Positions 1-64,000 of a stretch of 64,000 nt of DNA are shown here, piece by piece. The notes beneath the pieces were generated by a model. It saw only the letters and a program-made list of their open reading frames with translations. It made no database searches and was not told the DNA's origin. Each line of letters begins with the position of its first letter. Positions within the stretch are counted from its first letter, which is position 1. The DNA is from Altibacter sp. (GTDB lineage Bacteria > Bacteroidota > Bacteroidia > Flavobacteriales > Flavobacteriaceae), in assembly GCF_019913785.1 (NCBI RefSeq), contig NZ_JAIOHK010000063.1, positions 85,209 through 149,208 on the forward strand, read 5' to 3'. The translations under genes were made by a program, and so were the position numbers.

Positions 1-2
1 TA

Positions 3-209
3 GACTGTACGGTTGACGTAATTGAGGTTGCTTCGGGTAAAAGTGTAGGTGGAGGAAGGTCTTATGATCGTGGGGTAAAGATGTTTATCAACCCGGGCAC
101 ATACCAGGTGAAAGTAAAGGCACTACGGAAAACCGGCTTTGAGGGTGAAAAATCGGCCACCGTGACGATTAAAAAAGGCGAAGATGTTAAACAGGTCTTC
201 AAGTATTAA
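3..209 (+). CDS. C-terminal end of an unknown protein (5' end outside window)
   Basis: An open frame enters from the left edge and stops at TAA 207-209, giving about 68 residues that include 'MFINPGTYQVKVKALRKTGF' and end in 'DVKQVFKY'. The alternating short strands and the GTY.VKVKA pattern look like a beta-sandwich accessory domain of the kind found after VWA or carboxypeptidase-regulatory domains in Bacteroidetes; that reading is inference. It is shorter than the ORF track cut-off. The stop is 11 bases before the next gene, so it is probably the upstream member of the same transcription unit. The function cannot be named from this fragment. Confidence 0.7.
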   Translation, partial: DCTVDVIEVASGKSVGGGRSYDRGVKMFINPGTYQVKVKALRKTGFEGEKSATVTIKKGEDVKQVFKY

Positions 210-220
210 AAATCTAAATA

Positions 221-847
221 ATGAAGAATTACCTCATAGTTTCGATCATTTTATTTTTTAGTTGTGTTCGCATAGTGGCACAAAACGAGCTTGGAGAGGG
301 CTTTTTTTCACCCAAAACAGAGGAAGTCGAAACCCTGTACCTGTACGACATTCCCAACAGCAGGGCAGGCAGCCAAGAACGCCCCATAGATAGTATCACC
401 TTTGTAAAACGATACGCAAACCATGTGGATGGAATTGGCTATGCCCCCGAAGGTTTTGCGCCGTTTCATGAAAAATTGGACTATGGTGTTTTTGCCATAC
501 GGGTAAAACGTATGGGCCGAGACTATCATGAAATTATCATTAATGAAGAAACCGGGAAGACGGCCTATGTGAGTACCTGGCAAGGAAACTTTATGACCTG
601 GGGCGAGTTTTTTCTCAATTGCCATTCGGTAGAATTTATAGACAAAAACCAAAAAGTTTTCGACAACCCTATGATAAAATCGGCAGGAAGAGTGGTAAGT
701 CCTACAAACTTTAGGGTTCGCTACATTATGGGCGATTGGATGGAAGTGGAAATATTGGCCGACGATTACGACACCGTAAAAGGAAAAGGTTGGATACGTT
801 GGAAAAAAGACGGAAAACTTTTGATTACTTATAACCTGTTCGCTTAA
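221..847 (+). CDS. Secreted hypothetical protein, paralogue of the next gene
   Basis: 208 aa with an N-terminal signal peptide (hydrophobic run after MKNYLIVSIILFF, then VAQNE), so it is probably exported. The second half (about residues 85-208) aligns by eye with the end of the next gene: 'GR(D/E)(Y/F).E(I/V)..N..TG(K/Q)TAY', 'W.EF(F/L)L', 'GKGW(I/M)RW' and a final 'LLI.Y.L'. The two therefore share a C-terminal domain and arose by duplication. I do not recognise the family. The 10-base gap to the next gene suggests co-transcription. The overlapping minus-strand ORF (308-652) is a shadow. Confidence 0.8.
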   Translation: MKNYLIVSIILFFSCVRIVAQNELGEGFFSPKTEEVETLYLYDIPNSRAGSQERPIDSITFVKRYANHVDGIGYAPEGFAPFHEKLDYGVFAIRVKRMGRDYHEIIINEETGKTAYVSTWQGNFMTWGEFFLNCHSVEFIDKNQKVFDNPMIKSAGRVVSPTNFRVRYIMGDWMEVEILADDYDTVKGKGWIRWKKDGKLLITYNLFA

Positions 848-857
848 ATTTTAAAAT

Positions 858-1856
858 ATGAAAAACTTCTTCAAACCCGCCCGATTAGGATTTTACTTTT
901 TAATGCTTGTTGCCTTTTTTATCATTGGCCTCTACTTCGCCGGCCTCATTGATGCAGGCAAGGGACAAGGCCTAGCTGGTGGAGCTATTGTATTGGGGTA
1001 TGGTATAATGTTTGGCGTTATCGCATTTATCGCTTCCTTTTTTATTGCCCATTATGCACGGCACAAATTTATCGTATATGCCAATATCGTTTTATTGGCG
1101 GTAGTTCTTATCGGTTACGGGATAACACATTACCGCTATATTCAGCGTCAAAATGCCAAAGAGGAAAGCGAACAGTTTAAACCGGCCCCTACCGAGCCAA
1201 CTCAGCAGACTGAGCCAATTGGGATGGTAACATATTATAAAAACGACGCTTCTCATTCCATACCAATAAAAAATCCAATGGGAGAAAATGACGATATGGG
1301 TCTCGGATTTTTCAAGCCTAACTTTTATCAGTATCCCACTCTTTTTTTTTACGGTAACGTGACCCATGAAAAATCGGTAAGCCAACATACCCCAACAGAT
1401 AGCCTTGCACTAGGACGTGATCAATTTGGTGATTTCGCCCTAGTTTCAGCACCGCCTTGGTTGTTGCCTGAGGCCATGAATTCACCATTTGGCATCTTTT
1501 ATTTTAAAGTGAAAACCGTGGGTCGCGAATTTATTGAAGTGGTAGTGAATTCAAAAACAGGGCAAACGGCCTATCTCAATAAACGAAATGGAGAGCTGCT
1601 TTTTTGGCCGGAGTTTCTTTTAACGGTTTCATCCATTGAATGTATCGAGGGTAGATCTCAAATTCCAAAAATAAAGCCCTTGGATATTGCAGGAGAAGTC
1701 AACACCCCCTATATTCACCTCCGCCCATTACAAGTAAAGGATGAATGGGTACAGCTCGTCTTAAATGACAAGAATTATCGCGAAGTGGGAAAAGGTTGGA
1801 TGCGTTGGCAATCAGCTGGCGAATTATTGATAAAATATGAGCTTCCCAACATATAG
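858..1856 (+). CDS. Membrane protein with three TM segments, paralogue of the preceding gene
   Basis: 332 aa. Three hydrophobic segments lie in the first 95 residues (FYFLMLVAFFIIGLYFAG, GYGIMFGVIAFIASFFIA, IVLLAVVLIGYGI). A charged linker rich in E, P and T follows, then a soluble C-terminal domain of about 130 residues that matches the C-terminal half of the upstream protein (shared GREF.EVVVN..TGQTAYL, W.EFLL, GKGWMRW). The arrangement suggests that the same soluble domain is secreted free in one paralogue and membrane-anchored in the other. Family not recognised. An AT-rich gap with a T-run separates it from ftsK. Confidence 0.8.
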   Translation: MKNFFKPARLGFYFLMLVAFFIIGLYFAGLIDAGKGQGLAGGAIVLGYGIMFGVIAFIASFFIAHYARHKFIVYANIVLLAVVLIGYGITHYRYIQRQNAKEESEQFKPAPTEPTQQTEPIGMVTYYKNDASHSIPIKNPMGENDDMGLGFFKPNFYQYPTLFFYGNVTHEKSVSQHTPTDSLALGRDQFGDFALVSAPPWLLPEAMNSPFGIFYFKVKTVGREFIEVVVNSKTGQTAYLNKRNGELLFWPEFLLTVSSIECIEGRSQIPKIKPLDIAGEVNTPYIHLRPLQVKDEWVQLVLNDKNYREVGKGWMRWQSAGELLIKYELPNI

Positions 1857-1922
1857 TCTCCTAAGATTGTTGGATTTTAAACACCCTTTTTTTTATAAAA
1901 TTTTATTTAGCTTGTGCCGTTG

Positions 1923-1930
1923 TATATTTG
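1923..1930 (+). promoter_or_regulatory. Bacteroidetes -7 promoter box for ftsK
   Basis: TATATTTG fits the TAnnTTTG consensus recognised by the Bacteroidetes primary sigma factor, about 30 bases before the ftsK ATG. A second overlapping candidate, TATTTTTG, follows at 1931-1938. The -33 TTTG element is not clear. Support is the motif and its position only. Confidence 0.5.
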
Positions 1931-1960
1931 TATTTTTGCTCAAAGACAACCTAAGCGTAC

Positions 1961-4321
1961 ATGGCGAAAAAGAAATCCGCTAAATCGAAAACCCCACGTA
2001 AAAAAATTAGTTTTACGCTCTCTAAACAACAAAAGGTACTTTTGGGTAGCTTTCTGTTCTTATTGGGGATTGCCTTGTTGTTTTCTTTTGCCTCCTATTT
2101 TTTTACCTGGCAGACCGATCAAAGCGATATCGGCCTTCTAAGCGATCGCGACTTGGAAGCCCAGAATTGGTTGAACAAATTTGGGGCCAACGTCGGTCAT
2201 TTTTTTATATATGACGGCTTCGGAATTTCGGCCTTTATCCTAGCCTTTTTAATCACCCTTACCGGAGTTTACTTCTTTTTCGATTTCGCAAAAAAACAAT
2301 TAAAACGCTTTTGGTTCTGGGGCGTCTTACTTATGATATGGTTCTCGGTATTTTTTGGATTTTTCAAATCGACCGCCAATTTGTTCAGTGGCACCATAGG
2401 ATATGAACTCAACGATCTGCTTCAGGATTATCTGGGTTTAATAGGCGCTATTCTAGTGATGACCTTTCTTGCCATCATCTACCTGGTGGTGCGTTTAAAA
2501 GTAACACCCGATAAGGTTACGACCGCGTTAAAAAGTACTAAAAAGGAAATAGCCAACGATTTTGCTTCAGAAACAATTGCTTCGGAAATAGGAACCGATG
2601 CCATCTCGCAAACCGATTACGAAAAGGAGGTAGTTGATGCGGTATTGCCTTCCGAAGAAGAAATAGAGGACCTTCCCGAACCGGTTATAAAAACTTCCGA
2701 AGATTTTTCTATTTCTGAAGAAACCAATGTCGAAATGGAAATTGAGCAGGCTCCCGAAGAAGAGATCATGGAAGGAGATATCAGCAAAAAACTGGTAGAA
2801 GATTTTGGCGAATTCGATCCTACTTTGGAACTCAGTAATTATAAATTTCCATCGATCGAACTGTTGAAAGATTATACAGGTGGAAAAGGAATTACCATCA
2901 ATCAAGAAGAACTCGAGGAAAACAAGAACCGAATTGTCAATACACTTAATAACTACAAGATAGGGATTGCAAACATCAAAGCAACCGTGGGGCCTACGGT
3001 GACCTTATACGAAATTGTACCGGATGCGGGAATTCGGATTTCAAAAATTAAGAACTTAGAAGACGATATTGCCCTATCGCTTTCGGCATTGGGGATTCGA
3101 ATTATAGCTCCTATCCCGGGGCGCGGTACTATTGGGATTGAAGTGCCCAACAAAACACCAAAAATTGTTTCGATGCGTTCGGTGATTGCTTCACCTAAAT
3201 TTCAGAATGCCGAAATGGAACTCCCCATGGCATTGGGAAAAACCATCAGCAATGAAACCTTTGTAGTCGACCTGGCTAAAATGCCTCACCTACTTATGGC
3301 AGGAGCCACCGGACAAGGGAAGTCGGTAGGTTTAAATGCCATACTTACCTCCTTACTTTATAAAAAACATCCTGCAGAAGTTAAATTGGTACTGGTTGAC
3401 CCTAAAAAAGTGGAATTGACGCTTTTTAATAAAATTGAACGACATTATCTAGCCAAACTACCCGATACCGAAGAGGCCATTATAACCGATACCAACAAGG
3501 TGGTGTATACACTGAATTCACTTTGTATTGAAATGGACGCCCGCTACGACCTCCTTAAGGATGCCATGGTGCGCAATATTAAGGAGTACAATACCAAATT
3601 CAAGGCCCGAAAACTAAACCCCCACGAGGGACATCGTTTCCTGCCGTATATCGTACTAGTAATCGATGAATTTGCCGATCTTATCATGACTGCAGGCAAG
3701 GAAGTGGAAACACCCATCGCAAGACTGGCACAACTGGCGCGAGCTATTGGAATTCATTTGATAATTGCCACACAACGTCCTTCGGTAAATGTAATTACCG
3801 GTATTATTAAGGCCAACTTCCCGGCTCGTATTGCTTTTAGGGTAACTAGTAAGATCGATTCCCGTACCATTTTGGACAGTTCGGGAGCCGATCAATTGAT
3901 TGGTCGTGGCGATATGTTATTTACACAAGGAAATGATCTAACCAGATTGCAATGCGCCTTTGTCGATACCCCTGAAGTTGCCGATATAACCGATTATATT
4001 GGATCTCAAAAAGCCTATCCCGATGCTTATTTATTACCAGAATACGAAGGAGAAGAAGGTGGCACAAATCTTGATATTAGCATAGAGGAACGAGACAAGA
4101 TGTTTCGGGATGCTGCAGAAGTTTTGGTGATTGCTCAACAAGGCTCTGCTTCCTTATTACAACGAAAGTTGAAACTAGGGTACAATCGTGCCGGTAGGAT
4201 CATCGATCAGTTAGAGGCTGCTGGAATTGTAGGTCCTTTTGAAGGGAGCAAGGCCAGACAAGTACTTGTTCCAACCATTGACGCATTAAACCAACTATTA
4301 GAAAACGAAAGTAATTCTTAG
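1961..4321 (+). CDS. ftsK: DNA translocase FtsK
   Basis: 786 aa, normal length for a flavobacterial FtsK. It pumps DNA at the division septum and supports chromosome-dimer resolution. Four TM segments lie in residues 25-175, an acidic linker at about 200-290, and then the RecA-like motor. Visible motifs are Walker A GATGQGKSVGLN, Walker B IVLVIDEFADLIM and the sensor stretch ATQRPSVNVITG. The C-terminal gamma winged-helix domain (SASLLQRKLKLGYNRAGRII) is the part that reads polar DNA sequences. The ATG at 1961 follows a good -7 box; the basic N-terminus MAKKKSAKSK is typical. It sits just upstream of the lolA-like gene (4-base gap), probably in one operon. Confidence 0.97.
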   Translation: MAKKKSAKSKTPRKKISFTLSKQQKVLLGSFLFLLGIALLFSFASYFFTWQTDQSDIGLLSDRDLEAQNWLNKFGANVGHFFIYDGFGISAFILAFLITLTGVYFFFDFAKKQLKRFWFWGVLLMIWFSVFFGFFKSTANLFSGTIGYELNDLLQDYLGLIGAILVMTFLAIIYLVVRLKVTPDKVTTALKSTKKEIANDFASETIASEIGTDAISQTDYEKEVVDAVLPSEEEIEDLPEPVIKTSEDFSISEETNVEMEIEQAPEEEIMEGDISKKLVEDFGEFDPTLELSNYKFPSIELLKDYTGGKGITINQEELEENKNRIVNTLNNYKIGIANIKATVGPTVTLYEIVPDAGIRISKIKNLEDDIALSLSALGIRIIAPIPGRGTIGIEVPNKTPKIVSMRSVIASPKFQNAEMELPMALGKTISNETFVVDLAKMPHLLMAGATGQGKSVGLNAILTSLLYKKHPAEVKLVLVDPKKVELTLFNKIERHYLAKLPDTEEAIITDTNKVVYTLNSLCIEMDARYDLLKDAMVRNIKEYNTKFKARKLNPHEGHRFLPYIVLVIDEFADLIMTAGKEVETPIARLAQLARAIGIHLIIATQRPSVNVITGIIKANFPARIAFRVTSKIDSRTILDSSGADQLIGRGDMLFTQGNDLTRLQCAFVDTPEVADITDYIGSQKAYPDAYLLPEYEGEEGGTNLDISIEERDKMFRDAAEVLVIAQQGSASLLQRKLKLGYNRAGRIIDQLEAAGIVGPFEGSKARQVLVPTIDALNQLLENESNS

Positions 4322-4325
4322 TAAC

Positions 4326-4964
4326 ATGAAAAAGTTAGCCTTTTTAGTACTTATCCTTTTTACCTTTTCGAGCTACGCACAAGATGCAAAATCCTTGTTG
4401 AATGAAGTTTCAGCCAAGGCAAAGAGCTATGATAATATTCAGATTGATTTCAAATACAATCTCAACAACGTAAAAGAGAAAGTAAATCAGGATACACGAG
4501 GTGATGTCACGCTTTCGGGAAATAAGTATATATTACACATGATGGGAACCACTCGTTTGTTTGACGGTAAAAAGATATTTACCATTGTTCCTGAAGATGA
4601 AGAAGTAACCATTTCTACCTATAATACACAGGATGATAAAGATGTAACACCGTCAAAATTATTGACTTTTTACGAGAAGGGATATACGTCCAAAATGGAT
4701 GTTGTACAGAATGTAAAGGGTCGGAAAATTCAGTTTGTAAAATTGATTCCCATCGATTCTAAGGCCGAAATGAAAGAAGTATTACTAGGTATAGACGTGC
4801 AAACGAAACATATTTATAAACTTATACAAACCGATGCCAAGGGAACAAAATACACGCTTACGGTAAATTCATTCAAAACCAATCAGCCGTTGTCCAAAAC
4901 TCTTTTTACCTTTGACGAAGCTAAGTACAAGCAGGATGGATACTACATCAATAAGCTTGATTAG
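4326..4964 (+). CDS. lolA: LolA-like outer-membrane lipoprotein carrier
   Basis: 212 aa with a clear signal peptide (MKKLAFLVLILFTFSSYAQ). The mature part follows the LolA-type pattern: an N-terminal helix 'AKSLLNEVSAKAKSYDNIQIDFKY' packing on an antiparallel sheet, with phrases such as 'GDVTLSGNKYILHMMGTTRLFDGKKIFT' and 'TLTVNSFKTNQPLSKTLFTFD'. Proteins of this family carry lipoproteins across the periplasm, and flavobacteria usually encode this one next to ftsK. It is followed 8 bases later by an LptF/G-type permease, so the three envelope genes look like one operon. The exact cargo cannot be inferred. Confidence 0.85.
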   Translation: MKKLAFLVLILFTFSSYAQDAKSLLNEVSAKAKSYDNIQIDFKYNLNNVKEKVNQDTRGDVTLSGNKYILHMMGTTRLFDGKKIFTIVPEDEEVTISTYNTQDDKDVTPSKLLTFYEKGYTSKMDVVQNVKGRKIQFVKLIPIDSKAEMKEVLLGIDVQTKHIYKLIQTDAKGTKYTLTVNSFKTNQPLSKTLFTFDEAKYKQDGYYINKLD

Positions 4965-4972
4965 CCGATGTT

Positions 4973-6403
4973 TTGAAAATTCTGGATCGCTACATATTAG
5001 TCACCTTCCTGAAGACGTTTTTTAGCGTCTTCATTATTTTAATGTTCATTTTTGTGCTTCAAACTATTTGGTTGTACATCAATGAGCTCGCGGGAAAGGA
5101 TCTGGATGTTTGGGTTGTATTAAAATTCTTATGGTACGTCTCCCCGCGCCTAATTCCATTGGTGCTACCGCTGACAATTTTGGTAACCTCCTTGATGGTT
5201 TTTGGAAGTTTTTCTGAAAAATACGAATTCGCAGCGATGAAGTCGACCGGAATATCACTGCAGCGCGCCATGCGAAGTCTTACGGTTTTTATTTTAGTGC
5301 TTGCAGGCGTTGCCTTTCTCTTTGCCAATAATGTGATCCCCTATTCGGAATATAAATGGCAAAACCTAAGGCGAAATATCGCACAGGTGAGTCCGTCCAT
5401 GATCATAGCCGAAGGACAGTTTAGTCAGATTGGTGACGATTTCAACATAAAGGTAGGTAAGAAAAGTGGAGACCGAGATCAGTTTTTGAACGATATTGTA
5501 ATTCATCAAAAAAAACCTTCGAAGCCCAATGGAAACTACACGGTTATTATTGCCGATAATGGCGAACTGGCTAGCCAAGAAGGAAGCAATACGCTTTCTT
5601 TAATTCTGAATGACGGAAATTATTACGATGATGTACAGGTTAAGGACATAAAAAAACAACTTCGAAAACCCTTTGCCAAAAGCTATTTCGAATCCTATAC
5701 CATCAATATCGATCTTACCAAATTTAACGATACCGATATCGATAAAGAAAACGAACTCAACAACCATAATATGTACAAAATTAATGAGTTGTTCGTTGAG
5801 ATCGATTCCCTGTCCAATAGCTATACCAGAGATATTGCGGCCTTTTCTGAAACCATGTATACCCGTACCGGAGTGACCAAGTTTAGCGGGGAAACACCTG
5901 TTAAAAAAGACTCCATCAAACCCTTTAATTTGATAACCGATCTTTACGAAACCAAACAACAGGCCGATATTATTTCGCTGGCCATTACAAATGTTCGGGG
6001 TACCATTCAAGCGGTAAAGGGCAAAAAAACTGAATTTCATATCAAGACCAAACGGATTAACAAACACGAAATCGCATTGCATGAAAAGTATGTGTTGGCG
6101 CTGGCGTGTATCATTTTGTTCTTTGTGGGTGCTCCATTGGGGGCGATCATCCGCAAAGGGGGCATGGGATTACCCATGGTGGTAGCAGTATTGCTATTTC
6201 TTACCTATCATTTTATAGGAATATTTGCTAAAAATAGTGCCGAAGATGGCACCATGCACCCCTTTATTGCCAGTTGGTTGAGTACGGCAATTATGCTCCC
6301 ATTAAGTATTTGGCTCACCTATCGCGCTACTACAGATCAAGGCATCTTTGATATTGATTCTTTCATGCAACGAATTACAGGTCTATTTAAAAAGAAAGAA
6401 TAG
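4973..6403 (+). CDS. LptF/LptG family permease (LPS export)
   Basis: 476 aa of the YjgP/YjgQ family. In the LptB2FG complex such proteins extract lipopolysaccharide from the inner membrane. Four or so N-terminal TM segments contain the family phrases 'YILVTFLKTFFSVFIILMF' and 'PLTILVTSLMVFGSFSEKYE', followed by 'EFAAMKSTGIS'. A long periplasmic beta-rich region (about 125-370) comes next, then C-terminal TM segments with 'GAPLGAIIRKGGMGLPMVVAV'. The start is a TTG at 4973: the only nearby ATG (4968) runs into a stop two codons later, and the protein begins MKILDRYI as family members do. LptF and LptG cannot be told apart from one copy. Confidence 0.9.
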   Translation: MKILDRYILVTFLKTFFSVFIILMFIFVLQTIWLYINELAGKDLDVWVVLKFLWYVSPRLIPLVLPLTILVTSLMVFGSFSEKYEFAAMKSTGISLQRAMRSLTVFILVLAGVAFLFANNVIPYSEYKWQNLRRNIAQVSPSMIIAEGQFSQIGDDFNIKVGKKSGDRDQFLNDIVIHQKKPSKPNGNYTVIIADNGELASQEGSNTLSLILNDGNYYDDVQVKDIKKQLRKPFAKSYFESYTINIDLTKFNDTDIDKENELNNHNMYKINELFVEIDSLSNSYTRDIAAFSETMYTRTGVTKFSGETPVKKDSIKPFNLITDLYETKQQADIISLAITNVRGTIQAVKGKKTEFHIKTKRINKHEIALHEKYVLALACIILFFVGAPLGAIIRKGGMGLPMVVAVLLFLTYHFIGIFAKNSAEDGTMHPFIASWLSTAIMLPLSIWLTYRATTDQGIFDIDSFMQRITGLFKKKE

Positions 6404-6430
6404 CATTTACCAAAGAAGTTTAGTTTTCAA

Positions 6431-6438
6431 TATCTTTG
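6431..6438 (+). promoter_or_regulatory. Bacteroidetes -7 promoter box for the riboflavin gene
   Basis: TATCTTTG matches TAnnTTTG and lies 18 bases before the preferred ATG at 6457. The ORF track instead starts at a TTG inside this box (6436), which is very unlikely to be the real start. Confidence 0.55.
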
Positions 6439-6456
6439 CACTTACAATTGAATGCT

Positions 6457-7605
6457 ATGATTACTACCGAAAAAAACACATCAATACAACTCAATACCAT
6501 TTCCGAAGCCATAGAAGATATCAGGAATGGGAAGATTATTATTGTAGTGGATGATGAAAATCGCGAAAATGAAGGCGATTTTATTGCCGCCGCCGAGATG
6601 GTAACTCCCGAAATGATCAATTTTATGGCGACGAACGGTCGCGGACTTATTTGCGCCCCACTCACAGAAGAAAGATGCAATGCCCTTGACCTAAATATGA
6701 TGGTTGAAAACAACACTGTTTTGCACCATACACAGTTTACGGTTTCGGTAGATTTAATTGGTCACGGTTGTACTACGGGAATTTCGGTACACGACAGGGC
6801 GAAGACCATTAAGGCATTAGTAAACAAAGATACCAAACCGGGTGATCTGGGAAGACCCGGACATATATTTCCTTTAAAAGCTAAAACCGGCGGAGTATTG
6901 CGCCGTACAGGACACACCGAAGCCACAATTGATCTGGCCAGGCTGGCCGGTTTTCAACCGGCAGGTATTTTGGTGGAGATTCTAAACGAAGATGGCACGA
7001 TGGCGCGTTTACCTCAATTGGTAAAAGTGGCTAAAAAATTCGATTTAAAGATCATCTCTATTGAAGACTTGGTGGCCTATCGCATGGAGCACGATTCGCT
7101 TATCAAAAAAGAGGAGGACTTTAGTATCAATACCAAGTTTGGTAATTTCAGATTACGGGCATATAAACAAACTACCAATGATCAGGTTCATATTGCTTTA
7201 ACAAAGGGTAATTGGAAAGAGAATGAACCCGTGATGGTTCGCGTAAATGCCACTCTGGTAAACGGTGATATTTTGGGTACGTTGACAAACAATACCGAAC
7301 AGAAACTAGACGATATGTTTAGTGTAATCAATTCTGAAGGGAAAGGAGCCATTGTTTTTATTAATCAACAGAGTCAATCGCTAAACCTTTTGAATCGCTT
7401 AAAAGAACTGAAAGGAGCGCAAAAACCAAACGAAATAGCCAAAGCGCCGCGTATTGATATGGACAGCAAGGATTTCGGGATTGGAGCCCAGATTCTCCAC
7501 GATTTGGGAATTCACAAAATTCGTCTTATTTCTAATAGTGAACAAACCAAGCGTGTTGGGATGATTGGGTATGGGCTTGAGATTACAGAATATGTGAGCT
7601 ATTAA
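6457..7605 (+). CDS. ribB: 3,4-dihydroxy-2-butanone-4-phosphate synthase with decayed GTP cyclohydrolase II half (RibBX type)
   Basis: About 382 aa from the ATG at 6457. The N-terminal RibB domain (residues 10-210) is intact: '[14 protein letters not shown]' supplies the acidic metal-binding residues, and '[17 protein letters not shown]' and '[18 protein letters not shown]' are diagnostic. It converts ribulose 5-phosphate to the four-carbon riboflavin precursor. The C-terminal half aligns with GTP cyclohydrolase II in layout. However, the zinc-binding cysteine cluster is missing (region reads [16 protein letters not shown]), and the R.EGRGIGL segment is replaced by INQQSQSLN. That half is therefore unlikely to hydrolyse GTP, as in described RibBX proteins. 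Its TAA shares the TTAA with the stop of the opposing gene. Confidence 0.9.
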
Positions 7606-8483
7606 TAGTTATTTTTTCTGAAAAAATAAACCGCATCACTTGGAATTTCAGGTACTACCGTATGTTTGTGTTTTTTAAACCAAGACGCATTTAAGCCTCT
7701 TTCATGATCTAAATCGTAACTACCTATTACCTCCGTTTTTACAAAATTCCAACCTTGTTTCAACTGAAGGTCATAAACCACCTCTGTTGCTGCATCTATT
7801 GTATTGGTCCCATCTCTTCGAACTTTATCTTTTCTATTTTCGGTTCCTTGCATCTTACAAGCCTCATCTACATATACCCAATAAAGAATATAACCTTCGT
7901 CACCCATGGTCAATGTACTTTGGTTGGTAAGATTATAGGTTACACGTACAGAGTTTCCCATTGTAATATTGCCAATAATTTTATCATGTTGTTCCACTTG
8001 TAAAGAAGTTCTGGAAAAAGAACCGACTTTTCCATTATCATAACGTAATGCTCCAATATCTTGGAAATCGAAAAACACAAGGTTCCCTATATAGTCTAAG
8101 CTTGTTTCGGTTGTTATAACTTCGGGTAAATTAATCTGTACAAGACCTTCAGAATTTACACTCCCAACGTGTATTATTTTAGGCTCAGATCCATTTCCTA
8201 TTGATTTATACGACATTAAAAGCTTGGCAGAACCACCATCCCAATTTTCGAACTTATTATTTTTACTCATCATAGTATTTTTCCAATACCAATCGTCTTG
8301 GGAGTTTTCAGCTATTGAACTGTTATTCTCGCTTATAACTTCAGACTTCATATTTTCTACATTAACAGTTTTAGCATTAGCAATACTATCCTGAATTGCA
8401 GAAGATTCGTTTTTGGAATCTTCACTATTTTTACAACTATTCAAGAAGATAAATGCAAGTAGAATAATTATTGTTGGTTTCAT
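7602..8483 (-). CDS. Hypothetical lipoprotein
   Basis: The track ORF starts at 8513, but the eleventh residue begins a proper lipoprotein signal, MKPTIIILLAFIFLNSC, with the lipobox LNSC and a +2 Lys; I place the start at 8483 (about 293 aa). A low-complexity Ser/Asn/Glu linker follows, then a beta-rich domain with 'DDWYWKNTMMSKNNKFENWDGG', 'YILYWVYVDEACKM' and 'LKQGWNFVKTEVIGSYDLDH'. I do not recognise the family. It is convergent with the riboflavin gene, sharing four bases of stop codons. There is no obvious operon partner. Confidence 0.75.
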   Translation of the reverse strand: MKPTIIILLAFIFLNSCKNSEDSKNESSAIQDSIANAKTVNVENMKSEVISENNSSIAENSQDDWYWKNTMMSKNNKFENWDGGSAKLLMSYKSIGNGSEPKIIHVGSVNSEGLVQINLPEVITTETSLDYIGNLVFFDFQDIGALRYDNGKVGSFSRTSLQVEQHDKIIGNITMGNSVRVTYNLTNQSTLTMGDEGYILYWVYVDEACKMQGTENRKDKVRRDGTNTIDAATEVVYDLQLKQGWNFVKTEVIGSYDLDHERGLNASWFKKHKHTVVPEIPSDAVYFFRKNNY

Positions 8484-8590
8484 AATATATAAGTTTAGGT
8501 TTTTATATTTCAATATGTTTTAGTCCCCCAACAGCAAGTAAACCAAACACAATGAAATTACAATCCACGGCTTGGAATTTACGGCGTATG

Positions 8591-9790
8591 TTAACTACTA
8601 AGCACCTTTTCTATCGTTTCTTTCATAATAGTTGCGCGCTCTTGAACTTCTACCTCGCTCCAACCTATTTTGATTAAAGAAGAAATCGTTCTGCTCATCC
8701 AGGCATCACTCTTAGAGAAATCGGCTGTTTTTAGATCCTGCATCCGGGCTCTAATTTCTGAAGGCAGGCGGCCCATGGATTTCAGTTCTTTCAAGTGATT
8801 CCACCCTTTGATATAATGCCAGTTGTTCGTATACCAATAAAAGCAAGCATCTACTCCTGCTTCACCCAATGCCTTATGTACTTTTTTGGCAAGGTCTTCG
8901 GTAGGCAAAAAGAAATTTAAAAAAGAATAATTCTCTTCGCCACCTTCCGGCACACGTCTAAAGGTCACGCCTTCAATAGTGGAGAGGGCCTCTCGGATTA
9001 TCGAATAGTTTCGTTTTTGTGTTTTTAGAATTCCGTCAAGCTTGTCCAACTGTGCCAAACCTACTGCCGCATGCAATTCTGAAATTCTGAAATTATACCC
9101 TAAATAAGGGTGTGATTCAGCACCGCGATCATTTCCCACATGGTCGTGACCATGGTCCTGAAACTGATCTAATTTTACGGCGTACTGCTCGTTATTGGTA
9201 ATAATACCGCCACCTTCACCACAGGTAATGGTTTTTACAAAATCGAATGAAAAACATCCCAAGTCGCCAATGCTACCCAAGGGCTTGCCTTCATAGGTAC
9301 CTCCTAAGGCCTGACAAGCATCTTCCAGCAAAATGAGTTTATGATTGTTGCAGAGGGCCTTTAAGGCCTTCAAGTTAGCCATGGAACCACACATGTGCAC
9401 CGGCATCACGCATCGTGTATTTGGCGTGATTGCTGCTTCGACCGCTTTTGGATCCAAGGTCAATGTATCATCTATATCGACCAATACCGGAACAGCGCCC
9501 AGCATCATAATCGATTCGAAACTGGCAACAAAGGTAAACGTAGGCATGATTACCTCATCCCCTGCTCCAATTCCGGCGGCAGCGAGTGCCGTGGTCAAAG
9601 CCGAAGTCCCACTGGAAACCAATTGACAATATTGCGATTGCATACGTTCGGCGAAGGCCTTTTCAAATTCCTTGGCTTTCCAGTGGCCATTTCGCATACC
9701 ATCAAAACCATAGCGCATGAGCACACCACTTTCTAAAACATCACTTACTTGTTTGCGTTCTTCGGCGCCAAAAATTTCAAATCCGGGCAT
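8591..9790 (-). CDS. DegT/DnrJ/EryC1/StrS family PLP aminotransferase
   Basis: 399 aa, typical length. These fold-type I PLP enzymes usually transfer an amino group to keto-sugars for cell-surface glycans or secondary metabolites. Visible family marks are 'SSGTSALTTALAAAGIGAGDEVIMP', 'VMPVHMCGSMANLKALKALC', the PLP-ring aspartate in 'LLEDACQALGG', and the Schiff-base lysine in 'CFSFDFVKTITCGEGGGIIT' (about residue 185). 'YLGYNFRISELHAAVGLAQLD' completes the active-site loop. It stands alone rather than in a sugar-biosynthesis cluster, so the substrate cannot be inferred. Most gene-internal plus-strand ORFs here are shadows. Confidence 0.92.
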   Translation of the reverse strand: MPGFEIFGAEERKQVSDVLESGVLMRYGFDGMRNGHWKAKEFEKAFAERMQSQYCQLVSSGTSALTTALAAAGIGAGDEVIMPTFTFVASFESIMMLGAVPVLVDIDDTLTLDPKAVEAAITPNTRCVMPVHMCGSMANLKALKALCNNHKLILLEDACQALGGTYEGKPLGSIGDLGCFSFDFVKTITCGEGGGIITNNEQYAVKLDQFQDHGHDHVGNDRGAESHPYLGYNFRISELHAAVGLAQLDKLDGILKTQKRNYSIIREALSTIEGVTFRRVPEGGEENYSFLNFFLPTEDLAKKVHKALGEAGVDACFYWYTNNWHYIKGWNHLKELKSMGRLPSEIRARMQDLKTADFSKSDAWMSRTISSLIKIGWSEVEVQERATIMKETIEKVLSS

Positions 9791-9987
9791 ATCTTGTCTT
9801 AATTTTGATTGTTAACTATGATCTAAAGGGTGTAGATGAATGACAAAGGTAAGCGTTGCGTTGTCAATTCAAAATTGGTATTCGATTTAATTTATAGTAA
9901 ATAAATTAAAACATAGAAAGAGATGCTAGACCTAATTAAAAGCCGTTGTACAAAGAAAAGAGACTAAAAACGTTTAAAACTTTCCGC

Positions 9988-10611
9988 TCAACTGCGAAAT
10001 TTTATAACGATCCAACGTCCTAAACCATCCGAACCAGCATCATCGTCGTATACAAGGTCGATAAATCCTTCTCCACTAATTGAAAGTTGTGAAGTGGCTG
10101 CAGTCAATATTCTATTTTGAGGTAGTGCCAATGGACTGTTCTCCAAAATACTTACTCCAGCCGTTTCTGAAAAATAAAGTGACACATGTCTCCCATTAAC
10201 ACCTCCTGTGATCCCAGCAATATTTGCACTCACTAAATACCCATAAACTCTAATGAATGTGGCCCTCGAATTAATGCCGGATGACCCCAAATCAAGATCT
10301 AGGTTATTAATGGTACCTCCAGCTAATGGACCCAGGTTAAAATCACCCACAGTCCCAGACACCGGTGCAGTGTCTAGACTATTATCTATAATAATAAGAT
10401 TTGCCCCAAGGTCAGTTCTATTTAGAGATCTGGAAGAAGCCGTTCCTGTGAGTGAGATTTCATTGGTAGTCCCAACTGGCAATTGATTTATTCTAACTGT
10501 TCCATTCACATCGAGCGTCGCTTGAGGATTAGATGTTCCAATCCCTACTTGAGGCGATGCCGTAGAAGAAATGATAGAGAATATGACGAAAAATACTACT
10601 CTTGTTTTCAT
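9988..10611 (-). CDS. Secreted paralogue 3 of a tandem triplet ('VGIGT.NP' family)
   Basis: 207 aa with a signal peptide (MKTRVVFFVIFSIISSTASPQ). The mature N-terminus carries 'QVGIGTSNPQATLDVNGTVRI', a motif very common in secreted or surface proteins of Bacteroidetes and related to tail-fibre-like repeat proteins. The middle contains 'DFNLGPLAGGTINNLDLDLGSS'; the end has 'FIDLVYDDD..GRWIVIKF'. The two genes upstream have the same architecture, so this is the last member of a tandem duplication, separated by 2 bases from the second. The role is unknown. No T9SS sorting domain is visible. Confidence 0.8.
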   Translation of the reverse strand: MKTRVVFFVIFSIISSTASPQVGIGTSNPQATLDVNGTVRINQLPVGTTNEISLTGTASSRSLNRTDLGANLIIIDNSLDTAPVSGTVGDFNLGPLAGGTINNLDLDLGSSGINSRATFIRVYGYLVSANIAGITGGVNGRHVSLYFSETAGVSILENSPLALPQNRILTAATSQLSISGEGFIDLVYDDDAGSDGLGRWIVIKFRS

Positions 10612-10613
10612 AG

Positions 10614-11234
10614 TTAGTCGTGTATTGATAATAGAATCCAGCGTTGTGCATTGCCGTCATAAATAAATTCCACACTTCCGGTGCCGGCGAGTGTTTCCGA
10701 ACCGGCAAGAACCTTCATCCTATTCCTCGGTAAGGAATTTAAACTCTTAGGGTCCGATTCATCGATAAACACAATATTCTTGGTCACCGAATTATAAACG
10801 AACAAATGTTGTCCATCAACCCCATCATCTATCCCTGTGATTTTTATATTAGAAGGAAGCGCTATAATATTTATCACAGTCTTTCCTTCATTTATTTCAC
10901 CCGAACCCATTTCAAGATCTATATTATGAACCAAATTTCCGGGACCCACCGAAATTCCAGACAAATCGGTATCCCCTATGCTGTAATAGATACTTCTACT
11001 TAGTTCGAGTCGATTGTTCTCTAAGGTAAGCTGATTGTCTAAATTCAGAATAGTTAGGTTGCCTACATCATCGGCCCCAACAAGGGAAGTGGAATTTTCT
11101 AGTGGTTCCAATCCTTCTACGATGAGATCCCCGTTAACTTCTAATGTTTCATGAGGAGTAAGAGTTCCAATCCCTACTTGTCCATACAGATTACAAACCA
11201 AAAAATACAGTAAAATGGATATAGTTCTGTTCAT
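10614..11234 (-). CDS. Secreted paralogue 2 of the tandem triplet
   Basis: 206 aa. It has a signal peptide (MNRTISILLYFLVCNLYG), then 'QVGIGTLTPHETLEVNGDLIV' at the mature N-terminus. It shares with its neighbours the internal phrase 'LDNQLTLENNRLEL..SIYYSIGDTDLSGIS' and the terminal 'SVEFIYDGNAQRWILLSI'. The ATG lies 28 bases from the stop of the first copy, and it is followed 2 bases later by the third, so the three are probably one transcript. The function is unknown; a surface or extracellular structural role is a guess from the family. Confidence 0.8.
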   Translation of the reverse strand: MNRTISILLYFLVCNLYGQVGIGTLTPHETLEVNGDLIVEGLEPLENSTSLVGADDVGNLTILNLDNQLTLENNRLELSRSIYYSIGDTDLSGISVGPGNLVHNIDLEMGSGEINEGKTVINIIALPSNIKITGIDDGVDGQHLFVYNSVTKNIVFIDESDPKSLNSLPRNRMKVLAGSETLAGTGSVEFIYDGNAQRWILLSIHD

Positions 11235-11262
11235 AATTAAATATTTGAATTAATAAAATGAA

Positions 11263-11871
11263 TTAGCCCCGTACATTGACCAAGATCCATTTTTCAATGG
11301 CCCCATCGTATATAAACTCTGCCACACCCACATTGTTAATTCCTATGTTTGCTCCTGATCCCGTTATAATTTTATTTTCAGAATCACTGGCAGCATTAAG
11401 ATTATAAAAGGTCACACTTTGAAATTGAGAATTATAGAAATAAATGATACGCCCATCATAGCCGCCGGCAAAACCAGTTACCACATAACCAGATGTCTCT
11501 CCTGTAAACCGAATGACCGTTTTATCCTGATTCACATCTCCTAATCCTATATCGTAATTGTTATATTGATTTACGGAGGCCGTGATCGATTGATCTACAT
11601 CTCCAATCAAAAAGATATTCGGGTCGACCGATTCGGTGACCTCCAAGGTGCCATTGGTAATATTAAAGGTAGTTCCTAATTCAAATTCTCGTGTTCCACC
11701 ATTCTGAACAACACCTACAAGTCTAGTGGCTGATATGGATAAATTAGGTTCAAATTTTAGGTTGCCATTCACATGCAATGTAGCCTGTGGATTTGTGGTA
11801 TTTATTCCAACATTTTGAGAAAATGAGACGAAAAGGGGAATGACGAGCAACACATAAATAGTAATCTTCAT
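11263..11871 (-). CDS. Secreted paralogue 1 of the tandem triplet
   Basis: 202 aa. A signal peptide (MKITIYVLLVIPLFVSFSQ) leads into 'NVGINTTNPQATLHVNGNLKF'. The closing segment 'VAEFIYDGAIEKWILVNVRG' is clearly homologous to the ends of the next two genes. It is the promoter-proximal copy; the upstream region is AT-rich and includes a T/G-rich stretch compatible with a Bacteroidetes -33/-7 promoter on the minus strand. Divergence among the three copies is high outside the N- and C-terminal blocks, so the duplication is not recent. Confidence 0.8.
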   Translation of the reverse strand: MKITIYVLLVIPLFVSFSQNVGINTTNPQATLHVNGNLKFEPNLSISATRLVGVVQNGGTREFELGTTFNITNGTLEVTESVDPNIFLIGDVDQSITASVNQYNNYDIGLGDVNQDKTVIRFTGETSGYVVTGFAGGYDGRIIYFYNSQFQSVTFYNLNAASDSENKIITGSGANIGINNVGVAEFIYDGAIEKWILVNVRG

Positions 11872-11988
11872 GTCTGGAATATTTAGGCGATAAACCTAAG
11901 TATAATTCCTTACAAAACAAACAATTATTGCCTTTTTTTCCGATTAAGTGTATTATTTACTCGATGAAATGCATTTTTTGTTAACATA

Positions 11989-12624
11989 TCATAAATTTAT
12001 GATGACTTCGTCTATTCCTCTTCTAACTTTCTTGAAATTGGCGAACATATCGTCGTCTGATCGATACCCAATGGGCAATACCAATACCGATTTCAGTCCG
12101 AGAGCATTTAATCCGAGTAAGGAATCATAGCCCTCAGGCTCAAAACCCTCAATAGGACAGGCATCGATCCCCTCTAGTGCGCAGACGGTCAATATATTCC
12201 CCATCGCTAAATAGGCTTGTTTTTCCATCCATGCATCAATTGACGCCGAGGATTTTTCAGAAAAATCGTCTACTAAAAAAGTTTCAAATGGTTGCAAGAT
12301 CGCGCGAGGAGTGTTTCGGATTTCCTCTACACGGTCAAAATAATTCTCGATATATTTTGCCGTCAATTTGGTTTCAATACAAAAGACCAACACATGCGAA
12401 GCATCTTGCACTTGCTTTTGCTGCATGGTTAATGGAACCAATTTCTTTTTTATTTCAGTATTGCCAATTACAATCATTTTAAGGGGTTGTAATCCATAAG
12501 AGGTAGCCGTAAGATTGAAGGATTCCTTTAAAATATTCAGTTTTTCTTCGGAAAGAATTTTAGACGGGTCGAATTTTTTACAGGCGTAGCGCCATTGAAG
12601 TCGTTCAATTATATTGGAAGTCAT
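11989..12624 (-). CDS. Nitroreductase-family NAD(P)H-dependent oxidoreductase
   Basis: 211 aa, the usual size of NfsB-like FMN enzymes. The N-terminus 'IIERLQWRYACKKFDPSKILSEEKLN' contains the R..C.KFD pattern of the FMN-binding start of the family, followed by 'LTATSYGLQPLKMIVIGN' where the classic members read S..N.QPW. The C-terminal part has 'AYLAMGNILTVCALEGIDACPIEGFEP' and 'VLPIGYRSDDD', both characteristic. Such enzymes reduce quinones, nitro compounds or flavins; the physiological substrate is not deducible. It is a single gene divergent from the signalling block that follows. Confidence 0.9.
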   Translation of the reverse strand: MTSNIIERLQWRYACKKFDPSKILSEEKLNILKESFNLTATSYGLQPLKMIVIGNTEIKKKLVPLTMQQKQVQDASHVLVFCIETKLTAKYIENYFDRVEEIRNTPRAILQPFETFLVDDFSEKSSASIDAWMEKQAYLAMGNILTVCALEGIDACPIEGFEPEGYDSLLGLNALGLKSVLVLPIGYRSDDDMFANFKKVRRGIDEVIINL

Positions 12625-12716
12625 TTACTGTATCTTTGAGAGCAAATTTAAGAATACTTGGACGATTGGCGAAGCATATCGCATAATGATGCCTAATAGT
12701 AGCAAAACAAAAAACT

Positions 12717-12833
12717 ATGTCGGAAATAGAAATCTTCAAAGACAGAAGCGAAACCAGAAGTTCTAAACCCAACTTGCCATGTATCACGCCTAATCTTCAC
12801 GCCAAACAAATTGGCCGGCTAGTACGCTATTGA
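12717..12833 (+). pseudogene. Truncated 5' copy of the acyl-CoA thioesterase gene
   Basis: The reading MSEIEIFKDRSETR is 12/14 identical to the start of the intact thioesterase at 19390 (MSEIETRKDRSETR). The similarity extends about 60 bases upstream: shared 'AGTA(gc)AAAACAA.AAACTATGTC' and a preceding 'CTTG..GGACGA' segment. After codon 14 the two diverge, and this copy runs 24 more codons to TGA 12831-12833. It is therefore a decayed or cut duplicate of the promoter and 5' end. The track's minus ORF 12605-12787 is a shadow of this fragment. Confidence 0.65.
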
Positions 12834-13008
12834 ATCGATGCGGGTGTATTATTTTTTCGAGCACAAAATTGACAGTTTCACTTTTGCTTCTGGAAATTAA
12901 GTTTTAATAATTCCTTTAATTATCATATATTCAGCATAATTTACAAGGCGTTTCTCCTCAATTAGTTCTAGTCCAATAATTTAATATCCAATTGACGCAT
13001 TTAGCAGT

Positions 13009-14589
13009 ATGAAAAGTATACTCATAGTAGATGATACCTTTGAAAATCTATATTTACTTCGTGTGATCCTTCAAAAAGGAGGATTTACAGTATTTGAAGC
13101 TGAAAATGGGGAACAAGGCCTACGAATACTTCATGAAAATAAAATCGACATGATTATATCGGACATTCTGATGCCGGTAATGGATGGTTATATGTTTTGT
13201 CAGGCATGTAAAAAGCATAAATTATTTCGAGAGATTCCATTCGTTTTTTATTCTTCAACCTACACCGCCAAACTAGATGAAGACTTTGCTTTAAAACTTG
13301 GTGGGGCTAAGTTTTTACGAAGACCTATGGAGCAAGACGAATTAATGCGTGAAATTCAAAGTATCTTCAATACGGATAATTTTAAAGCGAAAACCGGAAA
13401 GAACATACAGGTTACCGATAAAGAAGTGCTAAAATTATATAGCGAACGTCTGGTAAATAAATTAGAACTTAAAAATATTGAACTTGAAAATGAAATTCTT
13501 GAACGCAAAAAAGCAGAAGAAAAATTAATTTCAACAAACGAGCAGCTTTCTAAGGCAAATTTAGAGCTAGTTCATTTACGAAAACAACTGGAACAAGAAA
13601 ATGTTTATTTGAGAGACGAACTGGATTTGGTATTTAACTATGGGGAATTAGTATATGGCAGTGCTGCATTTGCAAATGTGCTTGCACAGGTTGAAAAAGT
13701 GGCCCCAACCGATGCTACCGTTTTGTTACAAGGAGAGTCCGGTACCGGAAAAGAATTAGTAGCCAGAGCCGTTCACAATGAAAGTTTACGAAATAACAAA
13801 CCCTTGATAAAGGTTAATTGCTCTGCAATACCGAGAGAACTTATAGAAAGTGAGTTTTTTGGACATAAGAAAGGATCGTTCACAGGGGCGATAAACGATA
13901 AAGTGGGTAAGTTTGAGCTGGCAGATGGAGGCACTTTGTTTTTGGACGAAATTGGTGAATTACCCATTGATATGCAGCCAAAAATTTTAAGATTTTTACA
14001 AGAAGGTGAGATTGAAGTGGTTGGTGGTACCGAGATAAAGAAGTTAGATGTGAGAGTCATTGCTGCCACAAATAGAGAGTTAAAAAAAGAGATTTATAAA
14101 AAGCGTTTCAGGGAAGATTTATATTTTCGTCTAAACGTATTTCCAATTATTATACCTCCATTAAGAGATCGAAAAGATGATATTCCTTTGTTAGTGGAGC
14201 ATTTTGTCGACAAGTTTAATAAGGCGTATTTAAAGAATATTAAGTATATCTCGGATGAAGCAATTAATAAGCTCAAGGCGTATCCCTGGCCTGGGAATAT
14301 TAGAGAACTAGAAAATTTAATTGAAAGAGCTTCCATTTTATCGACAAATCAAACCTTAATCATTCCGGGATTCGAATCGAAAACCCAAGCTTCTAAACAA
14401 CTTATCGCTGCCAATAAAAACGATTTAACGCTAGAAATGATTCAGAGAAGTCATATAATTCAAGTTTTGGAACAATGTAACTGGAAAATAAGCGGAGCAA
14501 AAGGAGCGGCAGAAATATTAAATTTGAAACCCAGCACATTACGAGATAAAATGACCAAACTCGGCATAAAAAAGCCGCGTAAGAAATAA
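13009..14589 (+). CDS. Response regulator with sigma-54 activator domain
   Basis: 526 aa, NtrC-like. A receiver domain (residues 1-120) has the acidic pair in 'ILIVDDTFEN', the phospho-acceptor Asp in 'MIISDILMPVMDG' and a Lys in the 'KFLRRP' strand. A coiled coil follows (about 150-205). The AAA+ domain has Walker A 'GESGTGKE', the sigma-54 contact loop 'GSFTGA' (a GAFTGA variant), 'ADGGTLFLDEIGELP' and 'FREDLYFRLNVFPI'. A Fis-type HTH ends the protein (ISGAKGAAEILNLKPSTLRDKMTKLGI). It should activate sigma-54 promoters when phosphorylated, presumably by the downstream kinase; targets are unknown. Confidence 0.92.
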   Translation: MKSILIVDDTFENLYLLRVILQKGGFTVFEAENGEQGLRILHENKIDMIISDILMPVMDGYMFCQACKKHKLFREIPFVFYSSTYTAKLDEDFALKLGGAKFLRRPMEQDELMREIQSIFNTDNFKAKTGKNIQVTDKEVLKLYSERLVNKLELKNIELENEILERKKAEEKLISTNEQLSKANLELVHLRKQLEQENVYLRDELDLVFNYGELVYGSAAFANVLAQVEKVAPTDATVLLQGESGTGKELVARAVHNESLRNNKPLIKVNCSAIPRELIESEFFGHKKGSFTGAINDKVGKFELADGGTLFLDEIGELPIDMQPKILRFLQEGEIEVVGGTEIKKLDVRVIAATNRELKKEIYKKRFREDLYFRLNVFPIIIPPLRDRKDDIPLLVEHFVDKFNKAYLKNIKYISDEAINKLKAYPWPGNIRELENLIERASILSTNQTLIIPGFESKTQASKQLIAANKNDLTLEMIQRSHIIQVLEQCNWKISGAKGAAEILNLKPSTLRDKMTKLGIKKPRKK

Positions 14590-14675
14590 GACATCCGGTT
14601 GATATTCCAAGTTGCGAAATAGGATTTGGATGCTATTTTCATAACTTGCCGGATACCCCAAATAGTTAGTACCCG

Positions 14676-16733
14676 ATGAACATATACATCAGCATATTTT
14701 TAGAATTCTTACTAATCTCCACTAGTATTCTATTCCTATTTAAATTTAGGAAAAAAATGGGCTTAGCTCCCTTGTACATTCTTTTAGGAACTGTTCAATA
14801 TATACAGGCACTTTCAAATACAATGGTAGCCTTTGAAATCTTCGACAGATTTACCATATATCCCGGCTCTGTCATTTTATTCTCTGCGGTCTTATTTGCT
14901 GTTTTATTAATTTATATAAAGGAAGGTGTTACCAGTGCACGCATGCTTATTATTGGAATTATTATTTCAAACCTCGTTTTGTCTGCACTTTTTGGAATCA
15001 CTTACCAACAAGAACTTGTGCTTGGAAATAATCAAGACCTCAATGCTGTTTCATCCTTTTTAATTAATTATAAATTTTTTATTGTAGGCACGGTCATATT
15101 GCTAGTAGATTTCATTTTATTGGGGATCATTTATCAATTTCTGATTTCAAAAATCAAAAAATTGAATTACTTGCTAGTGCTCTTTATTTCCTTATTGTCC
15201 GTTTTAATTTTCGATGCTTTCGCCTTTAATATAATTCTCCGATATGATTCTCCCGATCTAGTAAATTCAATAGTTGGTCATATCATAGGCAAATCTTTTT
15301 CGGCACTTATATTTTCAGTGATCCTATATGTTTATTTAAAATTTGTTGATGATGATAAAAAAAACACTGCCTTTATCGCCAATCAAAACAGAGATGTTTT
15401 ATCAATTCTTACATATAAACAGAAGTTTCTAGACCTACTAGTCGAAAAAAAACAAGTTGAATCAAAATTGACCTCTCAACTTGAGACTACCTTACATAAT
15501 ATTTCCGATGGATTTGTCTCACTAGACACTAATTGGTGTTATACCTATGTCAATAAAAAAGGGGCCGAATTTTTAGGAAAATCACCCGAAACTTTAATTG
15601 GCAAGCATATTTGGACCGAATTTCCCGAAGGTGTTGACCTCCCGTTTTATAAGGCATACTATAAGGCCGTGGAAACTCAAAAAACAATCTACTTTGAAGA
15701 GTATTACGAACCCTTTGACCGTTGGTTTGAAAACAGAATTTACCCATCACCCGACGGGCTAACCATTTATTTTACCGATATCACAGCGAAAAGAAAAGCA
15801 GAATTAGCTTTAAAAGAAAGTGAAAATCATATTAGAACCATATTAGAAACCGAACCTGAATGTATTAAGCAATTGAGCACTAAAGGCGAATTAATTTATA
15901 TGAATCCTGCAGGATTAGCAATGATAGAAGCAGAAAATCTTGATATGGTCAAAGGACACTCTATTTTAGGTCTCATACTGCCCGAACATCAAAAGGCGTT
16001 TAAAGAATTAAATAGTAAAGTTTTTAAAGGACAGTCAGGTCGCCTTGAATTTGAAATAAAAGGACTTAAAGGAACCAAGAGGTGGCTCGAAACACATGCA
16101 GTGCCTTTTAAAGATACAGATGGAAATATAATCTCATTGCTTGGAGTAACAAGGGATGTGACCCATCGAAAACTGGCAGAAACTGCTTTAATAAAAAGTG
16201 AACAGTACTTAGAAAACATCATTAATAATATTGGAGACCCTGTTTTTGTAAAAGATGAACAGAGTCATATACTACTCGTAAACGATGCTTTTTGTAAAAT
16301 ATTTAACCTTTCAAAACAAGACATCATCGGAAAGACTTTGGCAGAAAACGTTCCATCGCAAGAAAGAGAAAGTTTTTTAAGTATCGACAGACATGTGCTT
16401 GAAACCGGTCTTGAAAATGTTAATGAGGAGACCCTAACCGTAAATGCCAATGAAACACGAATAATTTCCACGAAAAAGACCCGGTTTATTGATGATAGCG
16501 GCACTAAATTTCTAATTGGAACTATTAGAGATATTACAGGACGTAAGAAAGATGAAGAGGAGTTAGAAAAGCACAAAAATAATCTTGAGGAAATAGTGAA
16601 ACTCAGAACTGAAGAGGTTAATTCTAAAAACACTGAATTACAACGCATGAATAAATTGTTTGTTGGGAGAGAATTAAAAATGAAAGAACTAAAGAATATT
16701 ATACAAGAGTTGCAGTTTAAAAAAGATAGTTAG
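14676..16733 (+). CDS. Membrane PAS-repeat sensor lacking a kinase domain
   Basis: 685 aa. The first 230 residues form six or seven TM segments (for example ISIFLEFLLISTSILFLF, MLIIGIIISNLVLSALFG, LLVLFISLLSVLIFDAFAF). A possible similarity to the VUT/queuosine-transporter-like fold is my impression only. Three PAS modules follow (about 270-370, 385-500, 505-625), each ending near a PAC-like 'ITAKRKAE', 'VTHRKLAE' or 'ITGRKKDE'. The protein ends in a coiled coil (EEVNSKNTELQRMNKLFVGRE) without HisKA or HATPase motifs, so it cannot autophosphorylate alone. It probably relays input to the histidine kinase encoded 42 bases downstream. Confidence 0.85.
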   Translation: MNIYISIFLEFLLISTSILFLFKFRKKMGLAPLYILLGTVQYIQALSNTMVAFEIFDRFTIYPGSVILFSAVLFAVLLIYIKEGVTSARMLIIGIIISNLVLSALFGITYQQELVLGNNQDLNAVSSFLINYKFFIVGTVILLVDFILLGIIYQFLISKIKKLNYLLVLFISLLSVLIFDAFAFNIILRYDSPDLVNSIVGHIIGKSFSALIFSVILYVYLKFVDDDKKNTAFIANQNRDVLSILTYKQKFLDLLVEKKQVESKLTSQLETTLHNISDGFVSLDTNWCYTYVNKKGAEFLGKSPETLIGKHIWTEFPEGVDLPFYKAYYKAVETQKTIYFEEYYEPFDRWFENRIYPSPDGLTIYFTDITAKRKAELALKESENHIRTILETEPECIKQLSTKGELIYMNPAGLAMIEAENLDMVKGHSILGLILPEHQKAFKELNSKVFKGQSGRLEFEIKGLKGTKRWLETHAVPFKDTDGNIISLLGVTRDVTHRKLAETALIKSEQYLENIINNIGDPVFVKDEQSHILLVNDAFCKIFNLSKQDIIGKTLAENVPSQERESFLSIDRHVLETGLENVNEETLTVNANETRIISTKKTRFIDDSGTKFLIGTIRDITGRKKDEEELEKHKNNLEEIVKLRTEEVNSKNTELQRMNKLFVGRELKMKELKNIIQELQFKKDS

Positions 16734-16775
16734 ATATAGCATGAGCGTGAAAAAACCATTCAATTTTGTTTTAGT

Positions 16776-18905
16776 ATGAAGAGCAACCCATTTTATCTTT
16801 TCTTTAAAAGGCCTTTGGTAGCGGGTTTCTCAACTTTTATAATACTCCTTTCTATTAGTCAATACATTGCCTATCAGAAGTACTTGATTAATGAAAATGA
16901 TCAAAAGAAAGAAATAGACAATCAGGTAAACCTAATCAAAGAGAAACTGCAGGCATTGGTGATGTACAGCTATTCGACAACAAAAACACTGGGGTACATT
17001 GTTGAAAGAAATGGTATACCTCCAGATTTTGATAGCATCGCCATCAAATTATTAGACAAACAAGAATATTTTGACGCCGTGCAATTGGTGGATGGCGATG
17101 GTTTTATCACACATGTTTATCCATTAAAGGGAAATGAAGTAATAGGTTTTAATATTATGAAAAGTGCTACCGCTAGTAGTGGAGCACTAGCTACCATTGA
17201 AAGAAAAGATTTTTTTATAGCAGGTCCCGTTCACCTAAAACAAGGGGGCGTGGGTATAATAAGTAGGCACCCTATTTTTATTGATGACAAATTCGCAGGA
17301 TTTTCGGCCGTTATTACAAAGCTTTCCACCTTTTTTGAGGATTTGAATATAGACACATCAGGTGACAATCAATTTATTTATCAGCTTTCCAGAGTTAATT
17401 TTGAAACGGGTGAAGAAAATTATTTTTTAGAACATGATATGTCGGCATTTAAAGATTTTGCGGTCCCCATTAAATTGTCATTCGGTGAATGGAAGCTTTA
17501 TGTGGTGCCAATAAAAAAAGGCCTTAATACAGGAATATGGTTCGAATTAATTGGATTTATACTCACTGTCCTTTTTAGTTGGGGGGCTTGGTATTTTACA
17601 GGACAATCGGAACGGATAAGCAAATTAATCAATGTGAAACTAGTCGAACAAGAATCTCAATTAAGTACGCTTCATAAAACCTCCAAAGCACAAATAGAAA
17701 AAAGCGAGCTGTTGTATCGCAGCCTAACTTCCAATGCTCCGGTTGCCATTTTTAATACAAATGAATTCGGGGCCTGTACCTATGTAAATGAAGAATGGAT
17801 GAAATTTTCCGGCATGAGTTTTTCTGAAGCAATGGGAGTGGGCTATCAAAATGCCATACATCCCGACGATAAGGAAAGGGTATTGAACGAATGGCAAGAA
17901 TCGATTGTTTCTGACACCGAGTTTAAATCGGAATTGAGATTTCAGGATAAGTTAGGCAATATTACATTCCTTGCGGCGAAAGCAACCAAGTTGATCGATG
18001 CAAATAATAATTTGCTTGGATACATTGGAATCGCATTAGACATCACAGAAAGAATTGATACGGAAAAGGAATTATTACTTTATAAAACAGACTTAGAGAA
18101 ATTAGTGAGTTTGCGAACCGAAGAGCTCAACGATAGCAAAGAAGCTTTATTAAACCTATTAGAGGACTTAAATTCTCAATCTGTCGAGCTGGAAAAAGAA
18201 AAAGTAAAGGCGCAGTCGGCCGATTTGATGAAATCTGCCTTCTTAGCGACCATGTCACATGAGCTTAGGACACCTATGAATTCGATCATTGGATTTACAA
18301 GTATCTTATTGCAGGAATACGCGGGGCCCTTAAACGAGGAACAGGCCAAACAATTAGCCATGGTTAAAAATAGCGGCCAGCATTTACTAAATTTAATAAA
18401 TGACATTTTAGATATATCAAAAATTGAAGCCGGTGAATTGGTCGTATCGATGGTTGAATTTGATTATGTAAAAACACTTACCAACACTATCGATTTTATT
18501 GTACCTCAGGCTTCAAAGAAAGGAATTGAAATTAAAACAGAAATTTCCGAAAAAGTGATAAAAATTAAGAGTGATAAAAGAAGGGTCGAGCAAATTCTAT
18601 TGAATCTAATTTCAAATGCTATAAAGTTTTCTAATAATGGAACCATCCTCATCAAAGTAGATAGCAGAGATAATACACTCGTCACTCAGGTTATAGATGA
18701 AGGAATTGGAATCAGTAATTCAGATTTAAATAAGTTATTCATGCCTTTTATCCAACTTGATGGGGGTCTCACGAGGAGTCATGAAGGTACCGGGTTGGGG
18801 TTAGCAATTAGCAAAAATTTAGTGGAAAAGCTAGGTGGAACTATTTCTGCAAAAAGTGAAGTAAATAAAGGAAGTACATTTACATTTAGCTTACCTATAA
18901 AATAA
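16776..18905 (+). CDS. CHASE-PAS sensor histidine kinase
   Basis: 709 aa. Two TM segments (about 14-34 and 255-275) flank an extracytoplasmic CHASE-like domain ('AVQLVDGDGFITHVYPLKGNEVIG'). A PAS domain follows (NTNEFGACTYVNEEWMKFSG to GIALDITERID), then a coiled coil, HisKA with the phospho-acceptor His in 'FLATMSHELRTPMNSIIGF', and a full HATPase: N box 'ILLNLISNAIKFSNNG', G1 'VIDEGIGIS' and G2 'GTGLGLAISKNLVEKLGG'. It is the only kinase in this block and probably phosphorylates the two neighbouring response regulators. Its ligand is unknown. Confidence 0.93.
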   Translation: MKSNPFYLFFKRPLVAGFSTFIILLSISQYIAYQKYLINENDQKKEIDNQVNLIKEKLQALVMYSYSTTKTLGYIVERNGIPPDFDSIAIKLLDKQEYFDAVQLVDGDGFITHVYPLKGNEVIGFNIMKSATASSGALATIERKDFFIAGPVHLKQGGVGIISRHPIFIDDKFAGFSAVITKLSTFFEDLNIDTSGDNQFIYQLSRVNFETGEENYFLEHDMSAFKDFAVPIKLSFGEWKLYVVPIKKGLNTGIWFELIGFILTVLFSWGAWYFTGQSERISKLINVKLVEQESQLSTLHKTSKAQIEKSELLYRSLTSNAPVAIFNTNEFGACTYVNEEWMKFSGMSFSEAMGVGYQNAIHPDDKERVLNEWQESIVSDTEFKSELRFQDKLGNITFLAAKATKLIDANNNLLGYIGIALDITERIDTEKELLLYKTDLEKLVSLRTEELNDSKEALLNLLEDLNSQSVELEKEKVKAQSADLMKSAFLATMSHELRTPMNSIIGFTSILLQEYAGPLNEEQAKQLAMVKNSGQHLLNLINDILDISKIEAGELVVSMVEFDYVKTLTNTIDFIVPQASKKGIEIKTEISEKVIKIKSDKRRVEQILLNLISNAIKFSNNGTILIKVDSRDNTLVTQVIDEGIGISNSDLNKLFMPFIQLDGGLTRSHEGTGLGLAISKNLVEKLGGTISAKSEVNKGSTFTFSLPIK

Positions 18906-18935
18906 GACGTATTAATTTAACAAATCCATAAATTA

Positions 18936-19313
18936 ATGAAAACAAATATTTTAATAATCGAAGACAACGAGCAGAATATGTATATGTTGTCCTACCTCCT
19001 TGTTAAAAGTGGGTATCATGTAATTCAAGCATTTAATGGAGTTGATGGGTTAAAATTGGCTCATGACCATAAACCGGAGATTATTTTAATTGATATTCAA
19101 TTACCCGATATGGATGGCTATGAAATTTGTATTAAATTAAGACATAATAGTATACCTAAAAATACAACAATTATAACAGTAACCTCTTATGCAATGGGTG
19201 GAGACAAAGAAAAATCTCTGGAAGCCGGTGCCAATGGTTATATAGAGAAACCTATAGATCCTGAAACTTTTGTGGCGAAAATGGAACGTATTCATCAAAC
19301 CAAAGAAAAATAG
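18936..19313 (+). CDS. Single-domain response regulator
   Basis: 125 aa, receiver only. The acidic pair is in 'ILIIEDNEQNMYML', the phospho-acceptor Asp in 'IILIDIQLPDMDGYE', the Thr/Ser switch in 'TTIITVTSYAM' and the Lys in 'GYIEKPIDPE'. The 'EDNE.N' start and the 'GANGYIEKPI' end resemble DivK-like phosphorelay receivers. Thirty bases after the hybrid-free kinase, it is the natural partner or shuttle of that kinase. No output domain is present. Confidence 0.92.
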   Translation: MKTNILIIEDNEQNMYMLSYLLVKSGYHVIQAFNGVDGLKLAHDHKPEIILIDIQLPDMDGYEICIKLRHNSIPKNTTIITVTSYAMGGDKEKSLEAGANGYIEKPIDPETFVAKMERIHQTKEK

Positions 19314-19389
19314 TACAAAAGTCATAGCACTTGTGGACGACAATTCGGAACAGATAAAAGCACGCCTACCAATAGTAAAACAATAAACT

Positions 19390-19779
19390 ATGTCAGAAAT
19401 AGAAACCCGCAAAGACCGAAGCGAAACCAGAATATTTAAAGCGGTATTCCCTAATACTACCAATCATTACGATACGCTATTTGGAGGAGCAACTTTACAT
19501 TTGATGGATGAGGCCTCTTTTATTTGCGCGACGCGTTTCAGCAGAAAAAAAGTGGTAACGGTTTCAACAGATAAAATAGACTTCACCACCCCCATTCCAC
19601 AAGGATCCATCATAGAATTAGTTGCCAGAGTGGATAAAGTGGGTCGCACCAGCTGTGTGGTAAAAACCGAGATCTTTATGGAAGACATGTACAGCACCAA
19701 AAGAGAGAAAGTCGTAACCGGCTATTTTACCTTTGTGGCGGTGGGAGAAGATAAAAAACCCATTTCAATTATCGATTAA
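19390..19779 (+). CDS. Hotdog-fold acyl-CoA thioesterase
   Basis: 129 aa, YciA/BFIT-like. The family signature is 'NHYDTLFGGATLHLMDEASFICATRFS' (the hot-dog helix, with the catalytic acidic residue in the MDEA turn), followed by 'VVTVSTDKIDFTTPIPQGSIIELVARVDKVGRTSCVV'. The enzyme hydrolyses acyl-CoA in the cytoplasm; chain length cannot be judged. A broken copy of its upstream region and first 14 codons lies 6.7 kb away at 12,717, on the other side of the signalling genes. Confidence 0.9.
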   Translation: MSEIETRKDRSETRIFKAVFPNTTNHYDTLFGGATLHLMDEASFICATRFSRKKVVTVSTDKIDFTTPIPQGSIIELVARVDKVGRTSCVVKTEIFMEDMYSTKREKVVTGYFTFVAVGEDKKPISIID

Positions 19780-20015
19780 GTAGGTGTTCTCGTACAGTTT
19801 TAATACCATTCAACCTGTTTTTTTGATTAATTATCTGAATTTTAATCACTTATATCGGATTCAGATCTAAATTGCCTATCTTTAAAATTATCGCAGGTTA
19901 CTTCAGCCTGCTAATTTTATGTTATCCCCATTTCGATTAAAATTGTATTTGAGCTTTTAAAAAACGAAACAGGTAAACAGCCTGCTATATATTTTACTAA
20001 CCAAAACCATTTAAC

Positions 20016-20960
20016 ATGAAGAAAATTTTAATTCTTTCGGTCATGATGTTTACCATCATTGCCTATTCGCAAAAAAAGAAAAACGGAACTGTTTATAACG
20101 AGCATCCTGCCATTACCATGGTGGAAGCTTTGCAACAGGCCAGTATTGTTGGAGACACCATTAAAGTAGCTATGTATTTAGCAGATGATTTTAGGTATTT
20201 CGATGGCACGGCCGACAACAGAGACTTTGAAGGCACCAATAAACAACAATTTATAAATTGGACAAAGTGGAACAAAAAGAACATTGCCTATGGCAAAGTA
20301 TTCCGCCAAGGAAGTGCCTATCCCGATGCTATCGAATACAAGGATGATGAGTCGGGATTATGGGTCCAAACCTGGGATGTTCAGCGTGGTATTCATGAAA
20401 AAACCGGTGTGAAGATTGACCGTCCGGTGCATACCTTATATCGCGTTAATGCCGATAACAAGGTAGCAGTAATGATTGAATATTCGGAAAGTCCTTTCCG
20501 CGAGATTAGAAATAGTAACGCTCCCAGAACCAATGGAACCATCTACAACAATCATGAATATATTAACAAGGTCCGCCGAATGATGGGTGCCCTTGAAAAT
20601 AACGACTTAGACAAGGCGTATAGTTTTTTTGATAAGGATGCGCGTTTTAGCAATATAAATATGCCCATTGGAGAGTCGCATACACTTGCCGAAGACCGGG
20701 AAGGTTTTACCAAAATGATGGAAACCTATGAAATTCAGAGTGTCGATGTTAGAGGTTATCCAGACTATATGGAATACGAACAAGACAATGCGAAAGTAGT
20801 CTACTCTTGGTGGAACATACGGTTACTAAGAAAAAAGGATAAAAAAGAGTTTGTGGTACCTGCCCATTATTCGCATCGCTTTAACGATGAGGGTATGATA
20901 ATTGCTGAAACCGGATACTATAGTTTAGTTCACTTTGAAGATAAAAAAGAGAAAAAATAG
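20016..20960 (+). CDS. Secreted protein with two NTF2-like (SnoaL-type) domains
   Basis: 314 aa with a signal peptide (MKKILILSVMMFTIIAYSQ). Two similar halves are visible. The first has 'MVEALQQASIVGDTIKVAMYLADDFRYFDG' and the second 'VRRMMGALENNDLDKAYSFFDKDARFSNIN', each the helix-helix start of an NTF2-like cone fold. Each half ends in a sheet with an aromatic-rich strand ('GLWVQTWDVQRG', 'KVVYSWWNIRLLRK'). Such domains bind or hydrolyse small molecules; no catalytic set can be assigned. It stands alone and is followed by a strong hairpin terminator at 20981. Confidence 0.8.
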   Translation: MKKILILSVMMFTIIAYSQKKKNGTVYNEHPAITMVEALQQASIVGDTIKVAMYLADDFRYFDGTADNRDFEGTNKQQFINWTKWNKKNIAYGKVFRQGSAYPDAIEYKDDESGLWVQTWDVQRGIHEKTGVKIDRPVHTLYRVNADNKVAVMIEYSESPFREIRNSNAPRTNGTIYNNHEYINKVRRMMGALENNDLDKAYSFFDKDARFSNINMPIGESHTLAEDREGFTKMMETYEIQSVDVRGYPDYMEYEQDNAKVVYSWWNIRLLRKKDKKEFVVPAHYSHRFNDEGMIIAETGYYSLVHFEDKKEKK

Positions 20961-20980
20961 ACATTTCAAATTTATAACTA

Positions 20981-21009
20981 AAACCCATACAGCACTGTAT
21001 GGGTTTTTT
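20981..21009 (+). terminator. Rho-independent terminator after the NTF2-like gene
   Basis: A perfect 12-bp stem, AAACCCATACAG / CTGTATGGGTTT with a CA loop, is followed by a T-run. It lies 20 bases after the stop at 20960. Confidence 0.85.
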
Positions 21010-21075
21010 ATGTTACACAATATAGTTCGCGTCGAAATTATTAATCAAAAGATTTTAAAGAGTAAAAAAAGGTGC

Positions 21076-21083
21076 TATATTTG
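21076..21083 (+). promoter_or_regulatory. -7 promoter box of tRNA-Ser
   Basis: TATATTTG matches TAnnTTTG and lies 11 bases before the first tRNA base, a spacing appropriate for a short leader. Confidence 0.6.
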
Positions 21084-21094
21084 CAGCCGCTAAA

Positions 21095-21179
21095 GGAGAA
21101 ATGGCAGAGTGGTCGAATGCGGCAGTCTTGAAAACTGTTGAGGGTCACACCTCCGGGGGTTCGAATCCCTCTTTCTCCG
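21095..21179 (+). tRNA. tRNA-Ser (anticodon TGA)
   Basis: The acceptor stem GGAGAAA pairs with TTTCTCC (21172-21178), with discriminator G at 21179; CCA is not encoded. The anticodon stem is GCAGT/ACTGT around loop CTTGAAA, giving anticodon TGA at 21129-21131, which reads UCA serine codons. A long variable arm (GAGGGTCACACCTC) marks a class II tRNA, and GGTTCGAATCC is the T-loop region. Its 3' end is the insertion target of the 36.7-kb element that follows; the insertion keeps the tRNA intact. Confidence 0.97.
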
Positions 21180-21180
21180 C
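21168..21180 (+). other. attL core of the island (tRNA 3' end)
   Basis: CCTCTTTCTCCGC, the last 12 bases of tRNA-Ser plus one following base, is repeated exactly at 57836-57848. Just inside, TGTCATATGACA (21190-21201) is a perfect palindrome. The 13-bp identity ends at C/A on the left side of the repeat. Confidence 0.8.
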
Positions 21181-21214
21181 TGATAGAGTTGTCATATGAC
21201 ACTTTAAAAGTCAA

Positions 21215-21248
21215 AACCCTTTAAACATTACGTTTAGAGGGTTTTTTG
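21215..21248 (+). terminator. Terminator just inside the left end of the island
   Basis: The stem AACCCTTTAAAC / GTTTAGAGGGTT (one wobble pair) with loop ATTAC is followed by TTTTTT. It now terminates the tRNA transcript in place of the displaced hairpin found at 57855. Confidence 0.75.
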
Positions 21249-21288
21249 TTTTTGGTATATAGTCAAAATACACATTATATATCAAAGT

Positions 21289-21337
21289 TAAGTTACCCTA
21301 TAGGTTACCCTTAAAATTCGTTAGAATTAGGGTAACT
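21289..21337 (+). repeat. GTTACCC boxes, probable integrase arm-type sites (left)
   Basis: TAAGTTACCCTATAGGTTACCCT at 21289-21311 holds two direct GTTACCC boxes. The first, AGTTACCCT (21291-21299), is also matched by an exact inverse, AGGGTAACT, at 21329-21337. The 23-bp segment recurs with one mismatch near the right end (57755-57777). Paired repeats just inside both ends of a tyrosine-recombinase element are what arm-binding sites look like; this is inference. Confidence 0.6.
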
Positions 21338-21342
21338 CTTTC

Positions 21343-21372
21343 TTGAGGGAATCCTTGGGAATCCCTAGCTAA
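21343..21372 (+). promoter_or_regulatory. Operator-like repeat upstream of the integrase
   Basis: TTGAGGGAATCCTTGGGAATCCCTAGCTAA is 27/30 identical to a copy at 23731-23760 in front of the HTH gene. It contains direct GGGAATCC repeats and an inverted GGGA-A-TCCC core. It lies just upstream of the integrase -7 box, at the position expected for a repressor or activator site. Confidence 0.6.
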
Positions 21373-21388
21373 CCCCCTGTTTTACTGA

Positions 21389-21396
21389 TAATTTTG
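21389..21396 (+). promoter_or_regulatory. -7 promoter box of the integrase gene
   Basis: TAATTTTG fits TAnnTTTG, 24 bases before the integrase ATG. It is bracketed by an inverted repeat, GTTTTACT (21379-21386) and AGTAAAAC (21412-21419), that could form a hairpin in the leader or a second operator. Confidence 0.5.
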
Positions 21397-21420
21397 TCTA
21401 ATATTTAAATTAGTAAAACT

Positions 21421-22641
21421 ATGATTAAAACATTTTTCTATCTAAAAACTGACAAGCAAAACAATAAAGGAGAGTCACCCATTTATGCCAAGATTAAACT
21501 GCAAGGTAAAACAAGAACTCTAAGTACTGGCAAATTTATTAATAAGGAACGCTGGAAATCGACCAACAAGCTAAAGAACACGCTCCGTTTAAATACTGAA
21601 AAGATAACCAAATCAACGATAGACTTACTAGAAACAAAAATTGAATCTATTTATTTAGAACTATCGAAGAGTGACCCTAACACAACACTAGACGATGTAA
21701 AGAATAAACTAAATGGCAAAGCAATAGGAAAAAGCGAAATAGACATCCTTAAGCTATTCCAAAGACACAACGATTATTTTAAAAGAAAATTTGAGAATGG
21801 AGAACGTAGCAAAGCATCTTTACAAAAATACAATAGGGCGAAAGATTTATTAACAAAATATATTAAGGTAAAATACGGAAAAACATCATTCCCTATTTCT
21901 GACATTGACAATCAATTTGTGTATAACCTTGAATCATATTTGAAATACGAATCTACGTTTAATAGTAAAGTTGGTATTAGCCATAATTCGGTTGTTAAGT
22001 ATTTCCAATGTTTCAAAACAATATGTAAATATGGCATTAAAAGAAACCTAATAATATCTAATCCTTTTATCTGCTACGATGAAAAATTAAAAATAAAGGA
22101 TGCTGTATTTCTCACTAAAGATGAACTTGAAAGAATTGAGGCTAAAGAATTCAGTTCAGAAAGACTAAATAAGGTCAAAGACATCTTTTTGTTTTCATGT
22201 TATACGAGTTACGCTCCTTGTGATGTGAAGAACTTAACTAAGAATAATCTGATTAAAGATTCGGAAAATTCATATTGGATTATAACTAATCGTGCCAAAA
22301 CTAATATAAAATCAAATGTCCCTGTATTGCAACCTGTCATGCGAATCATTGATAAATATACTTATTTGAATGGGGATAGATTACTTCCTAAAATAAGTAA
22401 CCAAAAGATTAATGAATATTTGAAAGAGATTGCCGATTTATGTAAGATAAATAAAAAATTAACTCACTATGTTGCAAGACATACGTTTGCTACGACTGTT
22501 ACTCTGGGCAATGGCGTTGGAATTGAAAGTGTCTCAAAGATGATGGGGCACACCAGAATATCAATGACTCAGCACTATGCTAAAGTTTTAGATTCTAATG
22601 TAAAGAGGGATATGAACAAATTAAGACAGAAATATATATAG
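21421..22641 (+). CDS. Tyrosine site-specific recombinase (integrase)
   Basis: 406 aa. It has the Bacteroidetes layout: an N-terminal arm-binding domain ('KTDKQNNKGESPIYAKIKLQGKTRTLSTG'), a SAM-like core-binding domain (about 105-205) and a catalytic domain. Catalytic residues visible are H..R in 'THYVARHTFATT', His in 'MMGHTRISMTQ' and Tyr in 'QHYAKV'. The first catalytic Arg is missing: the region reads 'SCYTSYAPCDVKNL', as in IntDOT of CTnDOT, which also lacks Arg I. It catalyses integration and excision at the tRNA-Ser site 240 bases upstream. A strong terminator follows. Cargo-side regulation may involve the shared operator repeats. Confidence 0.95.
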   Translation: MIKTFFYLKTDKQNNKGESPIYAKIKLQGKTRTLSTGKFINKERWKSTNKLKNTLRLNTEKITKSTIDLLETKIESIYLELSKSDPNTTLDDVKNKLNGKAIGKSEIDILKLFQRHNDYFKRKFENGERSKASLQKYNRAKDLLTKYIKVKYGKTSFPISDIDNQFVYNLESYLKYESTFNSKVGISHNSVVKYFQCFKTICKYGIKRNLIISNPFICYDEKLKIKDAVFLTKDELERIEAKEFSSERLNKVKDIFLFSCYTSYAPCDVKNLTKNNLIKDSENSYWIITNRAKTNIKSNVPVLQPVMRIIDKYTYLNGDRLLPKISNQKINEYLKEIADLCKINKKLTHYVARHTFATTVTLGNGVGIESVSKMMGHTRISMTQHYAKVLDSNVKRDMNKLRQKYI

Positions 22642-22663
22642 TTAAGCATTTTATTTACTTTAG

Positions 22664-22688
22664 AAGCTCTCAAAGTTGAGAGCTTTTT
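22664..22688 (+). terminator. Terminator after the integrase
   Basis: The perfect stem AAGCTCTCAA / TTGAGAGCTT with loop AG is followed by TTT, 22 bases after the integrase stop. Confidence 0.8.
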
Positions 22689-22702
22689 AAAATTATTGTC
22701 TT

Positions 22703-23725
22703 ATGAAAAATATTTTTGAAATAAATGCTGAGATTGAAAAAATCACTAATCCTGTAATTGAATATCATCACCATTACCAAAATATTATGTTTTTTGGGGA
22801 CTGGGTAAGTGAAATAGATTACACATATTTTATAAAATGGCAAGAAACCATCAAGAAAAAAATCAATGATATTGCTGATTTAGATAGTCCTAGTAAAGTG
22901 AAATTTCTAAAGGTATTTCATCAAGACGTTTTACAAAAGTATAATGAACAGCTTAAATTAAATTTTAATGAATTGGACACTCTTAAAGCTAAATTGAAAC
23001 AAAAATATGTTTCAGAAGGGTTTATTAGAAAACCTAAAAAAAAGAGCAAAGAAGTTTATTACTCTCCAGATTCACATGATGATTTTGATTACATACTAAC
23101 AAAAATGTCTGAAATATTTGAACTTGAAAAATTTGACATATATAATGATGATGAATGCGGTGGTCCAGAAGGGTTGAAAGATATTTTACAAGATGAAGTA
23201 CTTTCAAAATTAAAAGTTGAAGATGACCAATTAGAAAGTTTATACTCCTATGTTCATTTATCTGTTTGTCTAGAATTAACCCGAGATATGCTAAAAAACA
23301 TAACTCAACACCTCGATTCAATTGTGAATTATATTAAGAAACTAGAAAATTTTGAAGAAGACAAACTAACATTAGATGAGGTTTATGACAATGACCCTAA
23401 TAATCTAAAACTTGAATTTAAAATTAATAAGTTGGATGTTGCTCTATTTTATAGAGTTTTTCATGATGTTGGGATTATAGAGGTAGATAATAAAAACCAG
23501 AAAAACCCTTATACGAATCTCAAAAAATACATTGATAGTTCAAACATGTATTACATGGAGAACAAAAAAGTTGATAAGGTTAAAAATATTAATAAGGAGT
23601 TCTCAAAGTTCCTTAATGATAACAAATACGAAAAACACGAGATTAATCTAATTGAACTTCTAATATCAAAACTAAAATCAAAAAAAGAAGAAATTGAAGC
23701 TAATTCAGAAGAAGGTCTTCTTTAA
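22703..23725 (+). CDS. Island protein, possibly RteC-like; function unknown
   Basis: 340 aa, charged, largely helical, with no signal peptide. The N-terminal half has 'FIKWQETIKKKINDIADLDSPSKVKFLKVFHQDVLQKYNEQL'. The C-terminal third, 'INKLDVALFYRVFHDVGIIEVDNKNQKNPYTNLKKYI', reads like the small wHTH-style domain seen in integrase-adjacent proteins of Bacteroidetes elements, for which the nearest named family I can offer is RteC (the CTnDOT excision regulator). The resemblance is weak and from memory. Position directly after the integrase and before an excisionase-like gene supports a role in element regulation. Confidence 0.55.
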   Translation: MKNIFEINAEIEKITNPVIEYHHHYQNIMFFGDWVSEIDYTYFIKWQETIKKKINDIADLDSPSKVKFLKVFHQDVLQKYNEQLKLNFNELDTLKAKLKQKYVSEGFIRKPKKKSKEVYYSPDSHDDFDYILTKMSEIFELEKFDIYNDDECGGPEGLKDILQDEVLSKLKVEDDQLESLYSYVHLSVCLELTRDMLKNITQHLDSIVNYIKKLENFEEDKLTLDEVYDNDPNNLKLEFKINKLDVALFYRVFHDVGIIEVDNKNQKNPYTNLKKYIDSSNMYYMENKKVDKVKNINKEFSKFLNDNKYEKHEINLIELLISKLKSKKEEIEANSEEGLL

Positions 23726-23730
23726 TTAAT

Positions 23731-23760
23731 TTGAGGGAATGCTAGGGAATCCCTAGCTAT
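23731..23760 (+). promoter_or_regulatory. Operator-like repeat upstream of the excisionase-like gene
   Basis: TTGAGGGAATGCTAGGGAATCCCTAGCTAT contains a perfect palindrome, CTAGGGA-A-TCCCTAG, and is 27/30 identical to the element before the integrase. It lies 50 bases before the HTH gene. The same protein probably binds both. Confidence 0.6.
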
Positions 23761-23809
23761 ACTTGACGAAATCCCAGAAATTTGCTGAATAATAATTTAA
23801 AAGCATATT

Positions 23810-24127
23810 ATGGGAAACAACGATTCGCACTTAGTTCTATTATCGATAGACAAATTACAAAGTCTATTAAATCCAGTATTAAATAAACTGGTTGTAATTG
23901 AGAAATACCTCAACAATAAAGCAACTACACATAAAGTAGGTTACTACCGAAATAAAGACCTAAAAGAAAAATTAGGTCTTTCTCCTAACACTATTATAAA
24001 ATATAGAGAATCTGGCGTCATTCCATTTACAATGATTGGTGAAGTGTACCTTTATCCTATTAAGCAAATCGATGATATTCTTAAAATGAACTCTAACTGG
24101 GATTTATTCCAAAATAAGGCTAGTTAG
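23810..24127 (+). CDS. Excisionase-like HTH DNA-binding protein
   Basis: 105 aa. After a helical N-terminus, residues 45-95 form a MerR/HTH_17-type winged helix: 'VGYYRNKDLKEKLGLSPNTIIKYRESGVIPFTMIGEVYLYPIKQIDDIL'. This is the helix-turn-helix plus wing layout of excisionases and of the small regulators found with Bacteroidetes integrative elements. It is encoded 3 bases before the VirE-N gene, so they are co-expressed. It is a good candidate for the protein that binds the GGGAATCCC operators. DNA binding is secure by motif; an excisionase role is inference. Confidence 0.8.
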   Translation: MGNNDSHLVLLSIDKLQSLLNPVLNKLVVIEKYLNNKATTHKVGYYRNKDLKEKLGLSPNTIIKYRESGVIPFTMIGEVYLYPIKQIDDILKMNSNWDLFQNKAS

Positions 24128-24129
24128 AT

Positions 24130-25419
24130 ATGTTTCAAGTAACAAAATATAAAAATATTAAAAGTTCAGATGTAGAAGATACATTGGACATTGCTGAGGT
24201 ATTTAAAATTATTAAAGAAGGTGATTCAGCTTTAAATCATATAAAATATGCTAGAAGTTTTAATAAAGGAAGTGAAGACTATAATTCAATTAAAGCAAAC
24301 CTAATACCAACATTCCGATTTAATTTTCTTTTTGATAGAAAGGCTTCAAATAAGAACATAACTGAACCTACAGGCTTGATATTTATTGATGTTGACAATA
24401 CTGACACTATACTTGATAATGACTTTATTTTTGCTAAATGGAAGTCTATTTCTTTAAAAGGATATAGCATTCTCGTGAAGGTAGATAACTTAACAGTAAA
24501 TAACTTTAATGACACATATGATAATATATCATCATTATTAAAGATTAATTCAGATATAGGGGCTAGAAAACCTACTCAGCAGACTGTTCAAAGTTATGAC
24601 CCTGACATCTATATAAATTATGATGCTAAAACTTATAATTGTGCAGAAATTAAAAAAGTACCATCCGCTATTAAACAAAAAAAAGAAAAAAAGTGTTTAA
24701 CTAGGAATGAGACTTTTTTACCAGTTTCTCAAAATATTAAGATTAGGTTTAACAATATTGATGACTACTTCACTGATAATAATTCAACATATATAGTTTT
24801 CAAGGAAGAAAAAGAAAAACTTTGTATTCCGTTTATACCAAGAAAGGTAGAAGAAGGAAATAGAAATAGTTATTTGTTTATTTACTTATCACAGATAGTA
24901 GCTCTAAATCCACATATTAATAAAGCCTACGTAAAAGCTATAGCAGATAGTGTAAATTTAAATGTGATGCACCCAGAACTTCCAGAAAGTGAATTAAATG
25001 ACATAATTAATAGCATTTTTAAAATCAAAGAGTCCGATGAATTAGAGATGTTCTATAATAAAGAAAGGAGAATCATATTTAATCCTAAACAGAAATTACC
25101 TTTTAAAGAGAAAATGAAAATCGTCAATAAAGAATTAGGTAGTATGGCAGCAGATAGGACAATTGAAAAAATATATGTATGTATTGAAGAATGGGACTTT
25201 CAATCTTATAATAAAATCAATCAGGTCAAGGTAGCCGATTTAATGGAGCTTCATGTTTCAACCATAAAAAGATATTGGAGCAACTTTAAAGCCTTTGTAA
25301 AGGAGCTTAATGATGACTATAAAGGTAGTTTAATAGGTGACGGAACAGAAATGATAGAATGTAGAATAGACTATTCCAATTTTTATCTCAATGAACCACA
25401 ATTGAAAAAATCTGCATAA
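24130..25419 (+). CDS. VirE N-terminal domain (BT4734-type) primase-like protein
   Basis: 429 aa. The N-terminal 200 residues match the VirE_N/BT4734-like family of Bacteroidetes mobile elements: 'FKIIKEGDSALNHIKYARSFNKGS', 'KANLIPTFRFNFLFDRKAS' and the acidic strand 'PTGLIFIDVDNTD', a pattern also seen in archaeo-eukaryotic primase folds. The middle has 'RNSYLFIYLSQIVALNPHINKAYVKAIADSVN', which resembles the helical primase C-terminal region. The C-terminal 70 residues include an HTH-like stretch (VKVADLMELHVSTIKRYWSNF). It probably takes part in element replication; no SF3 helicase follows, so the replication unit is minimal or incomplete. Confidence 0.75.
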   Translation: MFQVTKYKNIKSSDVEDTLDIAEVFKIIKEGDSALNHIKYARSFNKGSEDYNSIKANLIPTFRFNFLFDRKASNKNITEPTGLIFIDVDNTDTILDNDFIFAKWKSISLKGYSILVKVDNLTVNNFNDTYDNISSLLKINSDIGARKPTQQTVQSYDPDIYINYDAKTYNCAEIKKVPSAIKQKKEKKCLTRNETFLPVSQNIKIRFNNIDDYFTDNNSTYIVFKEEKEKLCIPFIPRKVEEGNRNSYLFIYLSQIVALNPHINKAYVKAIADSVNLNVMHPELPESELNDIINSIFKIKESDELEMFYNKERRIIFNPKQKLPFKEKMKIVNKELGSMAADRTIEKIYVCIEEWDFQSYNKINQVKVADLMELHVSTIKRYWSNFKAFVKELNDDYKGSLIGDGTEMIECRIDYSNFYLNEPQLKKSA

Positions 25420-25423
25420 TTTT

Positions 25424-25672
25424 TCATATACGTGTCAGCCATTTGAAAAACTTAATTAGACTCAATACCACCAAGACAAATAATGAGAACACCAATTGAA
25501 GCAATAATCCAATCAAATCTAATTGTGTTACAATTGGAGATGGTTTATTCTTAAGTTCGGTACTTTTAAATGAATTGTACCAATGTTCAGCTTCAAGGTC
25601 ATATCTCAATCTTGTTGTTGATGAATTATCATTCGGTCTCCATTTATAGTCTTGTCTTTCTCCTTGTGTCAT
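25424..25672 (-). CDS. Small single-TM hypothetical protein
   Basis: 82 aa. The first 50 residues are hydrophilic (MTQGERQDYKWRPNDN), followed by a strong TM segment (LDLIGLLLQLVFSLFVLVVLSLI) and a short basic tail. It is convergent with the VirE-N gene (4-base gap). Not a recognised family. The predicted topology and clean reading frame support a real gene, but there is no other evidence. Confidence 0.5.
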   Translation of the reverse strand: MTQGERQDYKWRPNDNSSTTRLRYDLEAEHWYNSFKSTELKNKPSPIVTQLDLIGLLLQLVFSLFVLVVLSLIKFFKWLTRI

Positions 25673-25946
25673 AATCCTAAGTTTTACACAGCAAATATGG
25701 TGTATTTTATTAAAATTGCATAATAATATATTTGAAAACCAGGTAGTTATACAATAAAGTTAAGAATAGAGTCAGCACAGATGAAGAAGAAAGTATCTAT
25801 TGTGATAGATAATGTCCTGAATAAATAAATTTAGAATAAAGTCAGTGAAGGTTAAGCAAATAAATATTTGTATTTCTACTTTCCGAAATATAAATATTAA
25901 AAATGATTAGTAACTTTAAGGTTCATTAACTTGATAAAAAGAATAA

Positions 25947-26447
25947 ATGAAAAAAATAATTATACTATTAACAATAACTTATAGTTCATTAAACGCTCAA
26001 ATCATTACCAAAATAGAGGGTGTTAGTTTAAATGCTCCTTGTGAACTTGAATATACCAGAAATATTGGTAATCAAAATAATTATAGTTGTCCTTATTTAT
26101 ATAACAATGATGAAAAGCTAGACAACTATTCTATTACAGTCACAAACCTTCAAACAGAAATGAATGGCTTAAATGATAGCAGTCTTAATGAATTTAAAAA
26201 AACATTTCTTGAAACGATTGAATCAAATTCCAAAAACAATGGGGAGTCACCTAATTTTATTCTTTTAAATAATGGTATTAGTGCTGTCAGTAGTATATCC
26301 TATCTAACTTATGGCGAGCAAGAATTTAAAAATATTTCTATCTCTTTTCTTTACAGGCAAAAAAGTTTTATTGTTAACTTAACAACTAATAATTTTTATA
26401 GAAAAAACGAAATATCAGAATTAGCAGATAGGATATTAATCAGATAA
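25947..26447 (+). CDS. Small exported hypothetical protein
   Basis: 166 aa with a signal peptide (MKKIIILLTITYSSLNAQ). The mature part is Asn/Ser-rich with two cysteines close together (APCELEYTRN..NNYSCPY) and alternating beta strands, ending 'KSFIVNLTTNNFYRKNEISELADRIL'. It resembles PsbP/DcrB-like folds only in length and strand pattern; no name can be given. A lipoprotein gene follows 25 bases later, so the two are probably co-transcribed. The upstream stretch 25673-25946 holds two imperfect GAATAnAGTCAG repeats and no other gene that I can support. Confidence 0.65.
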   Translation: MKKIIILLTITYSSLNAQIITKIEGVSLNAPCELEYTRNIGNQNNYSCPYLYNNDEKLDNYSITVTNLQTEMNGLNDSSLNEFKKTFLETIESNSKNNGESPNFILLNNGISAVSSISYLTYGEQEFKNISISFLYRQKSFIVNLTTNNFYRKNEISELADRILIR

Positions 26448-26472
26448 AAAGTAATCTAATTGACGAAATTCT

Positions 26473-27351
26473 ATGCGAAAATTAATATTTATTCTATTTA
26501 CCATTCCTTTATTTTTCTTTATTGGTTGTAATAAAAAAGAAAAAAATATTCAAAAACCTTCTGAAGAATTAATTGCCATTTATGTTCAAAATCAAAAATA
26601 TGATTTTCAAGATATAATTATCTTAGGTAAAGTTATAGGAGATTCTATTGAAAAGATAACAGATTGGGACGATAATAAAGCCGATTATGTTGTAAACCGC
26701 AAACCATATTTAGAGAAATATTCTAAATACTTTATTAACCAAGATAAAGTGGTTCAACAAATTACAATTGATGAAATTATTAGCAAAGATTTTCAGTGCA
26801 GTCCTTTGACAGTTGGGCATAGTAATAAATTTCATTTGAGCATTAAAAATGAGTTTAGCTTAGCAACTAATGACTCCAATTTCAAAAATTTACTTAATGA
26901 CAACATTATTAATCTCGACAGTAAATCTTTGAATATTGTAAAAAGTAAATTATTAAATGCCTTTAAGGATAAAGAAATTGATATAACTTCTGGATTTGAT
27001 AATAACTTCAATGAAGTATACAAACCATTAGACATTGATATTCTTCAATCTGTTGATTTAAATGGCGATAGTGTTGAGGAGGTATTGGTTAAAGCGACTG
27101 TTGGAAATATTTACGAGAGAAATACAGTACTATTAGTATTTAATATAACTGAAGATTATATAAAAGAGGTTGGTGAAATCGACTCCTGGTCCAATGGTTA
27201 CAATTTGATTGGTGTTACCGACTTTAATAATAACGGAATTTATGAACTCGTATTTCAAGGTGTTGGTTATGAATCCATTGGATTTGAAATATATGAAATT
27301 CAAGATAACGGATTTAAGAGACTACTTAACACGGTTCCATATGGATGTTAA
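26473..27351 (+). CDS. Lipoprotein with FG-GAP-like C-terminal repeats
   Basis: 292 aa. A lipoprotein signal with lipobox 'FFIGCNKKEK' sends it to the envelope. The C-terminal third has the calcium-binding-like repeats 'VDLNGDSVEEVLVKATVGN' and 'VTDFNNNGIYELVFQGVGY', the D.NGD...E(V/L) pattern of FG-GAP/VCBS beta-propeller blades. The N-terminal two thirds are not recognised. It is encoded with the preceding exported protein near the left end of the island's cargo; its relation to defence is unclear. Confidence 0.7.
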   Translation: MRKLIFILFTIPLFFFIGCNKKEKNIQKPSEELIAIYVQNQKYDFQDIIILGKVIGDSIEKITDWDDNKADYVVNRKPYLEKYSKYFINQDKVVQQITIDEIISKDFQCSPLTVGHSNKFHLSIKNEFSLATNDSNFKNLLNDNIINLDSKSLNIVKSKLLNAFKDKEIDITSGFDNNFNEVYKPLDIDILQSVDLNGDSVEEVLVKATVGNIYERNTVLLVFNITEDYIKEVGEIDSWSNGYNLIGVTDFNNNGIYELVFQGVGYESIGFEIYEIQDNGFKRLLNTVPYGC

Positions 27352-27697
27352 AATAAGTAGTGAATAACAAAGTTGTTGAGGTTTAATGCTTAAATAATTC
27401 TCTCAAAATTTTCAGAAAAATATTTTTTACATATCCGACCAATGTATATACAAGAATATTTTTGACCCTATTATAAGAGAGGATACGAGGTCCCATTATA
27501 AATTTTTCCAATTATTGGGTTGGATTTAGACACCACTCCCTATGTAACCGTCCATATAAGCATAAAAACGACAATTCAACCATAGTATATACTTTAAAAA
27601 CGGTGCTAGTTCAGTGCAATATGGTACCGTTAAACATATTTATAATATTTGGCTGAGGTTTATACATTTCTCACATATTTATATATAAAGAAATGAT
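27352..27697. other. Intergenic stretch without a supported gene
   Basis: About 345 AT-rich bases between the lipoprotein gene and the small RHH gene. I see no RNA gene, long hairpin or coding frame worth reporting. A short AT-only run just before the RHH start could hold its promoter, but no clear TAnnTTTG box is present. Confidence 0.4.
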
Positions 27698-27853
27698 ATG
27701 GGAAAACTACCAACAAGCATGAATAATGAAGTCGTAATTTTTAGGTTGTCAAAAAAATTAAAGGATAAATTAAATCAATTGGCTAAAAGAAGCCACGGTA
27801 CTTCATCCTCTGTAATAAGGTCTTTAATTGAATCAGAGTCTAGGAGATATTAA
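27698..27853 (+). CDS. Small ribbon-helix-helix (CopG/Arc-like) regulator
   Basis: 51 aa, below the ORF track limit: starts MGKLPTSMNNEVVIFRLSKK and ends in ESESRRY. 'EVVIFRLSKKLKDKLNQLAK' followed by 'RSHGTSSSVIRSLIESE' is the strand-helix-turn-helix order of RHH DNA-binding proteins: one beta strand, then two helices separated by the G-T-S turn. Such proteins act as dimeric repressors, often of toxin-antitoxin or mobile-element genes. No toxin follows directly; the next gene is on the other strand. The start at 27698 is preferred because it directly precedes the RHH strand. Confidence 0.65.
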   Translation: MGKLPTSMNNEVVIFRLSKKLKDKLNQLAKRSHGTSSSVIRSLIESESRRY

Positions 27854-27895
27854 ATCATTAGATAATTCCAGCCGTTTTATTGATACTTTAATTTT

Positions 27896-27940
27896 AGTGT
27901 GGCACAAACCCCGTTTTAATTATAACCATTGTTAGTGGTT
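27896..27940 (-). repeat. attC-like repeat after the 196-aa gene
   Basis: Read on the minus strand, the sequence just after the stop of the following gene is CACTAACAATGGTTATAATT...ACGGGGTTTGTGCC. It shares CTAACAATGGyTATAA with the element at 28551-28620. Its palindrome is poorer than that of the second copy. Such elements end many small genes in Bacteroidetes genomes and resemble integron attC sites; equivalence is not shown. Confidence 0.4.
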
Positions 27941-27947
27941 CTCATAT

Positions 27948-28538
27948 TTATTTTTCTTCTTCTTTGTCTCGATTTAAAAATGTGATTTCAATATTGTCTG
28001 CAATAAAAGGTTTTTTTGAAATGCGTTTCAGTATGTTGTTCCAAGTATCAAGTGCATCTCGCTTTATCAACCTTTCCTCCAAGTCCAATTGTTCGTTCTG
28101 TACTTTTATTCGTTTTTCTTTAGCATCGAATTCTGCCTTTTCTGTTTCAGCTTTTAATTTTCTTTTTTCCAAATTCCAATTTTGAATTTTCTGAACAGAT
28201 TGAAAGATAAGCCAAGGAATTCCCGCTGCACTGGCTGCAAGAGGTATAATAACCTCAAGACTTAATGGGGAATTGTGATTAATTGAGTGTAAATAAAGCT
28301 TGTGCTCCCTTTTTAAAGGGCGTCCTTTTCGGTAATAAAAGAATTGAGAAAAATTATAATTTTCATAATCTTCGATTGTTGAAAGAACAAGCAGGTCATT
28401 AAGAAGATTAAGGTCGTAGAGAAAAGAGGAAAGTGTTTCTATTGTGACTTTGTCTTGTCCAGCAATAGTGTACTCCCCTTTTTCTTTAAAATTGAAGCTT
28501 ATTTTAACGTCCGAGTAATAGTAATAATAGTAATACAT
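27948..28538 (-). CDS. Membrane-associated coiled-coil hypothetical protein
   Basis: 196 aa. It begins with seven consecutive tyrosines (MYYYYYYYSD), encoded by a TAY repeat. A beta-rich N-terminal half follows (KISFNFKEKGEYTIAGQDKVTIETL). One hydrophobic segment sits at about residues 112-130 (SPLSLEVIIPLAASAAGIPWLIF), then a long charged coiled coil (LEKRKLKAETEKAEFDAKEKRIKVQNEQLDLEERLIKRDAL). The layout, a sensor-like head, a membrane segment and a coil, is seen in small cargo genes of mobile islands, but I cannot name a family. It is flanked on both sides by related attC-like repeats. Confidence 0.6.
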   Translation of the reverse strand: MYYYYYYYSDVKISFNFKEKGEYTIAGQDKVTIETLSSFLYDLNLLNDLLVLSTIEDYENYNFSQFFYYRKGRPLKREHKLYLHSINHNSPLSLEVIIPLAASAAGIPWLIFQSVQKIQNWNLEKRKLKAETEKAEFDAKEKRIKVQNEQLDLEERLIKRDALDTWNNILKRISKKPFIADNIEITFLNRDKEEEK

Positions 28539-28550
28539 TCTTTAGATTTT

Positions 28551-28620
28551 AATGCCTGCCAACGGTCTCGTGTATCAGTAGTTGAGTGGTTTAGCAATTA
28601 CTTATAGCCATTGTTAGGCG
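28551..28620 (-). repeat. attC-like imperfect palindrome between two cargo genes
   Basis: On the minus strand the segment starts GCGCCTAACAATGGCTATAA, overlapping the TAA stop of the 247-aa gene, and ends ACCGTTGGCAGGC. The ends are imperfect inverted complements (GCCTAACAATGG against GCCTGCCAACGG). GCCTAAC fits the RYYYAAC end of integron attC sites, while the other end fits GTTRRRY only partly. The stop codon inside the left end is typical of gene cassettes. Confidence 0.45.
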
Positions 28621-29357
28621 CTTTTGTTTATTTTTCTTTTCATTGTTTCGGATAATTTCATCAAATTATCATTCTGTAAACCACTAATAATATTTTTGGA
28701 CAAATCTCTTTCTCCTAAATCCCATCTTCTCTCAAGTTGAATTTGTTCTTCAGTTTTATCAATATTGTAGCAATAGAGATATAAATCAAGTTTATTTTCT
28801 AAAATCGATGAAAAACATTCTAAACAGTTTAAGTAATAATTACTTTTTCTTTTGTTTAAATCAAATCCAATGTATATTATTTTGGTATGTAGTTTCATTA
28901 GCGAACAAGCAGATGCAACTCTATGAATTAATTGATATGGCAAATCTTGTATTTCACTGATTTCTATTTTCAATCCTGTATAGTTGTTTATAATTTCCAA
29001 CCATCCTTCAACTACAAGTCTTTTATTAGAACTATTACTTAACCATTTTTTAACTTTTTCATATGGAGGTTCTGTTCTTTTAGCCTCAATAGCTATGCAG
29101 TCATTCGAATATTCAATCATTAAATCAGTGCAAGAAGGTAAACCTTTACCTTTAACAGCAGATATTTTATATTCAAATATGTAATCAATATCTGTGATAG
29201 AATTTAAGTTTATTAATTCTTTGCTAAGAATCTGATTGTGCTTAAACAAAACTATAAGTGGAATTGTTGACCGTCTCGGAGATTTAAATTCATTTTTATT
29301 AAATTTATTATAAATTAAATCAATCGAATTTATTTCTTGTTTGTTGTAAAAAATCAT
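28614..29357 (-). CDS. PD-(D/E)XK-type nuclease-like hypothetical protein
   Basis: 247 aa. 'GKGLPSCTDLMIEYSNDCIAIEAKRTEPPYEKVKKWL' gives the D...EAK pattern of PD-(D/E)XK nucleases, with a preceding 'SPRRSTIPLIVLF' that I associate, from memory only, with the DUF6946 family. The rest is helical. A restriction-like or DNA-processing role is plausible, given the BREX neighbours, but is not shown. Its stop codon lies in an attC-like repeat, which suggests it is a mobile gene cassette separate from the BREX operon (74-base gap). Confidence 0.6.
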   Translation of the reverse strand: MIFYNKQEINSIDLIYNKFNKNEFKSPRRSTIPLIVLFKHNQILSKELINLNSITDIDYIFEYKISAVKGKGLPSCTDLMIEYSNDCIAIEAKRTEPPYEKVKKWLSNSSNKRLVVEGWLEIINNYTGLKIEISEIQDLPYQLIHRVASACSLMKLHTKIIYIGFDLNKRKSNYYLNCLECFSSILENKLDLYLYCYNIDKTEEQIQLERRWDLGERDLSKNIISGLQNDNLMKLSETMKRKINKSA

Positions 29358-29431
29358 AAAATATTCTCATTATGAATGGTTAGATGATTATGTTTTTCCA
29401 TCTTCAAGTTTACTTCTATACAACTCCTTTT

Positions 29432-29695
29432 CTATTTTAAGAATTCACCAAACTTTTTCAATGCACTTATGTAGGCATTATGACTCTTCTTACCGAATTC
29501 AGATTCATTACCAGTAGGACCATATTTCTCAATGAAATAATCAATATTTTCAGCCACTCTGTTAACTGTTATGTTTTCTCTTTTACAAATTTTTTGAACT
29601 CGTTTCATGTAGTCATAAACTGTAGATGGATTTCCAGAAGGGGTAAATTCGCTATAACCTTGCTGGATTAGATAACACTTAAATCGTTCTAACAT
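29432..29695 (-). CDS. Small helical protein at the end of the BREX operon
   Basis: 87 aa, all helical: 'MLERFKCYLIQQGYSEFTPSG', 'TVYDYMKRVQKICKRENITVNRVAENIDYFIEKYGP' and 'NAYISALKKFGEFLK'. The pattern resembles an isolated SAM-like core-binding domain of tyrosine recombinases (an N-terminal 'FK.YL...GYS..T...Y...V..'), but no catalytic domain is attached. It lies 17 bases after brxL and is the last gene on the transcript. A DNA-binding accessory role is a guess. Confidence 0.65.
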   Translation of the reverse strand: MLERFKCYLIQQGYSEFTPSGNPSTVYDYMKRVQKICKRENITVNRVAENIDYFIEKYGPTGNESEFGKKSHNAYISALKKFGEFLK

Positions 29696-29712
29696 AAACC
29701 ATTTATTTAGAA

Positions 29713-31725
29713 TTAATGTTTTACAAACGTCACTTCACAAGCCTTACAGAGCCTCTTTTCTTGTATGTATTCATTAATATCATACCAACCGCCTGTTTTT
29801 TGCCAAATGTCAAGACCTCGACCTAAAATAACCTTCCAGCCATTATCCATAACAATAGAACGGTCATGAATAAAATCATCAAATTCATAAGTAAAAATAA
29901 TGCCTAATGACTCCAAAGAATAAGTCATCTGTTCAAAAGCATCCTTAGCTTCTGCAACATAATCTTCTACATTACTTGTAACCAGATGTAATTTAACTTC
30001 AGAATCAGGGTCTTTCTTTTCTGAAATTAGTTTTGCCAATTCCATAAAATTTCTAAGCTGATAAGGCAACCGCACATATGGGTCTACTATTTTTATATCT
30101 GATGCTCCAAGAAGATAAGCTCCAAATAGCACATCATATGAAATTCCAGATTGATTGTCCCTAACAATCTTTTGCCCTTCTTGTAATTCAATTTTAGTTT
30201 CTTTCAGTGAAGCAATAGACATAACCGACCTATCATTTTCTTGATTTACATAAAGCTTTTTTATAGGCTCTCCAAACTCGAGGACCTCTAGTGTTTCAAT
30301 AGTTATTATTTCACCTGAATCTTTACAGCTATAACTAAAATCAACTTCTTCAAAGGTTTCATCCATTTTGTAAAGTTGTTCCTTCACTCTTTTTCGACTT
30401 TCAACGGCAAAATCTAAAAGTTCTCGCGCGTTTTCTTGGTTTATTTCGCCATGAGGATAAATTACTTTTGATAACCCAGCATAAGTTTTTGCAATGGCTG
30501 TTTTATCTCTGGTCGTAATAGAATCAGATAATTCAAAATAATGTGAATAATCATGTGTCCTGTCTTCTTTTCGCAATTCCTTTAATACTTCGGCTAAGTA
30601 GTCCACAATAAATCCATAGTCACTCGTGAACATTTCATTTCTTAATTTCTGCACTTCCCACCCTGGCAAATAACCATGCATTCTATCCAAGAATGCAGTA
30701 TCATAATAATCTTTCGGTAAGGCATCAAATAAGTCACTGTGTTTTAACATATAGGGTACAGAACGGTCTGTATTTCCCACAAAAACCATAGATGCAGAAG
30801 CACCATAAACCTCTGTTCCTCTGGAGAATGATTTATTAGCCATGTAATTTTTCATAATATCTACTAGACCTCTATCAGTTCTTTTTGTTTTTCCTGCAAA
30901 TTCATCATACGCCACAACATCCCAATATCCAACTAATCCAATCTCTCCAGAACTATTATTTACAAATAACTTTGCCTTAGAAACTTCACCACCAGAAATA
31001 AGGATTCCATGAGGTGACATTTCAGAGAAAATATGAGACTTACCCGTTCCTTTAGGACCTAATTCAATGAGATTATAGTTGTTTTCCACAAAAGGAACAA
31101 GTCTAGTTAATTGGAGTAATTTTGACCGAAAAGTAAACTCTTCAGGATTCAACCCAATGGTTTGCATTAATACATCAATCCATTCCTCTTTGCTAAATTG
31201 TTTTCTCGCTTCCTTATATTCATTAATATCTATATTAGATACTTGTATAGGCTTAATACTTTCAATGAGCCAAGGAACCATTCCCTTTTCATCACTTGAA
31301 AAATAACCCAAGGTTAGAATACACCAAACACCTCCTGATAATAATTTTTGATGTTCTTTTATAACATTATCTCCAATGGGAATACCTTTTAGACCAAGGT
31401 TTGCAAAAGAAGCTTCATACTGGTCTTTTTGGTCATTAAGTCTAACGGATACCTTATCAATTATTCTATGTGAACCTTTTTCCCTAACCGTAGACTTAAC
31501 TATTTGAGCTTCATCTCGATGAACAAAATGCTGTGATATTATATTTTTTACAGTTTCTACACCTAGCACTATAGTAACCTCATCATCCGTAGCACAGTAC
31601 TGCCCTAAAAGATATTCCAAAACGTATGTTGGAACTATAGCATTGCCCTTTACAGCATTAGTGAGGTCCTTTCTAACAACCTTTCCTCCGAAATACTCAT
31701 TCAATTTTATGTCTAATTCTTTCAT
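29713..31725 (-). CDS. brxL: BREX protein BrxL with an apparent C-terminal MIT_C domain
   Basis: 670 aa. The BrxL core is clear: Walker A 'ELGPKGTGKSHIFSEMSPHG', Walker B 'DVVAYDEFAGK', and the diagnostic 'KSFSRGTEVYGASASMVFVGN' and 'FLDRMHGYLPGWEVQK'. BrxL is a hexameric AAA+ DNA-binding motor needed for BREX defence. Usual descriptions give a Lon-like C-terminal domain; here residues ~520-670 instead read 'GASDIKIVDPYVRLPYQLRNFMEL' and 'IHDRSIVMDNGWKVILGRGLDIW', which matches my memory of the PLD-fold C-terminal domain of human MITD1 (MIT_C). I see no Lon catalytic Ser motif. It is last but one in the operon, 2 bases after pglZ. Confidence 0.9.
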   Translation of the reverse strand: MKELDIKLNEYFGGKVVRKDLTNAVKGNAIVPTYVLEYLLGQYCATDDEVTIVLGVETVKNIISQHFVHRDEAQIVKSTVREKGSHRIIDKVSVRLNDQKDQYEASFANLGLKGIPIGDNVIKEHQKLLSGGVWCILTLGYFSSDEKGMVPWLIESIKPIQVSNIDINEYKEARKQFSKEEWIDVLMQTIGLNPEEFTFRSKLLQLTRLVPFVENNYNLIELGPKGTGKSHIFSEMSPHGILISGGEVSKAKLFVNNSSGEIGLVGYWDVVAYDEFAGKTKRTDRGLVDIMKNYMANKSFSRGTEVYGASASMVFVGNTDRSVPYMLKHSDLFDALPKDYYDTAFLDRMHGYLPGWEVQKLRNEMFTSDYGFIVDYLAEVLKELRKEDRTHDYSHYFELSDSITTRDKTAIAKTYAGLSKVIYPHGEINQENARELLDFAVESRKRVKEQLYKMDETFEEVDFSYSCKDSGEIITIETLEVLEFGEPIKKLYVNQENDRSVMSIASLKETKIELQEGQKIVRDNQSGISYDVLFGAYLLGASDIKIVDPYVRLPYQLRNFMELAKLISEKKDPDSEVKLHLVTSNVEDYVAEAKDAFEQMTYSLESLGIIFTYEFDDFIHDRSIVMDNGWKVILGRGLDIWQKTGGWYDINEYIQEKRLCKACEVTFVKH

Positions 31726-31727
31726 AA

Positions 31728-34223
31728 TTAAAAGTCATCAAAATCATTAGTAAATGAAATATTCAAGGTATAGTAGTACTCTTTGTATTGTTTCCATTTG
31801 GTAGTACCCTCGACAGGTTCTTCTAAAATTAACTTTACTCGTTGATTTTTATACTTACCACTTGCTTTAGAAATTAATTGGAACCGATGTTTGACTTCCC
31901 TCAGCCTTTCACTTCCTTCTATAATGTTAAAATTATACTTAAACATATCACTCAACAACTCACCATCTTCAGCATAAATAGCAGCACGTAGTGACCTTGG
32001 TAATGTATTTTCTGTAGCTAAGTCTGTTTGTATAAAAGCTACTACCAAAATATTGGTGGTAATTCTATCTGTAGATTTGATAATATCTACCTCAACTTTT
32101 GAAGTAGTGTCCTGACGCTTTTTAGACACTTTAACCACAGGAATAACAATTTCCTGTAAGGTAGCTCCACCGTGAACAAATCGTGAACCAGCGCCTTTAA
32201 TTCTAAGTCTATTTATAGATATAGGGATAAGTATATCAGCATCCGAATCTAATCCCAAGCTTTTAGCTGTAAAAGCCTTCGTTGTATTATCTCCTTTTAG
32301 TTTTTCACCAATAATAAACCGTCTATTTTCTTTCCAAATGGTTCCACTATGTCCAGATTCAATAAAGTCACTGTCATCTAATTGACTATGCTGGTAAATA
32401 AAGCCATGGTCCGAAGTAATAATCATATTATTACCGTTCATATTAGCTATCTTTTTCAAAAGTTCCGTTAAATAGTCTAATTCTTTTTCTACAGCATCAA
32501 ACACCTTTTCTTCAGAAACCTTATCATCTCCCGTTTTATCAATTCTATTATGATAAATATAGATGAGGTCATACTGCTTTACAAACTCCCGACCAGTCGT
32601 ACTAGAATTGAAGTTCATAAACTCATCAGCACCTATAGCAACTGCTCTGACTCCTGAATTAGATTGAAGCACGTTTGTTCGTCCTTGAATTCCTGAGCTT
32701 GATTTTCCATCTACAATTATTGAATCCGTTTTAGACTTAAACGATAATTTAGTATGCGGTAATAAAGAAGCCATTCCTAATTGAGTATACGATGGTAAAG
32801 AACCTATCATACTCCCAATTTCTGACTCATACCTATTTTCTGTTTTAAGGCGATTGTTTAATTCTGCACCAATTTCATATCGTAATGCATCTGAAATAAT
32901 CACAAAGACTCTTTGATTTTTTTCAATAAATGGTTGAATATGACTCTTAAAAAATGAACGTTGGCTGTTTTGAGCTGTTGTTGACCACTGCTTTGTTGCA
33001 TCCACATGTTTTTGCCAGTTATTATTATAGTTCAATAACCAGTTATTAGAATAAATTTTCTCAACAGTCTGTGCCAGCTCAGATATTATTTTATTCTGAT
33101 TCGTCTCCCTGTAATTCCATATAAACTTCCTGTAAAGAAGGTCAACTTCATATAACTCTTCAGTGTAGTGTTCTATTCCCTCTTTAAAAGAACTATATAT
33201 AGTGGTACTATATTTCTTAACAAGTTCTATAAATTCAGCGGCTATATTGACACAGTCATAAAAGTGCTTATACTTTGAGAACCAGAATTTGTTTTCTCGA
33301 ATTTTAATATAGTTTTTAATCTTATCTGAAGATATTTCACCAGCAACTATTAATTCATTCAGGTTGTGTATTATTTTACGGTCACATAGTTCAAATAGAT
33401 TGTCATTCATTATGATATCTAGGTCGGCATTACTCAGTTTCGACTCTATATTTAAGTCTAATGCTACTCTAGACGAAACCCTTTGAAATGTTTCCTTAAA
33501 TTGGATTGTATCCTTCCATTGCAATAAAAAGACTCTGGTTTCTTTGCTCAAATCATTTTTTTGACCATAAACAAAGTTTTTGTTAAACACCTCAACAAGA
33601 AAATCATAAATAGTGGGGTTTTCAGTAGTATAGTTAAACTGGTGCTTAATTTTACCCCAGTAATATTTCTTCAGATTAAAGCGTTCTAAGTTTTTATCAA
33701 ATTTATCATTTCCATCAATAAAATTAGTACTATGGGATTGAATAAATGTGTTGAGGTTAACAAAATCAGTATTAAAAACAACTGCCAGCATTTTACCTCT
33801 AATATCCTCATGTTCATCTCCATCTCCTAAAAGCTCTTTTAGTTTTGCCTTTCGTTCTTTCGATTTAAAGAATTCAATATGCTCTGCTACAAGCTCTTTA
33901 AGATGATACCCTAAACCTAACTCTTGCAAGAACATAGCTTCTTGGTCTGTATGGAAGGTATAGTGAGCTAATTCTAAATCCAACAACCAATTATCCTCGG
34001 GTGCTGGTTTTGGTCCAGTGAAGTAAAGAAGATACTTCTTGTCGGGATTATCTTTATACACTTTGTATTTCACTTCAAATTCATTGCCTTGAACTCTAAT
34101 TTTTTCAAAACCACTTTCTTCTAGAGTCTCAAACTCTTCCTTCAATTCTGACATAGTATCGTACCAAAATATAATTCTGTTAGACTTGAATTTTGTCGAT
34201 ATGGATTCTTGGATTTTATTCAT
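31728..34223 (-). CDS. pglZ: BREX phosphatase-like protein PglZ
   Basis: 831 aa, normal for type 1 PglZ. The alkaline-phosphatase-fold core is visible: 'RVFVIISDALRYEIGAEL' (metal ligand Asp and the following RYE), 'YDLIYIYHNRIDKTGD' and 'NNMIITSDHGFIYQHSQ' (metal-binding SDHGF). A helical N-terminal half binds partners in other systems, and a C-terminal beta domain follows. PglZ is required both for BREX methylation and for phage exclusion. Its start overlaps the previous gene by 8 bases, so the inserted accessory genes are translated in line with it. Confidence 0.95.
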   Translation of the reverse strand: MNKIQESISTKFKSNRIIFWYDTMSELKEEFETLEESGFEKIRVQGNEFEVKYKVYKDNPDKKYLLYFTGPKPAPEDNWLLDLELAHYTFHTDQEAMFLQELGLGYHLKELVAEHIEFFKSKERKAKLKELLGDGDEHEDIRGKMLAVVFNTDFVNLNTFIQSHSTNFIDGNDKFDKNLERFNLKKYYWGKIKHQFNYTTENPTIYDFLVEVFNKNFVYGQKNDLSKETRVFLLQWKDTIQFKETFQRVSSRVALDLNIESKLSNADLDIIMNDNLFELCDRKIIHNLNELIVAGEISSDKIKNYIKIRENKFWFSKYKHFYDCVNIAAEFIELVKKYSTTIYSSFKEGIEHYTEELYEVDLLYRKFIWNYRETNQNKIISELAQTVEKIYSNNWLLNYNNNWQKHVDATKQWSTTAQNSQRSFFKSHIQPFIEKNQRVFVIISDALRYEIGAELNNRLKTENRYESEIGSMIGSLPSYTQLGMASLLPHTKLSFKSKTDSIIVDGKSSSGIQGRTNVLQSNSGVRAVAIGADEFMNFNSSTTGREFVKQYDLIYIYHNRIDKTGDDKVSEEKVFDAVEKELDYLTELLKKIANMNGNNMIITSDHGFIYQHSQLDDSDFIESGHSGTIWKENRRFIIGEKLKGDNTTKAFTAKSLGLDSDADILIPISINRLRIKGAGSRFVHGGATLQEIVIPVVKVSKKRQDTTSKVEVDIIKSTDRITTNILVVAFIQTDLATENTLPRSLRAAIYAEDGELLSDMFKYNFNIIEGSERLREVKHRFQLISKASGKYKNQRVKLILEEPVEGTTKWKQYKEYYYTLNISFTNDFDDF

Positions 34224-36411
34224 TGGACTGGATGTAGGTAATAAATATTCTAATTACTTCATTAATCTTTTGAGCACCAAAACCTTTTATTTTATCTAGT
34301 CTTTTTCCCTCAGCCAATAGACGCTCAAATTCGTGCTTCTTACTACCTATCCCCATATCTGGGTTTGCCTTTAATTCCTCATTAAATTGATTGAAACTAG
34401 TTTCTATTAAAGAAACCCAGTCAGGTCTTTTCCCAATTAAATCATCTTGTATAATTAAATCCATGAACCCTAGTTTATTGCTAGAATCTCTACCGTTTTT
34501 AATTTCTGGGTCAACAACAACTGAACCTTTTGAATTTGTATCCTCTCCCTGTTCTGGAGTTTGGAAGATATCCAACTGCTCACTTTTATTAATCGATGAT
34601 TTTGTGTAATCTTTAATTTGATTAGTTTCATAAGAAGGTTGCTCTTCTTCTATAGAATTTTCCTTGCTCTGTTCTCGGTTTATTCGCTCAGCATCTATTT
34701 TCCATTTCGGTTTGGTTGGCATTGGTTTCTTTTCTCCAAAGGTTTCTATATAAGCTTTCAATCCATTTTGGTCAATTTCTTGATTAAATATTGTCTTGTT
34801 TATATACCTTGTGACTAATGAAAGTTTTTCATCATCTGACGTTAATGACTCCATCAGTATTTTAGAAATATTTGCATATCCATATGCAGCACCCCAAATA
34901 CCAAAAGCAAGACCGTAATGATAGAATTTATTTCTATCCATAAAATCTTGTAGTTTTTCCATTTCTGAATAACGTGAGAGGAAACAAGCCAGTGATTTAA
35001 GCGCATTGTCTTCTGATTCATTTATTTTGAATCCTACACCAACCGTTATAAGGCTTTTATATAGCTTTCTCAGGAATATTACACTTTCATGCTTCTCACC
35101 TTTAGAGCTTTTAACTAAAGTTGCCACGTTTTGAATGATACCTTGTCTACACTGTGCAATTTCATCAGTTGAAGATAGTTCAACTCTGCTGAGAACTTCA
35201 TTAACTATAAGACGGTAAACTAAATTCTCATCTTCACTAATCTCATTGAACGTTGTTTTAACTTCTGTTAAGCCTTCATTTATATTAATGTTGATACTAT
35301 CTAATGCGTTTTCTCTCGCTATAATCGATTTGTAATCTCTAATTTTATTATTAATAATAGAGGTGTACCTATCAAAATTATCATTTAAACTTTTATAATT
35401 CTCCAAAGAAGAATTATCTAAAAATTCATTTACATTATCAATCAAGACTTCCAGTAATTCATCAATGGTGTACAAGGAATTATCTCTGCTTTTTATGAAA
35501 TCGGAAACTAATGAATACACATTTATCCTAGTGCTTTGATATTGAAGCTTGTTTAAGATTTCAATGTCGTTTTTATCAGCATTAAAACTTTTTTGGATTA
35601 AATTATCTATGTCTGATTGTTCGAATGCGACAAATAAAAATTTTATTCTCTCAGTAATTTCAACTAAATGAGCTATTTTCTTTTTTGTTGAAGTATAATC
35701 AAATTTGACCTTCTTTGCTTTGTAATTTCTTGTAAGCACAGATAAGTCATTCATTAAAGCCGAAAAGGAATTGATAAATTCTTGGAAATATCTTGACCCT
35801 TCAGCCATTTCTTCAGGTTGTTCTTTTAGCTTTCCAGAAGCATAAGCATAAACAAATCCCTTGAATTTATTTATTTTCTGGTCTCTTAAAATTTCGGATT
35901 GATTACTATTTTTAGCATCTGACAAGTCAGCAATAACTGACTCATTCCAATTGAAAGATTCAATATCAAATTCCTCTAAAACATATATATTATTAGTATA
36001 ATTGTCTACATTTTTAACCTCAATACTCCTTCTAGTACTTGCAATTATTTTTTTCTTCTCCTCTTCAGTTCTTGTTAAGAAAAAACACTCCATCCAATTG
36101 ATATAAATAGACCTATCCGTTTGAATGATATCAATATTATCAATGGATTTGCTTGAATAACTTTCAGATAGATACTTCTCAGGAACACCAACATATAATG
36201 GGTATTCCTCTCTATCACTTCTAATATCAGAAAGCAATGGAACTTTATTATATGCCAGTATAGAATTTTGAAATGGATTGGCGTTAATCCTGTCAAAGCG
36301 CTTAAATCCAAACCCTCTTTTTTCATAGAAAGAGACTGGTGATATACTCTCCGAAGACAGAATATTATTAAAATTCAAACTATTAACGGGTATGTAATAA
36401 TACTTATTCAT
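34216..36411 (-). CDS. Unknown 731-aa BREX-operon protein with an HhH-like C-terminus
   Basis: I do not recognise a family. The N-terminus 'YYYIPVNSLNFNNILSSESISP' begins a beta-rich domain of about 170 residues. A long helical and coiled-coil region follows (about 180-560). Then comes a low-complexity linker (KENSIEEEQPSYETNQ), and a final helical segment has 'KRLDKIKGFGAQKINEVIRI', which fits a helix-hairpin-helix DNA-binding motif. No catalytic motif is apparent. It overlaps pglZ by 8 bases and follows the helicase by 9, so it belongs to the operon. It may bind DNA or scaffold the BREX complex. Confidence 0.75.
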   Translation of the reverse strand: MNKYYYIPVNSLNFNNILSSESISPVSFYEKRGFGFKRFDRINANPFQNSILAYNKVPLLSDIRSDREEYPLYVGVPEKYLSESYSSKSIDNIDIIQTDRSIYINWMECFFLTRTEEEKKKIIASTRRSIEVKNVDNYTNNIYVLEEFDIESFNWNESVIADLSDAKNSNQSEILRDQKINKFKGFVYAYASGKLKEQPEEMAEGSRYFQEFINSFSALMNDLSVLTRNYKAKKVKFDYTSTKKKIAHLVEITERIKFLFVAFEQSDIDNLIQKSFNADKNDIEILNKLQYQSTRINVYSLVSDFIKSRDNSLYTIDELLEVLIDNVNEFLDNSSLENYKSLNDNFDRYTSIINNKIRDYKSIIARENALDSINININEGLTEVKTTFNEISEDENLVYRLIVNEVLSRVELSSTDEIAQCRQGIIQNVATLVKSSKGEKHESVIFLRKLYKSLITVGVGFKINESEDNALKSLACFLSRYSEMEKLQDFMDRNKFYHYGLAFGIWGAAYGYANISKILMESLTSDDEKLSLVTRYINKTIFNQEIDQNGLKAYIETFGEKKPMPTKPKWKIDAERINREQSKENSIEEEQPSYETNQIKDYTKSSINKSEQLDIFQTPEQGEDTNSKGSVVVDPEIKNGRDSSNKLGFMDLIIQDDLIGKRPDWVSLIETSFNQFNEELKANPDMGIGSKKHEFERLLAEGKRLDKIKGFGAQKINEVIRIFITYIQSNE

Positions 36412-36420
36412 AATATAATA

Positions 36421-37473
36421 TTAGAAAGGTAAGTCAAGTGCTTCTTCATCTAGGTCAACAGCTTCAAAAAGTGATTTTGGAATTCCTGACAATAAATCAG
36501 TTAACGAGTCGGAATACAGAACAAATAAATCTTGGTACGTTCTAGTAAGTGCAACATAAAGCGGATTTTCATCTCTTTTCTTTATATTGTAATCTGAACA
36601 CTCAGGAATAAAAACAGCTTCAAACTGAAGCCCCTTAGCACTGTGATAGGTTAAAATTTTTGGGTTTTCACTATGAAAATTAAGTGTAAACTTTGTGTCG
36701 TCGGGCCATGAGATATCATATTTAGCTTCAACTTGAAATTCTTTACCCTTATAATATTCGTCAGCTGCCTTTACCAATTTATTATCTGGTAGTAATATCC
36801 CGACATCGGTATAACCGCGTTCATCTATTGTATCCATAATAAAATCTAGTTGTTGGGACCAATTACTAGCTTTAACTAAAAACGGTTTATTAGCACCTTC
36901 CTTTGTACATCGACTCTCCAATGAGTCTCCTGTCGAGTTAGCATACTCAGCAATTCTTGCAATCTTTTTTGGTAGTCGATGATTTAAAACGAGCTGCTCC
37001 ATGGGTAAAGCTGTGTGATAAGCTATTTGCTCCATGGTCATAAGATTATTTTTTAAGCCTTTATAAATCTGTTGTGCAGAATCACCAAAGAGGATAAAAG
37101 CTTTTTTAGCCGAATTTTGCAATTCTGTTAACTCATCTTTTGTGAAATCTTGAACCTCATCAACTATAATATAATCTGCAGATTTATGACCGTTATTTTT
37201 CCATCGATAATGGTGCATTACTCTGCTTTGTTCAAGTCCTACCTCATCAACACCATCGTTAATGAATTGACGGAGCGCCTTAGTATACACTACAACATAA
37301 TAACTACCTAATTCTGCATCATCTATTTCTCTTGCTTTCCAGAGTGCTAGGACCGTTTTTCCAGAACCAGCACAGCCTTTTACTACAAAAGAGCTGCTCA
37401 TCTTCTTTTGTATAATAGGAGTTTGATAATCGTCTAATTCGGATTCGTTGATGTACCATGCTTCTTTTGCCAT
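36421..37473 (-). CDS. Small UvrD/Rep-like superfamily 1 ATPase
   Basis: 350 aa, half the length of a full UvrD helicase. Motif I is 'VKGCAGSGKTVLALWKA'; motif II 'DYIIVDEVQDFTKDEL'; motif III 'ILFGDSAQQIYKGL'; motif IV-like 'LNHRLPKKIARIAEYAN'; motif V 'LTYHSAKGLQFEAVFIPE'; motif VI 'NPLYVALTRTYQDLFVLYS'. All ATPase motifs are present, but the 1B and 2B insertions that unwind DNA are short or missing. It may act as a translocase or a nuclease partner. It lies 23 bases after the zinc-finger gene and 9 before the unknown 731-aa gene. Confidence 0.85.
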   Translation of the reverse strand: MAKEAWYINESELDDYQTPIIQKKMSSSFVVKGCAGSGKTVLALWKAREIDDAELGSYYVVVYTKALRQFINDGVDEVGLEQSRVMHHYRWKNNGHKSADYIIVDEVQDFTKDELTELQNSAKKAFILFGDSAQQIYKGLKNNLMTMEQIAYHTALPMEQLVLNHRLPKKIARIAEYANSTGDSLESRCTKEGANKPFLVKASNWSQQLDFIMDTIDERGYTDVGILLPDNKLVKAADEYYKGKEFQVEAKYDISWPDDTKFTLNFHSENPKILTYHSAKGLQFEAVFIPECSDYNIKKRDENPLYVALTRTYQDLFVLYSDSLTDLLSGIPKSLFEAVDLDEEALDLPF

Positions 37474-37496
37474 AATAATATTTTTTAACGTATTAA

Positions 37497-37994
37497 CTAT
37501 GTTCTGTTAAATTCAATAAATAAAAAATCCCGAATTCTTTCAGCCTCCACTCGCATTAAATAAAAGTACAACTCCTTATACATTTTCGTTCCACTTTTAC
37601 CTCTAAAAACATTTCCTTTGCTGTCGTCTATGATTGGACCATTTAGTACAAATTGTAACACTTTTGGGTCATCTAAATAAGGAATAATCATCTTATTAAA
37701 AAGCGTCATATAATGTGCTCCCCAAGTACAATCTATAAAATGATTTAGAATATCTACCATCTGTACTTTAATTTCATTAATTATTGAAACTTTTTCTTCA
37801 GCTCCACCTTCTTCTAAAATTTTTATGGCATCCATGGTATCTTGAATGGCGATATCCAATTTTGGACTCATAGGAATATATTCTTTTGTCATTCTACAAT
37901 TCGGATAGTTACTACAACCCCAGAAAAAAGTATAATCTCTTTCTCTAGGAGCATAAAAGACAAGCCTCATTTCATTGCCACAAGAACACTTCAT
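37497..37994 (-). CDS. Topoisomerase-type C4 zinc-finger protein
   Basis: 165 aa. The N-terminus is a single four-cysteine finger (MKCSCGNEMRLVF..WGCSNYPNCRMTKEY), the C..C...(11-20)...C....C pattern of the topoisomerase I C-terminal fingers that bind single-stranded DNA. The remaining 120 residues are helical ('EEKVSIINEIKVQMVDILNHF', 'RGKSGTKMYKELYFYLMRVEAERIRDFLF') and unrecognised. It is encoded 118 bases after the PLD gene and 23 before the helicase. Binding of single-stranded DNA next to a helicase and a nuclease is a reasonable inference. Confidence 0.8.
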   Translation of the reverse strand: MKCSCGNEMRLVFYAPRERDYTFFWGCSNYPNCRMTKEYIPMSPKLDIAIQDTMDAIKILEEGGAEEKVSIINEIKVQMVDILNHFIDCTWGAHYMTLFNKMIIPYLDDPKVLQFVLNGPIIDDSKGNVFRGKSGTKMYKELYFYLMRVEAERIRDFLFIEFNRT

Positions 37995-38112
37995 CTCATA
38001 ATTTATTAATTAATTTTCGTCGTATCTATCCAACCAAACTCCATAACTTATCCTCTTGCTCTTTTATCATTAAAACCCAATTTCATTTTCTTAAAGTTTC
38101 ATTTATTTTGCA

Positions 38113-39219
38113 TTATTCATTAGCTTCTTTATACAAGTAATAATCAAGAATTGCTAAATCATCAATTCCTGTTTCTTTACAGATTTCTATGAAAAACTTA
38201 TTCGTAGCCTTATATTTTTCTCCCTTGGAAATTCTTTGGGGCAATTCAATGCCATATTCATTCAACAAGTCTGCTATTTTATCATTGCTTACACAATATT
38301 TATCAGGGTTATGAAGTGTCAAAATTTTAGAAATGGTTGCAACTCCAACGCCTTTAATATATAAATCACCTTCATAAGCTCTATTGAAACGAATGGCAAC
38401 ATCAATGGTATCATCTGTCAAGACTTGAAGCAATTTCTTGAATCGCTTTTTCTCTTCCTTTAACGTTGGCTTTGGAATGGATATTAGATGACCTAACGCC
38501 CAATTTTCAAAAAAAGCATCAACATCCACTTTATCGAAGTTTGGGAAGTCTAAACTACTTCTTAATTCCTTAACATCTTTCCAACGTGCTTTTGATTCCT
38601 CTTTGTAATTTTTATGATTTCTATATGCCTTCAATTTCTTTATGAGTGCTTCTCTAGAACTCATAATAACATCATTTTCCTTCTCCAATTCCTTCTTAGT
38701 TTCCTTAGCCTCTTTCTCGTCTTGTTTTTTTCTTTCCAAGCGTTCCTTATAGGATTCCTCATATTCACTAATAAAGGTTGAGGTTAAAATGGAGGCTCTT
38801 TCCTTTATCCCATTAAACCATACTATAAGCTCTTTACAAGCTCTTTGACTTTCAACAATAAAGGATAGCTCAATATTTGAAAAAAGCCCACTTCGTGTGG
38901 TGTTTGCAGAACCGACAAAGGCTTTATACTTCCCTTTAGATTTAACAATATAGACCTTAGGATGATAAAATTCTTGTTTAGCAAACATCAAGACCTCGAC
39001 ATCACTAACATACTGTTGTTTATCTAATTCCTTTAGTGCTTTCACTTCAGTAGGCAAATCAATACCTAGGATATAGTGTTCTTTAGCCTTTTTTGGAAGG
39101 TTTTCTTGAATGAAAGTTAATCCTTGATTGGTTAGGAGTGCAACCGCCACCCAAACCTCATCGGCACTTTTTAAAGCCGACTTCAATTCCTTTTGAAGAT
39201 TTTGGGTTATAGTTTTCAT
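38113..39219 (-). CDS. PLD-superfamily nuclease fused to an HhH-type domain
   Basis: 368 aa. Residues 10-135 form a phospholipase-D-type nuclease half: 'ADEVWVAVALLTNQGLTFIQE', then the catalytic motif 'FYHPKVYIVKSKGKYKAFVGSANTTRSGL' (H.K...GS.N). One HKD motif implies action as a dimer, as in BfiI-like nucleases. A charged coiled coil follows (about 165-215). The C-terminal region has 'DLYIKGVGVATISKILTLHNPDKYCVSNDKI', an HhH glycosylase-like pattern that could bind DNA. It overlaps the pglX stop by one base. A DNA-cutting effector in a BREX operon is unusual. Seen: motifs; inferred: activity. Confidence 0.85.
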   Translation of the reverse strand: MKTITQNLQKELKSALKSADEVWVAVALLTNQGLTFIQENLPKKAKEHYILGIDLPTEVKALKELDKQQYVSDVEVLMFAKQEFYHPKVYIVKSKGKYKAFVGSANTTRSGLFSNIELSFIVESQRACKELIVWFNGIKERASILTSTFISEYEESYKERLERKKQDEKEAKETKKELEKENDVIMSSREALIKKLKAYRNHKNYKEESKARWKDVKELRSSLDFPNFDKVDVDAFFENWALGHLISIPKPTLKEEKKRFKKLLQVLTDDTIDVAIRFNRAYEGDLYIKGVGVATISKILTLHNPDKYCVSNDKIADLLNEYGIELPQRISKGEKYKATNKFFIEICKETGIDDLAILDYYLYKEANE

Positions 39220-42200
39220 TATTTAATGGTTGTGGTATCTATCCAATCAAACTTCTTCACCTTGTCTTTAGTTTTTTTATCATTTAAACCAGCTAAAGGA
39301 GCAATAGCTTTACCAAACTTGTTATAATTCACCAATACACCATCATCAAGGTCTATAGCAATACGTTCTGTAGCTAAGGGATACAACACATCCCTTTCGT
39401 ATTCCTGAAGCTCTAAAAGCACTATTCTCAGCTTGTCTTTCTCCTTAGAAGCTTTGGTTTGCTCACTGGAGCTTCCTGTTTCTATAATATGGTCCAGATG
39501 CTCTAAATGTGTGTTGAGTTTTTCTCTATATTCCTTTAGGTATCCATTTAATATTTGGTTTAAGGTATCTGGTGTATAACGATGCATATAAATAAGCACA
39601 TTAAATGACCCTTTTGGTGATGAGAACATCCAATAAATAGGACGTTTCTTATAACGCTTTATATGGTCTGCATAAAAATCCTTTACAAAGTATTTTCGGA
39701 TATCTTTCCCTAGACACTCTTCTACAAAGGCTAGGTTCTTCTCAAAGTTGGGTTTTCCAAAGCTTACCTTTAGGAATTCATAAAAACGATTGACAATATC
39801 ATCCTCAAACCATTCATCATCTAGTATTGGGATAATGTTATCATCATCTGGAAGGAAGGACATGGCATCTTCTGTTTTCTCAACTTTTTTAAGGTAGTCT
39901 TCTAAGGTTTCTCCTTGATTTGCAAGGATTAAACCTTCTTTGTCTAAAGAATAACGTCCAAACATACAACCCACGGCATAACTCATAAATTGAGCAAATA
40001 CCTCTTCAGCATCAAATACCAACTCCCCATTTACAATATCTGTTTCTTCTTTTAAAATAGTAATATCTTTTAACGGTACCTCTGGGGTTAACTCGTCTTG
40101 TAAACCATAAATCTCAATAAACTGTTTGTTAAGCTCTTCTTCATTTTTATGCAATTGGAAGAATTTGTTTTTCCAGTATTGTTGGTATAAATCGTAGGTT
40201 TCTTCAAGGTCTTGACTATCAATACGGATTAATTCATTTTGTAAAAAATCCCATGCTTTTTCTCGTGAGTTCCATTCTTCTTTAGATATGTGAATCGAAT
40301 TTTCTACAATGACATTGGTTGTATCAAAGAAATCACTATTCATATATACAGGAATCTCTTTTACTGTTCCAGAAGTTAAATTTAAGGTTGGCGAGATAAA
40401 TTCAAAGACCTGTTTAATAGTCTTAGAATTCATAAAGGCAAATAAATAGCCAAATTCATTCTCATTTTCTACGAATAATGAATCAGCTGCTTGGTCGAAC
40501 AAAAAATAATCTTCTAAAAGTCTTATTGTATTTGTTCCAGAAGTAATTCTTTTCCAGCTTATTCCTTTCTTAAAATAGTTCTCCTTTTTAGCCATTGCAT
40601 TTAATCGACAGCTGGGGTCCATTCTAATTAATTCCCCATCATCTTTCCAATTAATCAGATGAGTTAAATTACCATACCATTTCCTAGAACTCCCTCCCAT
40701 CTGATAAGGTATCCAATATTGTTCCTCAGACAATTGTGGCATTCTACTCTGTAGCTTATGAGATACCTCAAACCAATTTCGAGTATATTTTGTATTGTTG
40801 CCTGTTTGCATTCCTGTTTTAGGGACGCAGACATTGTGGAATGGTATTGAGTTTTCAAGCACATAGTATTGTTGCTCTGAGAGCCAAAAACCAATTCTAT
40901 TGCTTGGTATTCTTAAAAAGTCCTTTTGATTAGCTTTAAATGAAATTTTTAGACCAGATTCATCTATTAAGGATTCAATTGAAGCCACTTCCTTGTCTTC
41001 TCTATACTTATCAAAATTAATTTTTATAGATGAATCATTTTTTGATTTCAAGAATATATCTCTTATGTCATTAGGATATAAATGCTGAAAATTACGCTTG
41101 TGTAGTTTAAAGTAATACGACTCTTTATCAATTTTTTGATTGCGTATAATAAAAGCTGTTGAACCCCAATCAATACCAAATATTCCTCGTCCCATATGCA
41201 GCAATGAATCAATATGCTTTTCTTTAATTAATTTTTTCCTGAGTTTTTCAAAAGAAGATAAAAATAACCAAGATGGAAGGTTAATCATTCCAAGAATACC
41301 CATTGGATGAAGGGCATTCCATCCAGCTTCCATAAAACATGTCATTAAGTCGGCTTTACTATCTGGATAATTTACTTTAACGTAATTACCTAATTCTTTA
41401 TTCATGTTACCTCCCATATATGGTGGGTTGTCTGCAATACAATGATATTTTTTGGTTAAAGGTATTAACTGGCTTAAGGCACTGGTTAATTGCTGCGAAT
41501 AGCTTTTTAGGAATACATCGGATGTTGTATTAAATTTATTATCAATTTCTGTTATAATTCGTTCAAGCTCACTTAAAGAAGTATGAGGTATAATTAACGA
41601 CCCTAAATTGGTAGCTTGTTGCATGTTTTTTAGGTCATGCAATAATTCATCAGATAAATCTGTTCCAATGCCTATAAATGCTTCTTTGATTTCGTCTGTA
41701 GTGAGTTTTAAATCTTGATAGCATAGAATATTAGGCTTTAGCTCTTTTCTAAATACTCTACGTTGGTAACTTCTGGCTTTCATAAGTAATGCCATACCAG
41801 CTAATTGTGCAGCACGTTCATCTATTTCAAAACCAAAGAGGTTTTTCTCAATGATGAGTTGTGGTATTTCACTGGGATTATAACCTTCTTCTTCATAAAT
41901 CTTGGTCAATAATTCAAAACCATATACCAGAATATGTCCACTACCACAAGCTTGGTCTAACAGTGTAATCTCTTCAACAGAGTTTACCTTTAAATAATTT
42001 TCACTTTCAACTGAGGGTGACTCTATAAAATAGGGCATGTGCTCTCGCAACTTAGAATTAGGTTTATTTTGTAACCATAGTTTACCTACTGTATTTTGCA
42101 CCATATATTCTACAATCCATCGTGGTGTAAACAATTGGGTTGCAGCTGGAATATCTTCTTTTTTCACTTTGCTTTTTGAAGCAAACACCTCATCTTTTTT

Positions 42201-42821
42201 CTCAGAAATATAGAATTGATAAATCCAACCAATAATTTCAACTTCTTGACAATCTTCAATGGTCATGCCATCTCTAATATCTTGTACAATTGAAAATTCA
42301 GATATTAAATCGTCTGGCAACAACAACTCGGTATAATCACTCAACTTTTCAAACAGAAATGGAAAGACTTTGTTGAGATGATTACAAGCTCCAATCAATA
42401 ACTCTTTATAAGCTTCGTTTTGAGGGTTAGCACTTGGTATTTTACCATCCAAGACATCATAAATATGCTGGTTATTTACAGATAATTCATCTGGTATGTT
42501 CCCTTGTTTGGCTTCATCCAAAAGTTCTGGCAAAGTATAACCCTCTTTAGGTGTGACTACTTTTATACCAATGGGCTGGTAATCATTGGCATCCATAAAA
42601 CGCAATGCCATGAGTCTATTAAACCAAGTATAAGCAACTTTATCTATGACTTGTTCCTTACTTGATGCATTGATAGCTTCTTGAAGTTTTCTTAATTGCG
42701 ATGCTTTTTCCCTTAATTCTGCTGAGTCTGTAGTTAATACAAGCTCAAGTTTAGAACCAACGAGTTCCAGTAGTTTTCTACGAGCTTCCTGAGCAAATTT
42801 TTTGAGATGGTTGGTGTTCAT
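39219..42821 (-). CDS. pglX: BREX adenine-specific DNA methyltransferase PglX
   Basis: 1200 aa, standard for type 1 PglX. The SAM-binding motif is 'LLDQACGSGHILVYGFELL' and the catalytic N6-adenine motif is 'CIADNPPYMGGNMN'. A target-recognition region follows with 'QTGNNTKYTRNWFEVSHKL' and 'YWIPYQMGGSSRKWYGNLTHLINW'. PglX methylates an asymmetric site to mark host DNA, and with BrxABC, PglZ and BrxL blocks replication of unmarked phage. The site cannot be predicted by eye. The gene is 6 bases after brxC. No frameshift or phase-variable repeat is visible in the open frame. Confidence 0.96.
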   Translation of the reverse strand: MNTNHLKKFAQEARRKLLELVGSKLELVLTTDSAELREKASQLRKLQEAINASSKEQVIDKVAYTWFNRLMALRFMDANDYQPIGIKVVTPKEGYTLPELLDEAKQGNIPDELSVNNQHIYDVLDGKIPSANPQNEAYKELLIGACNHLNKVFPFLFEKLSDYTELLLPDDLISEFSIVQDIRDGMTIEDCQEVEIIGWIYQFYISEKKDEVFASKSKVKKEDIPAATQLFTPRWIVEYMVQNTVGKLWLQNKPNSKLREHMPYFIESPSVESENYLKVNSVEEITLLDQACGSGHILVYGFELLTKIYEEEGYNPSEIPQLIIEKNLFGFEIDERAAQLAGMALLMKARSYQRRVFRKELKPNILCYQDLKLTTDEIKEAFIGIGTDLSDELLHDLKNMQQATNLGSLIIPHTSLSELERIITEIDNKFNTTSDVFLKSYSQQLTSALSQLIPLTKKYHCIADNPPYMGGNMNKELGNYVKVNYPDSKADLMTCFMEAGWNALHPMGILGMINLPSWLFLSSFEKLRKKLIKEKHIDSLLHMGRGIFGIDWGSTAFIIRNQKIDKESYYFKLHKRNFQHLYPNDIRDIFLKSKNDSSIKINFDKYREDKEVASIESLIDESGLKISFKANQKDFLRIPSNRIGFWLSEQQYYVLENSIPFHNVCVPKTGMQTGNNTKYTRNWFEVSHKLQSRMPQLSEEQYWIPYQMGGSSRKWYGNLTHLINWKDDGELIRMDPSCRLNAMAKKENYFKKGISWKRITSGTNTIRLLEDYFLFDQAADSLFVENENEFGYLFAFMNSKTIKQVFEFISPTLNLTSGTVKEIPVYMNSDFFDTTNVIVENSIHISKEEWNSREKAWDFLQNELIRIDSQDLEETYDLYQQYWKNKFFQLHKNEEELNKQFIEIYGLQDELTPEVPLKDITILKEETDIVNGELVFDAEEVFAQFMSYAVGCMFGRYSLDKEGLILANQGETLEDYLKKVEKTEDAMSFLPDDDNIIPILDDEWFEDDIVNRFYEFLKVSFGKPNFEKNLAFVEECLGKDIRKYFVKDFYADHIKRYKKRPIYWMFSSPKGSFNVLIYMHRYTPDTLNQILNGYLKEYREKLNTHLEHLDHIIETGSSSEQTKASKEKDKLRIVLLELQEYERDVLYPLATERIAIDLDDGVLVNYNKFGKAIAPLAGLNDKKTKDKVKKFDWIDTTTIK

Positions 42822-42827
42822 ATTAGA

Positions 42828-45800
42828 TTACAGCGTGATTTTAAGATTCTGATTAATACGCTCCATATAAGCTTTTTTCAATGCGTCTAAATAGGCTTCT
42901 ACATCTTCTTCTGTCTGCAACTCACGTTTATTGAAGTCTATATGAATGTTACTTCTTTTAATATATTTTGCCTTAGGTTCTTTCGCTTTTCCATCACCAC
43001 CTTTTGGTGCTAACCATTGTGCCATTTTGTTCATTTGGTCGCTGTAGAAATGGTCATCTAGCTTACGAACCTCATCTCTTATATTTCCAATGAACCGTTC
43101 ATTTTTTATTTTGGCTTTTAAAGCATTAATAGCGCCGAGAATTTCACCCTGTTGTGTTGTATCAATTTTGCCAAACTCATCAGAATTTTTGATGTCTTTT
43201 TCAATAGCATCAATTTTGGTATTGAATTGGTCTTTTTCAACTTTGATAGCTTCTAAGACCTTTTTTGTTAAACTGTCTTTTGCAGCTTTAGCCAACTGAA
43301 TGCCATTGCCTTTGTAAGGTGTATTACTCTTGACTAAAGTTTCTAGAGTTTCTAATTCATCACCTTCTATATACCCAAAGTTGGCTGTATTACCTTTTAG
43401 TAGCGACTGAACATCATCAAAAATTTTAATCTGGTCACCATTAATAAAACGTTTGATAGGGTCCAGAAGGTCTTCTTTGGTTTCTAATAAATCATCTTCA
43501 AAATCCTTTAAATTCGTAATAAAATAACTGTATTCTTTTTTATTAAGTTTATCAAGTCTATCACTCAAACTATCTAAGCTTTGTAAAAAGTGGTATTCAT
43601 GTCTTCTAGCCAGAATCTGATTGACATCCACGGACATTTGATTTAATTTATCCCTAAAAGCCAATGCCACATCTTTTGCTTCCTTGAAAGGACAGGACTC
43701 ATCAAAGGCATCTTTATATGTTTGTTTTAAAGCATTAACAGCACTAGAGTCAAAATTAGCTTGTGGTTCTAAGAGAGTGGTACTATGTTTAGCACTATTT
43801 AATAAAGCTCCTAGTACCTCATCATCTTCAAGGTTGTTTGAACCTTGCATCACCTCAACTTTCCCCCTTTTGTATAGCCTAGCCACAATGGTCCAAATAG
43901 CATTTGGATACCATCCATAGGGTTTTCTACTAAAGTGAGCTCTAATATCATTTAAAGAGGTTCTGTCTGCTTGTTTCTTACGTCTATTAATTAGATTTAG
44001 TATTTCTGATTCGGCTTCAGACATGCTTGAGTCATCAGTACCAAAAAGGTCATCTTGTGTGGACCTAACCGTGGTTTTAATTGTGTCTTCACTATACTGA
44101 GTGGTTCCTAGCATACGCAGACTAGAATACACGGTTTTAATTAGGTCCTGAAACCCTTTAATCACTTTGGTTTTGCCATCTGTAGTGTGAGCAACTTCAT
44201 GCTTAGCACCATTCATATATACCGTAGATGCCGCTAAAGCATTATTGGCTAATAATGTTATATTGCGTTTACGTTCAGAATTCTGTTGTGCTTTATCCTG
44301 AAGGATTCGCTTACGCTCTGATGGCATTGAGGTGGATAGGTTTTGTTTTACATATTTGCCAGTTCTCAAGTACATTTTTACATCCTTCATAAATAGGGCA
44401 TCCGAACTCAAAACTAGTTTCATTCCTGTACTGCCCATGGTCTGGGATTGAATGAAGGTAATGTTATCGTAATCATTATAATTCTCTGTAATGAGTTCTA
44501 TTTCCAGTTCCTTTTCACGTCCAAACATAACACCATCCATTTTACTGGTAAAATCATAATCCTGTTTGTTATCTAGGTATTTGATTCTATTATCACGTAT
44601 GATTTCATCAAATAAGATTTCCTTAAGGAATTGGGTAATGGCTTGGTCATCAATATCAGTGTTTTTGATTTCCTCTTCAACATCTTTTTCATCATCCGTT
44701 AAGAACTCATATAAATCACCGTTACGTTGCACATAGCTTTGATTTTCAAGAATATTTAAAGCTTCATCTATTTGCTTTTCGTGCTCTTTGATATCTACAT
44801 GAATATCATCAATTAAGAGTACAGAAACATTTCTTTTGGTTGTCTTAAAGTTCCCAAAGTACTTCACTAAGAAGAGCGCCTTCAATACTTTAATGGCGAA
44901 CTCGCTATCTAAATTCCGTTCAGCCATAATGACTGAACTCTGAATCTCGCCACGTAATTCATTTCGAATACCTTCATACATTAAATCAAAGCTTACTAGA
45001 GCATTATCCCCCTTTTCTTCAATATGTTGGATTACCTGTTGAAAAACACCTAACATAGAACGCTCTCCTACCGAAGCATGTTTTCCTTGAAAGGCATTGT
45101 GCGTAGACAAGGCTCTTCGGCATTGTTGGAATAAATCAAATTGATAAGGAACTAAAGGAAATTTATTACTAAAATCATCCCCATCTTTATAACCTTTAAA
45201 CTGAACTCCAGCCTCAGAAAAGGATAAAAGGGATTCCAAATGTGCACTGTCTTTTTTAAAGGAAGAGGCTAATTTTTTATGGATATCTTCCTTTTTCTTA
45301 AGAAGTCGCTTTTCTATAACTTCATCCACATTTGCTGAAGTAAGAGGAACTTTAATCTTAAATCTCGCCTGTATTCTAGAGAAATCATTTTGTTGGCTCT
45401 TATTCATATCTCCAACGACTTTTTCCATATCCTCTTGAGAAGTCACTAGAATCCAAGAATTTCCATTGGTCCGTGTAGCTAAGGTTTCGGCTATCGTTTG
45501 AAGGTTAAGCATGAGTTTGGTATTGTCACTGATGTATTGCCCTACTTCATCAACAAAAAAGTTTAATCTAAAACCATTTCCTTTTGAATCTAAATATGTT
45601 TTTACACGATTAGCAAAATCTTCAATGGATTGTTTTTCATTATCTTCCAATTTATCTAATACACCAATGTATTTACTTGAATCCGTATTATTTATTTCTC
45701 CTAATACTCTTGCCACTACTTCTTCGACCAATGGGTCATGATAATCAAGTCTAGCCTCTTCCCATGATTTTCCGAATTCAGTTTTAAATTTTGTTTTAAA

Positions 45801-46322
45801 ATCGTTGTATTGACCAAGCTTATCTAACCACATCTCAAATTCTGCCACGTGAGGTCTGAATCCATAAAATCCTAGATGGTCATAAAAGACTTTATAAAAA
45901 ACTGATAAAATAGCATTCTCATCTGATTTAGAAGTTATTTGAGCCTGTTGGTCTATGTTAAACAGAATACTTTCAGAAGGTCTTTTAGTTGCTTTGAGTA
46001 CATCTGCTTTTAGCATTTCATCATCTTCAACCTTTTCGGCAAAAAGTTCACCACTCTTGCAACCATCAAATTTTTTGTTTTCTAAAACATAAGATAAAAT
46101 TTTTAGAAGGTGTGATTTACCGCTTCCAAAAAAACCAGAAATCCAAACACCGTTAGCACCAGCATAATTATTATAAGCTGAGAAGAAATCTCTTATTTTC
46201 TTTGCTATTTCATGGGTGACAACGTATTCAGCTACCTCATCAGGGATGTGTTCACGGTCATCTGCTTTGATTACCGTTTCTATAGTTCTGTTGATGTCGT
46301 TGAGAAAGAAATTCTTTATCAT
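42828..46322 (-). CDS. brxC: BREX ATPase BrxC
   Basis: 1164 aa, the usual size. A P-loop ATPase domain at the N-terminus has Walker A 'GFFGSGKSHLLKILSYVLEN' and the acidic strand 'RLNFFVDEVGQYISDN'; a C-terminal helical and coiled-coil region (about 900-1130) follows. BrxC is a large AAA-type ATPase essential for BREX methylation and defence. 'GANGVWISGFFGSGKSH' is the family signature. It follows brxB by 5 bases and precedes pglX by 6. Confidence 0.96.
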   Translation of the reverse strand: MIKNFFLNDINRTIETVIKADDREHIPDEVAEYVVTHEIAKKIRDFFSAYNNYAGANGVWISGFFGSGKSHLLKILSYVLENKKFDGCKSGELFAEKVEDDEMLKADVLKATKRPSESILFNIDQQAQITSKSDENAILSVFYKVFYDHLGFYGFRPHVAEFEMWLDKLGQYNDFKTKFKTEFGKSWEEARLDYHDPLVEEVVARVLGEINNTDSSKYIGVLDKLEDNEKQSIEDFANRVKTYLDSKGNGFRLNFFVDEVGQYISDNTKLMLNLQTIAETLATRTNGNSWILVTSQEDMEKVVGDMNKSQQNDFSRIQARFKIKVPLTSANVDEVIEKRLLKKKEDIHKKLASSFKKDSAHLESLLSFSEAGVQFKGYKDGDDFSNKFPLVPYQFDLFQQCRRALSTHNAFQGKHASVGERSMLGVFQQVIQHIEEKGDNALVSFDLMYEGIRNELRGEIQSSVIMAERNLDSEFAIKVLKALFLVKYFGNFKTTKRNVSVLLIDDIHVDIKEHEKQIDEALNILENQSYVQRNGDLYEFLTDDEKDVEEEIKNTDIDDQAITQFLKEILFDEIIRDNRIKYLDNKQDYDFTSKMDGVMFGREKELEIELITENYNDYDNITFIQSQTMGSTGMKLVLSSDALFMKDVKMYLRTGKYVKQNLSTSMPSERKRILQDKAQQNSERKRNITLLANNALAASTVYMNGAKHEVAHTTDGKTKVIKGFQDLIKTVYSSLRMLGTTQYSEDTIKTTVRSTQDDLFGTDDSSMSEAESEILNLINRRKKQADRTSLNDIRAHFSRKPYGWYPNAIWTIVARLYKRGKVEVMQGSNNLEDDEVLGALLNSAKHSTTLLEPQANFDSSAVNALKQTYKDAFDESCPFKEAKDVALAFRDKLNQMSVDVNQILARRHEYHFLQSLDSLSDRLDKLNKKEYSYFITNLKDFEDDLLETKEDLLDPIKRFINGDQIKIFDDVQSLLKGNTANFGYIEGDELETLETLVKSNTPYKGNGIQLAKAAKDSLTKKVLEAIKVEKDQFNTKIDAIEKDIKNSDEFGKIDTTQQGEILGAINALKAKIKNERFIGNIRDEVRKLDDHFYSDQMNKMAQWLAPKGGDGKAKEPKAKYIKRSNIHIDFNKRELQTEEDVEAYLDALKKAYMERINQNLKITL

Positions 46323-46328
46323 AATATC

Positions 46329-46910
46329 TTATTTTGCTTCTATATTATCAATGTTAAATGCTCTGTAATAATTGTCATCTTTTAATAGACCAAACAGGTT
46401 TAATGAATGACCATCATATTCACCAGGGAAGAACATTACTGTAGGAGCTTCCTTGGCAATATTTTGAAGATTATTCAAAATAGTATGGGACCTGATAAAT
46501 GGATATACTAAACCTACACCTGTTAAAAAGTAAATCTTGGCATTTGACGCTTTAATTTTTTCATCAATATTAGGTATCAGTATTTGATGTATATTTAATG
46601 ACGACTGCAATGCTTTAAGGAACTTGTCCTTAGATTTAGCCTTTTCTACTCTGAACATACGCTCCATACCACCTTTTTCGTCTAATATTTCACACACCAC
46701 ATCGTATAGATTGATTTCAAGGATAGGCACGCCAGCATTATTTAATTTTTTCTTTAGCATTTGGATGGAGTCCATGACGTTTATCTCGTCCATAGCATCA
46801 TAAGGTGAAATAAAAAAAGGTATTTCACCACCTAGACCATCCTTTTGCAAAAACCATCTTGAGGATAGTTTGTCATAAAGCTTTTCAAATTTGTTAACCA
46901 GTTCTACCAT
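46329..46910 (-). CDS. brxB: BREX protein BrxB (DUF1788)
   Basis: 193 aa, normal length. 'SRWFLQKDGLGGEIPFFISPYDA', 'KIYFLTGVGLVYPFIRSHTILNNL' and 'PTVMFFPGEYDGHSLNLFGLL' are the conserved blocks of the DUF1788/BrxB family. It is required for phage exclusion but has no known catalytic activity. The start codon abuts the brxA stop directly, typical of translational coupling. Confidence 0.95.
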   Translation of the reverse strand: MVELVNKFEKLYDKLSSRWFLQKDGLGGEIPFFISPYDAMDEINVMDSIQMLKKKLNNAGVPILEINLYDVVCEILDEKGGMERMFRVEKAKSKDKFLKALQSSLNIHQILIPNIDEKIKASNAKIYFLTGVGLVYPFIRSHTILNNLQNIAKEAPTVMFFPGEYDGHSLNLFGLLKDDNYYRAFNIDNIEAK

Positions 46911-47507
46911 TTAACTTATGTTGTTAATTACTTCATCACTTAACATGAATACTTTAAGCCATTCTTCATTATCACTTACAATGACTTGCACAATTTCAGG
47001 ACTTAAAAGCTGAGGCTGAAGTAACCTCTCTCTAACATCATTTATAATTCCAGCTTGTTCAAGAATCTTAAAGGTGACTTGTCTAATCTTGTACTCTGTT
47101 TGCTCGGTTAGCAATTCCATTTCAGGGTGATATTCAAACTTTCTACGGTAAAAGGAAATGTAATCCCCTTCACTTATTTCATAGTCATAAACTAGTAACT
47201 TTTCTCGAAGTACCTCAACCACAAATTCCCTTATAAATGCATGTGCTTTGCAAACCGACAGAAATGCTAGCTTTTTTCGTGTATTTAAATCACCTGACAT
47301 AAATAATTGAAATTGTTGTTCGGAAAATTGCTTTAAACGCCTTTTTATAGCTACTAATCTACGTTGTCCAGTATTTCGATTACCATCACCAAAATCCACC
47401 ATTTCTATTGGAAGTCTTTTACTGATAGCTTCAGCAACTTTTAGCATTTCATTTTCTCTTAATGAGAAACCAGTAAATGAAAAATTATATTTCTTTGTTT
47501 CTGTCAT
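46911..47507 (-). CDS. brxA: BREX protein BrxA (DUF1819)
   Basis: 198 aa. The DUF1819 pattern is visible in 'YNFSFTGFSLRENEMLKVAEAI', 'QFQLFMSGDLNTRKKLAFLSVCKAHAFIREFVVEVLREKLLVYD' and 'KILEQAGIINDV'. BrxA is a small helical DNA-binding protein at the head of type 1 operons. Its ATG overlaps the stop of the HTH regulator by one base (TAATG on the coding strand), so regulator and brxA are translationally linked. Confidence 0.95.
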   Translation of the reverse strand: MTETKKYNFSFTGFSLRENEMLKVAEAISKRLPIEMVDFGDGNRNTGQRRLVAIKRRLKQFSEQQFQLFMSGDLNTRKKLAFLSVCKAHAFIREFVVEVLREKLLVYDYEISEGDYISFYRRKFEYHPEMELLTEQTEYKIRQVTFKILEQAGIINDVRERLLQPQLLSPEIVQVIVSDNEEWLKVFMLSDEVINNIS

Positions 47508-47686
47508 TAATTTATTAAATCGGATTCATCAATATTTAATGCCTCGCTTAATTTTTTAAGATTACTTTTAGAGGGATGGCTCTTATCTTTAACCCAATTG
47601 CTCAATGTGACTTCACTCACACCAATTTTTTTGGCAAGCCACTTTTGTTTTACACCTTTTGATTTTAAGAGTTCTTTCAGCATCAT
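47507..47686 (-). CDS. XRE-family HTH regulator heading the BREX operon
   Basis: 59 aa from ATG 47686 (alternative 47683). The track start at 47785 would add 33 residues of non-homologous sequence, and a -7 box (47719-47726) lies inside that extension, so the short form is right. 'MLKELLKSKGVKQKWLAKKIGVSEVTLSNWVKDKSHPSKSNLKKLSEALN' is a textbook XRE/Cro HTH. Many BREX operons are headed by the WYL-domain repressor BrxR; this one has a minimal XRE protein in its place. It probably represses the operon and itself. Confidence 0.85.
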   Translation of the reverse strand: MMLKELLKSKGVKQKWLAKKIGVSEVTLSNWVKDKSHPSKSNLKKLSEALNIDESDLIN

Positions 47687-47718
47687 GTCTTTAATTAAAA
47701 TTAAAGTTTGTCTTCTAT

Positions 47719-47726
47719 CAAATGTA
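47719..47726 (-). promoter_or_regulatory. -7 promoter box of the BREX operon
   Basis: TACATTTG on the minus strand matches TAnnTTTG, 33 bases before the HTH ATG. It would drive an 18-kb transcript from the regulator to the small gene at 29432. No terminator hairpin is obvious between the BREX genes; the largest gap is 118 bases, after the PLD gene. Confidence 0.6.
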
Positions 47727-47878
47727 CAAAAAGCAATAAATAATTTCTGCATGACTATCAATATTTTTTCTCTTATGATAACCAAATCTAAAATTTGAAG
47801 TAGTATAAAAACCTAATTAACTGAATTTTATAGTGTGGTTTTATTTTATTAGCTTTCCCTAACAATCAAAATCAGATA

Positions 47879-48280
47879 ATGTATTTGCCTAAAGTCCTAT
47901 ACCCAGAAGAATTGTTGCCTAATAAGCGAGCTGACCATATTAACCAAGTCTGGCACGCTATTATGAGTATGAATATAATAGAGGTTGCTGAAGCATTAGT
48001 TGATGAGGTTGAATTCCATGAATCTAGTAAGGAAGAGTTTTTGGAAATGCTTAGCGATAGATTTAGAAAACACAGAATCTTAAAAGATGAGAAATTTTAT
48101 TTGAACATTACCCATTGTTTTAAAATTCACAAAGATGAGATTATCCATGAATTTATTGGAATGGAATCAGGTATCAACCTTGGGCTAATTTTTGATATTA
48201 CAAAAGACCGAATAACTGGTGTTAAGTTTTGCAATTGTTTTGGAGGTATATTTAATTTAGATAATTATTACCACTGGTAA
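47879..48280 (+). CDS. Small NTF2-like hypothetical protein
   Basis: 133 aa. 'INQVWHAIMSMNIIEVAEALVDEVEFHESSKEEFLEMLSDRFRKHR' followed by beta strands (KFYLNITHCFKIHKDEIIHEFIGME, NLGLIFDITKDRITGVKFCNCFGG) has the helix-sheet order of NTF2/SnoaL-like folds. It is divergent from the BREX regulator and convergent with a gene of similar size and pattern (7-base gap), which may be a distant paralogue. No active-site assignment. Confidence 0.6.
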   Translation: MYLPKVLYPEELLPNKRADHINQVWHAIMSMNIIEVAEALVDEVEFHESSKEEFLEMLSDRFRKHRILKDEKFYLNITHCFKIHKDEIIHEFIGMESGINLGLIFDITKDRITGVKFCNCFGGIFNLDNYYHW

Positions 48281-48287
48281 ATACTGC

Positions 48288-48677
48288 TTAAAATGGCATT
48301 AAACCAAGATAACTAGATTGTTCTGAGCAGAAGTATATGTCAACAATATTATCCTTTACAAACTCTATGTAAATACTATAGCGGGTTCCTGAATTATTTC
48401 CTGTAAAAACAAATACAGGTTCACTGCATAGACAACCAGTACATAAATTGGTAGAAAGGTTTAAAAAGGTGTCTCCTTGTTTTTTAAAGTATTGAAAAAT
48501 TTCTTTTTGACGATATATGAAAGACGTTTTTCTCATATCTTGATAAAAGCAATCATCACGAAGCAAATTATTTAGCATATAATAATCCATATTTTGAAAA
48601 GCTGAAAGAACTGTATTCAGATAGGTTTTATTAGTCTCTTTTGATGTCATTTTTGAAATTAGTTCTCGAGCTTTCAT
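48288..48677 (-). CDS. Small NTF2-like hypothetical protein, convergent with the previous
   Basis: 129 aa. 'LNTVLSAFQNMDYYMLNNLLRDDCFYQDMRKTSFIYRQKEIFQYF' then 'NLCTGCLCSEPVFVFTGNNSGTRYSIYIEFVKDNIVDIYFC' gives the same helix-then-sheet order as the gene facing it. A CTGCLC cluster and further cysteines might bind metal. Not a recognised family. Located 40 bases after the larger coiled-coil gene, so possibly co-transcribed with it. Confidence 0.55.
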   Translation of the reverse strand: MKARELISKMTSKETNKTYLNTVLSAFQNMDYYMLNNLLRDDCFYQDMRKTSFIYRQKEIFQYFKKQGDTFLNLSTNLCTGCLCSEPVFVFTGNNSGTRYSIYIEFVKDNIVDIYFCSEQSSYLGLMPF

Positions 48678-48716
48678 TTTATTGAATTTTTGTAGGCAGT
48701 TTGTTTCAGTTATGTT

Positions 48717-49862
48717 TTATGAATTTTTTGATTTCCAATCAATAGAAATCTGAAGAGCTAATTCTTCCAATTTATTTCTACTTAATTTACTATTATTATC
48801 ACTAAATATATTTGCTTTTAGTTTATATTCTTTTTTAAGGGTGACAGGACCTTTCTTTAAGTCGATACCTTTCATTGAATGTGGTCTTGGTCCAAGAATT
48901 ATGTAATCAAAATCTTTTTTAAAATAATTCAAGATGTTGATATTCTTCATTTTATCATAATCTGTTGTCGGAACAATAATAGAACTATTAGGAAGTGTTA
49001 ATTCGATATTCCTTTCGAAAGTTTCCTTGAAAATTTTAATAATTCCACTTTTATTCACAGTTGAACCCCCAATTATTAAAATTTTAATTTTTTTAAGAGT
49101 ATCTTCATTTTGATTTTCTTCAGAGATGTTCAATCCAATATTTGATGCTCTAATTGAATCAATTCTCTCTTTAAAATTCTTTTCCTGTTCTAATTTGTAC
49201 TGTTCGAAATCTTTTTCCCTTGTGGCAAAATCTTTTTCTATCTTCTTTATATTTAATTCTCTTTCAATTAGTAATTGTTCTTTTTTCTCAATATTAGACT
49301 GTAAGACTTTTAATTCTTCACTATCTAAAGATTTTTTCTTGAATAAATTGTCAATGTCTTCTGAAATCTTTGAACTAATACTTCCAAAAAAGTCAATAAT
49401 TCTATTGTTTTCTTGTTGTAGCGATTTTGTAAGCTTGCCTAACTTGTCTAATTGCTCTCTGAAAAACTCTTTATCAGTCTCCAAAATGATTCTCTCAGAA
49501 TCAAGTAAAGTTTTAATTTGGTTTAAATATTTTTTTTCCGATTCAATAAATATGCTCAATTCTTTATTTATAACACTATCATCGGCTTTTTTCGATTCCT
49601 TTTTATTAGTGATAAATTCATTTAGCAGCTCATTAATCGATTCTGAACTTGGTTTAGTTATCTTATCATCTGTAAACGGAAGTTTAAACATGTAGCTGTA
49701 ACTAACCCCATCAGAAGCTGAATATTTTGGGTCAGTATAAAATTTCTTTGGAGCTAGATTCGCATTTTTTAAATGAGCCACTATTTTTTTTAGCTGCTCA
49801 TCAGAGGCATCATTTATGCACAAATAAGGATAGTAGCGTTTATTATCGTAAAATATCTGCAT
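48717..49862 (-). CDS. Coiled-coil protein with a Rossmann-like C-terminal domain
   Basis: 381 aa. The N-terminal 70 residues are compact ('FYDNKRYYPYLCINDASDEQLKKIVAHLKNANLAP'). A long coiled coil (about 95-245) follows. The last 130 residues begin 'KIKILIIGGSTVNKSGIIKIFKETF' and contain 'NILNYFKKDFDYIILGPRPHSMKG', a GG-beta-alpha pattern similar to small Rossmann or DUF2325-like domains. The family is not identified. Position beside BREX suggests a defence-island passenger. A large plus-strand ORF (49126-49695) is the low-complexity shadow of the coiled coil. Confidence 0.65.
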   Translation of the reverse strand: MQIFYDNKRYYPYLCINDASDEQLKKIVAHLKNANLAPKKFYTDPKYSASDGVSYSYMFKLPFTDDKITKPSSESINELLNEFITNKKESKKADDSVINKELSIFIESEKKYLNQIKTLLDSERIILETDKEFFREQLDKLGKLTKSLQQENNRIIDFFGSISSKISEDIDNLFKKKSLDSEELKVLQSNIEKKEQLLIERELNIKKIEKDFATREKDFEQYKLEQEKNFKERIDSIRASNIGLNISEENQNEDTLKKIKILIIGGSTVNKSGIIKIFKETFERNIELTLPNSSIIVPTTDYDKMKNINILNYFKKDFDYIILGPRPHSMKGIDLKKGPVTLKKEYKLKANIFSDNNSKLSRNKLEELALQISIDWKSKNS

Positions 49863-50197
49863 ATACTAATTTGAATTATTAAATCTACACAAACTTTTTA
49901 TTGTAGGAAATAATTGAAAAAGAAATAAGAGGTCAATATTTAAAATGACAATTATTCAATTATTACTGAGTTAAGCCAGTATTTTTATACTGCTTAGGTT
50001 TCCTTTTTTGTTTTTTTTACCAGTCACCGCTTTATCTATTGAAGGGAGAGCTTATTTTCTTTCTTCTTTTTAAATATTCGAACCCAGTGGTCAGCTTCAG
50101 CTTAATTTATATTTTAGTAGAGCTTTCATCAATTAAATTTCATAAAAACTGCTGTCTATCTCCTTGTGTTAATCTCACATTTAATTTATAAGTCGGA
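49863..50197. other. Intergenic stretch without a supported gene
   Basis: About 335 AT-rich bases between the coiled-coil gene and the inverted repeat at 50198. A weak 6-bp hairpin (CAGTAT/ATACTG) near 49977 is the only structure I noticed. No coding frame or RNA gene stands out. Confidence 0.4.
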
Positions 50198-50253
50198 TTT
50201 ATAACAAATTGCAAACTAATGTTAGCGATTTGTTATAAAAATAATTATCTTTG
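50198..50253 (+). promoter_or_regulatory. Inverted repeat plus -7 box upstream of the serine-recombinase operon
   Basis: TTTATAACAAAT (50198-50209) and ATTTGTTATAAA (50228-50239) are exact 12-bp inverted copies, extendable to 14/15. They are followed by TATCTTTG (50246-50253), a TAnnTTTG box 20 bases before the next ATG. The arms sit where RNA polymerase would bind upstream, so they fit an operator, or a resolvase-type binding site. Confidence 0.6.
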
Positions 50254-50273
50254 ATTAACTTAAAAACATAGTC

Positions 50274-50588
50274 ATGGAAAATCCCTCTATACAAATAGCT
50301 CAAACAATTTTATACCAAATCAAATATTTAGATAGAAGTGCTCTTATGGCATGGGGAGCAAAATCATTTTGCTCTTTATCTGAGAATAAAACTAGAGTTG
50401 GAGGTTTAAGTTTTAAGGTCAATGGTTTGACACATAAAGGTTGGGTAACAATTGAATTAGATTGGTTAGATACATATACAGTAGTTTTCACCAATAGAAA
50501 ACGTGAGATTGTAAAAACCGTTGAAGGTGTATATTATGACATGCTAATAGATGTAATAGATTATATCGAAGGAAAACACGCAGCCTAA
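50274..50588 (+). CDS. Small protein coupled to the serine recombinase
   Basis: 104 aa. 'AQTILYQIKYLDRSALMAWGAKSFCSL' and 'VGGLSFKVNGLTHKGWVTIELDWLDTYTVVFTNRKREIV' describe a small alpha/beta protein of a type often found in phages and mobile elements of Bacteroidetes; it has no name that I know. Its stop overlaps the ATG of the recombinase by one base (TAATG), so translation is coupled. It may be a partner or directionality factor of the recombinase; this is inference from linkage. Confidence 0.7.
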   Translation: MENPSIQIAQTILYQIKYLDRSALMAWGAKSFCSLSENKTRVGGLSFKVNGLTHKGWVTIELDWLDTYTVVFTNRKREIVKTVEGVYYDMLIDVIDYIEGKHAA

Positions 50589-51307
50589 TGAAAAAGTATG
50601 TCGCTTATTATAGGGTCTCAACCCAAAAACAAGGAAGTTCTGGGCTTGGCTTACAAGCTCAGAAAAATGCTGTTGCTAATCATGTTAATGGTAAAGGAAA
50701 TCTAGTTGGTGAGTTTACAGAAGTTGAAACAGGAACTAGAAAGAAAAAACGTGTAGAGATTTATAAAGCTATCGAATTAGCAAAAGCTAATAAAGCTATA
50801 TTGATTGTAGCAAAGCTAGACAGACTAGCTCGTGATGTAGAATTCACCTCTGCCCTATTCAATGGTGGAGTTGAGTTCATTTGTTGTGACAACCCAAATG
50901 CAAACAAATTGACTATCCAGTTACTTTCAGTAATCGCAGAACACGAAGCTGAGGTTATATCTAAAAGGATTAAGGACGCTTTAAAAGTGAAAAAGGATAA
51001 AATCAACAAAGGAATATATATCAATAAGGATGGCTCAGCTATGACTCCCATTGATGGTGAAGTTCGTTTGGGTAATCCTAATGGATTTGGTGAATATCAA
51101 AAATTAGGTGTTGAAAAAATAAAAGAAAATGCACGCAACAATAAAAATAATATCCAAGCTATGGATATTATATGTTCAGCAAGAAAGGAAGGTATGACTT
51201 ATCAAGCTATAGCAGATAAATTAAATAAATTACAGTACACTACGAGACGAGGGAAACAGTTTAATCCTATCCAAGTTCAGCGGCTTTTTAAAAAGTGTGA
51301 AGATTAA
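50588..51307 (+). CDS. Serine recombinase (resolvase/invertase family)
   Basis: 239 aa. The catalytic domain starts 'YVAYYRVSTQKQGSSGLGLQAQ', with the nucleophilic Ser in YRVST, and has 'LIVAKLDRLARDVEFTSALF' and 'IQLLSVIAEHEAEVISKRIKDAL', all diagnostic. The C-terminal region 'ARKEGMTYQAIADKLNKLQYTTRRGKQF' is an HTH-like binding domain. Length is between small resolvases and large integrases. Its last 13 codons recur, with synonymous changes, at 56267-56305, 5 kb away, which suggests that elements with related recombinases target this site. Confidence 0.92.
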   Translation: MKKYVAYYRVSTQKQGSSGLGLQAQKNAVANHVNGKGNLVGEFTEVETGTRKKKRVEIYKAIELAKANKAILIVAKLDRLARDVEFTSALFNGGVEFICCDNPNANKLTIQLLSVIAEHEAEVISKRIKDALKVKKDKINKGIYINKDGSAMTPIDGEVRLGNPNGFGEYQKLGVEKIKENARNNKNNIQAMDIICSARKEGMTYQAIADKLNKLQYTTRRGKQFNPIQVQRLFKKCED

Positions 51308-51308
51308 A
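51284..51308 (+). repeat. 25-bp direct repeat at the recombinase 3' end (copy 1)
   Basis: CTTTTTAAAAAGTGTGAAGATTAAA overlaps the stop of the serine recombinase and is repeated exactly at 56282-56306. The two copies bracket the ABC-importer/methyltransferase operon. Confidence 0.8.
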
Positions 51309-51421
51309 ACAAGCCCTTGTAATCACAAAATTGGGAAGACCTATGATGAGAATTTTGTTTCAAAATTGAGCTAAGAAGATTTGTTTTTTAACTCAGTTCT
51401 TTGTTATGCACTGGCTTTTAC

Positions 51422-52579
51422 TTAATTATATTTAAAGTCTTCCCGAATTGTTCTCAAATTAAGATATAAATATATACTTTGTAGAAAGATGAGTTGAATA
51501 ATTATTAAGAGATAAGATTCGATAGGTGTTATAAATGCAATTAATGGTACTCCAAAAACAATTACTAAATCCCAAATAAGAGAAACCCTAAAACTACTTT
51601 GTCCTCGTTCTACTATTATTCTTTGCTTATTGGAAGTAAAGCTTATTTCATTTTTATCTATCTGACTCATAAAATTTTTAGCTATTAACCACATAAAGGC
51701 ATCTAGTAAAATAAAAGTATAAATAAGATATTTTACATTTAAAAAAGGAATAGTATTATTAAAAACTGTTTCAATATTAGTTCTTTCAATTATCCTTATT
51801 TCGTTGTTAAAAATTAACACATATAGTTCCTTAAATATTATTAGAGTTGAAAAAAATAAGATTATAGGAACGGAAAAGTGAAGAAAACTATGTGCTATTT
51901 TCCTCCTTTTAGTCTGAAATACTTCATTGTTAATGTTGTTGAAAAATGAAAGTATGTAATCATAAAAAAACTTTAAATTAAATATTGAATAAAATATTAT
52001 GAAGAAAGCTACTTCCTTATCAGTTCCTAGTGATTCTTGGTTATTTGGAAAAAGTTTTGATAATGAAAACCCGTCAATGAAGTAGTGAATTATAAAGTAT
52101 AAAATGATAAGAACGATAGGAATGAAAAGCCATATTAATTGAGAATATTCCTTTAGAAGTCCCATTCTCGTATACTTATTAAGGATAAAATTAAAATTTT
52201 TCAATTTACCTTCAATTACCTTTCTTTTAACTAGTTCAGTATTAATTGTTGTCTTAATATTTTTTAAAATATTTTCTTTTTTAAACTTTACAGTGTTTGC
52301 CTTTGCAAAGACTTCTTCATATTTGCTTTCATCAATTGGACTCAATAATTTTGAAACAATTATTGCTGTACCGTGAGTGTTTTTTATTTCTTTGGGAATG
52401 TCATTAAAATTTGATAATTTCTTATCTGTAATCACTAAGTCGCAATATTTGTTATCACCTGCAAAATGAAAACAAATCTCATAATTTATATTGCTGATTT
52501 TTGTAGTGTAACTTTCAACATTCAATTCATCTTCTAGCCATAAGCCAACTCTATATGTAGTGTTATTAACTTTCATCAA
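51422..52579 (-). CDS. Six-TM membrane protein with a soluble N-terminal domain, unknown
   Basis: 385 aa. The first 125 residues are soluble ('TYRVGLWLEDELNVESYTTKISN', 'NKYCDLVITDKKLSNFNDIPKEI') and resemble a degenerate receiver or Rossmann-like fold. About six TM segments follow (LIWLFIPIVLIILYFII, VAFFIIFYSIFNLKFFYDYIL, FLHFSVPIILFFSTLIIF, YLIYTFILLDAFMWLIA, LIWDLVIVFGVPLIAFI, LLIIIQLIFLQSIYLYL). I do not recognise it. It is the last gene of the five-gene operon, 3 bases after the methyltransferase, so it should act with them, perhaps as a sensor or effector. Confidence 0.65.
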   Translation of the reverse strand: MMKVNNTTYRVGLWLEDELNVESYTTKISNINYEICFHFAGDNKYCDLVITDKKLSNFNDIPKEIKNTHGTAIIVSKLLSPIDESKYEEVFAKANTVKFKKENILKNIKTTINTELVKRKVIEGKLKNFNFILNKYTRMGLLKEYSQLIWLFIPIVLIILYFIIHYFIDGFSLSKLFPNNQESLGTDKEVAFFIIFYSIFNLKFFYDYILSFFNNINNEVFQTKRRKIAHSFLHFSVPIILFFSTLIIFKELYVLIFNNEIRIIERTNIETVFNNTIPFLNVKYLIYTFILLDAFMWLIAKNFMSQIDKNEISFTSNKQRIIVERGQSSFRVSLIWDLVIVFGVPLIAFITPIESYLLIIIQLIFLQSIYLYLNLRTIREDFKYN

Positions 52580-52582
52580 TAA

Positions 52583-53338
52583 TTATTTGAATACCATATA
52601 TTGATATGTTTTTGGAAGAAATTTTGAAGTTTTCACGACTTCACCGTAGTCGGACAATTTCATTCCCAATAGGTTTGCCTGTTTGTAGTAATCATCAAAA
52701 GAATACAGTACACTTGCATATTTTAAATCTTCACTTTCTGCATCTCCTAAGTCAATATTTTGAAAAAAATATGGAACTTCTCCAGTCGATTTGATTTCTT
52801 CATACATTTTTAGTTTTTCTTTGAACTCTTCCATATTTCTACTTACCGCAAGTATTAAAAATATACAGTCTATAGTAAATATGACTAATTCACCGTTTGC
52901 CTTTAACATTTGATGAGCATTAGAAAAAGCAGTGTCTAAATCCGAGTTTTCAAAAAAAGTAAATAGATTAAATACAATATCAGCCTTTTGTATTAGTTTT
53001 TTTGGAATTCCTTCTTCGAAATCAATTTCAATAAATTCAACGTTAGATTTAGAATGATACTTGTTTTTTAGATGTTTAATAAAAATAGGATTGAAGTCTA
53101 GACCAATATATTTAAAATCAATATCTAATTCTAATAGAAATTCTAATAGCCAAGCACTACCGCACCCCATATCTATTATGGTCATATTTGGCTTTACAAG
53201 ACTTAATAATTTTTTTTTAAAAAAAGATTGTGTGTCTTCAACTTGCCTCAGTGGATTGTTTAACCAATAAGTGGAATTCTTCTCCCAATTTTTTTGATTC
53301 TCTTTTCTAAAATCAAACTTACTCTTGAGCATTTTCAT
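52583..53338 (-). CDS. Class I SAM-dependent methyltransferase
   Basis: 251 aa. Motif I 'MTIIDMGCGSAWLLEFLLEL', then 'YIGLDFNPIFIKHLKNKY' (acidic end of beta 2), and 'ADIVFNLFTFFENSDLDTAF' with 'GELVIFTIDCIFLILAVSR' downstream. This is a small-molecule or lipid-type methyltransferase fold; there is no NPPY or PC motif, so it is not a DNA methylase. It is in an operon with an ABC importer. The substrate may be the imported molecule or a product of it; unknown. Its start overlaps the substrate-binding gene by 20 bases. Confidence 0.85.
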   Translation of the reverse strand: MKMLKSKFDFRKENQKNWEKNSTYWLNNPLRQVEDTQSFFKKKLLSLVKPNMTIIDMGCGSAWLLEFLLELDIDFKYIGLDFNPIFIKHLKNKYHSKSNVEFIEIDFEEGIPKKLIQKADIVFNLFTFFENSDLDTAFSNAHQMLKANGELVIFTIDCIFLILAVSRNMEEFKEKLKMYEEIKSTGEVPYFFQNIDLGDAESEDLKYASVLYSFDDYYKQANLLGMKLSDYGEVVKTSKFLPKTYQYMVFK

Positions 53339-54365
53339 CGTTTTTCGGTTTTATTTCACTAAGATATTTAGAAATGAATTTTGTATTAACAGTTTTTTCG
53401 TAATCAAATGAGTTAATTTGACCAATGCTTGTTAAAAGTTCTGACATTTTTCTCCAAGATTCTTCTTTAGCATAAAGTATTCTGCCATTTTCTCCTTTGA
53501 AGTACTCCATTCCTTGTATAAGAGATTTTAGTTCTTTGTTTTCATCAATATTTTTATCGTATTCTTTTAAGTACTCAATTGATTTTTTGGGATTCTTGAG
53601 AGCTAGTTCCCAACCTTGAGAAATTGAATTAACAAATTTTTGTACTATCTCTGGATAACATTCAACTAATTCTCTTTTACAGAAATAGACTGTTCCTATA
53701 AAGTTAATATCATAATTACTAGGGTATATATAATTTAGTTCTATTCCCTGAGCGTTTAATGTGATAGGTTCATCGTTAATAAAAGCTGGATAAACGTCAT
53801 AATCATCTTGAGTAAAGCCAGTCAACACCCATCCCGTAGGGATTTCATTTTTCTTTTCTATTCCAAGTTTTTCTTTTTGTTTTAAAGCTTGGTATATTAG
53901 GTGAACGGGGGAGCCTTCCATCGTCCCAATCTTTTTTCCTACCATATCCTTAGGGACTAAAATATTTTTTCCTTTTTTGGAAATGAAACAAGCTAAGGAT
54001 TTGTAATTGATAACTCCAACAATTACAAAATTGTCATTGTCTTGATTTGCCTGAATTACCTGTTCTGCACCAGCTACTCCAAAGTCAACTTCACCAGATT
54101 TAACCAATTGCATTATATTGGTTTGGTCAGAACCTGGAATGATTTCTATATCCAAGTTATAAATTGAATCTGTAACATTTTGTGCGTAAAGTTCACCAGC
54201 GAATCCCGAATTTGGAAACCATTGTTGTTGTAGTTTGATTATTGTCTCTCCTTTAGAATTAACGTCCATTTTTGAACGATAATTATCGCAATCTTTGTTG
54301 TCCTTACAGTTTGTAAGCAGCAAGGACAATATTCCTAATATGTAAATTTTAAATTTTAGTTTCAT
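53319..54365 (-). CDS. ABC importer substrate-binding lipoprotein (NMT1/SsuA-like)
   Basis: I start at the ATG 54365 (the track's M11) because it gives a clean lipoprotein signal 'MKLKFKIYILGILSLLLTNC' with lipobox LTNC. The mature protein opens 'IKLQQQWFPNSGFAGELYAQ', the pyrimidine/sulfonate-binding pattern (NMT1/THI5, ThiY, SsuA). It continues 'FGVAGAEQVIQANQDNDNFVIVG', 'KKIGTMEGSPVHLIYQAL' and 'ELVECYPEIVQKFVNSISQGWE'. It captures a small organic solute in the periplasm and passes it to the permease encoded upstream. No thiamine riboswitch is evident, so I would not call it a thiamine transporter. Confidence 0.88.
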   Translation of the reverse strand: MKLKFKIYILGILSLLLTNCKDNKDCDNYRSKMDVNSKGETIIKLQQQWFPNSGFAGELYAQNVTDSIYNLDIEIIPGSDQTNIMQLVKSGEVDFGVAGAEQVIQANQDNDNFVIVGVINYKSLACFISKKGKNILVPKDMVGKKIGTMEGSPVHLIYQALKQKEKLGIEKKNEIPTGWVLTGFTQDDYDVYPAFINDEPITLNAQGIELNYIYPSNYDINFIGTVYFCKRELVECYPEIVQKFVNSISQGWELALKNPKKSIEYLKEYDKNIDENKELKSLIQGMEYFKGENGRILYAKEESWRKMSELLTSIGQINSFDYEKTVNTKFISKYLSEIKPKNDENAQE

Positions 54366-54382
54366 ATTGTTATAATTTAAAT

Positions 54383-55120
54383 TTATATATACCATTTACC
54401 TATTTTTTTTTCAAGTTTTTCAACAGTTTTAAATAAAAACCAACCTAAAAATACTGTTAATACTATTGAACATACCATTAATTCAGGTTTTGAGTTCTTG
54501 GGTGCTAAATAGAGATTTTTACCAAGACCGTCAATCGCTCCTAAAAACTCTACAACAATAGCTCCCATCATTGCCATTGTTGTTCCTAATTTCAAACCAG
54601 TGAAAATATTAGGTGTCGAAAGAGGCAAAATTATTTTAAAAATCGTGAAATACTTATTTGCATCATATGTGTAGAGTAGTTCTTTTGTTTCATTGGAAAT
54701 ACTATTAACACCTGCTGAAAAATTTACAAAAACTGGAAAAAAGCACATTAATACAACCATTGCGATTTTTGACAATATGCCCATTCCAAAAAGTATAATA
54801 AAAAATGGGGCTAGTGTTATAATGGGTAGTACTTGAGATGTCACAAAAATTGGAAGAATTATTTTTAAAATTTTAGGGTATATCAAACAAATAAACATAA
54901 TTGCAAAACTAAAAACAGTTGCAATTATTAAACCTAATATAGCTTCTAATGAAGTTGTAATAGTTGAATTTAGAAGATTCAAATAGTTTATTCTTGCATA
55001 ATCAAATGATGCTGTAGGACTAGATACGAAATAATTTATTGCTGAAGAATATGAAGCAGCATATTCCCATATTATTAAGAAAATGATAATAAATATTATA
55101 AGTATAATGTTTTTTTTCAT
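54383..55120 (-). CDS. ABC importer permease (SsuC/TauC-like)
   Basis: 245 aa, six TM segments. The EAA-loop that contacts the ATPase is 'ELLYTYDANKYFTIFKIILPLSTPNIFTGLKLG'. Other family blocks are 'NYLNLLNSTITTSLEAILGLIIATVFSFAI' and 'FVTSQVLPIITLAPFFIILFGMG'. It overlaps the ATPase gene by 4 bases (ATGA-type coupling) and precedes the binding-protein gene by 17. Together the three genes form a complete importer of the nitrate/sulfonate/taurine/pyrimidine group. Confidence 0.92.
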   Translation of the reverse strand: MKKNIILIIFIIIFLIIWEYAASYSSAINYFVSSPTASFDYARINYLNLLNSTITTSLEAILGLIIATVFSFAIMFICLIYPKILKIILPIFVTSQVLPIITLAPFFIILFGMGILSKIAMVVLMCFFPVFVNFSAGVNSISNETKELLYTYDANKYFTIFKIILPLSTPNIFTGLKLGTTMAMMGAIVVEFLGAIDGLGKNLYLAPKNSKPELMVCSIVLTVFLGWFLFKTVEKLEKKIGKWYI

Positions 55121-55914
55121 AGATTTATTTGTCCACGGTTTTCCTCAATACATTTTTTAATTTCAACAAATTCTTTATTGTATTTTAGCACTACATCATT
55201 GTAGCTTAATTCATCTGACCAATTTGGTATATTGATTGACTTAATTATTTTGTGATTATCTCCAAGAATAACAATATTATTTGAGAAATAAACTGCTTCG
55301 AAAATATCGTGAGTAACTAAAATCACAGTCGTATTATTCAGATTTTTCAATCTTTTAACTTCCTCATATAATTCTGATTTCCAAACTATATCTAATGATG
55401 AAAAAGGTTCGTCCAAAAGCAGTAGTTTAGGATTAGTTATAAATGTCCTAGCTAAAGCAGCTCTTGTTTTCATACCACCTGATAATTCTTTCGGCAATTT
55501 GTTTTTATGATTAATTAACCCAGTAATTTTGAGATAGTCTGAAACTATTTCATTTTCTTCGGTTTTTTTGCCTAGTATTTTTAACGGTAATTTGATATTT
55601 TTTTCAACACTTAAATGAGGCAGGAGGTTTGAATTTTGAAACATATAACCCAATTCTCCTTTAGACCTTTTATTTTTCCATTTGATTTTTTCTTTTATTA
55701 TATCAGAGTCATTAATCTTTATTTCACCTTTAAGAAAATCGATATTTGTTTCTTGAAGCATACCATTTATCAATCTCAAAATTGTTGATTTTCCAGAACC
55801 AGAAGAGCCAACAATTGATGTACAAGAAGATGGATTTACGGTAAATGAGATATTGTCAAGTACGGTTTCTGTTGCATTATAACCGAATGAGATATTTTTT
55901 AGCTCTATTTTCAT
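55117..55914 (-). CDS. ABC importer ATPase (SsuB/TauB-like)
   Basis: 265 aa. Walker A 'GSSGSGKSTILRLINGM', Q-loop 'YMFQNSNLLPHLSVEKNI', signature 'LSGGMKTRAALARTFI', Walker B 'PKLLLLDEPFSSLDIVWKSEL' and the switch 'VTHDIFEAVYFSN' are all intact. 'LSGGM' rather than LSGGQ is seen in this subfamily and is not a defect. It is the first gene of the five-gene operon; upstream lies about 220 bases without a clear promoter box. Confidence 0.95.
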   Translation of the reverse strand: MKIELKNISFGYNATETVLDNISFTVNPSSCTSIVGSSGSGKSTILRLINGMLQETNIDFLKGEIKINDSDIIKEKIKWKNKRSKGELGYMFQNSNLLPHLSVEKNIKLPLKILGKKTEENEIVSDYLKITGLINHKNKLPKELSGGMKTRAALARTFITNPKLLLLDEPFSSLDIVWKSELYEEVKRLKNLNNTTVILVTHDIFEAVYFSNNIVILGDNHKIIKSINIPNWSDELSYNDVVLKYNKEFVEIKKCIEENRGQINL

Positions 55915-56135
55915 TACTTTTCTAATTGTTCTTGAGCTTGTGTATAACTCGTTACATGTCCTATTTAGAAATGGTTATAAAGCAATTTAAACCCAGAAAA
56001 CAACGGTTTTCAATCATTGTTATCCCAATTAGGAATTGCTAAATAAAACTGGGGCGTTTGTAATAGTGAGTGAGTAAAGTTAATAATTATAATATTACAT
56101 AAAGAGATTCCGTAATAAAAAATAACATAAACCTA
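55915..56135. other. Gene-poor stretch upstream of the ABC operon
   Basis: About 220 AT-rich bases with no supported gene, promoter box or riboswitch-like structure that I can identify. It leads into the two gene remnants at 56136-56305. Confidence 0.4.
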
Positions 56136-56279
56136 TCAAATCTTTTTACCTTCTAGATTAACACTCATTCCAATTTCGATTATTATTTTACCTAATTCTG
56201 AAAGAACAGTTTCGCTTCTTCCTTTCGCACAGATTATGATAAGTCCACTATCAAAAAGTCTATGCAATTCAGGTACAAC
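56136..56279 (-). pseudogene. C-terminal remnant of an unidentified gene
   Basis: An open minus-strand frame of 48 codons reads VVPELHRLFDSGLIIICAKG and continues 'RSETVLSELGKIIIEIGMSV', ending at TGA (56136-56138). It has no start codon and meets the recombinase remnant at its 5' side. The amino-acid pattern looks like real protein, but I cannot name it. It is most simply the 3' end of a gene cut by the recombination that left the recombinase fragment. Confidence 0.4.
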
Positions 56280-56305
56280 GACTTTTTAAAAAGTGTGAAG
56301 ATTAA
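56267..56305 (+). pseudogene. 3' remnant of a second serine-recombinase gene
   Basis: The frame reads IQVQRLFKKCED then TAA, identical to the last 12 residues of the recombinase at 50588. The first five codons differ from the intact gene only at third positions, while the last eight are identical. Upstream of Ile the similarity stops at once. This is therefore the tail of a related, separately evolved recombinase gene and not a simple DNA duplication. It includes copy 2 (56282-56306) of the 25-bp repeat CTTTTTAAAAAGTGTGAAGA(TTAAA). Confidence 0.75.
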
Positions 56306-56321
56306 ATAAATTTAACCGCCA

Positions 56322-57347
56322 CTAACTATACAAGGTGTTGAGTGCAGTTATTTCTTTTTCAGTTTCATTTATTAATTTCATAAGTCCTTTTAAATTCTCA
56401 ACTGTCGCTTGAAAATCCAAAAGTCCATTTTCGTATGTTAGTCGGTATTCAGAGTTCAGTTTGGCAACTCCCATATATGCTCCTAAACGACCAAATTGAG
56501 AAATTCCAAGATTCAACTCTTTTGCCTTTTTATACAAGTGTCTACGATAAAAATCTCTCACTTCTCTACGGTCATTTTCCTTGTAAGAATAGAGTTTGAA
56601 CACAAATCTGTCTTGTTCCAATTGCAGATAATATTCAAATTCTCTTCCGTCAATTTTAGAGTAATTCCAATTCCACCAAAAACCGAGAAATCCACCTGCT
56701 GCATTTGCTACATATTCCCAATTTCCGCCAATGTGTTTTTGAAGTTCAGAGTAGAAACCCTGCCAAGAATACCAATGCCATTCGTTTAACGGTTTATTTA
56801 GATAACTTTTAATTTTCTTGTCCAAGTTGTCAAGGTTGTTGTAATAATCAACAATAATGTCGTTTTGTTGAGACCGTTCAGTTGAGTTGATATAGTCTTC
56901 GAGAATTAATAGCATTTTGCTTCTTTGGAATAGCGAAAAACCTGCTTCCTTAATATCTCTGTATTTTCCTTGTTCTTCCATTTTAAAGTAAACAAGCTTT
57001 ATATCAATGTCTGATTTTTCGTAATGCTTTTTTGAAAGTTCAGAATATCTAATAAGTTGGTCTGAATGTTCTTTAGTACCTTTTTTATCTTCAATTACAA
57101 GAAAGTATTTGTTGTTCACTAAAGCCCAAACGTCAATGTTGTTCCATTGTCTTCCTGCTTCTACGGTTTCAATTGAATAGGATTTGTCTTTGCCCAAAAG
57201 TTCTTGAACAAAGGAAATAGCACAAGCATTTAAAAAACTATCAACTTCTCGATAGTCTTTATCTGCCCATTGAATTAACCAAGTCAAAAATGCGTCTTGC
57301 GAAAGTTCAGAAGTTGCATAGTCAAAGAGATTTGGTTTTAACTTCAT
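56322..57347 (-). CDS. PD-(D/E)XK nuclease-family protein
   Basis: 341 aa. The N-terminus 'NLFDYATSELSQDAFLTWLIQWAD' and the core 'WNNIDVWALVNNKYFLVIEDKKGTKEHSDQLIRYSEL' match the PDDEXK_4-type family: the catalytic Asp is in IDVW and the E.K in IEDKK. The C-terminal half has 'WYSWQGFYSELQKHIGGNWEYVANAAGGFLGFWW', common in these proteins. They occur singly in defence islands; a nuclease activity is inferred from motif only. It is preceded immediately (same strand, stop to start without gap) by the DUF6140-like gene. Confidence 0.8.
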   Translation of the reverse strand: MKLKPNLFDYATSELSQDAFLTWLIQWADKDYREVDSFLNACAISFVQELLGKDKSYSIETVEAGRQWNNIDVWALVNNKYFLVIEDKKGTKEHSDQLIRYSELSKKHYEKSDIDIKLVYFKMEEQGKYRDIKEAGFSLFQRSKMLLILEDYINSTERSQQNDIIVDYYNNLDNLDKKIKSYLNKPLNEWHWYSWQGFYSELQKHIGGNWEYVANAAGGFLGFWWNWNYSKIDGREFEYYLQLEQDRFVFKLYSYKENDRREVRDFYRRHLYKKAKELNLGISQFGRLGAYMGVAKLNSEYRLTYENGLLDFQATVENLKGLMKLINETEKEITALNTLYS

Positions 57348-57566
57348 TTATTTCACCTTTTTCACGTCAAGATAAACTGTTGAAAGTCCGCCATTATTTT
57401 TAATGTCAATTCCGTATATTCTTTGAAAGGCATTAATAACTTCGTGTCCGCCATTAGTGGTTACTGGATTATAGTATCTTGAAGAAACGTCTACCGTCAT
57501 TCCCTTTTCAAGTCTAATTCCGCTTGAATACTTGTTTTGTTTTACTGTAATTCTAAATAATGCCAT
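57348..57566 (-). CDS. Small DUF6140-like protein
   Basis: 72 aa. 'MALFRITVKQNKYSSGIRLEKGMTVDVSSRYYNPVTTNGG' then 'VINAFQRIYGIDIKNNGGLSTVYLDVKKVK' matches my memory of the DUF6140 family, small proteins frequent in Bacteroidetes mobile elements. It is directly adjacent to the nuclease-like gene, with which it is probably co-translated. The function is unknown. Confidence 0.7.
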   Translation of the reverse strand: MALFRITVKQNKYSSGIRLEKGMTVDVSSRYYNPVTTNGGHEVINAFQRIYGIDIKNNGGLSTVYLDVKKVK

Positions 57567-57754
57567 TTTTAATTTGTTTTTTTTTGCCTACTTCTGTTTT
57601 AAGTCTTTATTCAGCTTTTTCCGACCGCTGTGTTTTAATTGCACACAACATATTAAATGAGAAACAATAATGTCGATATCTTTTTCCTGAAGATAAATAA
57701 AGCTTACCATAAATTTATATATTTGATTAGAATTATTCTTTAAAACAGGAGAGC

Positions 57755-57777
57755 TAAGTTACCCTATGGGTTACCCT
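57755..57777 (+). repeat. GTTACCC boxes, probable integrase arm-type sites (right)
   Basis: TAAGTTACCCTATGGGTTACCCT differs from the left copy (21289-21311) at one base and has the same orientation. It lies 59 bases inside attR. Confidence 0.6.
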
Positions 57778-57835
57778 AAAAACTCAACCATTGGGAAGCG
57801 TTGAAAACATTGATGTTTAAAGACAGGTGGAAGAA

Positions 57836-57848
57836 CCTCTTTCTCCGC
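57836..57848 (+). other. attR core of the island
   Basis: CCTCTTTCTCCGC is an exact copy of the tRNA-Ser 3' end at 21168. To its right the sequence changes to chromosomal-type content and begins with a hairpin terminator. Confidence 0.8.
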
Positions 57849-57854
57849 AAAAGG

Positions 57855-57880
57855 AAACCCACAACGAAAGTTGTGGGTTT
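57855..57880 (+). terminator. Displaced terminator of tRNA-Ser
   Basis: AAACCCACAAC-GAAA-GTTGTGGGTTT is a perfect 11-bp hairpin starting 6 bases after attR. Before insertion it would have followed the tRNA directly, so it is probably the tRNA's original terminator. Confidence 0.7.
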
Positions 57881-57937
57881 ATTGTTTTCAGGAGCGCCGA
57901 AAGTTTACTTTCGTAAGTGACTGGGAACAATAAACAA

Positions 57938-58390
57938 AACCACCGCAGGTGGTTGAGGTTTCTATGTTTGTATTGGATTACCAGCTCGGGATCACGAACA
58001 AAGTAAGTAATCCCAGGGTGATTTTTAAAAACCAAACGCCTGTCAATGTGGTTAGTGCGCTTATAGTGGTATTGGATCACCACCTCGGGATCACAAACAA
58101 AGTGAGTAATCCCTAGATCTCTGTAGCGAAGAACAAACACAGTAAACAATGCCATTCCGCCGACTGGCTCCTTCACTAAAAGTGTCCACTGGACACTTAT
58201 TTAACGCTCGGTCCGGTTTCTATGCTTGCTCAGGATTTCATTCTTAGGGATCACCACCTCGGGATCACGAACAAGGTGAGTAATCCCAGTGTGATTTTTG
58301 AAAACTAAATACGTGTCAGTGTGTTTAGTGTGCTTATGGTGGTGATGGATTACCACCTAGGGATCACTGAACCATAGCAAAGTAATCCTC
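57938..58390. repeat. Cluster of palindromic GGATTAC repeats
   Basis: Four units start at about 57975, 58074, 58248 and 58345. Each has the form GGATyACCACCTCGGGATCAC then AACAAAGTGAGTAATCCC, with ends that are inverted complements (GGATTAC...GTAATCC). Units 1 and 3 also share about 60 bases of downstream sequence (GTGATTTTT.AAAAC.AAA.....GTCA.TGTG), and TTTCTATG(T/C)TTG precedes two of them. A separate perfect hairpin, AACCACC-GCA-GGTGGTT, is at 57938-57954. The 119-aa minus ORF here (57817-58176) is repeat-encoded and crosses attR; I do not count it as a gene. The rest, to 58459, shows nothing else. Confidence 0.75.
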
Positions 58391-58459
58391 TTTCCTTCAA
58401 AAAGACATGTGATCTAAATCATGATAGGGCATATTTCTTTTTCAACTCTAATTTGATTG

Positions 58460-58467
58460 TAATTTTG
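58460..58467 (+). promoter_or_regulatory. -7 promoter box for the secreted protein
   Basis: TAATTTTG matches TAnnTTTG, 29 bases before the ATG at 58496. Confidence 0.45.
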
Positions 58468-58495
58468 AATATATTGCAAAAAAAATAAGTTAAAA

Positions 58496-59395
58496 ATGAA
58501 AAAACTACTCGTGCTTTTACTATTGTTGGCTTTTTCAAACCATTCATATTCACAAGATTACACACCATTGTTAGATTATTACAATGAGTGGAATCTTAGA
58601 TTTTGTTTTGCCTCCATATGCGATACGGATCTGTATTACACAAATGGGGATACGCTAGTCGATGGCATGAACTATAAGGTGCTGGATGGTTATCACTATA
58701 TTTCCAGAGGGTTTTTATTGCGAGAAAACATTCCTGAAAGAAAAGTTTATTTAAAAGTTATTTTACCAAGTGGAATAAGCGACTATCTATTATATGATTT
58801 CTCTCTTCCCGTGGGCGACTCTATTGATATGAAAAACCCCATTACTCCATTTCCGGAAGATGCTGGCTATTTCACGGTAGATTCTATCATACCACGACCC
58901 TTGGTCGACGGAAACCATTACCGCCATTTCTATTTTTCTCCGTCTGCTTCCAACACGGTTAGCACAAATAATGCTATTTGGATTGAAGGAGTTGGATCGA
59001 TGTCAATAATTACCGCCCCCAGTGGGGATCCCGATATTAACGGTGTAGGTCGAGTTGCCTGTATGTTTAAAAATGGAGAATCGTTTTATTCAGATTTAGA
59101 TATCATCGATGAATGTGAGCCTTTGTTTATTCTTGACACATCTTCCTTTGAAGATGAAAAGAATATTGTTAAAGCCATAACAACGCCATCAACCAATGTG
59201 TATGAGATCATAAATATAGCCGACATTACAACTATCCAACTCTATAATTTGTCGGGCGTGATTTTAGAATCCTTCGAGAATGATAATCGTGATTCGATCA
59301 GCCTCAATTTAAACAAATATCCATCGGGAATCTATATACTTGTGCTTAAAGCCAACAACAATAGCAAACAGGTTTTAAAAATTATCGTGGCGTAA
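58496..59395 (+). CDS. Secreted protein with T9SS C-terminal sorting domain
   Basis: 299 aa. A signal peptide (MKKLLVLLLLLAFSNHSYSQ) and a C-terminal type A sorting domain (VYEIINIADITTIQLYNLSGVIL...LNLNKYPSGIYILVLK...KQVLKIIVA) show export through Sec and then the type IX system to the surface or medium. The middle (about 25-215) is a beta-rich domain with the cysteines of 'LRFCFASICDTDLYYTNGDTLVDG'. I do not recognise its function. It is followed by a 21-bp bidirectional terminator shared with the gene on the other strand. Confidence 0.85.
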   Translation: MKKLLVLLLLLAFSNHSYSQDYTPLLDYYNEWNLRFCFASICDTDLYYTNGDTLVDGMNYKVLDGYHYISRGFLLRENIPERKVYLKVILPSGISDYLLYDFSLPVGDSIDMKNPITPFPEDAGYFTVDSIIPRPLVDGNHYRHFYFSPSASNTVSTNNAIWIEGVGSMSIITAPSGDPDINGVGRVACMFKNGESFYSDLDIIDECEPLFILDTSSFEDEKNIVKAITTPSTNVYEIINIADITTIQLYNLSGVILESFENDNRDSISLNLNKYPSGIYILVLKANNNSKQVLKIIVA

Positions 59396-59437
59396 AACTA
59401 AAAGTACCTTATTGGTTTAATATGCTTTTATAATTTC

Positions 59438-59481
59438 CACAAACGAAAACCCACAACTTCAGTTGTGGGTTTTCGTTTGTG
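59438..59481. terminator. Bidirectional terminator between convergent genes
   Basis: A perfect 21-bp stem (CACAAACGAAAACCCACAACT, loop TC, and its exact complement) lies between two convergent T9SS-protein genes. The AAACCCACAAC core is the same as in the displaced tRNA terminator at 57855. Confidence 0.85.
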
Positions 59482-59523
59482 AAATCAAATTTAATATCAA
59501 ATATAGGTATAACCAAGAATAGG

Positions 59524-60528
59524 TTATTTCTTGATAAACTTTTTTGAAACCAGTGTGGCAGTTCCATCCAGAACACTTAGTTGATATACACCTGTTTGCA
59601 ATGCACTAACATCAATTGTATTATTTGATGTAACCACATTATTAACAACTGTTCGTCCTAACATATCGGTTATTGAAACATAGAAATTGGCTAATTCAAT
59701 TCCTTCAACCACTAGGTTCAATTGATTTGACGTCGGATTTGGATACAAGGAAAAAGTAGTAGTATCAAAGTCATTTACTCCTAAGGGTGCACTTGGTAAT
59801 TCAACTAAATTTCCTGCAACACCTGTCGAAACCCACAATCCAAAAGCAGGACCGTTACTGTTATTTGCAGGGTTTAAAAACCCAGAAGCCAATACTACTA
59901 GAGCAGCTCCATCTAAATTCAAAGTTGCCAATGGTGCAGCAAAAGCAGCTACCCCAACAGATCCTGTTTCATCTCTAATTTCTAAAACATAATCTGCAGT
60001 AGGTAATTCCAAATAGCCTTGGAATTCGGTATATGAGATATCATCTACAATGGTACCTGCTCCTACACCGGTTTCTACTACGTCTACAGTTGGCGCATCT
60101 GTGGAGCCATGGTGCACTAACACATCGGTGTTGGTACCACTTGTGGCCGCTTCTCTACCCATAACATACACCTGTAATCCAAATGGCTGTGGTGGGTCGT
60201 ATCCCGTTGGACTTACTATCCCATCGGCAACGACGACATACGTTTCTCCATCCATTAAGGTCACTGGGAAAGAAGCAATAATATCTCCCGGGCCAGTACT
60301 AGTTGGTGGCGCCACTCCTATAATAACTTCAACACCGGCCGGAAAGTCTATAAATCCGGTTTCAGTCCTAAAAGTGAAATCGTCCAAGGTGAGGTTTGCA
60401 TCAAGATAAACATCCACTTGTTCGGCTGCTGCGTCTGCTGAATTGTGAATAATGTTTACTCTAGCGGTTTGTGAAAATGCTGTGAACGAAATAAGGGTCA
60501 CAACAAGAATTTGTAATACGTTTTTCAT
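59524..60528 (-). CDS. DUF4397-repeat protein with T9SS sorting domain
   Basis: I start at ATG 60528 (track residue 13), which begins the signal peptide MKNVLQILVVTLISFTAFSQ; a -7 box, TAGATTTG on the minus strand (60552-60559), fits this. The mature protein has two DUF4397 copies: 'ARVNIIHNSADAAAEQVDVYLDANL' and 'TDVLVHHGSTDAPTVDVVETG', each followed by 'Y.VVADG'/'ALVVLASG' strands. A type A sorting domain closes it (FSLYPNPTSNQLNLVVEG to QTGVYQLSVLDG..VSKKFIKK). It is surface-exposed or secreted; the role is unknown. Confidence 0.9.
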   Translation of the reverse strand: MKNVLQILVVTLISFTAFSQTARVNIIHNSADAAAEQVDVYLDANLTLDDFTFRTETGFIDFPAGVEVIIGVAPPTSTGPGDIIASFPVTLMDGETYVVVADGIVSPTGYDPPQPFGLQVYVMGREAATSGTNTDVLVHHGSTDAPTVDVVETGVGAGTIVDDISYTEFQGYLELPTADYVLEIRDETGSVGVAAFAAPLATLNLDGAALVVLASGFLNPANNSNGPAFGLWVSTGVAGNLVELPSAPLGVNDFDTTTFSLYPNPTSNQLNLVVEGIELANFYVSITDMLGRTVVNNVVTSNNTIDVSALQTGVYQLSVLDGTATLVSKKFIKK

Positions 60529-60752
60529 AGCGTTTTGTTTTAAAGTTTGACCAAATCTAAACAATAATTTATTTTGTTTAATCTTTTTTATTAAAAGTTT
60601 AACAAACCATCTAATCTTTTGATTTTAAACATGCTAAAAAACATCGATTTTATTAAAACATTCCCAAAAAGAGGTATAGTAGCATTTACAGCCATACAAT
60701 TGGTAATACAAAATTTAAAAAAGTATATTTATACCATTATAGATATGACTCC

Positions 60753-61130
60753 ATGAAAAAATTACTTTTCTTCTTATTTATCGCGTGTATTGCGACAACA
60801 GGATTCAGTCAAGATATGGCTATAGCTGTTTACGGACTGGATAACACCAACAAGGCAACGCGAATGCTCATACAAAAAGCCACGTCCGATGGTGAGAATG
60901 CATACCTAATTGTGAAATCTAAAGACAGCCATAGTCCAATGCTCAAGGACGCGGCTACTGCTCGTCGTGTTTTTACGGAAATACGTATAGTGTTGAAGTT
61001 GGCGAATGGTGTAATTACCACCAACAAATTGACCCAGGCTTCCTTATATGCTTATTCTGAAACCGGACAAGGTACTACGGCTACCGAAACTTTTAGACTA
61101 GAGTTTGAAGACGAAATACAGTTGCATTAA
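60753..61130 (+). CDS. Small exported hypothetical protein
   Basis: 125 aa with a signal peptide (MKKLLFFLFIACIATTGFSQ). The mature 105 residues are alpha/beta: 'KATRMLIQKATSDGENAYLIVKSKDS', 'RRVFTEIRIVLKLANGVITTNKL', 'TFRLEFEDEIQLH'. Not recognised. Its TAA shares TTAA with the stop of the convergent MBL/rhodanese gene. Confidence 0.65.
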   Translation: MKKLLFFLFIACIATTGFSQDMAIAVYGLDNTNKATRMLIQKATSDGENAYLIVKSKDSHSPMLKDAATARRVFTEIRIVLKLANGVITTNKLTQASLYAYSETGQGTTATETFRLEFEDEIQLH

Positions 61131-62521
61131 TTGCTCAGTGAGGCGATAGGTATTCCCACATTCTTGATATCGGCAAATCCACCGGCCACGTCGATCACAT
61201 TGTGAATCCCTCTGCTTTTTAAAATGGAAGCTGCAATTACCGAGCGATAGCCGCCCGCACAGTGTACATAAAAGGTTTTTTCTTTCGGGAATTTAGAGAA
61301 ATGATCGTTTATAAACCCGAGGGGGATTAACATAGCATCCGGGATATGTCCATTTTCAAATTCACCTTCATTGCGTACATCAATAACCGGCACCTCCTGT
61401 TTCAAAGTAGTTTTAAAAGTTTCAGCTGAAATAGATTCCATAGCGTCAGTTTCTTTACCCGAAGCCTTCCAAGCTTCAATGCCACCCACCAAATAGCCCA
61501 GCGTATTGTCAAATCCTACGCGTGATAAACGTATAACGGCCTCTTCTTCTCTCCCTTCAGAAGTCACCAAGAGTATAGGTTGTGCTACATCGGCGATAAG
61601 TGCTCCTACCCAGGGGGCAAAACCACCATCCAGTCCAATAAAGATGGAACGAGGGATATGTCCTTTTATAAATTCACTTTGGTGGCGCACGTCCAAGATC
61701 ACAGCGTCACTACTATTGGCCAAATGTTCAAAAGCTTCCGGGGAGAGCTTTTGAGTTCCCCGAGAGATAACTACATCAATATCATCATAGCCTTCCTTGT
61801 TCATTTTCACATTAAGTGGAAAATAGACCGGCGGAGGTAATAAACCATCGGTCACTTCTTTCACAAATTCGGCTTTGGTCATATCGGCCCGAAGTGCATA
61901 ATTTAGCCGTTTCTGACTCCCAAGCGTATCCACCGTTTCTTTCATCATATGTTTTCCACAGGCAGAGCCTGCACCATGTGCCGGATATACAATCACATCG
62001 TCGCCCAAAGGCATAATTTTATTTCGAAGACTTTCAAATAAGATGCCTGCCAAATCTTCTTGAGTCACTTCATTGGCCTTCTGTGCCAAATCGGGTCTTC
62101 CAACATCCCCTAAGAATAAGGTATCTCCGCTAAAGATGGCATGGTCTTTTCCGTTTTCATCCCGTAATAGATAGGTGGTACTTTCCATGGTGTGTCCCGG
62201 CGTATGCAAGGCCACAACGGTAATCTTTCCCAATTTGAATTCCGCACCATCGCTCGCAATAATTGCATCAAAAGACGGATTTGCATTCGGGCCATACACT
62301 ATAGGAGCACCGGTCTCCTTCGAAAGCGTTACATGACCACTTACAAAGTCGGCATGAAAATGTGTTTCAAAAATATATTTAATAACGGCATTATCTCGTT
62401 TCGTCCTTTCCAAATAAGGCTTTACTTCACGTAAAGGGTCTATAATGGCTACTTCGCCTTCACTTTCAATATAGTAGGCCCCTTGAGAGAGACAGCCGGT
62501 ATAAATTTGCTCGATATGCAT
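61127..62521 (-). CDS. CstB-like persulfide dioxygenase with two rhodanese domains
   Basis: 464 aa. The N-terminal metallo-beta-lactamase domain has 'FETHFHADFVSGH' (HxHxD), 'VALHTPGHTMES', 'FSGDTLFLGDVGRPDLA' and 'VYPAHGAGSACGKHM', the ETHE1/persulfide-dioxygenase set that binds iron. Two rhodanese domains follow. The first (about 265-350) lacks the catalytic Cys: its loop reads 'LLVTSEGREEEA'. The second has it: 'FYVHCAGGYRSVIAAS'. This MBL-pseudorhodanese-rhodanese order is that of CstB, which oxidises persulfides and transfers sulfur. It probably detoxifies sulfide in the cytoplasm. No sulfide regulator lies nearby. Confidence 0.9.
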   Translation of the reverse strand: MHIEQIYTGCLSQGAYYIESEGEVAIIDPLREVKPYLERTKRDNAVIKYIFETHFHADFVSGHVTLSKETGAPIVYGPNANPSFDAIIASDGAEFKLGKITVVALHTPGHTMESTTYLLRDENGKDHAIFSGDTLFLGDVGRPDLAQKANEVTQEDLAGILFESLRNKIMPLGDDVIVYPAHGAGSACGKHMMKETVDTLGSQKRLNYALRADMTKAEFVKEVTDGLLPPPVYFPLNVKMNKEGYDDIDVVISRGTQKLSPEAFEHLANSSDAVILDVRHQSEFIKGHIPRSIFIGLDGGFAPWVGALIADVAQPILLVTSEGREEEAVIRLSRVGFDNTLGYLVGGIEAWKASGKETDAMESISAETFKTTLKQEVPVIDVRNEGEFENGHIPDAMLIPLGFINDHFSKFPKEKTFYVHCAGGYRSVIAASILKSRGIHNVIDVAGGFADIKNVGIPIASLSN

Positions 62522-62667
62522 AATCCAAGAATTTTCACAAATATAACCATTGTTCTAGTTTCAAGAGTTCCAATCAGGTCGATTTTCTATTTTTCACATA
62601 ATTTTCACAATTGGGTTTTCAAGTTTATATATCTTTAGCCAATTCAATTTTATCTGAAAAAAATCCT

Positions 62668-63705
62668 ATGAAATATTTACTAGTCTCAATTATTACCGTT
62701 GTTGCAGTTGCTTGTAATTCAACACATAATTCTGCTCAGAATTCGGTACCGCCTACTACGGTGAGTAGCCCTTCCCGTGTTGATTATGCAAATACAATTA
62801 CTGCTGACGAATTAAAAACTCACTTATATATCTTTGCTGGCGATGCGATGGAAGGTCGAATGACCGGACAAAAAGGTCAGAAGTTGGCGGCAGAATACCT
62901 TCGGAATTTTTATATGGACCAAGGAATCCCCTCACCTATTGAAGATAAAAACTATTATCAGGCAATTCCAGCCGAATATTTCGGTAGAATGAAAGACCCG
63001 AAAGGTTCAGAGAATGTGGTGGCGTATATTAAAGGTTCTGAAAAACCGGAGGAAGTGATCGTGCTTTCTGCGCATTACGACCATGTGGGAACCGATAAAG
63101 ATGGCAATGTGTATAACGGTGCCGATGATGACGGAAGCGGAACAGTTTCGATGTTGGAAATAGCAGCGGCCTTTCAACAGGCAGTTGAGGATGGCAATGG
63201 CCCTAAAAGATCGATACTTTTCTTGCATGTTACCGGTGAAGAAATTGGATTGTACGGTTCAAAATATTATACCGAAAATCCACTGTTCCCCTTGGAAAAT
63301 ACGGTGTGTAATCTGAATACCGACATGATTGGTCGTATCGACCCCGATAAAGCAGACAATCCAAACTACGTTTACCTTATTGGCAGTGACAAATTAAGTC
63401 AGGAATTACACGATGTTTCTGAAGCCGTGAATGAAAAATACATCCAATTAGAATTGGATTATAAATTCAATGATGATAACGATCCAAATCGGTTCTATTA
63501 CCGAAGTGACCATTACAATTTTGCCAAGAAAAATATTCCGGTGATTTTCTATTTCAATGGAACACATGCCGATTATCACCAACCTACGGATACGCCCGAT
63601 AAAATTGAATATGAGCTTATGGCAAAACGTGCACAGCTTATTTTTCAAACCACCTGGGAGATTGCAAACCGAGAGGGACGTATTACAGCCGATAAGTTGA
63701 AGTAA
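62668..63705 (+). CDS. M28-family zinc metallopeptidase, lipoprotein
   Basis: I start at ATG 62668 (track residue 20): MKYLLVSIITVVAVAC is a lipoprotein signal with Cys at the end. The peptidase domain carries the co-catalytic zinc ligands: His in 'VLSAHYDHVG', the bridging Asp in 'YNGADDDGSGT', the catalytic Glu pair in 'VTGEEIGLYGS', Asp in 'NLNTDMIGRID', and His in 'HADYHQPTDTPDKI'. The substrate is probably the N-terminus of peptides in the envelope. It is divergent from the CstB-like gene. Confidence 0.93.
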   Translation: MKYLLVSIITVVAVACNSTHNSAQNSVPPTTVSSPSRVDYANTITADELKTHLYIFAGDAMEGRMTGQKGQKLAAEYLRNFYMDQGIPSPIEDKNYYQAIPAEYFGRMKDPKGSENVVAYIKGSEKPEEVIVLSAHYDHVGTDKDGNVYNGADDDGSGTVSMLEIAAAFQQAVEDGNGPKRSILFLHVTGEEIGLYGSKYYTENPLFPLENTVCNLNTDMIGRIDPDKADNPNYVYLIGSDKLSQELHDVSEAVNEKYIQLELDYKFNDDNDPNRFYYRSDHYNFAKKNIPVIFYFNGTHADYHQPTDTPDKIEYELMAKRAQLIFQTTWEIANREGRITADKLK

Positions 63706-63725
63706 GGCGCAATTGTGTCTTTTTT

Positions 63726-64000
63726 TTGTCATTCTGACGCAAGTCAGAATCCATTATTCGTTGAGACTATTATCCCCAATGGACACTGTGTCAAGCACAG
63801 TGTGACAAGTCCTATTACCCCCTTCTTGTCATTCTGACGCAAGTCAGAATCCATTATTTGCAGTGACTATAAACCCAATGGACACTGTGTCAAGCACAGT
63901 CTGACAAATACCATACCCCCTTCTTGTCATTCTGACGCAAGTCAGAATCCATTAAGCACAGTGTGACAAGTCCCATTACCCCCTTTTTGTCATTCTGACG
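63726..64000. repeat. Extragenic palindromic repeat array (three-plus units)
   Basis: Units start at 63726, 63826, 63924 and 63987. Each begins TTGTCATTCTGACGCAAGTC (hairpin ATTCTGAC-GCAA-GTCAGAAT) and continues with CACTGTG-TCAAG-CACAGTG, a second hairpin; full units are about 98-100 bases. Unit 3 is shortened to 63 bases by loss of the middle, and unit 4 is cut by the window edge. They start 20 bases after the peptidase stop. Confidence 0.85.

What the first reader, a model, noticed from the sequence alone, without database searches (positions are those of the whole stretch)
29713..30165. BrxL with a MITD1-like (MIT_C) C-terminal domain instead of Lon
The last ~150 residues contain 'DPYVRLPYQLRNFMEL', 'IHDRSIVMDNGWKVILGRGL' and a final 'CKACEVTF', which line up with my memory of the PLD-fold C-terminal domain of human MITD1, an ESCRT-III-associated protein. 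I see no Lon catalytic serine motif. A domain best known from membrane abscission in eukaryotes, fused to a phage-defence AAA+ motor, would be notable. The comparison is from memory.
Basis: partly seen in the sequence, partly recalled or inferred. Interest (0 to 1): 0.75.

Follow-up and report, generated by a model that had tools for sequence, protein, structure and literature searches.

The report
Phage-defence BrxL carrying MITD1-like domain
A bacterial anti-phage protein (BrxL) really does end in the same folded domain as the human cell-division protein MITD1; this type of BrxL is already known and common, but the human domain turns out to be closest to one group of these bacterial proteins, which hints that it came from phage defence.

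Summary
Confirmed. The 670-aa BrxL at 29713-31725(-) carries Pfam MIT_C at residues 527-669 (E=1e-40) and no Lon domain. Among solved structures its C-terminus matches only human MITD1 by sequence. The predicted C-terminal structure (pLDDT 93) superposes on MITD1 (TM 0.79/0.87, 2.0 A), then on other phospholipase-D folds. The gene sits in an intact type-1-like BREX operon.

It is not a rarity. In a Bacteroidota sample, 25 of 46 BrxL ATPase genes carry it, and PADLOC models it. A 2026 paper reports 1030 of 2913 type-1 BrxLs with an "HKD/HRD endoDNase" there, apparently this domain. "Membrane abscission" reflects MITD1's history, not evidence about BrxL.

What the held literature lacks is the MITD1 link. 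A BrxL subfamily (clade B, in BREX loci) is 47-52% identical to human MITD1. That is closer than it is to the window's BrxL group (31%), and MITD1 plus clade B gets 100/99 support. MITD1's domain may therefore descend from BrxL, though the tree is unrooted and holds one eukaryotic sequence.

Function: the pocket (D548, R552, Q556, H620, R622, R636, D639, R658) is invariant or nearly so. The HKD lysine is arginine and its aspartate varies, so nuclease activity is plausible but unproven.

The parts
29713..31725 (-). brxL gene, 670 aa
   Evidence: PADLOC BrxL PDLC02508 full length 995 bits; Pfam BrxL_N, BrxL_ATPase, MIT_C
31303..31698 (-). BrxL_N domain, residues 10-141
   Evidence: PF20442 E=2e-49
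30334..31272 (-). MCM-like AAA+ ATPase domain, residues 152-464
   Evidence: PF13337 E=3e-133; aligns to solved BrxL 8emc
30193..30267 (-). flexible linker, residues 487-511
   Evidence: pLDDT < 50 in the full-length model
29719..30147 (-). MIT_C / MITD1-like PLD-fold domain, residues 527-669
   Evidence: PF16565 E=1e-40; AF2 pLDDT 93; Foldseek to MITD1 4a5z E=1e-16, TM 0.79/0.87
30070..30084 (-). conserved DPYxR motif, residues 548-552 (D548, R552)
   Evidence: D548 101/101, R552 98/101 in BrxL C-termini; also in human MITD1
29845..29868 (-). variant HKD motif HxRx4D, residues 620-627 (HDRSIVMD)
   Evidence: H620 97/98, R622 98/98, D627 only 62/100 (35 N)
29809..29823 (-). GRGLD motif, residues 635-639, in the place of the PLD GSxN motif
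   Evidence: R636 97/100, D639 98/100; also in MITD1
31728..34223 (-). pglZ (BREX-1 type A)
   Evidence: TIGR02687 729 bits
34216..36411 (-). 731-aa protein of unknown family inserted in the BREX operon
   Evidence: no significant Pfam, PADLOC or NCBIfam hit
36421..37473 (-). UvrD-like SF1 helicase-related gene, 350 aa
   Evidence: UvrD_C, Viral_helicase1
37497..37994 (-). 165-aa topoisomerase-type zinc-ribbon protein
   Evidence: PF01396 3e-5, below cut-off
38113..39219 (-). separate PLD-family putative nuclease with HxK...GSxN (HPK...GSAN)
   Evidence: PLDc_2 2e-10, RE_NgoFVII 7e-9; sequence
39219..42821 (-). pglX adenine methyltransferase
   Evidence: NF033452 1244 bits
42828..46322 (-). 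brxC
   Evidence: NF033441 1054 bits
46329..46910 (-). brxB
   Evidence: PF08747 2e-45
46911..47507 (-). brxA
   Evidence: PF08849 1e-32

Best explanation
The gene is a BREX BrxL whose inactive Lon-like C-terminal domain is replaced by a PLD-fold (MIT_C) domain homologous to human MITD1; I hold this identity at about 0.98. Most likely mechanism: the N-terminal and MCM-like AAA+ domains assemble into a ring on non-self dsDNA, as in Acinetobacter BrxL, and place several C-terminal PLD domains around the DNA. The conserved His/Arg/Arg/Asp pocket then binds the phosphodiester backbone and cleaves or nicks phage DNA. Shown here: homology, fold, domain order, conserved residues, intact operon. Inferred: ring assembly, DNA as the ligand, and catalysis. 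The confidence given is for the nuclease mechanism as a whole.
For: MIT_C E=1e-40; a bacterial-only profile finds MITD1 at 3e-42; model pLDDT 93 matches MITD1, then PLD-superfamily enzymes including nucleases. H620 and R622 are invariant or nearly so, as are D548, R552, Q556, T583, R636, D639 and R658, across Bacteroidota, Pseudomonadota, Actinomycetota and a Woesearchaeota record, which argues for a working pocket. BrxL_N and the ATPase align over full length with the DNA-binding ring BrxL 8emc (PMC10164562). PglZ lies immediately upstream in nearly all loci that hold that flank. PMC12839542 independently proposes an HKD-type endoDNase at this position in 1030 BrxLs.
Against: The HKD lysine is always Arg here; the equivalent K-to-R change in PLD2 (K758R) is used as a catalytically inactive form (PMC4619593). 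The HKD Asp is Asn in about a third of BrxLs, and the GSxN serine position is Arg636. MITD1 keeps the same pocket without a known nuclease activity (my knowledge). No biochemical test of a MIT_C-type BrxL was found, and most of the BREX literature concerns Lon-type BrxL.
Confidence: 0.5

Rival explanations
1. The C-terminal domain is a non-catalytic replacement for the Lon-like domain: it mediates tail-to-tail dimerisation of BrxL rings and/or grips the DNA backbone through the conserved basic pocket, without cutting.
For: The Lon-like domain it replaces lacks protease motifs and mediates dimerisation of rings (PMC10164562). The HKD Lys is Arg, the Asp varies, and Ser is replaced by Arg. PglZ already supplies a metal-dependent nuclease in type-1 BREX (PMC12205998 title).
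Against: A pure scaffold would not need a near-invariant His, several near-invariant Arg and two near-invariant Asp from archaea to human.
Confidence: 0.33
2. The domain binds membrane lipids, as reported for MITD1, and tethers BrxL to the inner membrane near injected phage DNA.
For: Strong homology and fold match to MITD1; the title of Hadders et al. 2012 reports that the MITD1 PLD fold binds membranes (reference list).
Against: No ESCRT-like gene was identified among the BREX genes examined; the conserved pocket is polar rather than a known lipid motif; the rest of BrxL is a soluble DNA-binding ring. Membrane binding was not tested here.
Confidence: 0.1
3. The MIT_C match is a chance or artefactual annotation and the domain is a diverged Lon-like domain.
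For: None found; NCBI names these proteins 'Lon protease-like'.
Against: Pfam 1e-40, PDB sequence match, fold match TM 0.79/0.87, and no Lon hit. Lon-type and MIT_C-type tails were mutually exclusive in the 158 BrxL ORFs tallied.
Confidence: 0.01

Closest known systems
BrxL with C-terminal 'HKD/HRD endoDNase' (Rakesh & Krishnan 2026, PMC12839542, citing Li et al. 2025)
   Same: Same N-terminal, ATPase and C-terminal layout, same HxR motif, replacement of the LonP domain, type-1 BREX.
   Different: The main text does not contain the word MIT, and MITD1 is absent from it. It calls the motif HRD; our alignment shows the D is not conserved and R636 replaces Ser.
Lon-type BrxL (Acinetobacter, PDB 8emc/8emh)
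   Same: Residues 2-472 align with E about 1e-150.
   Different: C-terminal domain is an inactive Lon-like fold, not PLD; no alignment beyond residue 472.
Human MITD1 C-terminal PLD domain (PDB 4a5z, 2ymb)
   Same: Same fold; about 33% mean identity to the window's BrxL group, 47-52% to BrxL clade B; all pocket residues conserved.
   Different: Fused to an ESCRT-III-binding MIT domain in eukaryotes; the HKD Asp position is Asn; cellular role is cytokinesis.
PLD-superfamily nucleases (Nuc, BfiI, DrmC, NgoFVII; the PLD protein in this operon)
   Same: PLD fold, His of HxK at the same place.
   Different: They keep HxK and usually GSxN; BrxL MIT_C has HxR and GRGLD.

Membership tests
BrxL | BrxL_N plus BrxL_ATPase domains | tested here: met
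   PF20442 2e-49, PF13337 3e-133; PDLC02508 full length
BrxL | Encoded in a BREX operon next to pglZ | tested here: met
   brxA, brxB, brxC, pglX, pglZ, brxL in order
Lon-type BrxL | C-terminal Lon-like domain | tested here: not met
   No match to 8emc beyond residue 472; TIGR02653 below its cut-off; no Lon fold among the listed fold matches
MIT_C (PF16565) domain family | Profile match above the gathering score over the whole model | tested here: met
   139 bits vs 25, model positions 1-142
MIT_C (PF16565) domain family | MITD1-like PLD fold | tested here: met
   Foldseek 1.3e-16, TM 0.79/0.87
MITD1 (eukaryotic protein) | N-terminal MIT domain binding ESCRT-III tails | tested here: not met
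   N-terminus is BrxL_N; no MIT domain hit
Catalytic HKD nuclease | HxK(x)4D motif | tested here: not met
   HxR(x)4D in the window, Arg invariant, D/N variable across BrxLs
Catalytic HKD nuclease | Phosphodiesterase activity | not testable with these tools
   Needs biochemistry

The most novel reading that the evidence does not exclude
The PLD domain of the eukaryotic cytokinesis factor MITD1 descends from the C-terminal domain of a bacterial BREX phage-defence protein (BrxL clade B), acquired by horizontal transfer and fused to a MIT domain, with the ancestral ligand/active-site pocket kept intact in humans.
Probability: 0.6. Interest if true: 0.75.

Novelty: new member of a known kind. Interest (0 to 1): 0.48.

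Why it matters
The BrxL variant itself is catalogued, but identifying its tail with MITD1 links two fields that do not cite each other in the held library. It questions the published assumption that the 'HRD' motif is an active HKD nuclease. It gives a concrete list of residues to mutate in both a phage-defence protein and a human abscission factor. It also suggests an ESCRT cofactor domain of bacterial immune origin.

Tried and rejected
Lon-domain reading: rejected. Chance or low-complexity match: rejected by profile and fold. Rarity: rejected (and PMC12839542). Stand-alone MIT_C proteins in prokaryotes: only one strong non-BrxL architecture found (MIT_C plus Sel1 repeats, L023); the weak hits L026 and L027 lie beside ABC-ATPase-like ORFs and are too divergent to root the tree. 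Phage-encoded copies: none in the annotated phage collection. AU tests of alternative MITD1 placements were borderline (p = 0.051 and 0.055), so the placement is not claimed as proven. The Menshen paper (Li et al. 2025) cited for HKD-BrxL is not held, so its data could not be read. ATPase tree: C-terminal type changes about 6 times, including truncated or split genes, with long branches; one or two origins of the fusion cannot be told apart.

Full report
Observation. The ORF at 29713-31725 (minus strand, 670 aa) is BrxL. Pfam gives BrxL_N (10-141, 2e-49), BrxL_ATPase (152-464, 3e-133) and MIT_C PF16565 (527-669, 1e-40; 139 bits against a cut-off of 25). Against PDB sequences the only matches are Acinetobacter BrxL, over residues 2-472, and human MITD1 (4a5z, 2ymb; about 1e-17), over residues 518-653. 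No Lon-domain family matches.

Fold. An AlphaFold model of residues 496-670, from an alignment of 83 BrxL C-termini, has mean pLDDT 93. Foldseek puts MITD1 first (E 1e-16, TM 0.79/0.87, rmsd 2.0 A), followed by phospholipase D superfamily members, and no Lon fold appears in the 50 matches listed. A profile built only from prokaryotic BrxL tails finds MITD1 at 3e-42. The full-length model is weaker (pLDDT 81) and has a low-confidence linker at 487-511.

Surroundings. The gene ends an intact BREX operon: brxA 46911-47507, brxB 46329-46910, brxC, pglX, four inserted genes (PLD-family protein, zinc-ribbon protein, UvrD-like protein, unknown 731 aa), pglZ and brxL. In the related loci that hold this flank, pglZ is nearly always directly upstream of brxL.

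How common. Of 396 Bacteroidota genomes, 46 BrxL ATPase genes match at E < 1e-90, and 25 carry MIT_C in the same frame. One further strong MIT_C lies in a Sel1-repeat protein (L023). Strong matches were found in 7/399 genomes of the Methylophaga phylum, 5/199 of the Actinomycetota centre's phylum and 1/194 of the Woesearchaeota centre's phylum. Among 158 BrxL ORFs collected, 141 had MIT_C tails, 12 Lon-type and 5 were short, none with both; this set was gathered largely with MIT_C-type queries and is not a census. PADLOC's PDLC02508 covers the whole protein including the tail, and one public plasmid record already names a split copy 'MIT C-terminal domain-containing protein'. Rakesh and Krishnan (2026, PMC12839542) count 1030 of 2913 type-1 BrxLs with a C-terminal HKD endoDNase carrying an HRD motif. 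That is very probably this domain: our HDRSIVMD fits HxRx4D. Their main text does not contain the word MIT, and a search for papers holding MITD1 with BrxL or 'BREX system' found none with MITD1. PMC12715929 lists PF16565 among BREX Pfams.

Residues. Over about 100 BrxL C-termini: D548 101/101, R552 98, Q556 99, T583 99, H620 97/98, R622 98/98, W630 99, R636 97, D639 98, R658 97, while position 627 (the D of HKD) is D in 62 and N in 35. Every one of the near-invariant positions is conserved in human MITD1, which has N at 627. So this is not a textbook HKD: Lys is Arg and the GSxN region is GRGLD. K758R is used as catalytically inactive PLD2 (PMC4619593), so the published inference that HRD preserves activity needs testing. 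The invariance argues that some pocket function, catalytic or phosphate-binding, is retained in both BrxL and MITD1.

MITD1 and a second BrxL group. In a MIT_C domain tree, MITD1 joined a small divergent BrxL group, 'clade B'. I enlarged it with plasmid and IMG/VR records. In the careful tree of 79 rows, MITD1 plus 16 clade-B BrxLs has support 100/99. Mean identities are MITD1-B 47%, MITD1-A 33%, A-B 31%, A-A 44% (minimum 28%). BLAST identity of MITD1 to clade B reaches 50-52% over 143 residues, and a single clade-B tail finds MITD1 at 1.7e-40. MITD1 shares 19 group-specific residues with B and 3 with A. Clade-B members carry the BrxL ATPase, BrxL_N where the frame reaches it, and MIT_C, and lie in BREX loci with brxE, brxA, brxB, brxC and pglZ on Thioflavicoccus and Hymenobacter plasmids (in the first, the brxA position is annotated DUF1819 and the methyltransferase only as DNA methyltransferase). 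Because A contains deeper divergences than MITD1-B, the simplest reading is that the MITD1 domain is nested inside BrxL diversity. Limits: the tree is unrooted, holds one eukaryotic sequence, and the AU tests of alternative placements are borderline (p about 0.05). No held paper mentions MITD1 with horizontal gene transfer.

Mechanism. From homology to 8emc (PMC10164562), the N-terminal and ATPase domains should form a ring on dsDNA, with the C-terminal domains at the ring-ring interface. I favour a PLD-type cut or nick of phage DNA by the C-terminal domain (0.5), over a non-catalytic DNA or ring clamp (0.33) and membrane tethering (0.1). None of these is tested by experiment here.

Verdict. 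The protein is an ordinary member of a known BrxL variant, and the new element is the close kinship of human MITD1 with one BrxL group.

Noticed in passing
window 34216-39219: Four accessory genes between pglX and pglZ: a PLD-family protein with HxK/GSAN, a zinc-ribbon protein, a UvrD-like 350-aa protein and a 731-aa protein of no known family. In locus L086 homologues of the UvrD-like and 731-aa genes sit together downstream of brxL (about 14476-17345), suggesting a movable two-gene module.
   Followed up: partly
window 28614-29357: 247-aa DUF6946 protein downstream of brxL (5.8e-8), with a sequence that looks nuclease-like.
   Followed up: no
window 27948-28538: ORF beginning MYYYYYYY (seven Tyr codons in a row); no family match.
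   Followed up: no
window 29432-29695: 87-aa ORF resembling the N-terminal SAM-like domain of phage integrases (0.0035, below cut-off), possibly an integrase remnant next to brxL.
   Followed up: no
window 50588-51307: Serine recombinase/resolvase gene (3e-21) upstream of the BREX operon.
   Followed up: no
L023:790-3414: Non-BrxL MIT_C protein fused to 11 Sel1 repeats in a Bacteroidota genome.
   Followed up: partly
L165 (Hymenobacter sp. BRD67 plasmid, 2977-5018): BrxL gene split into several annotated ORFs with a separate MIT C-terminal ORF; probably a decayed copy.
   Followed up: partly
L205, L206: Clade-B BrxLs occur in BREX loci that also carry brxE, which I recall as a type-6 marker, so these look like mixed-type BREX loci.
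   Followed up: partly
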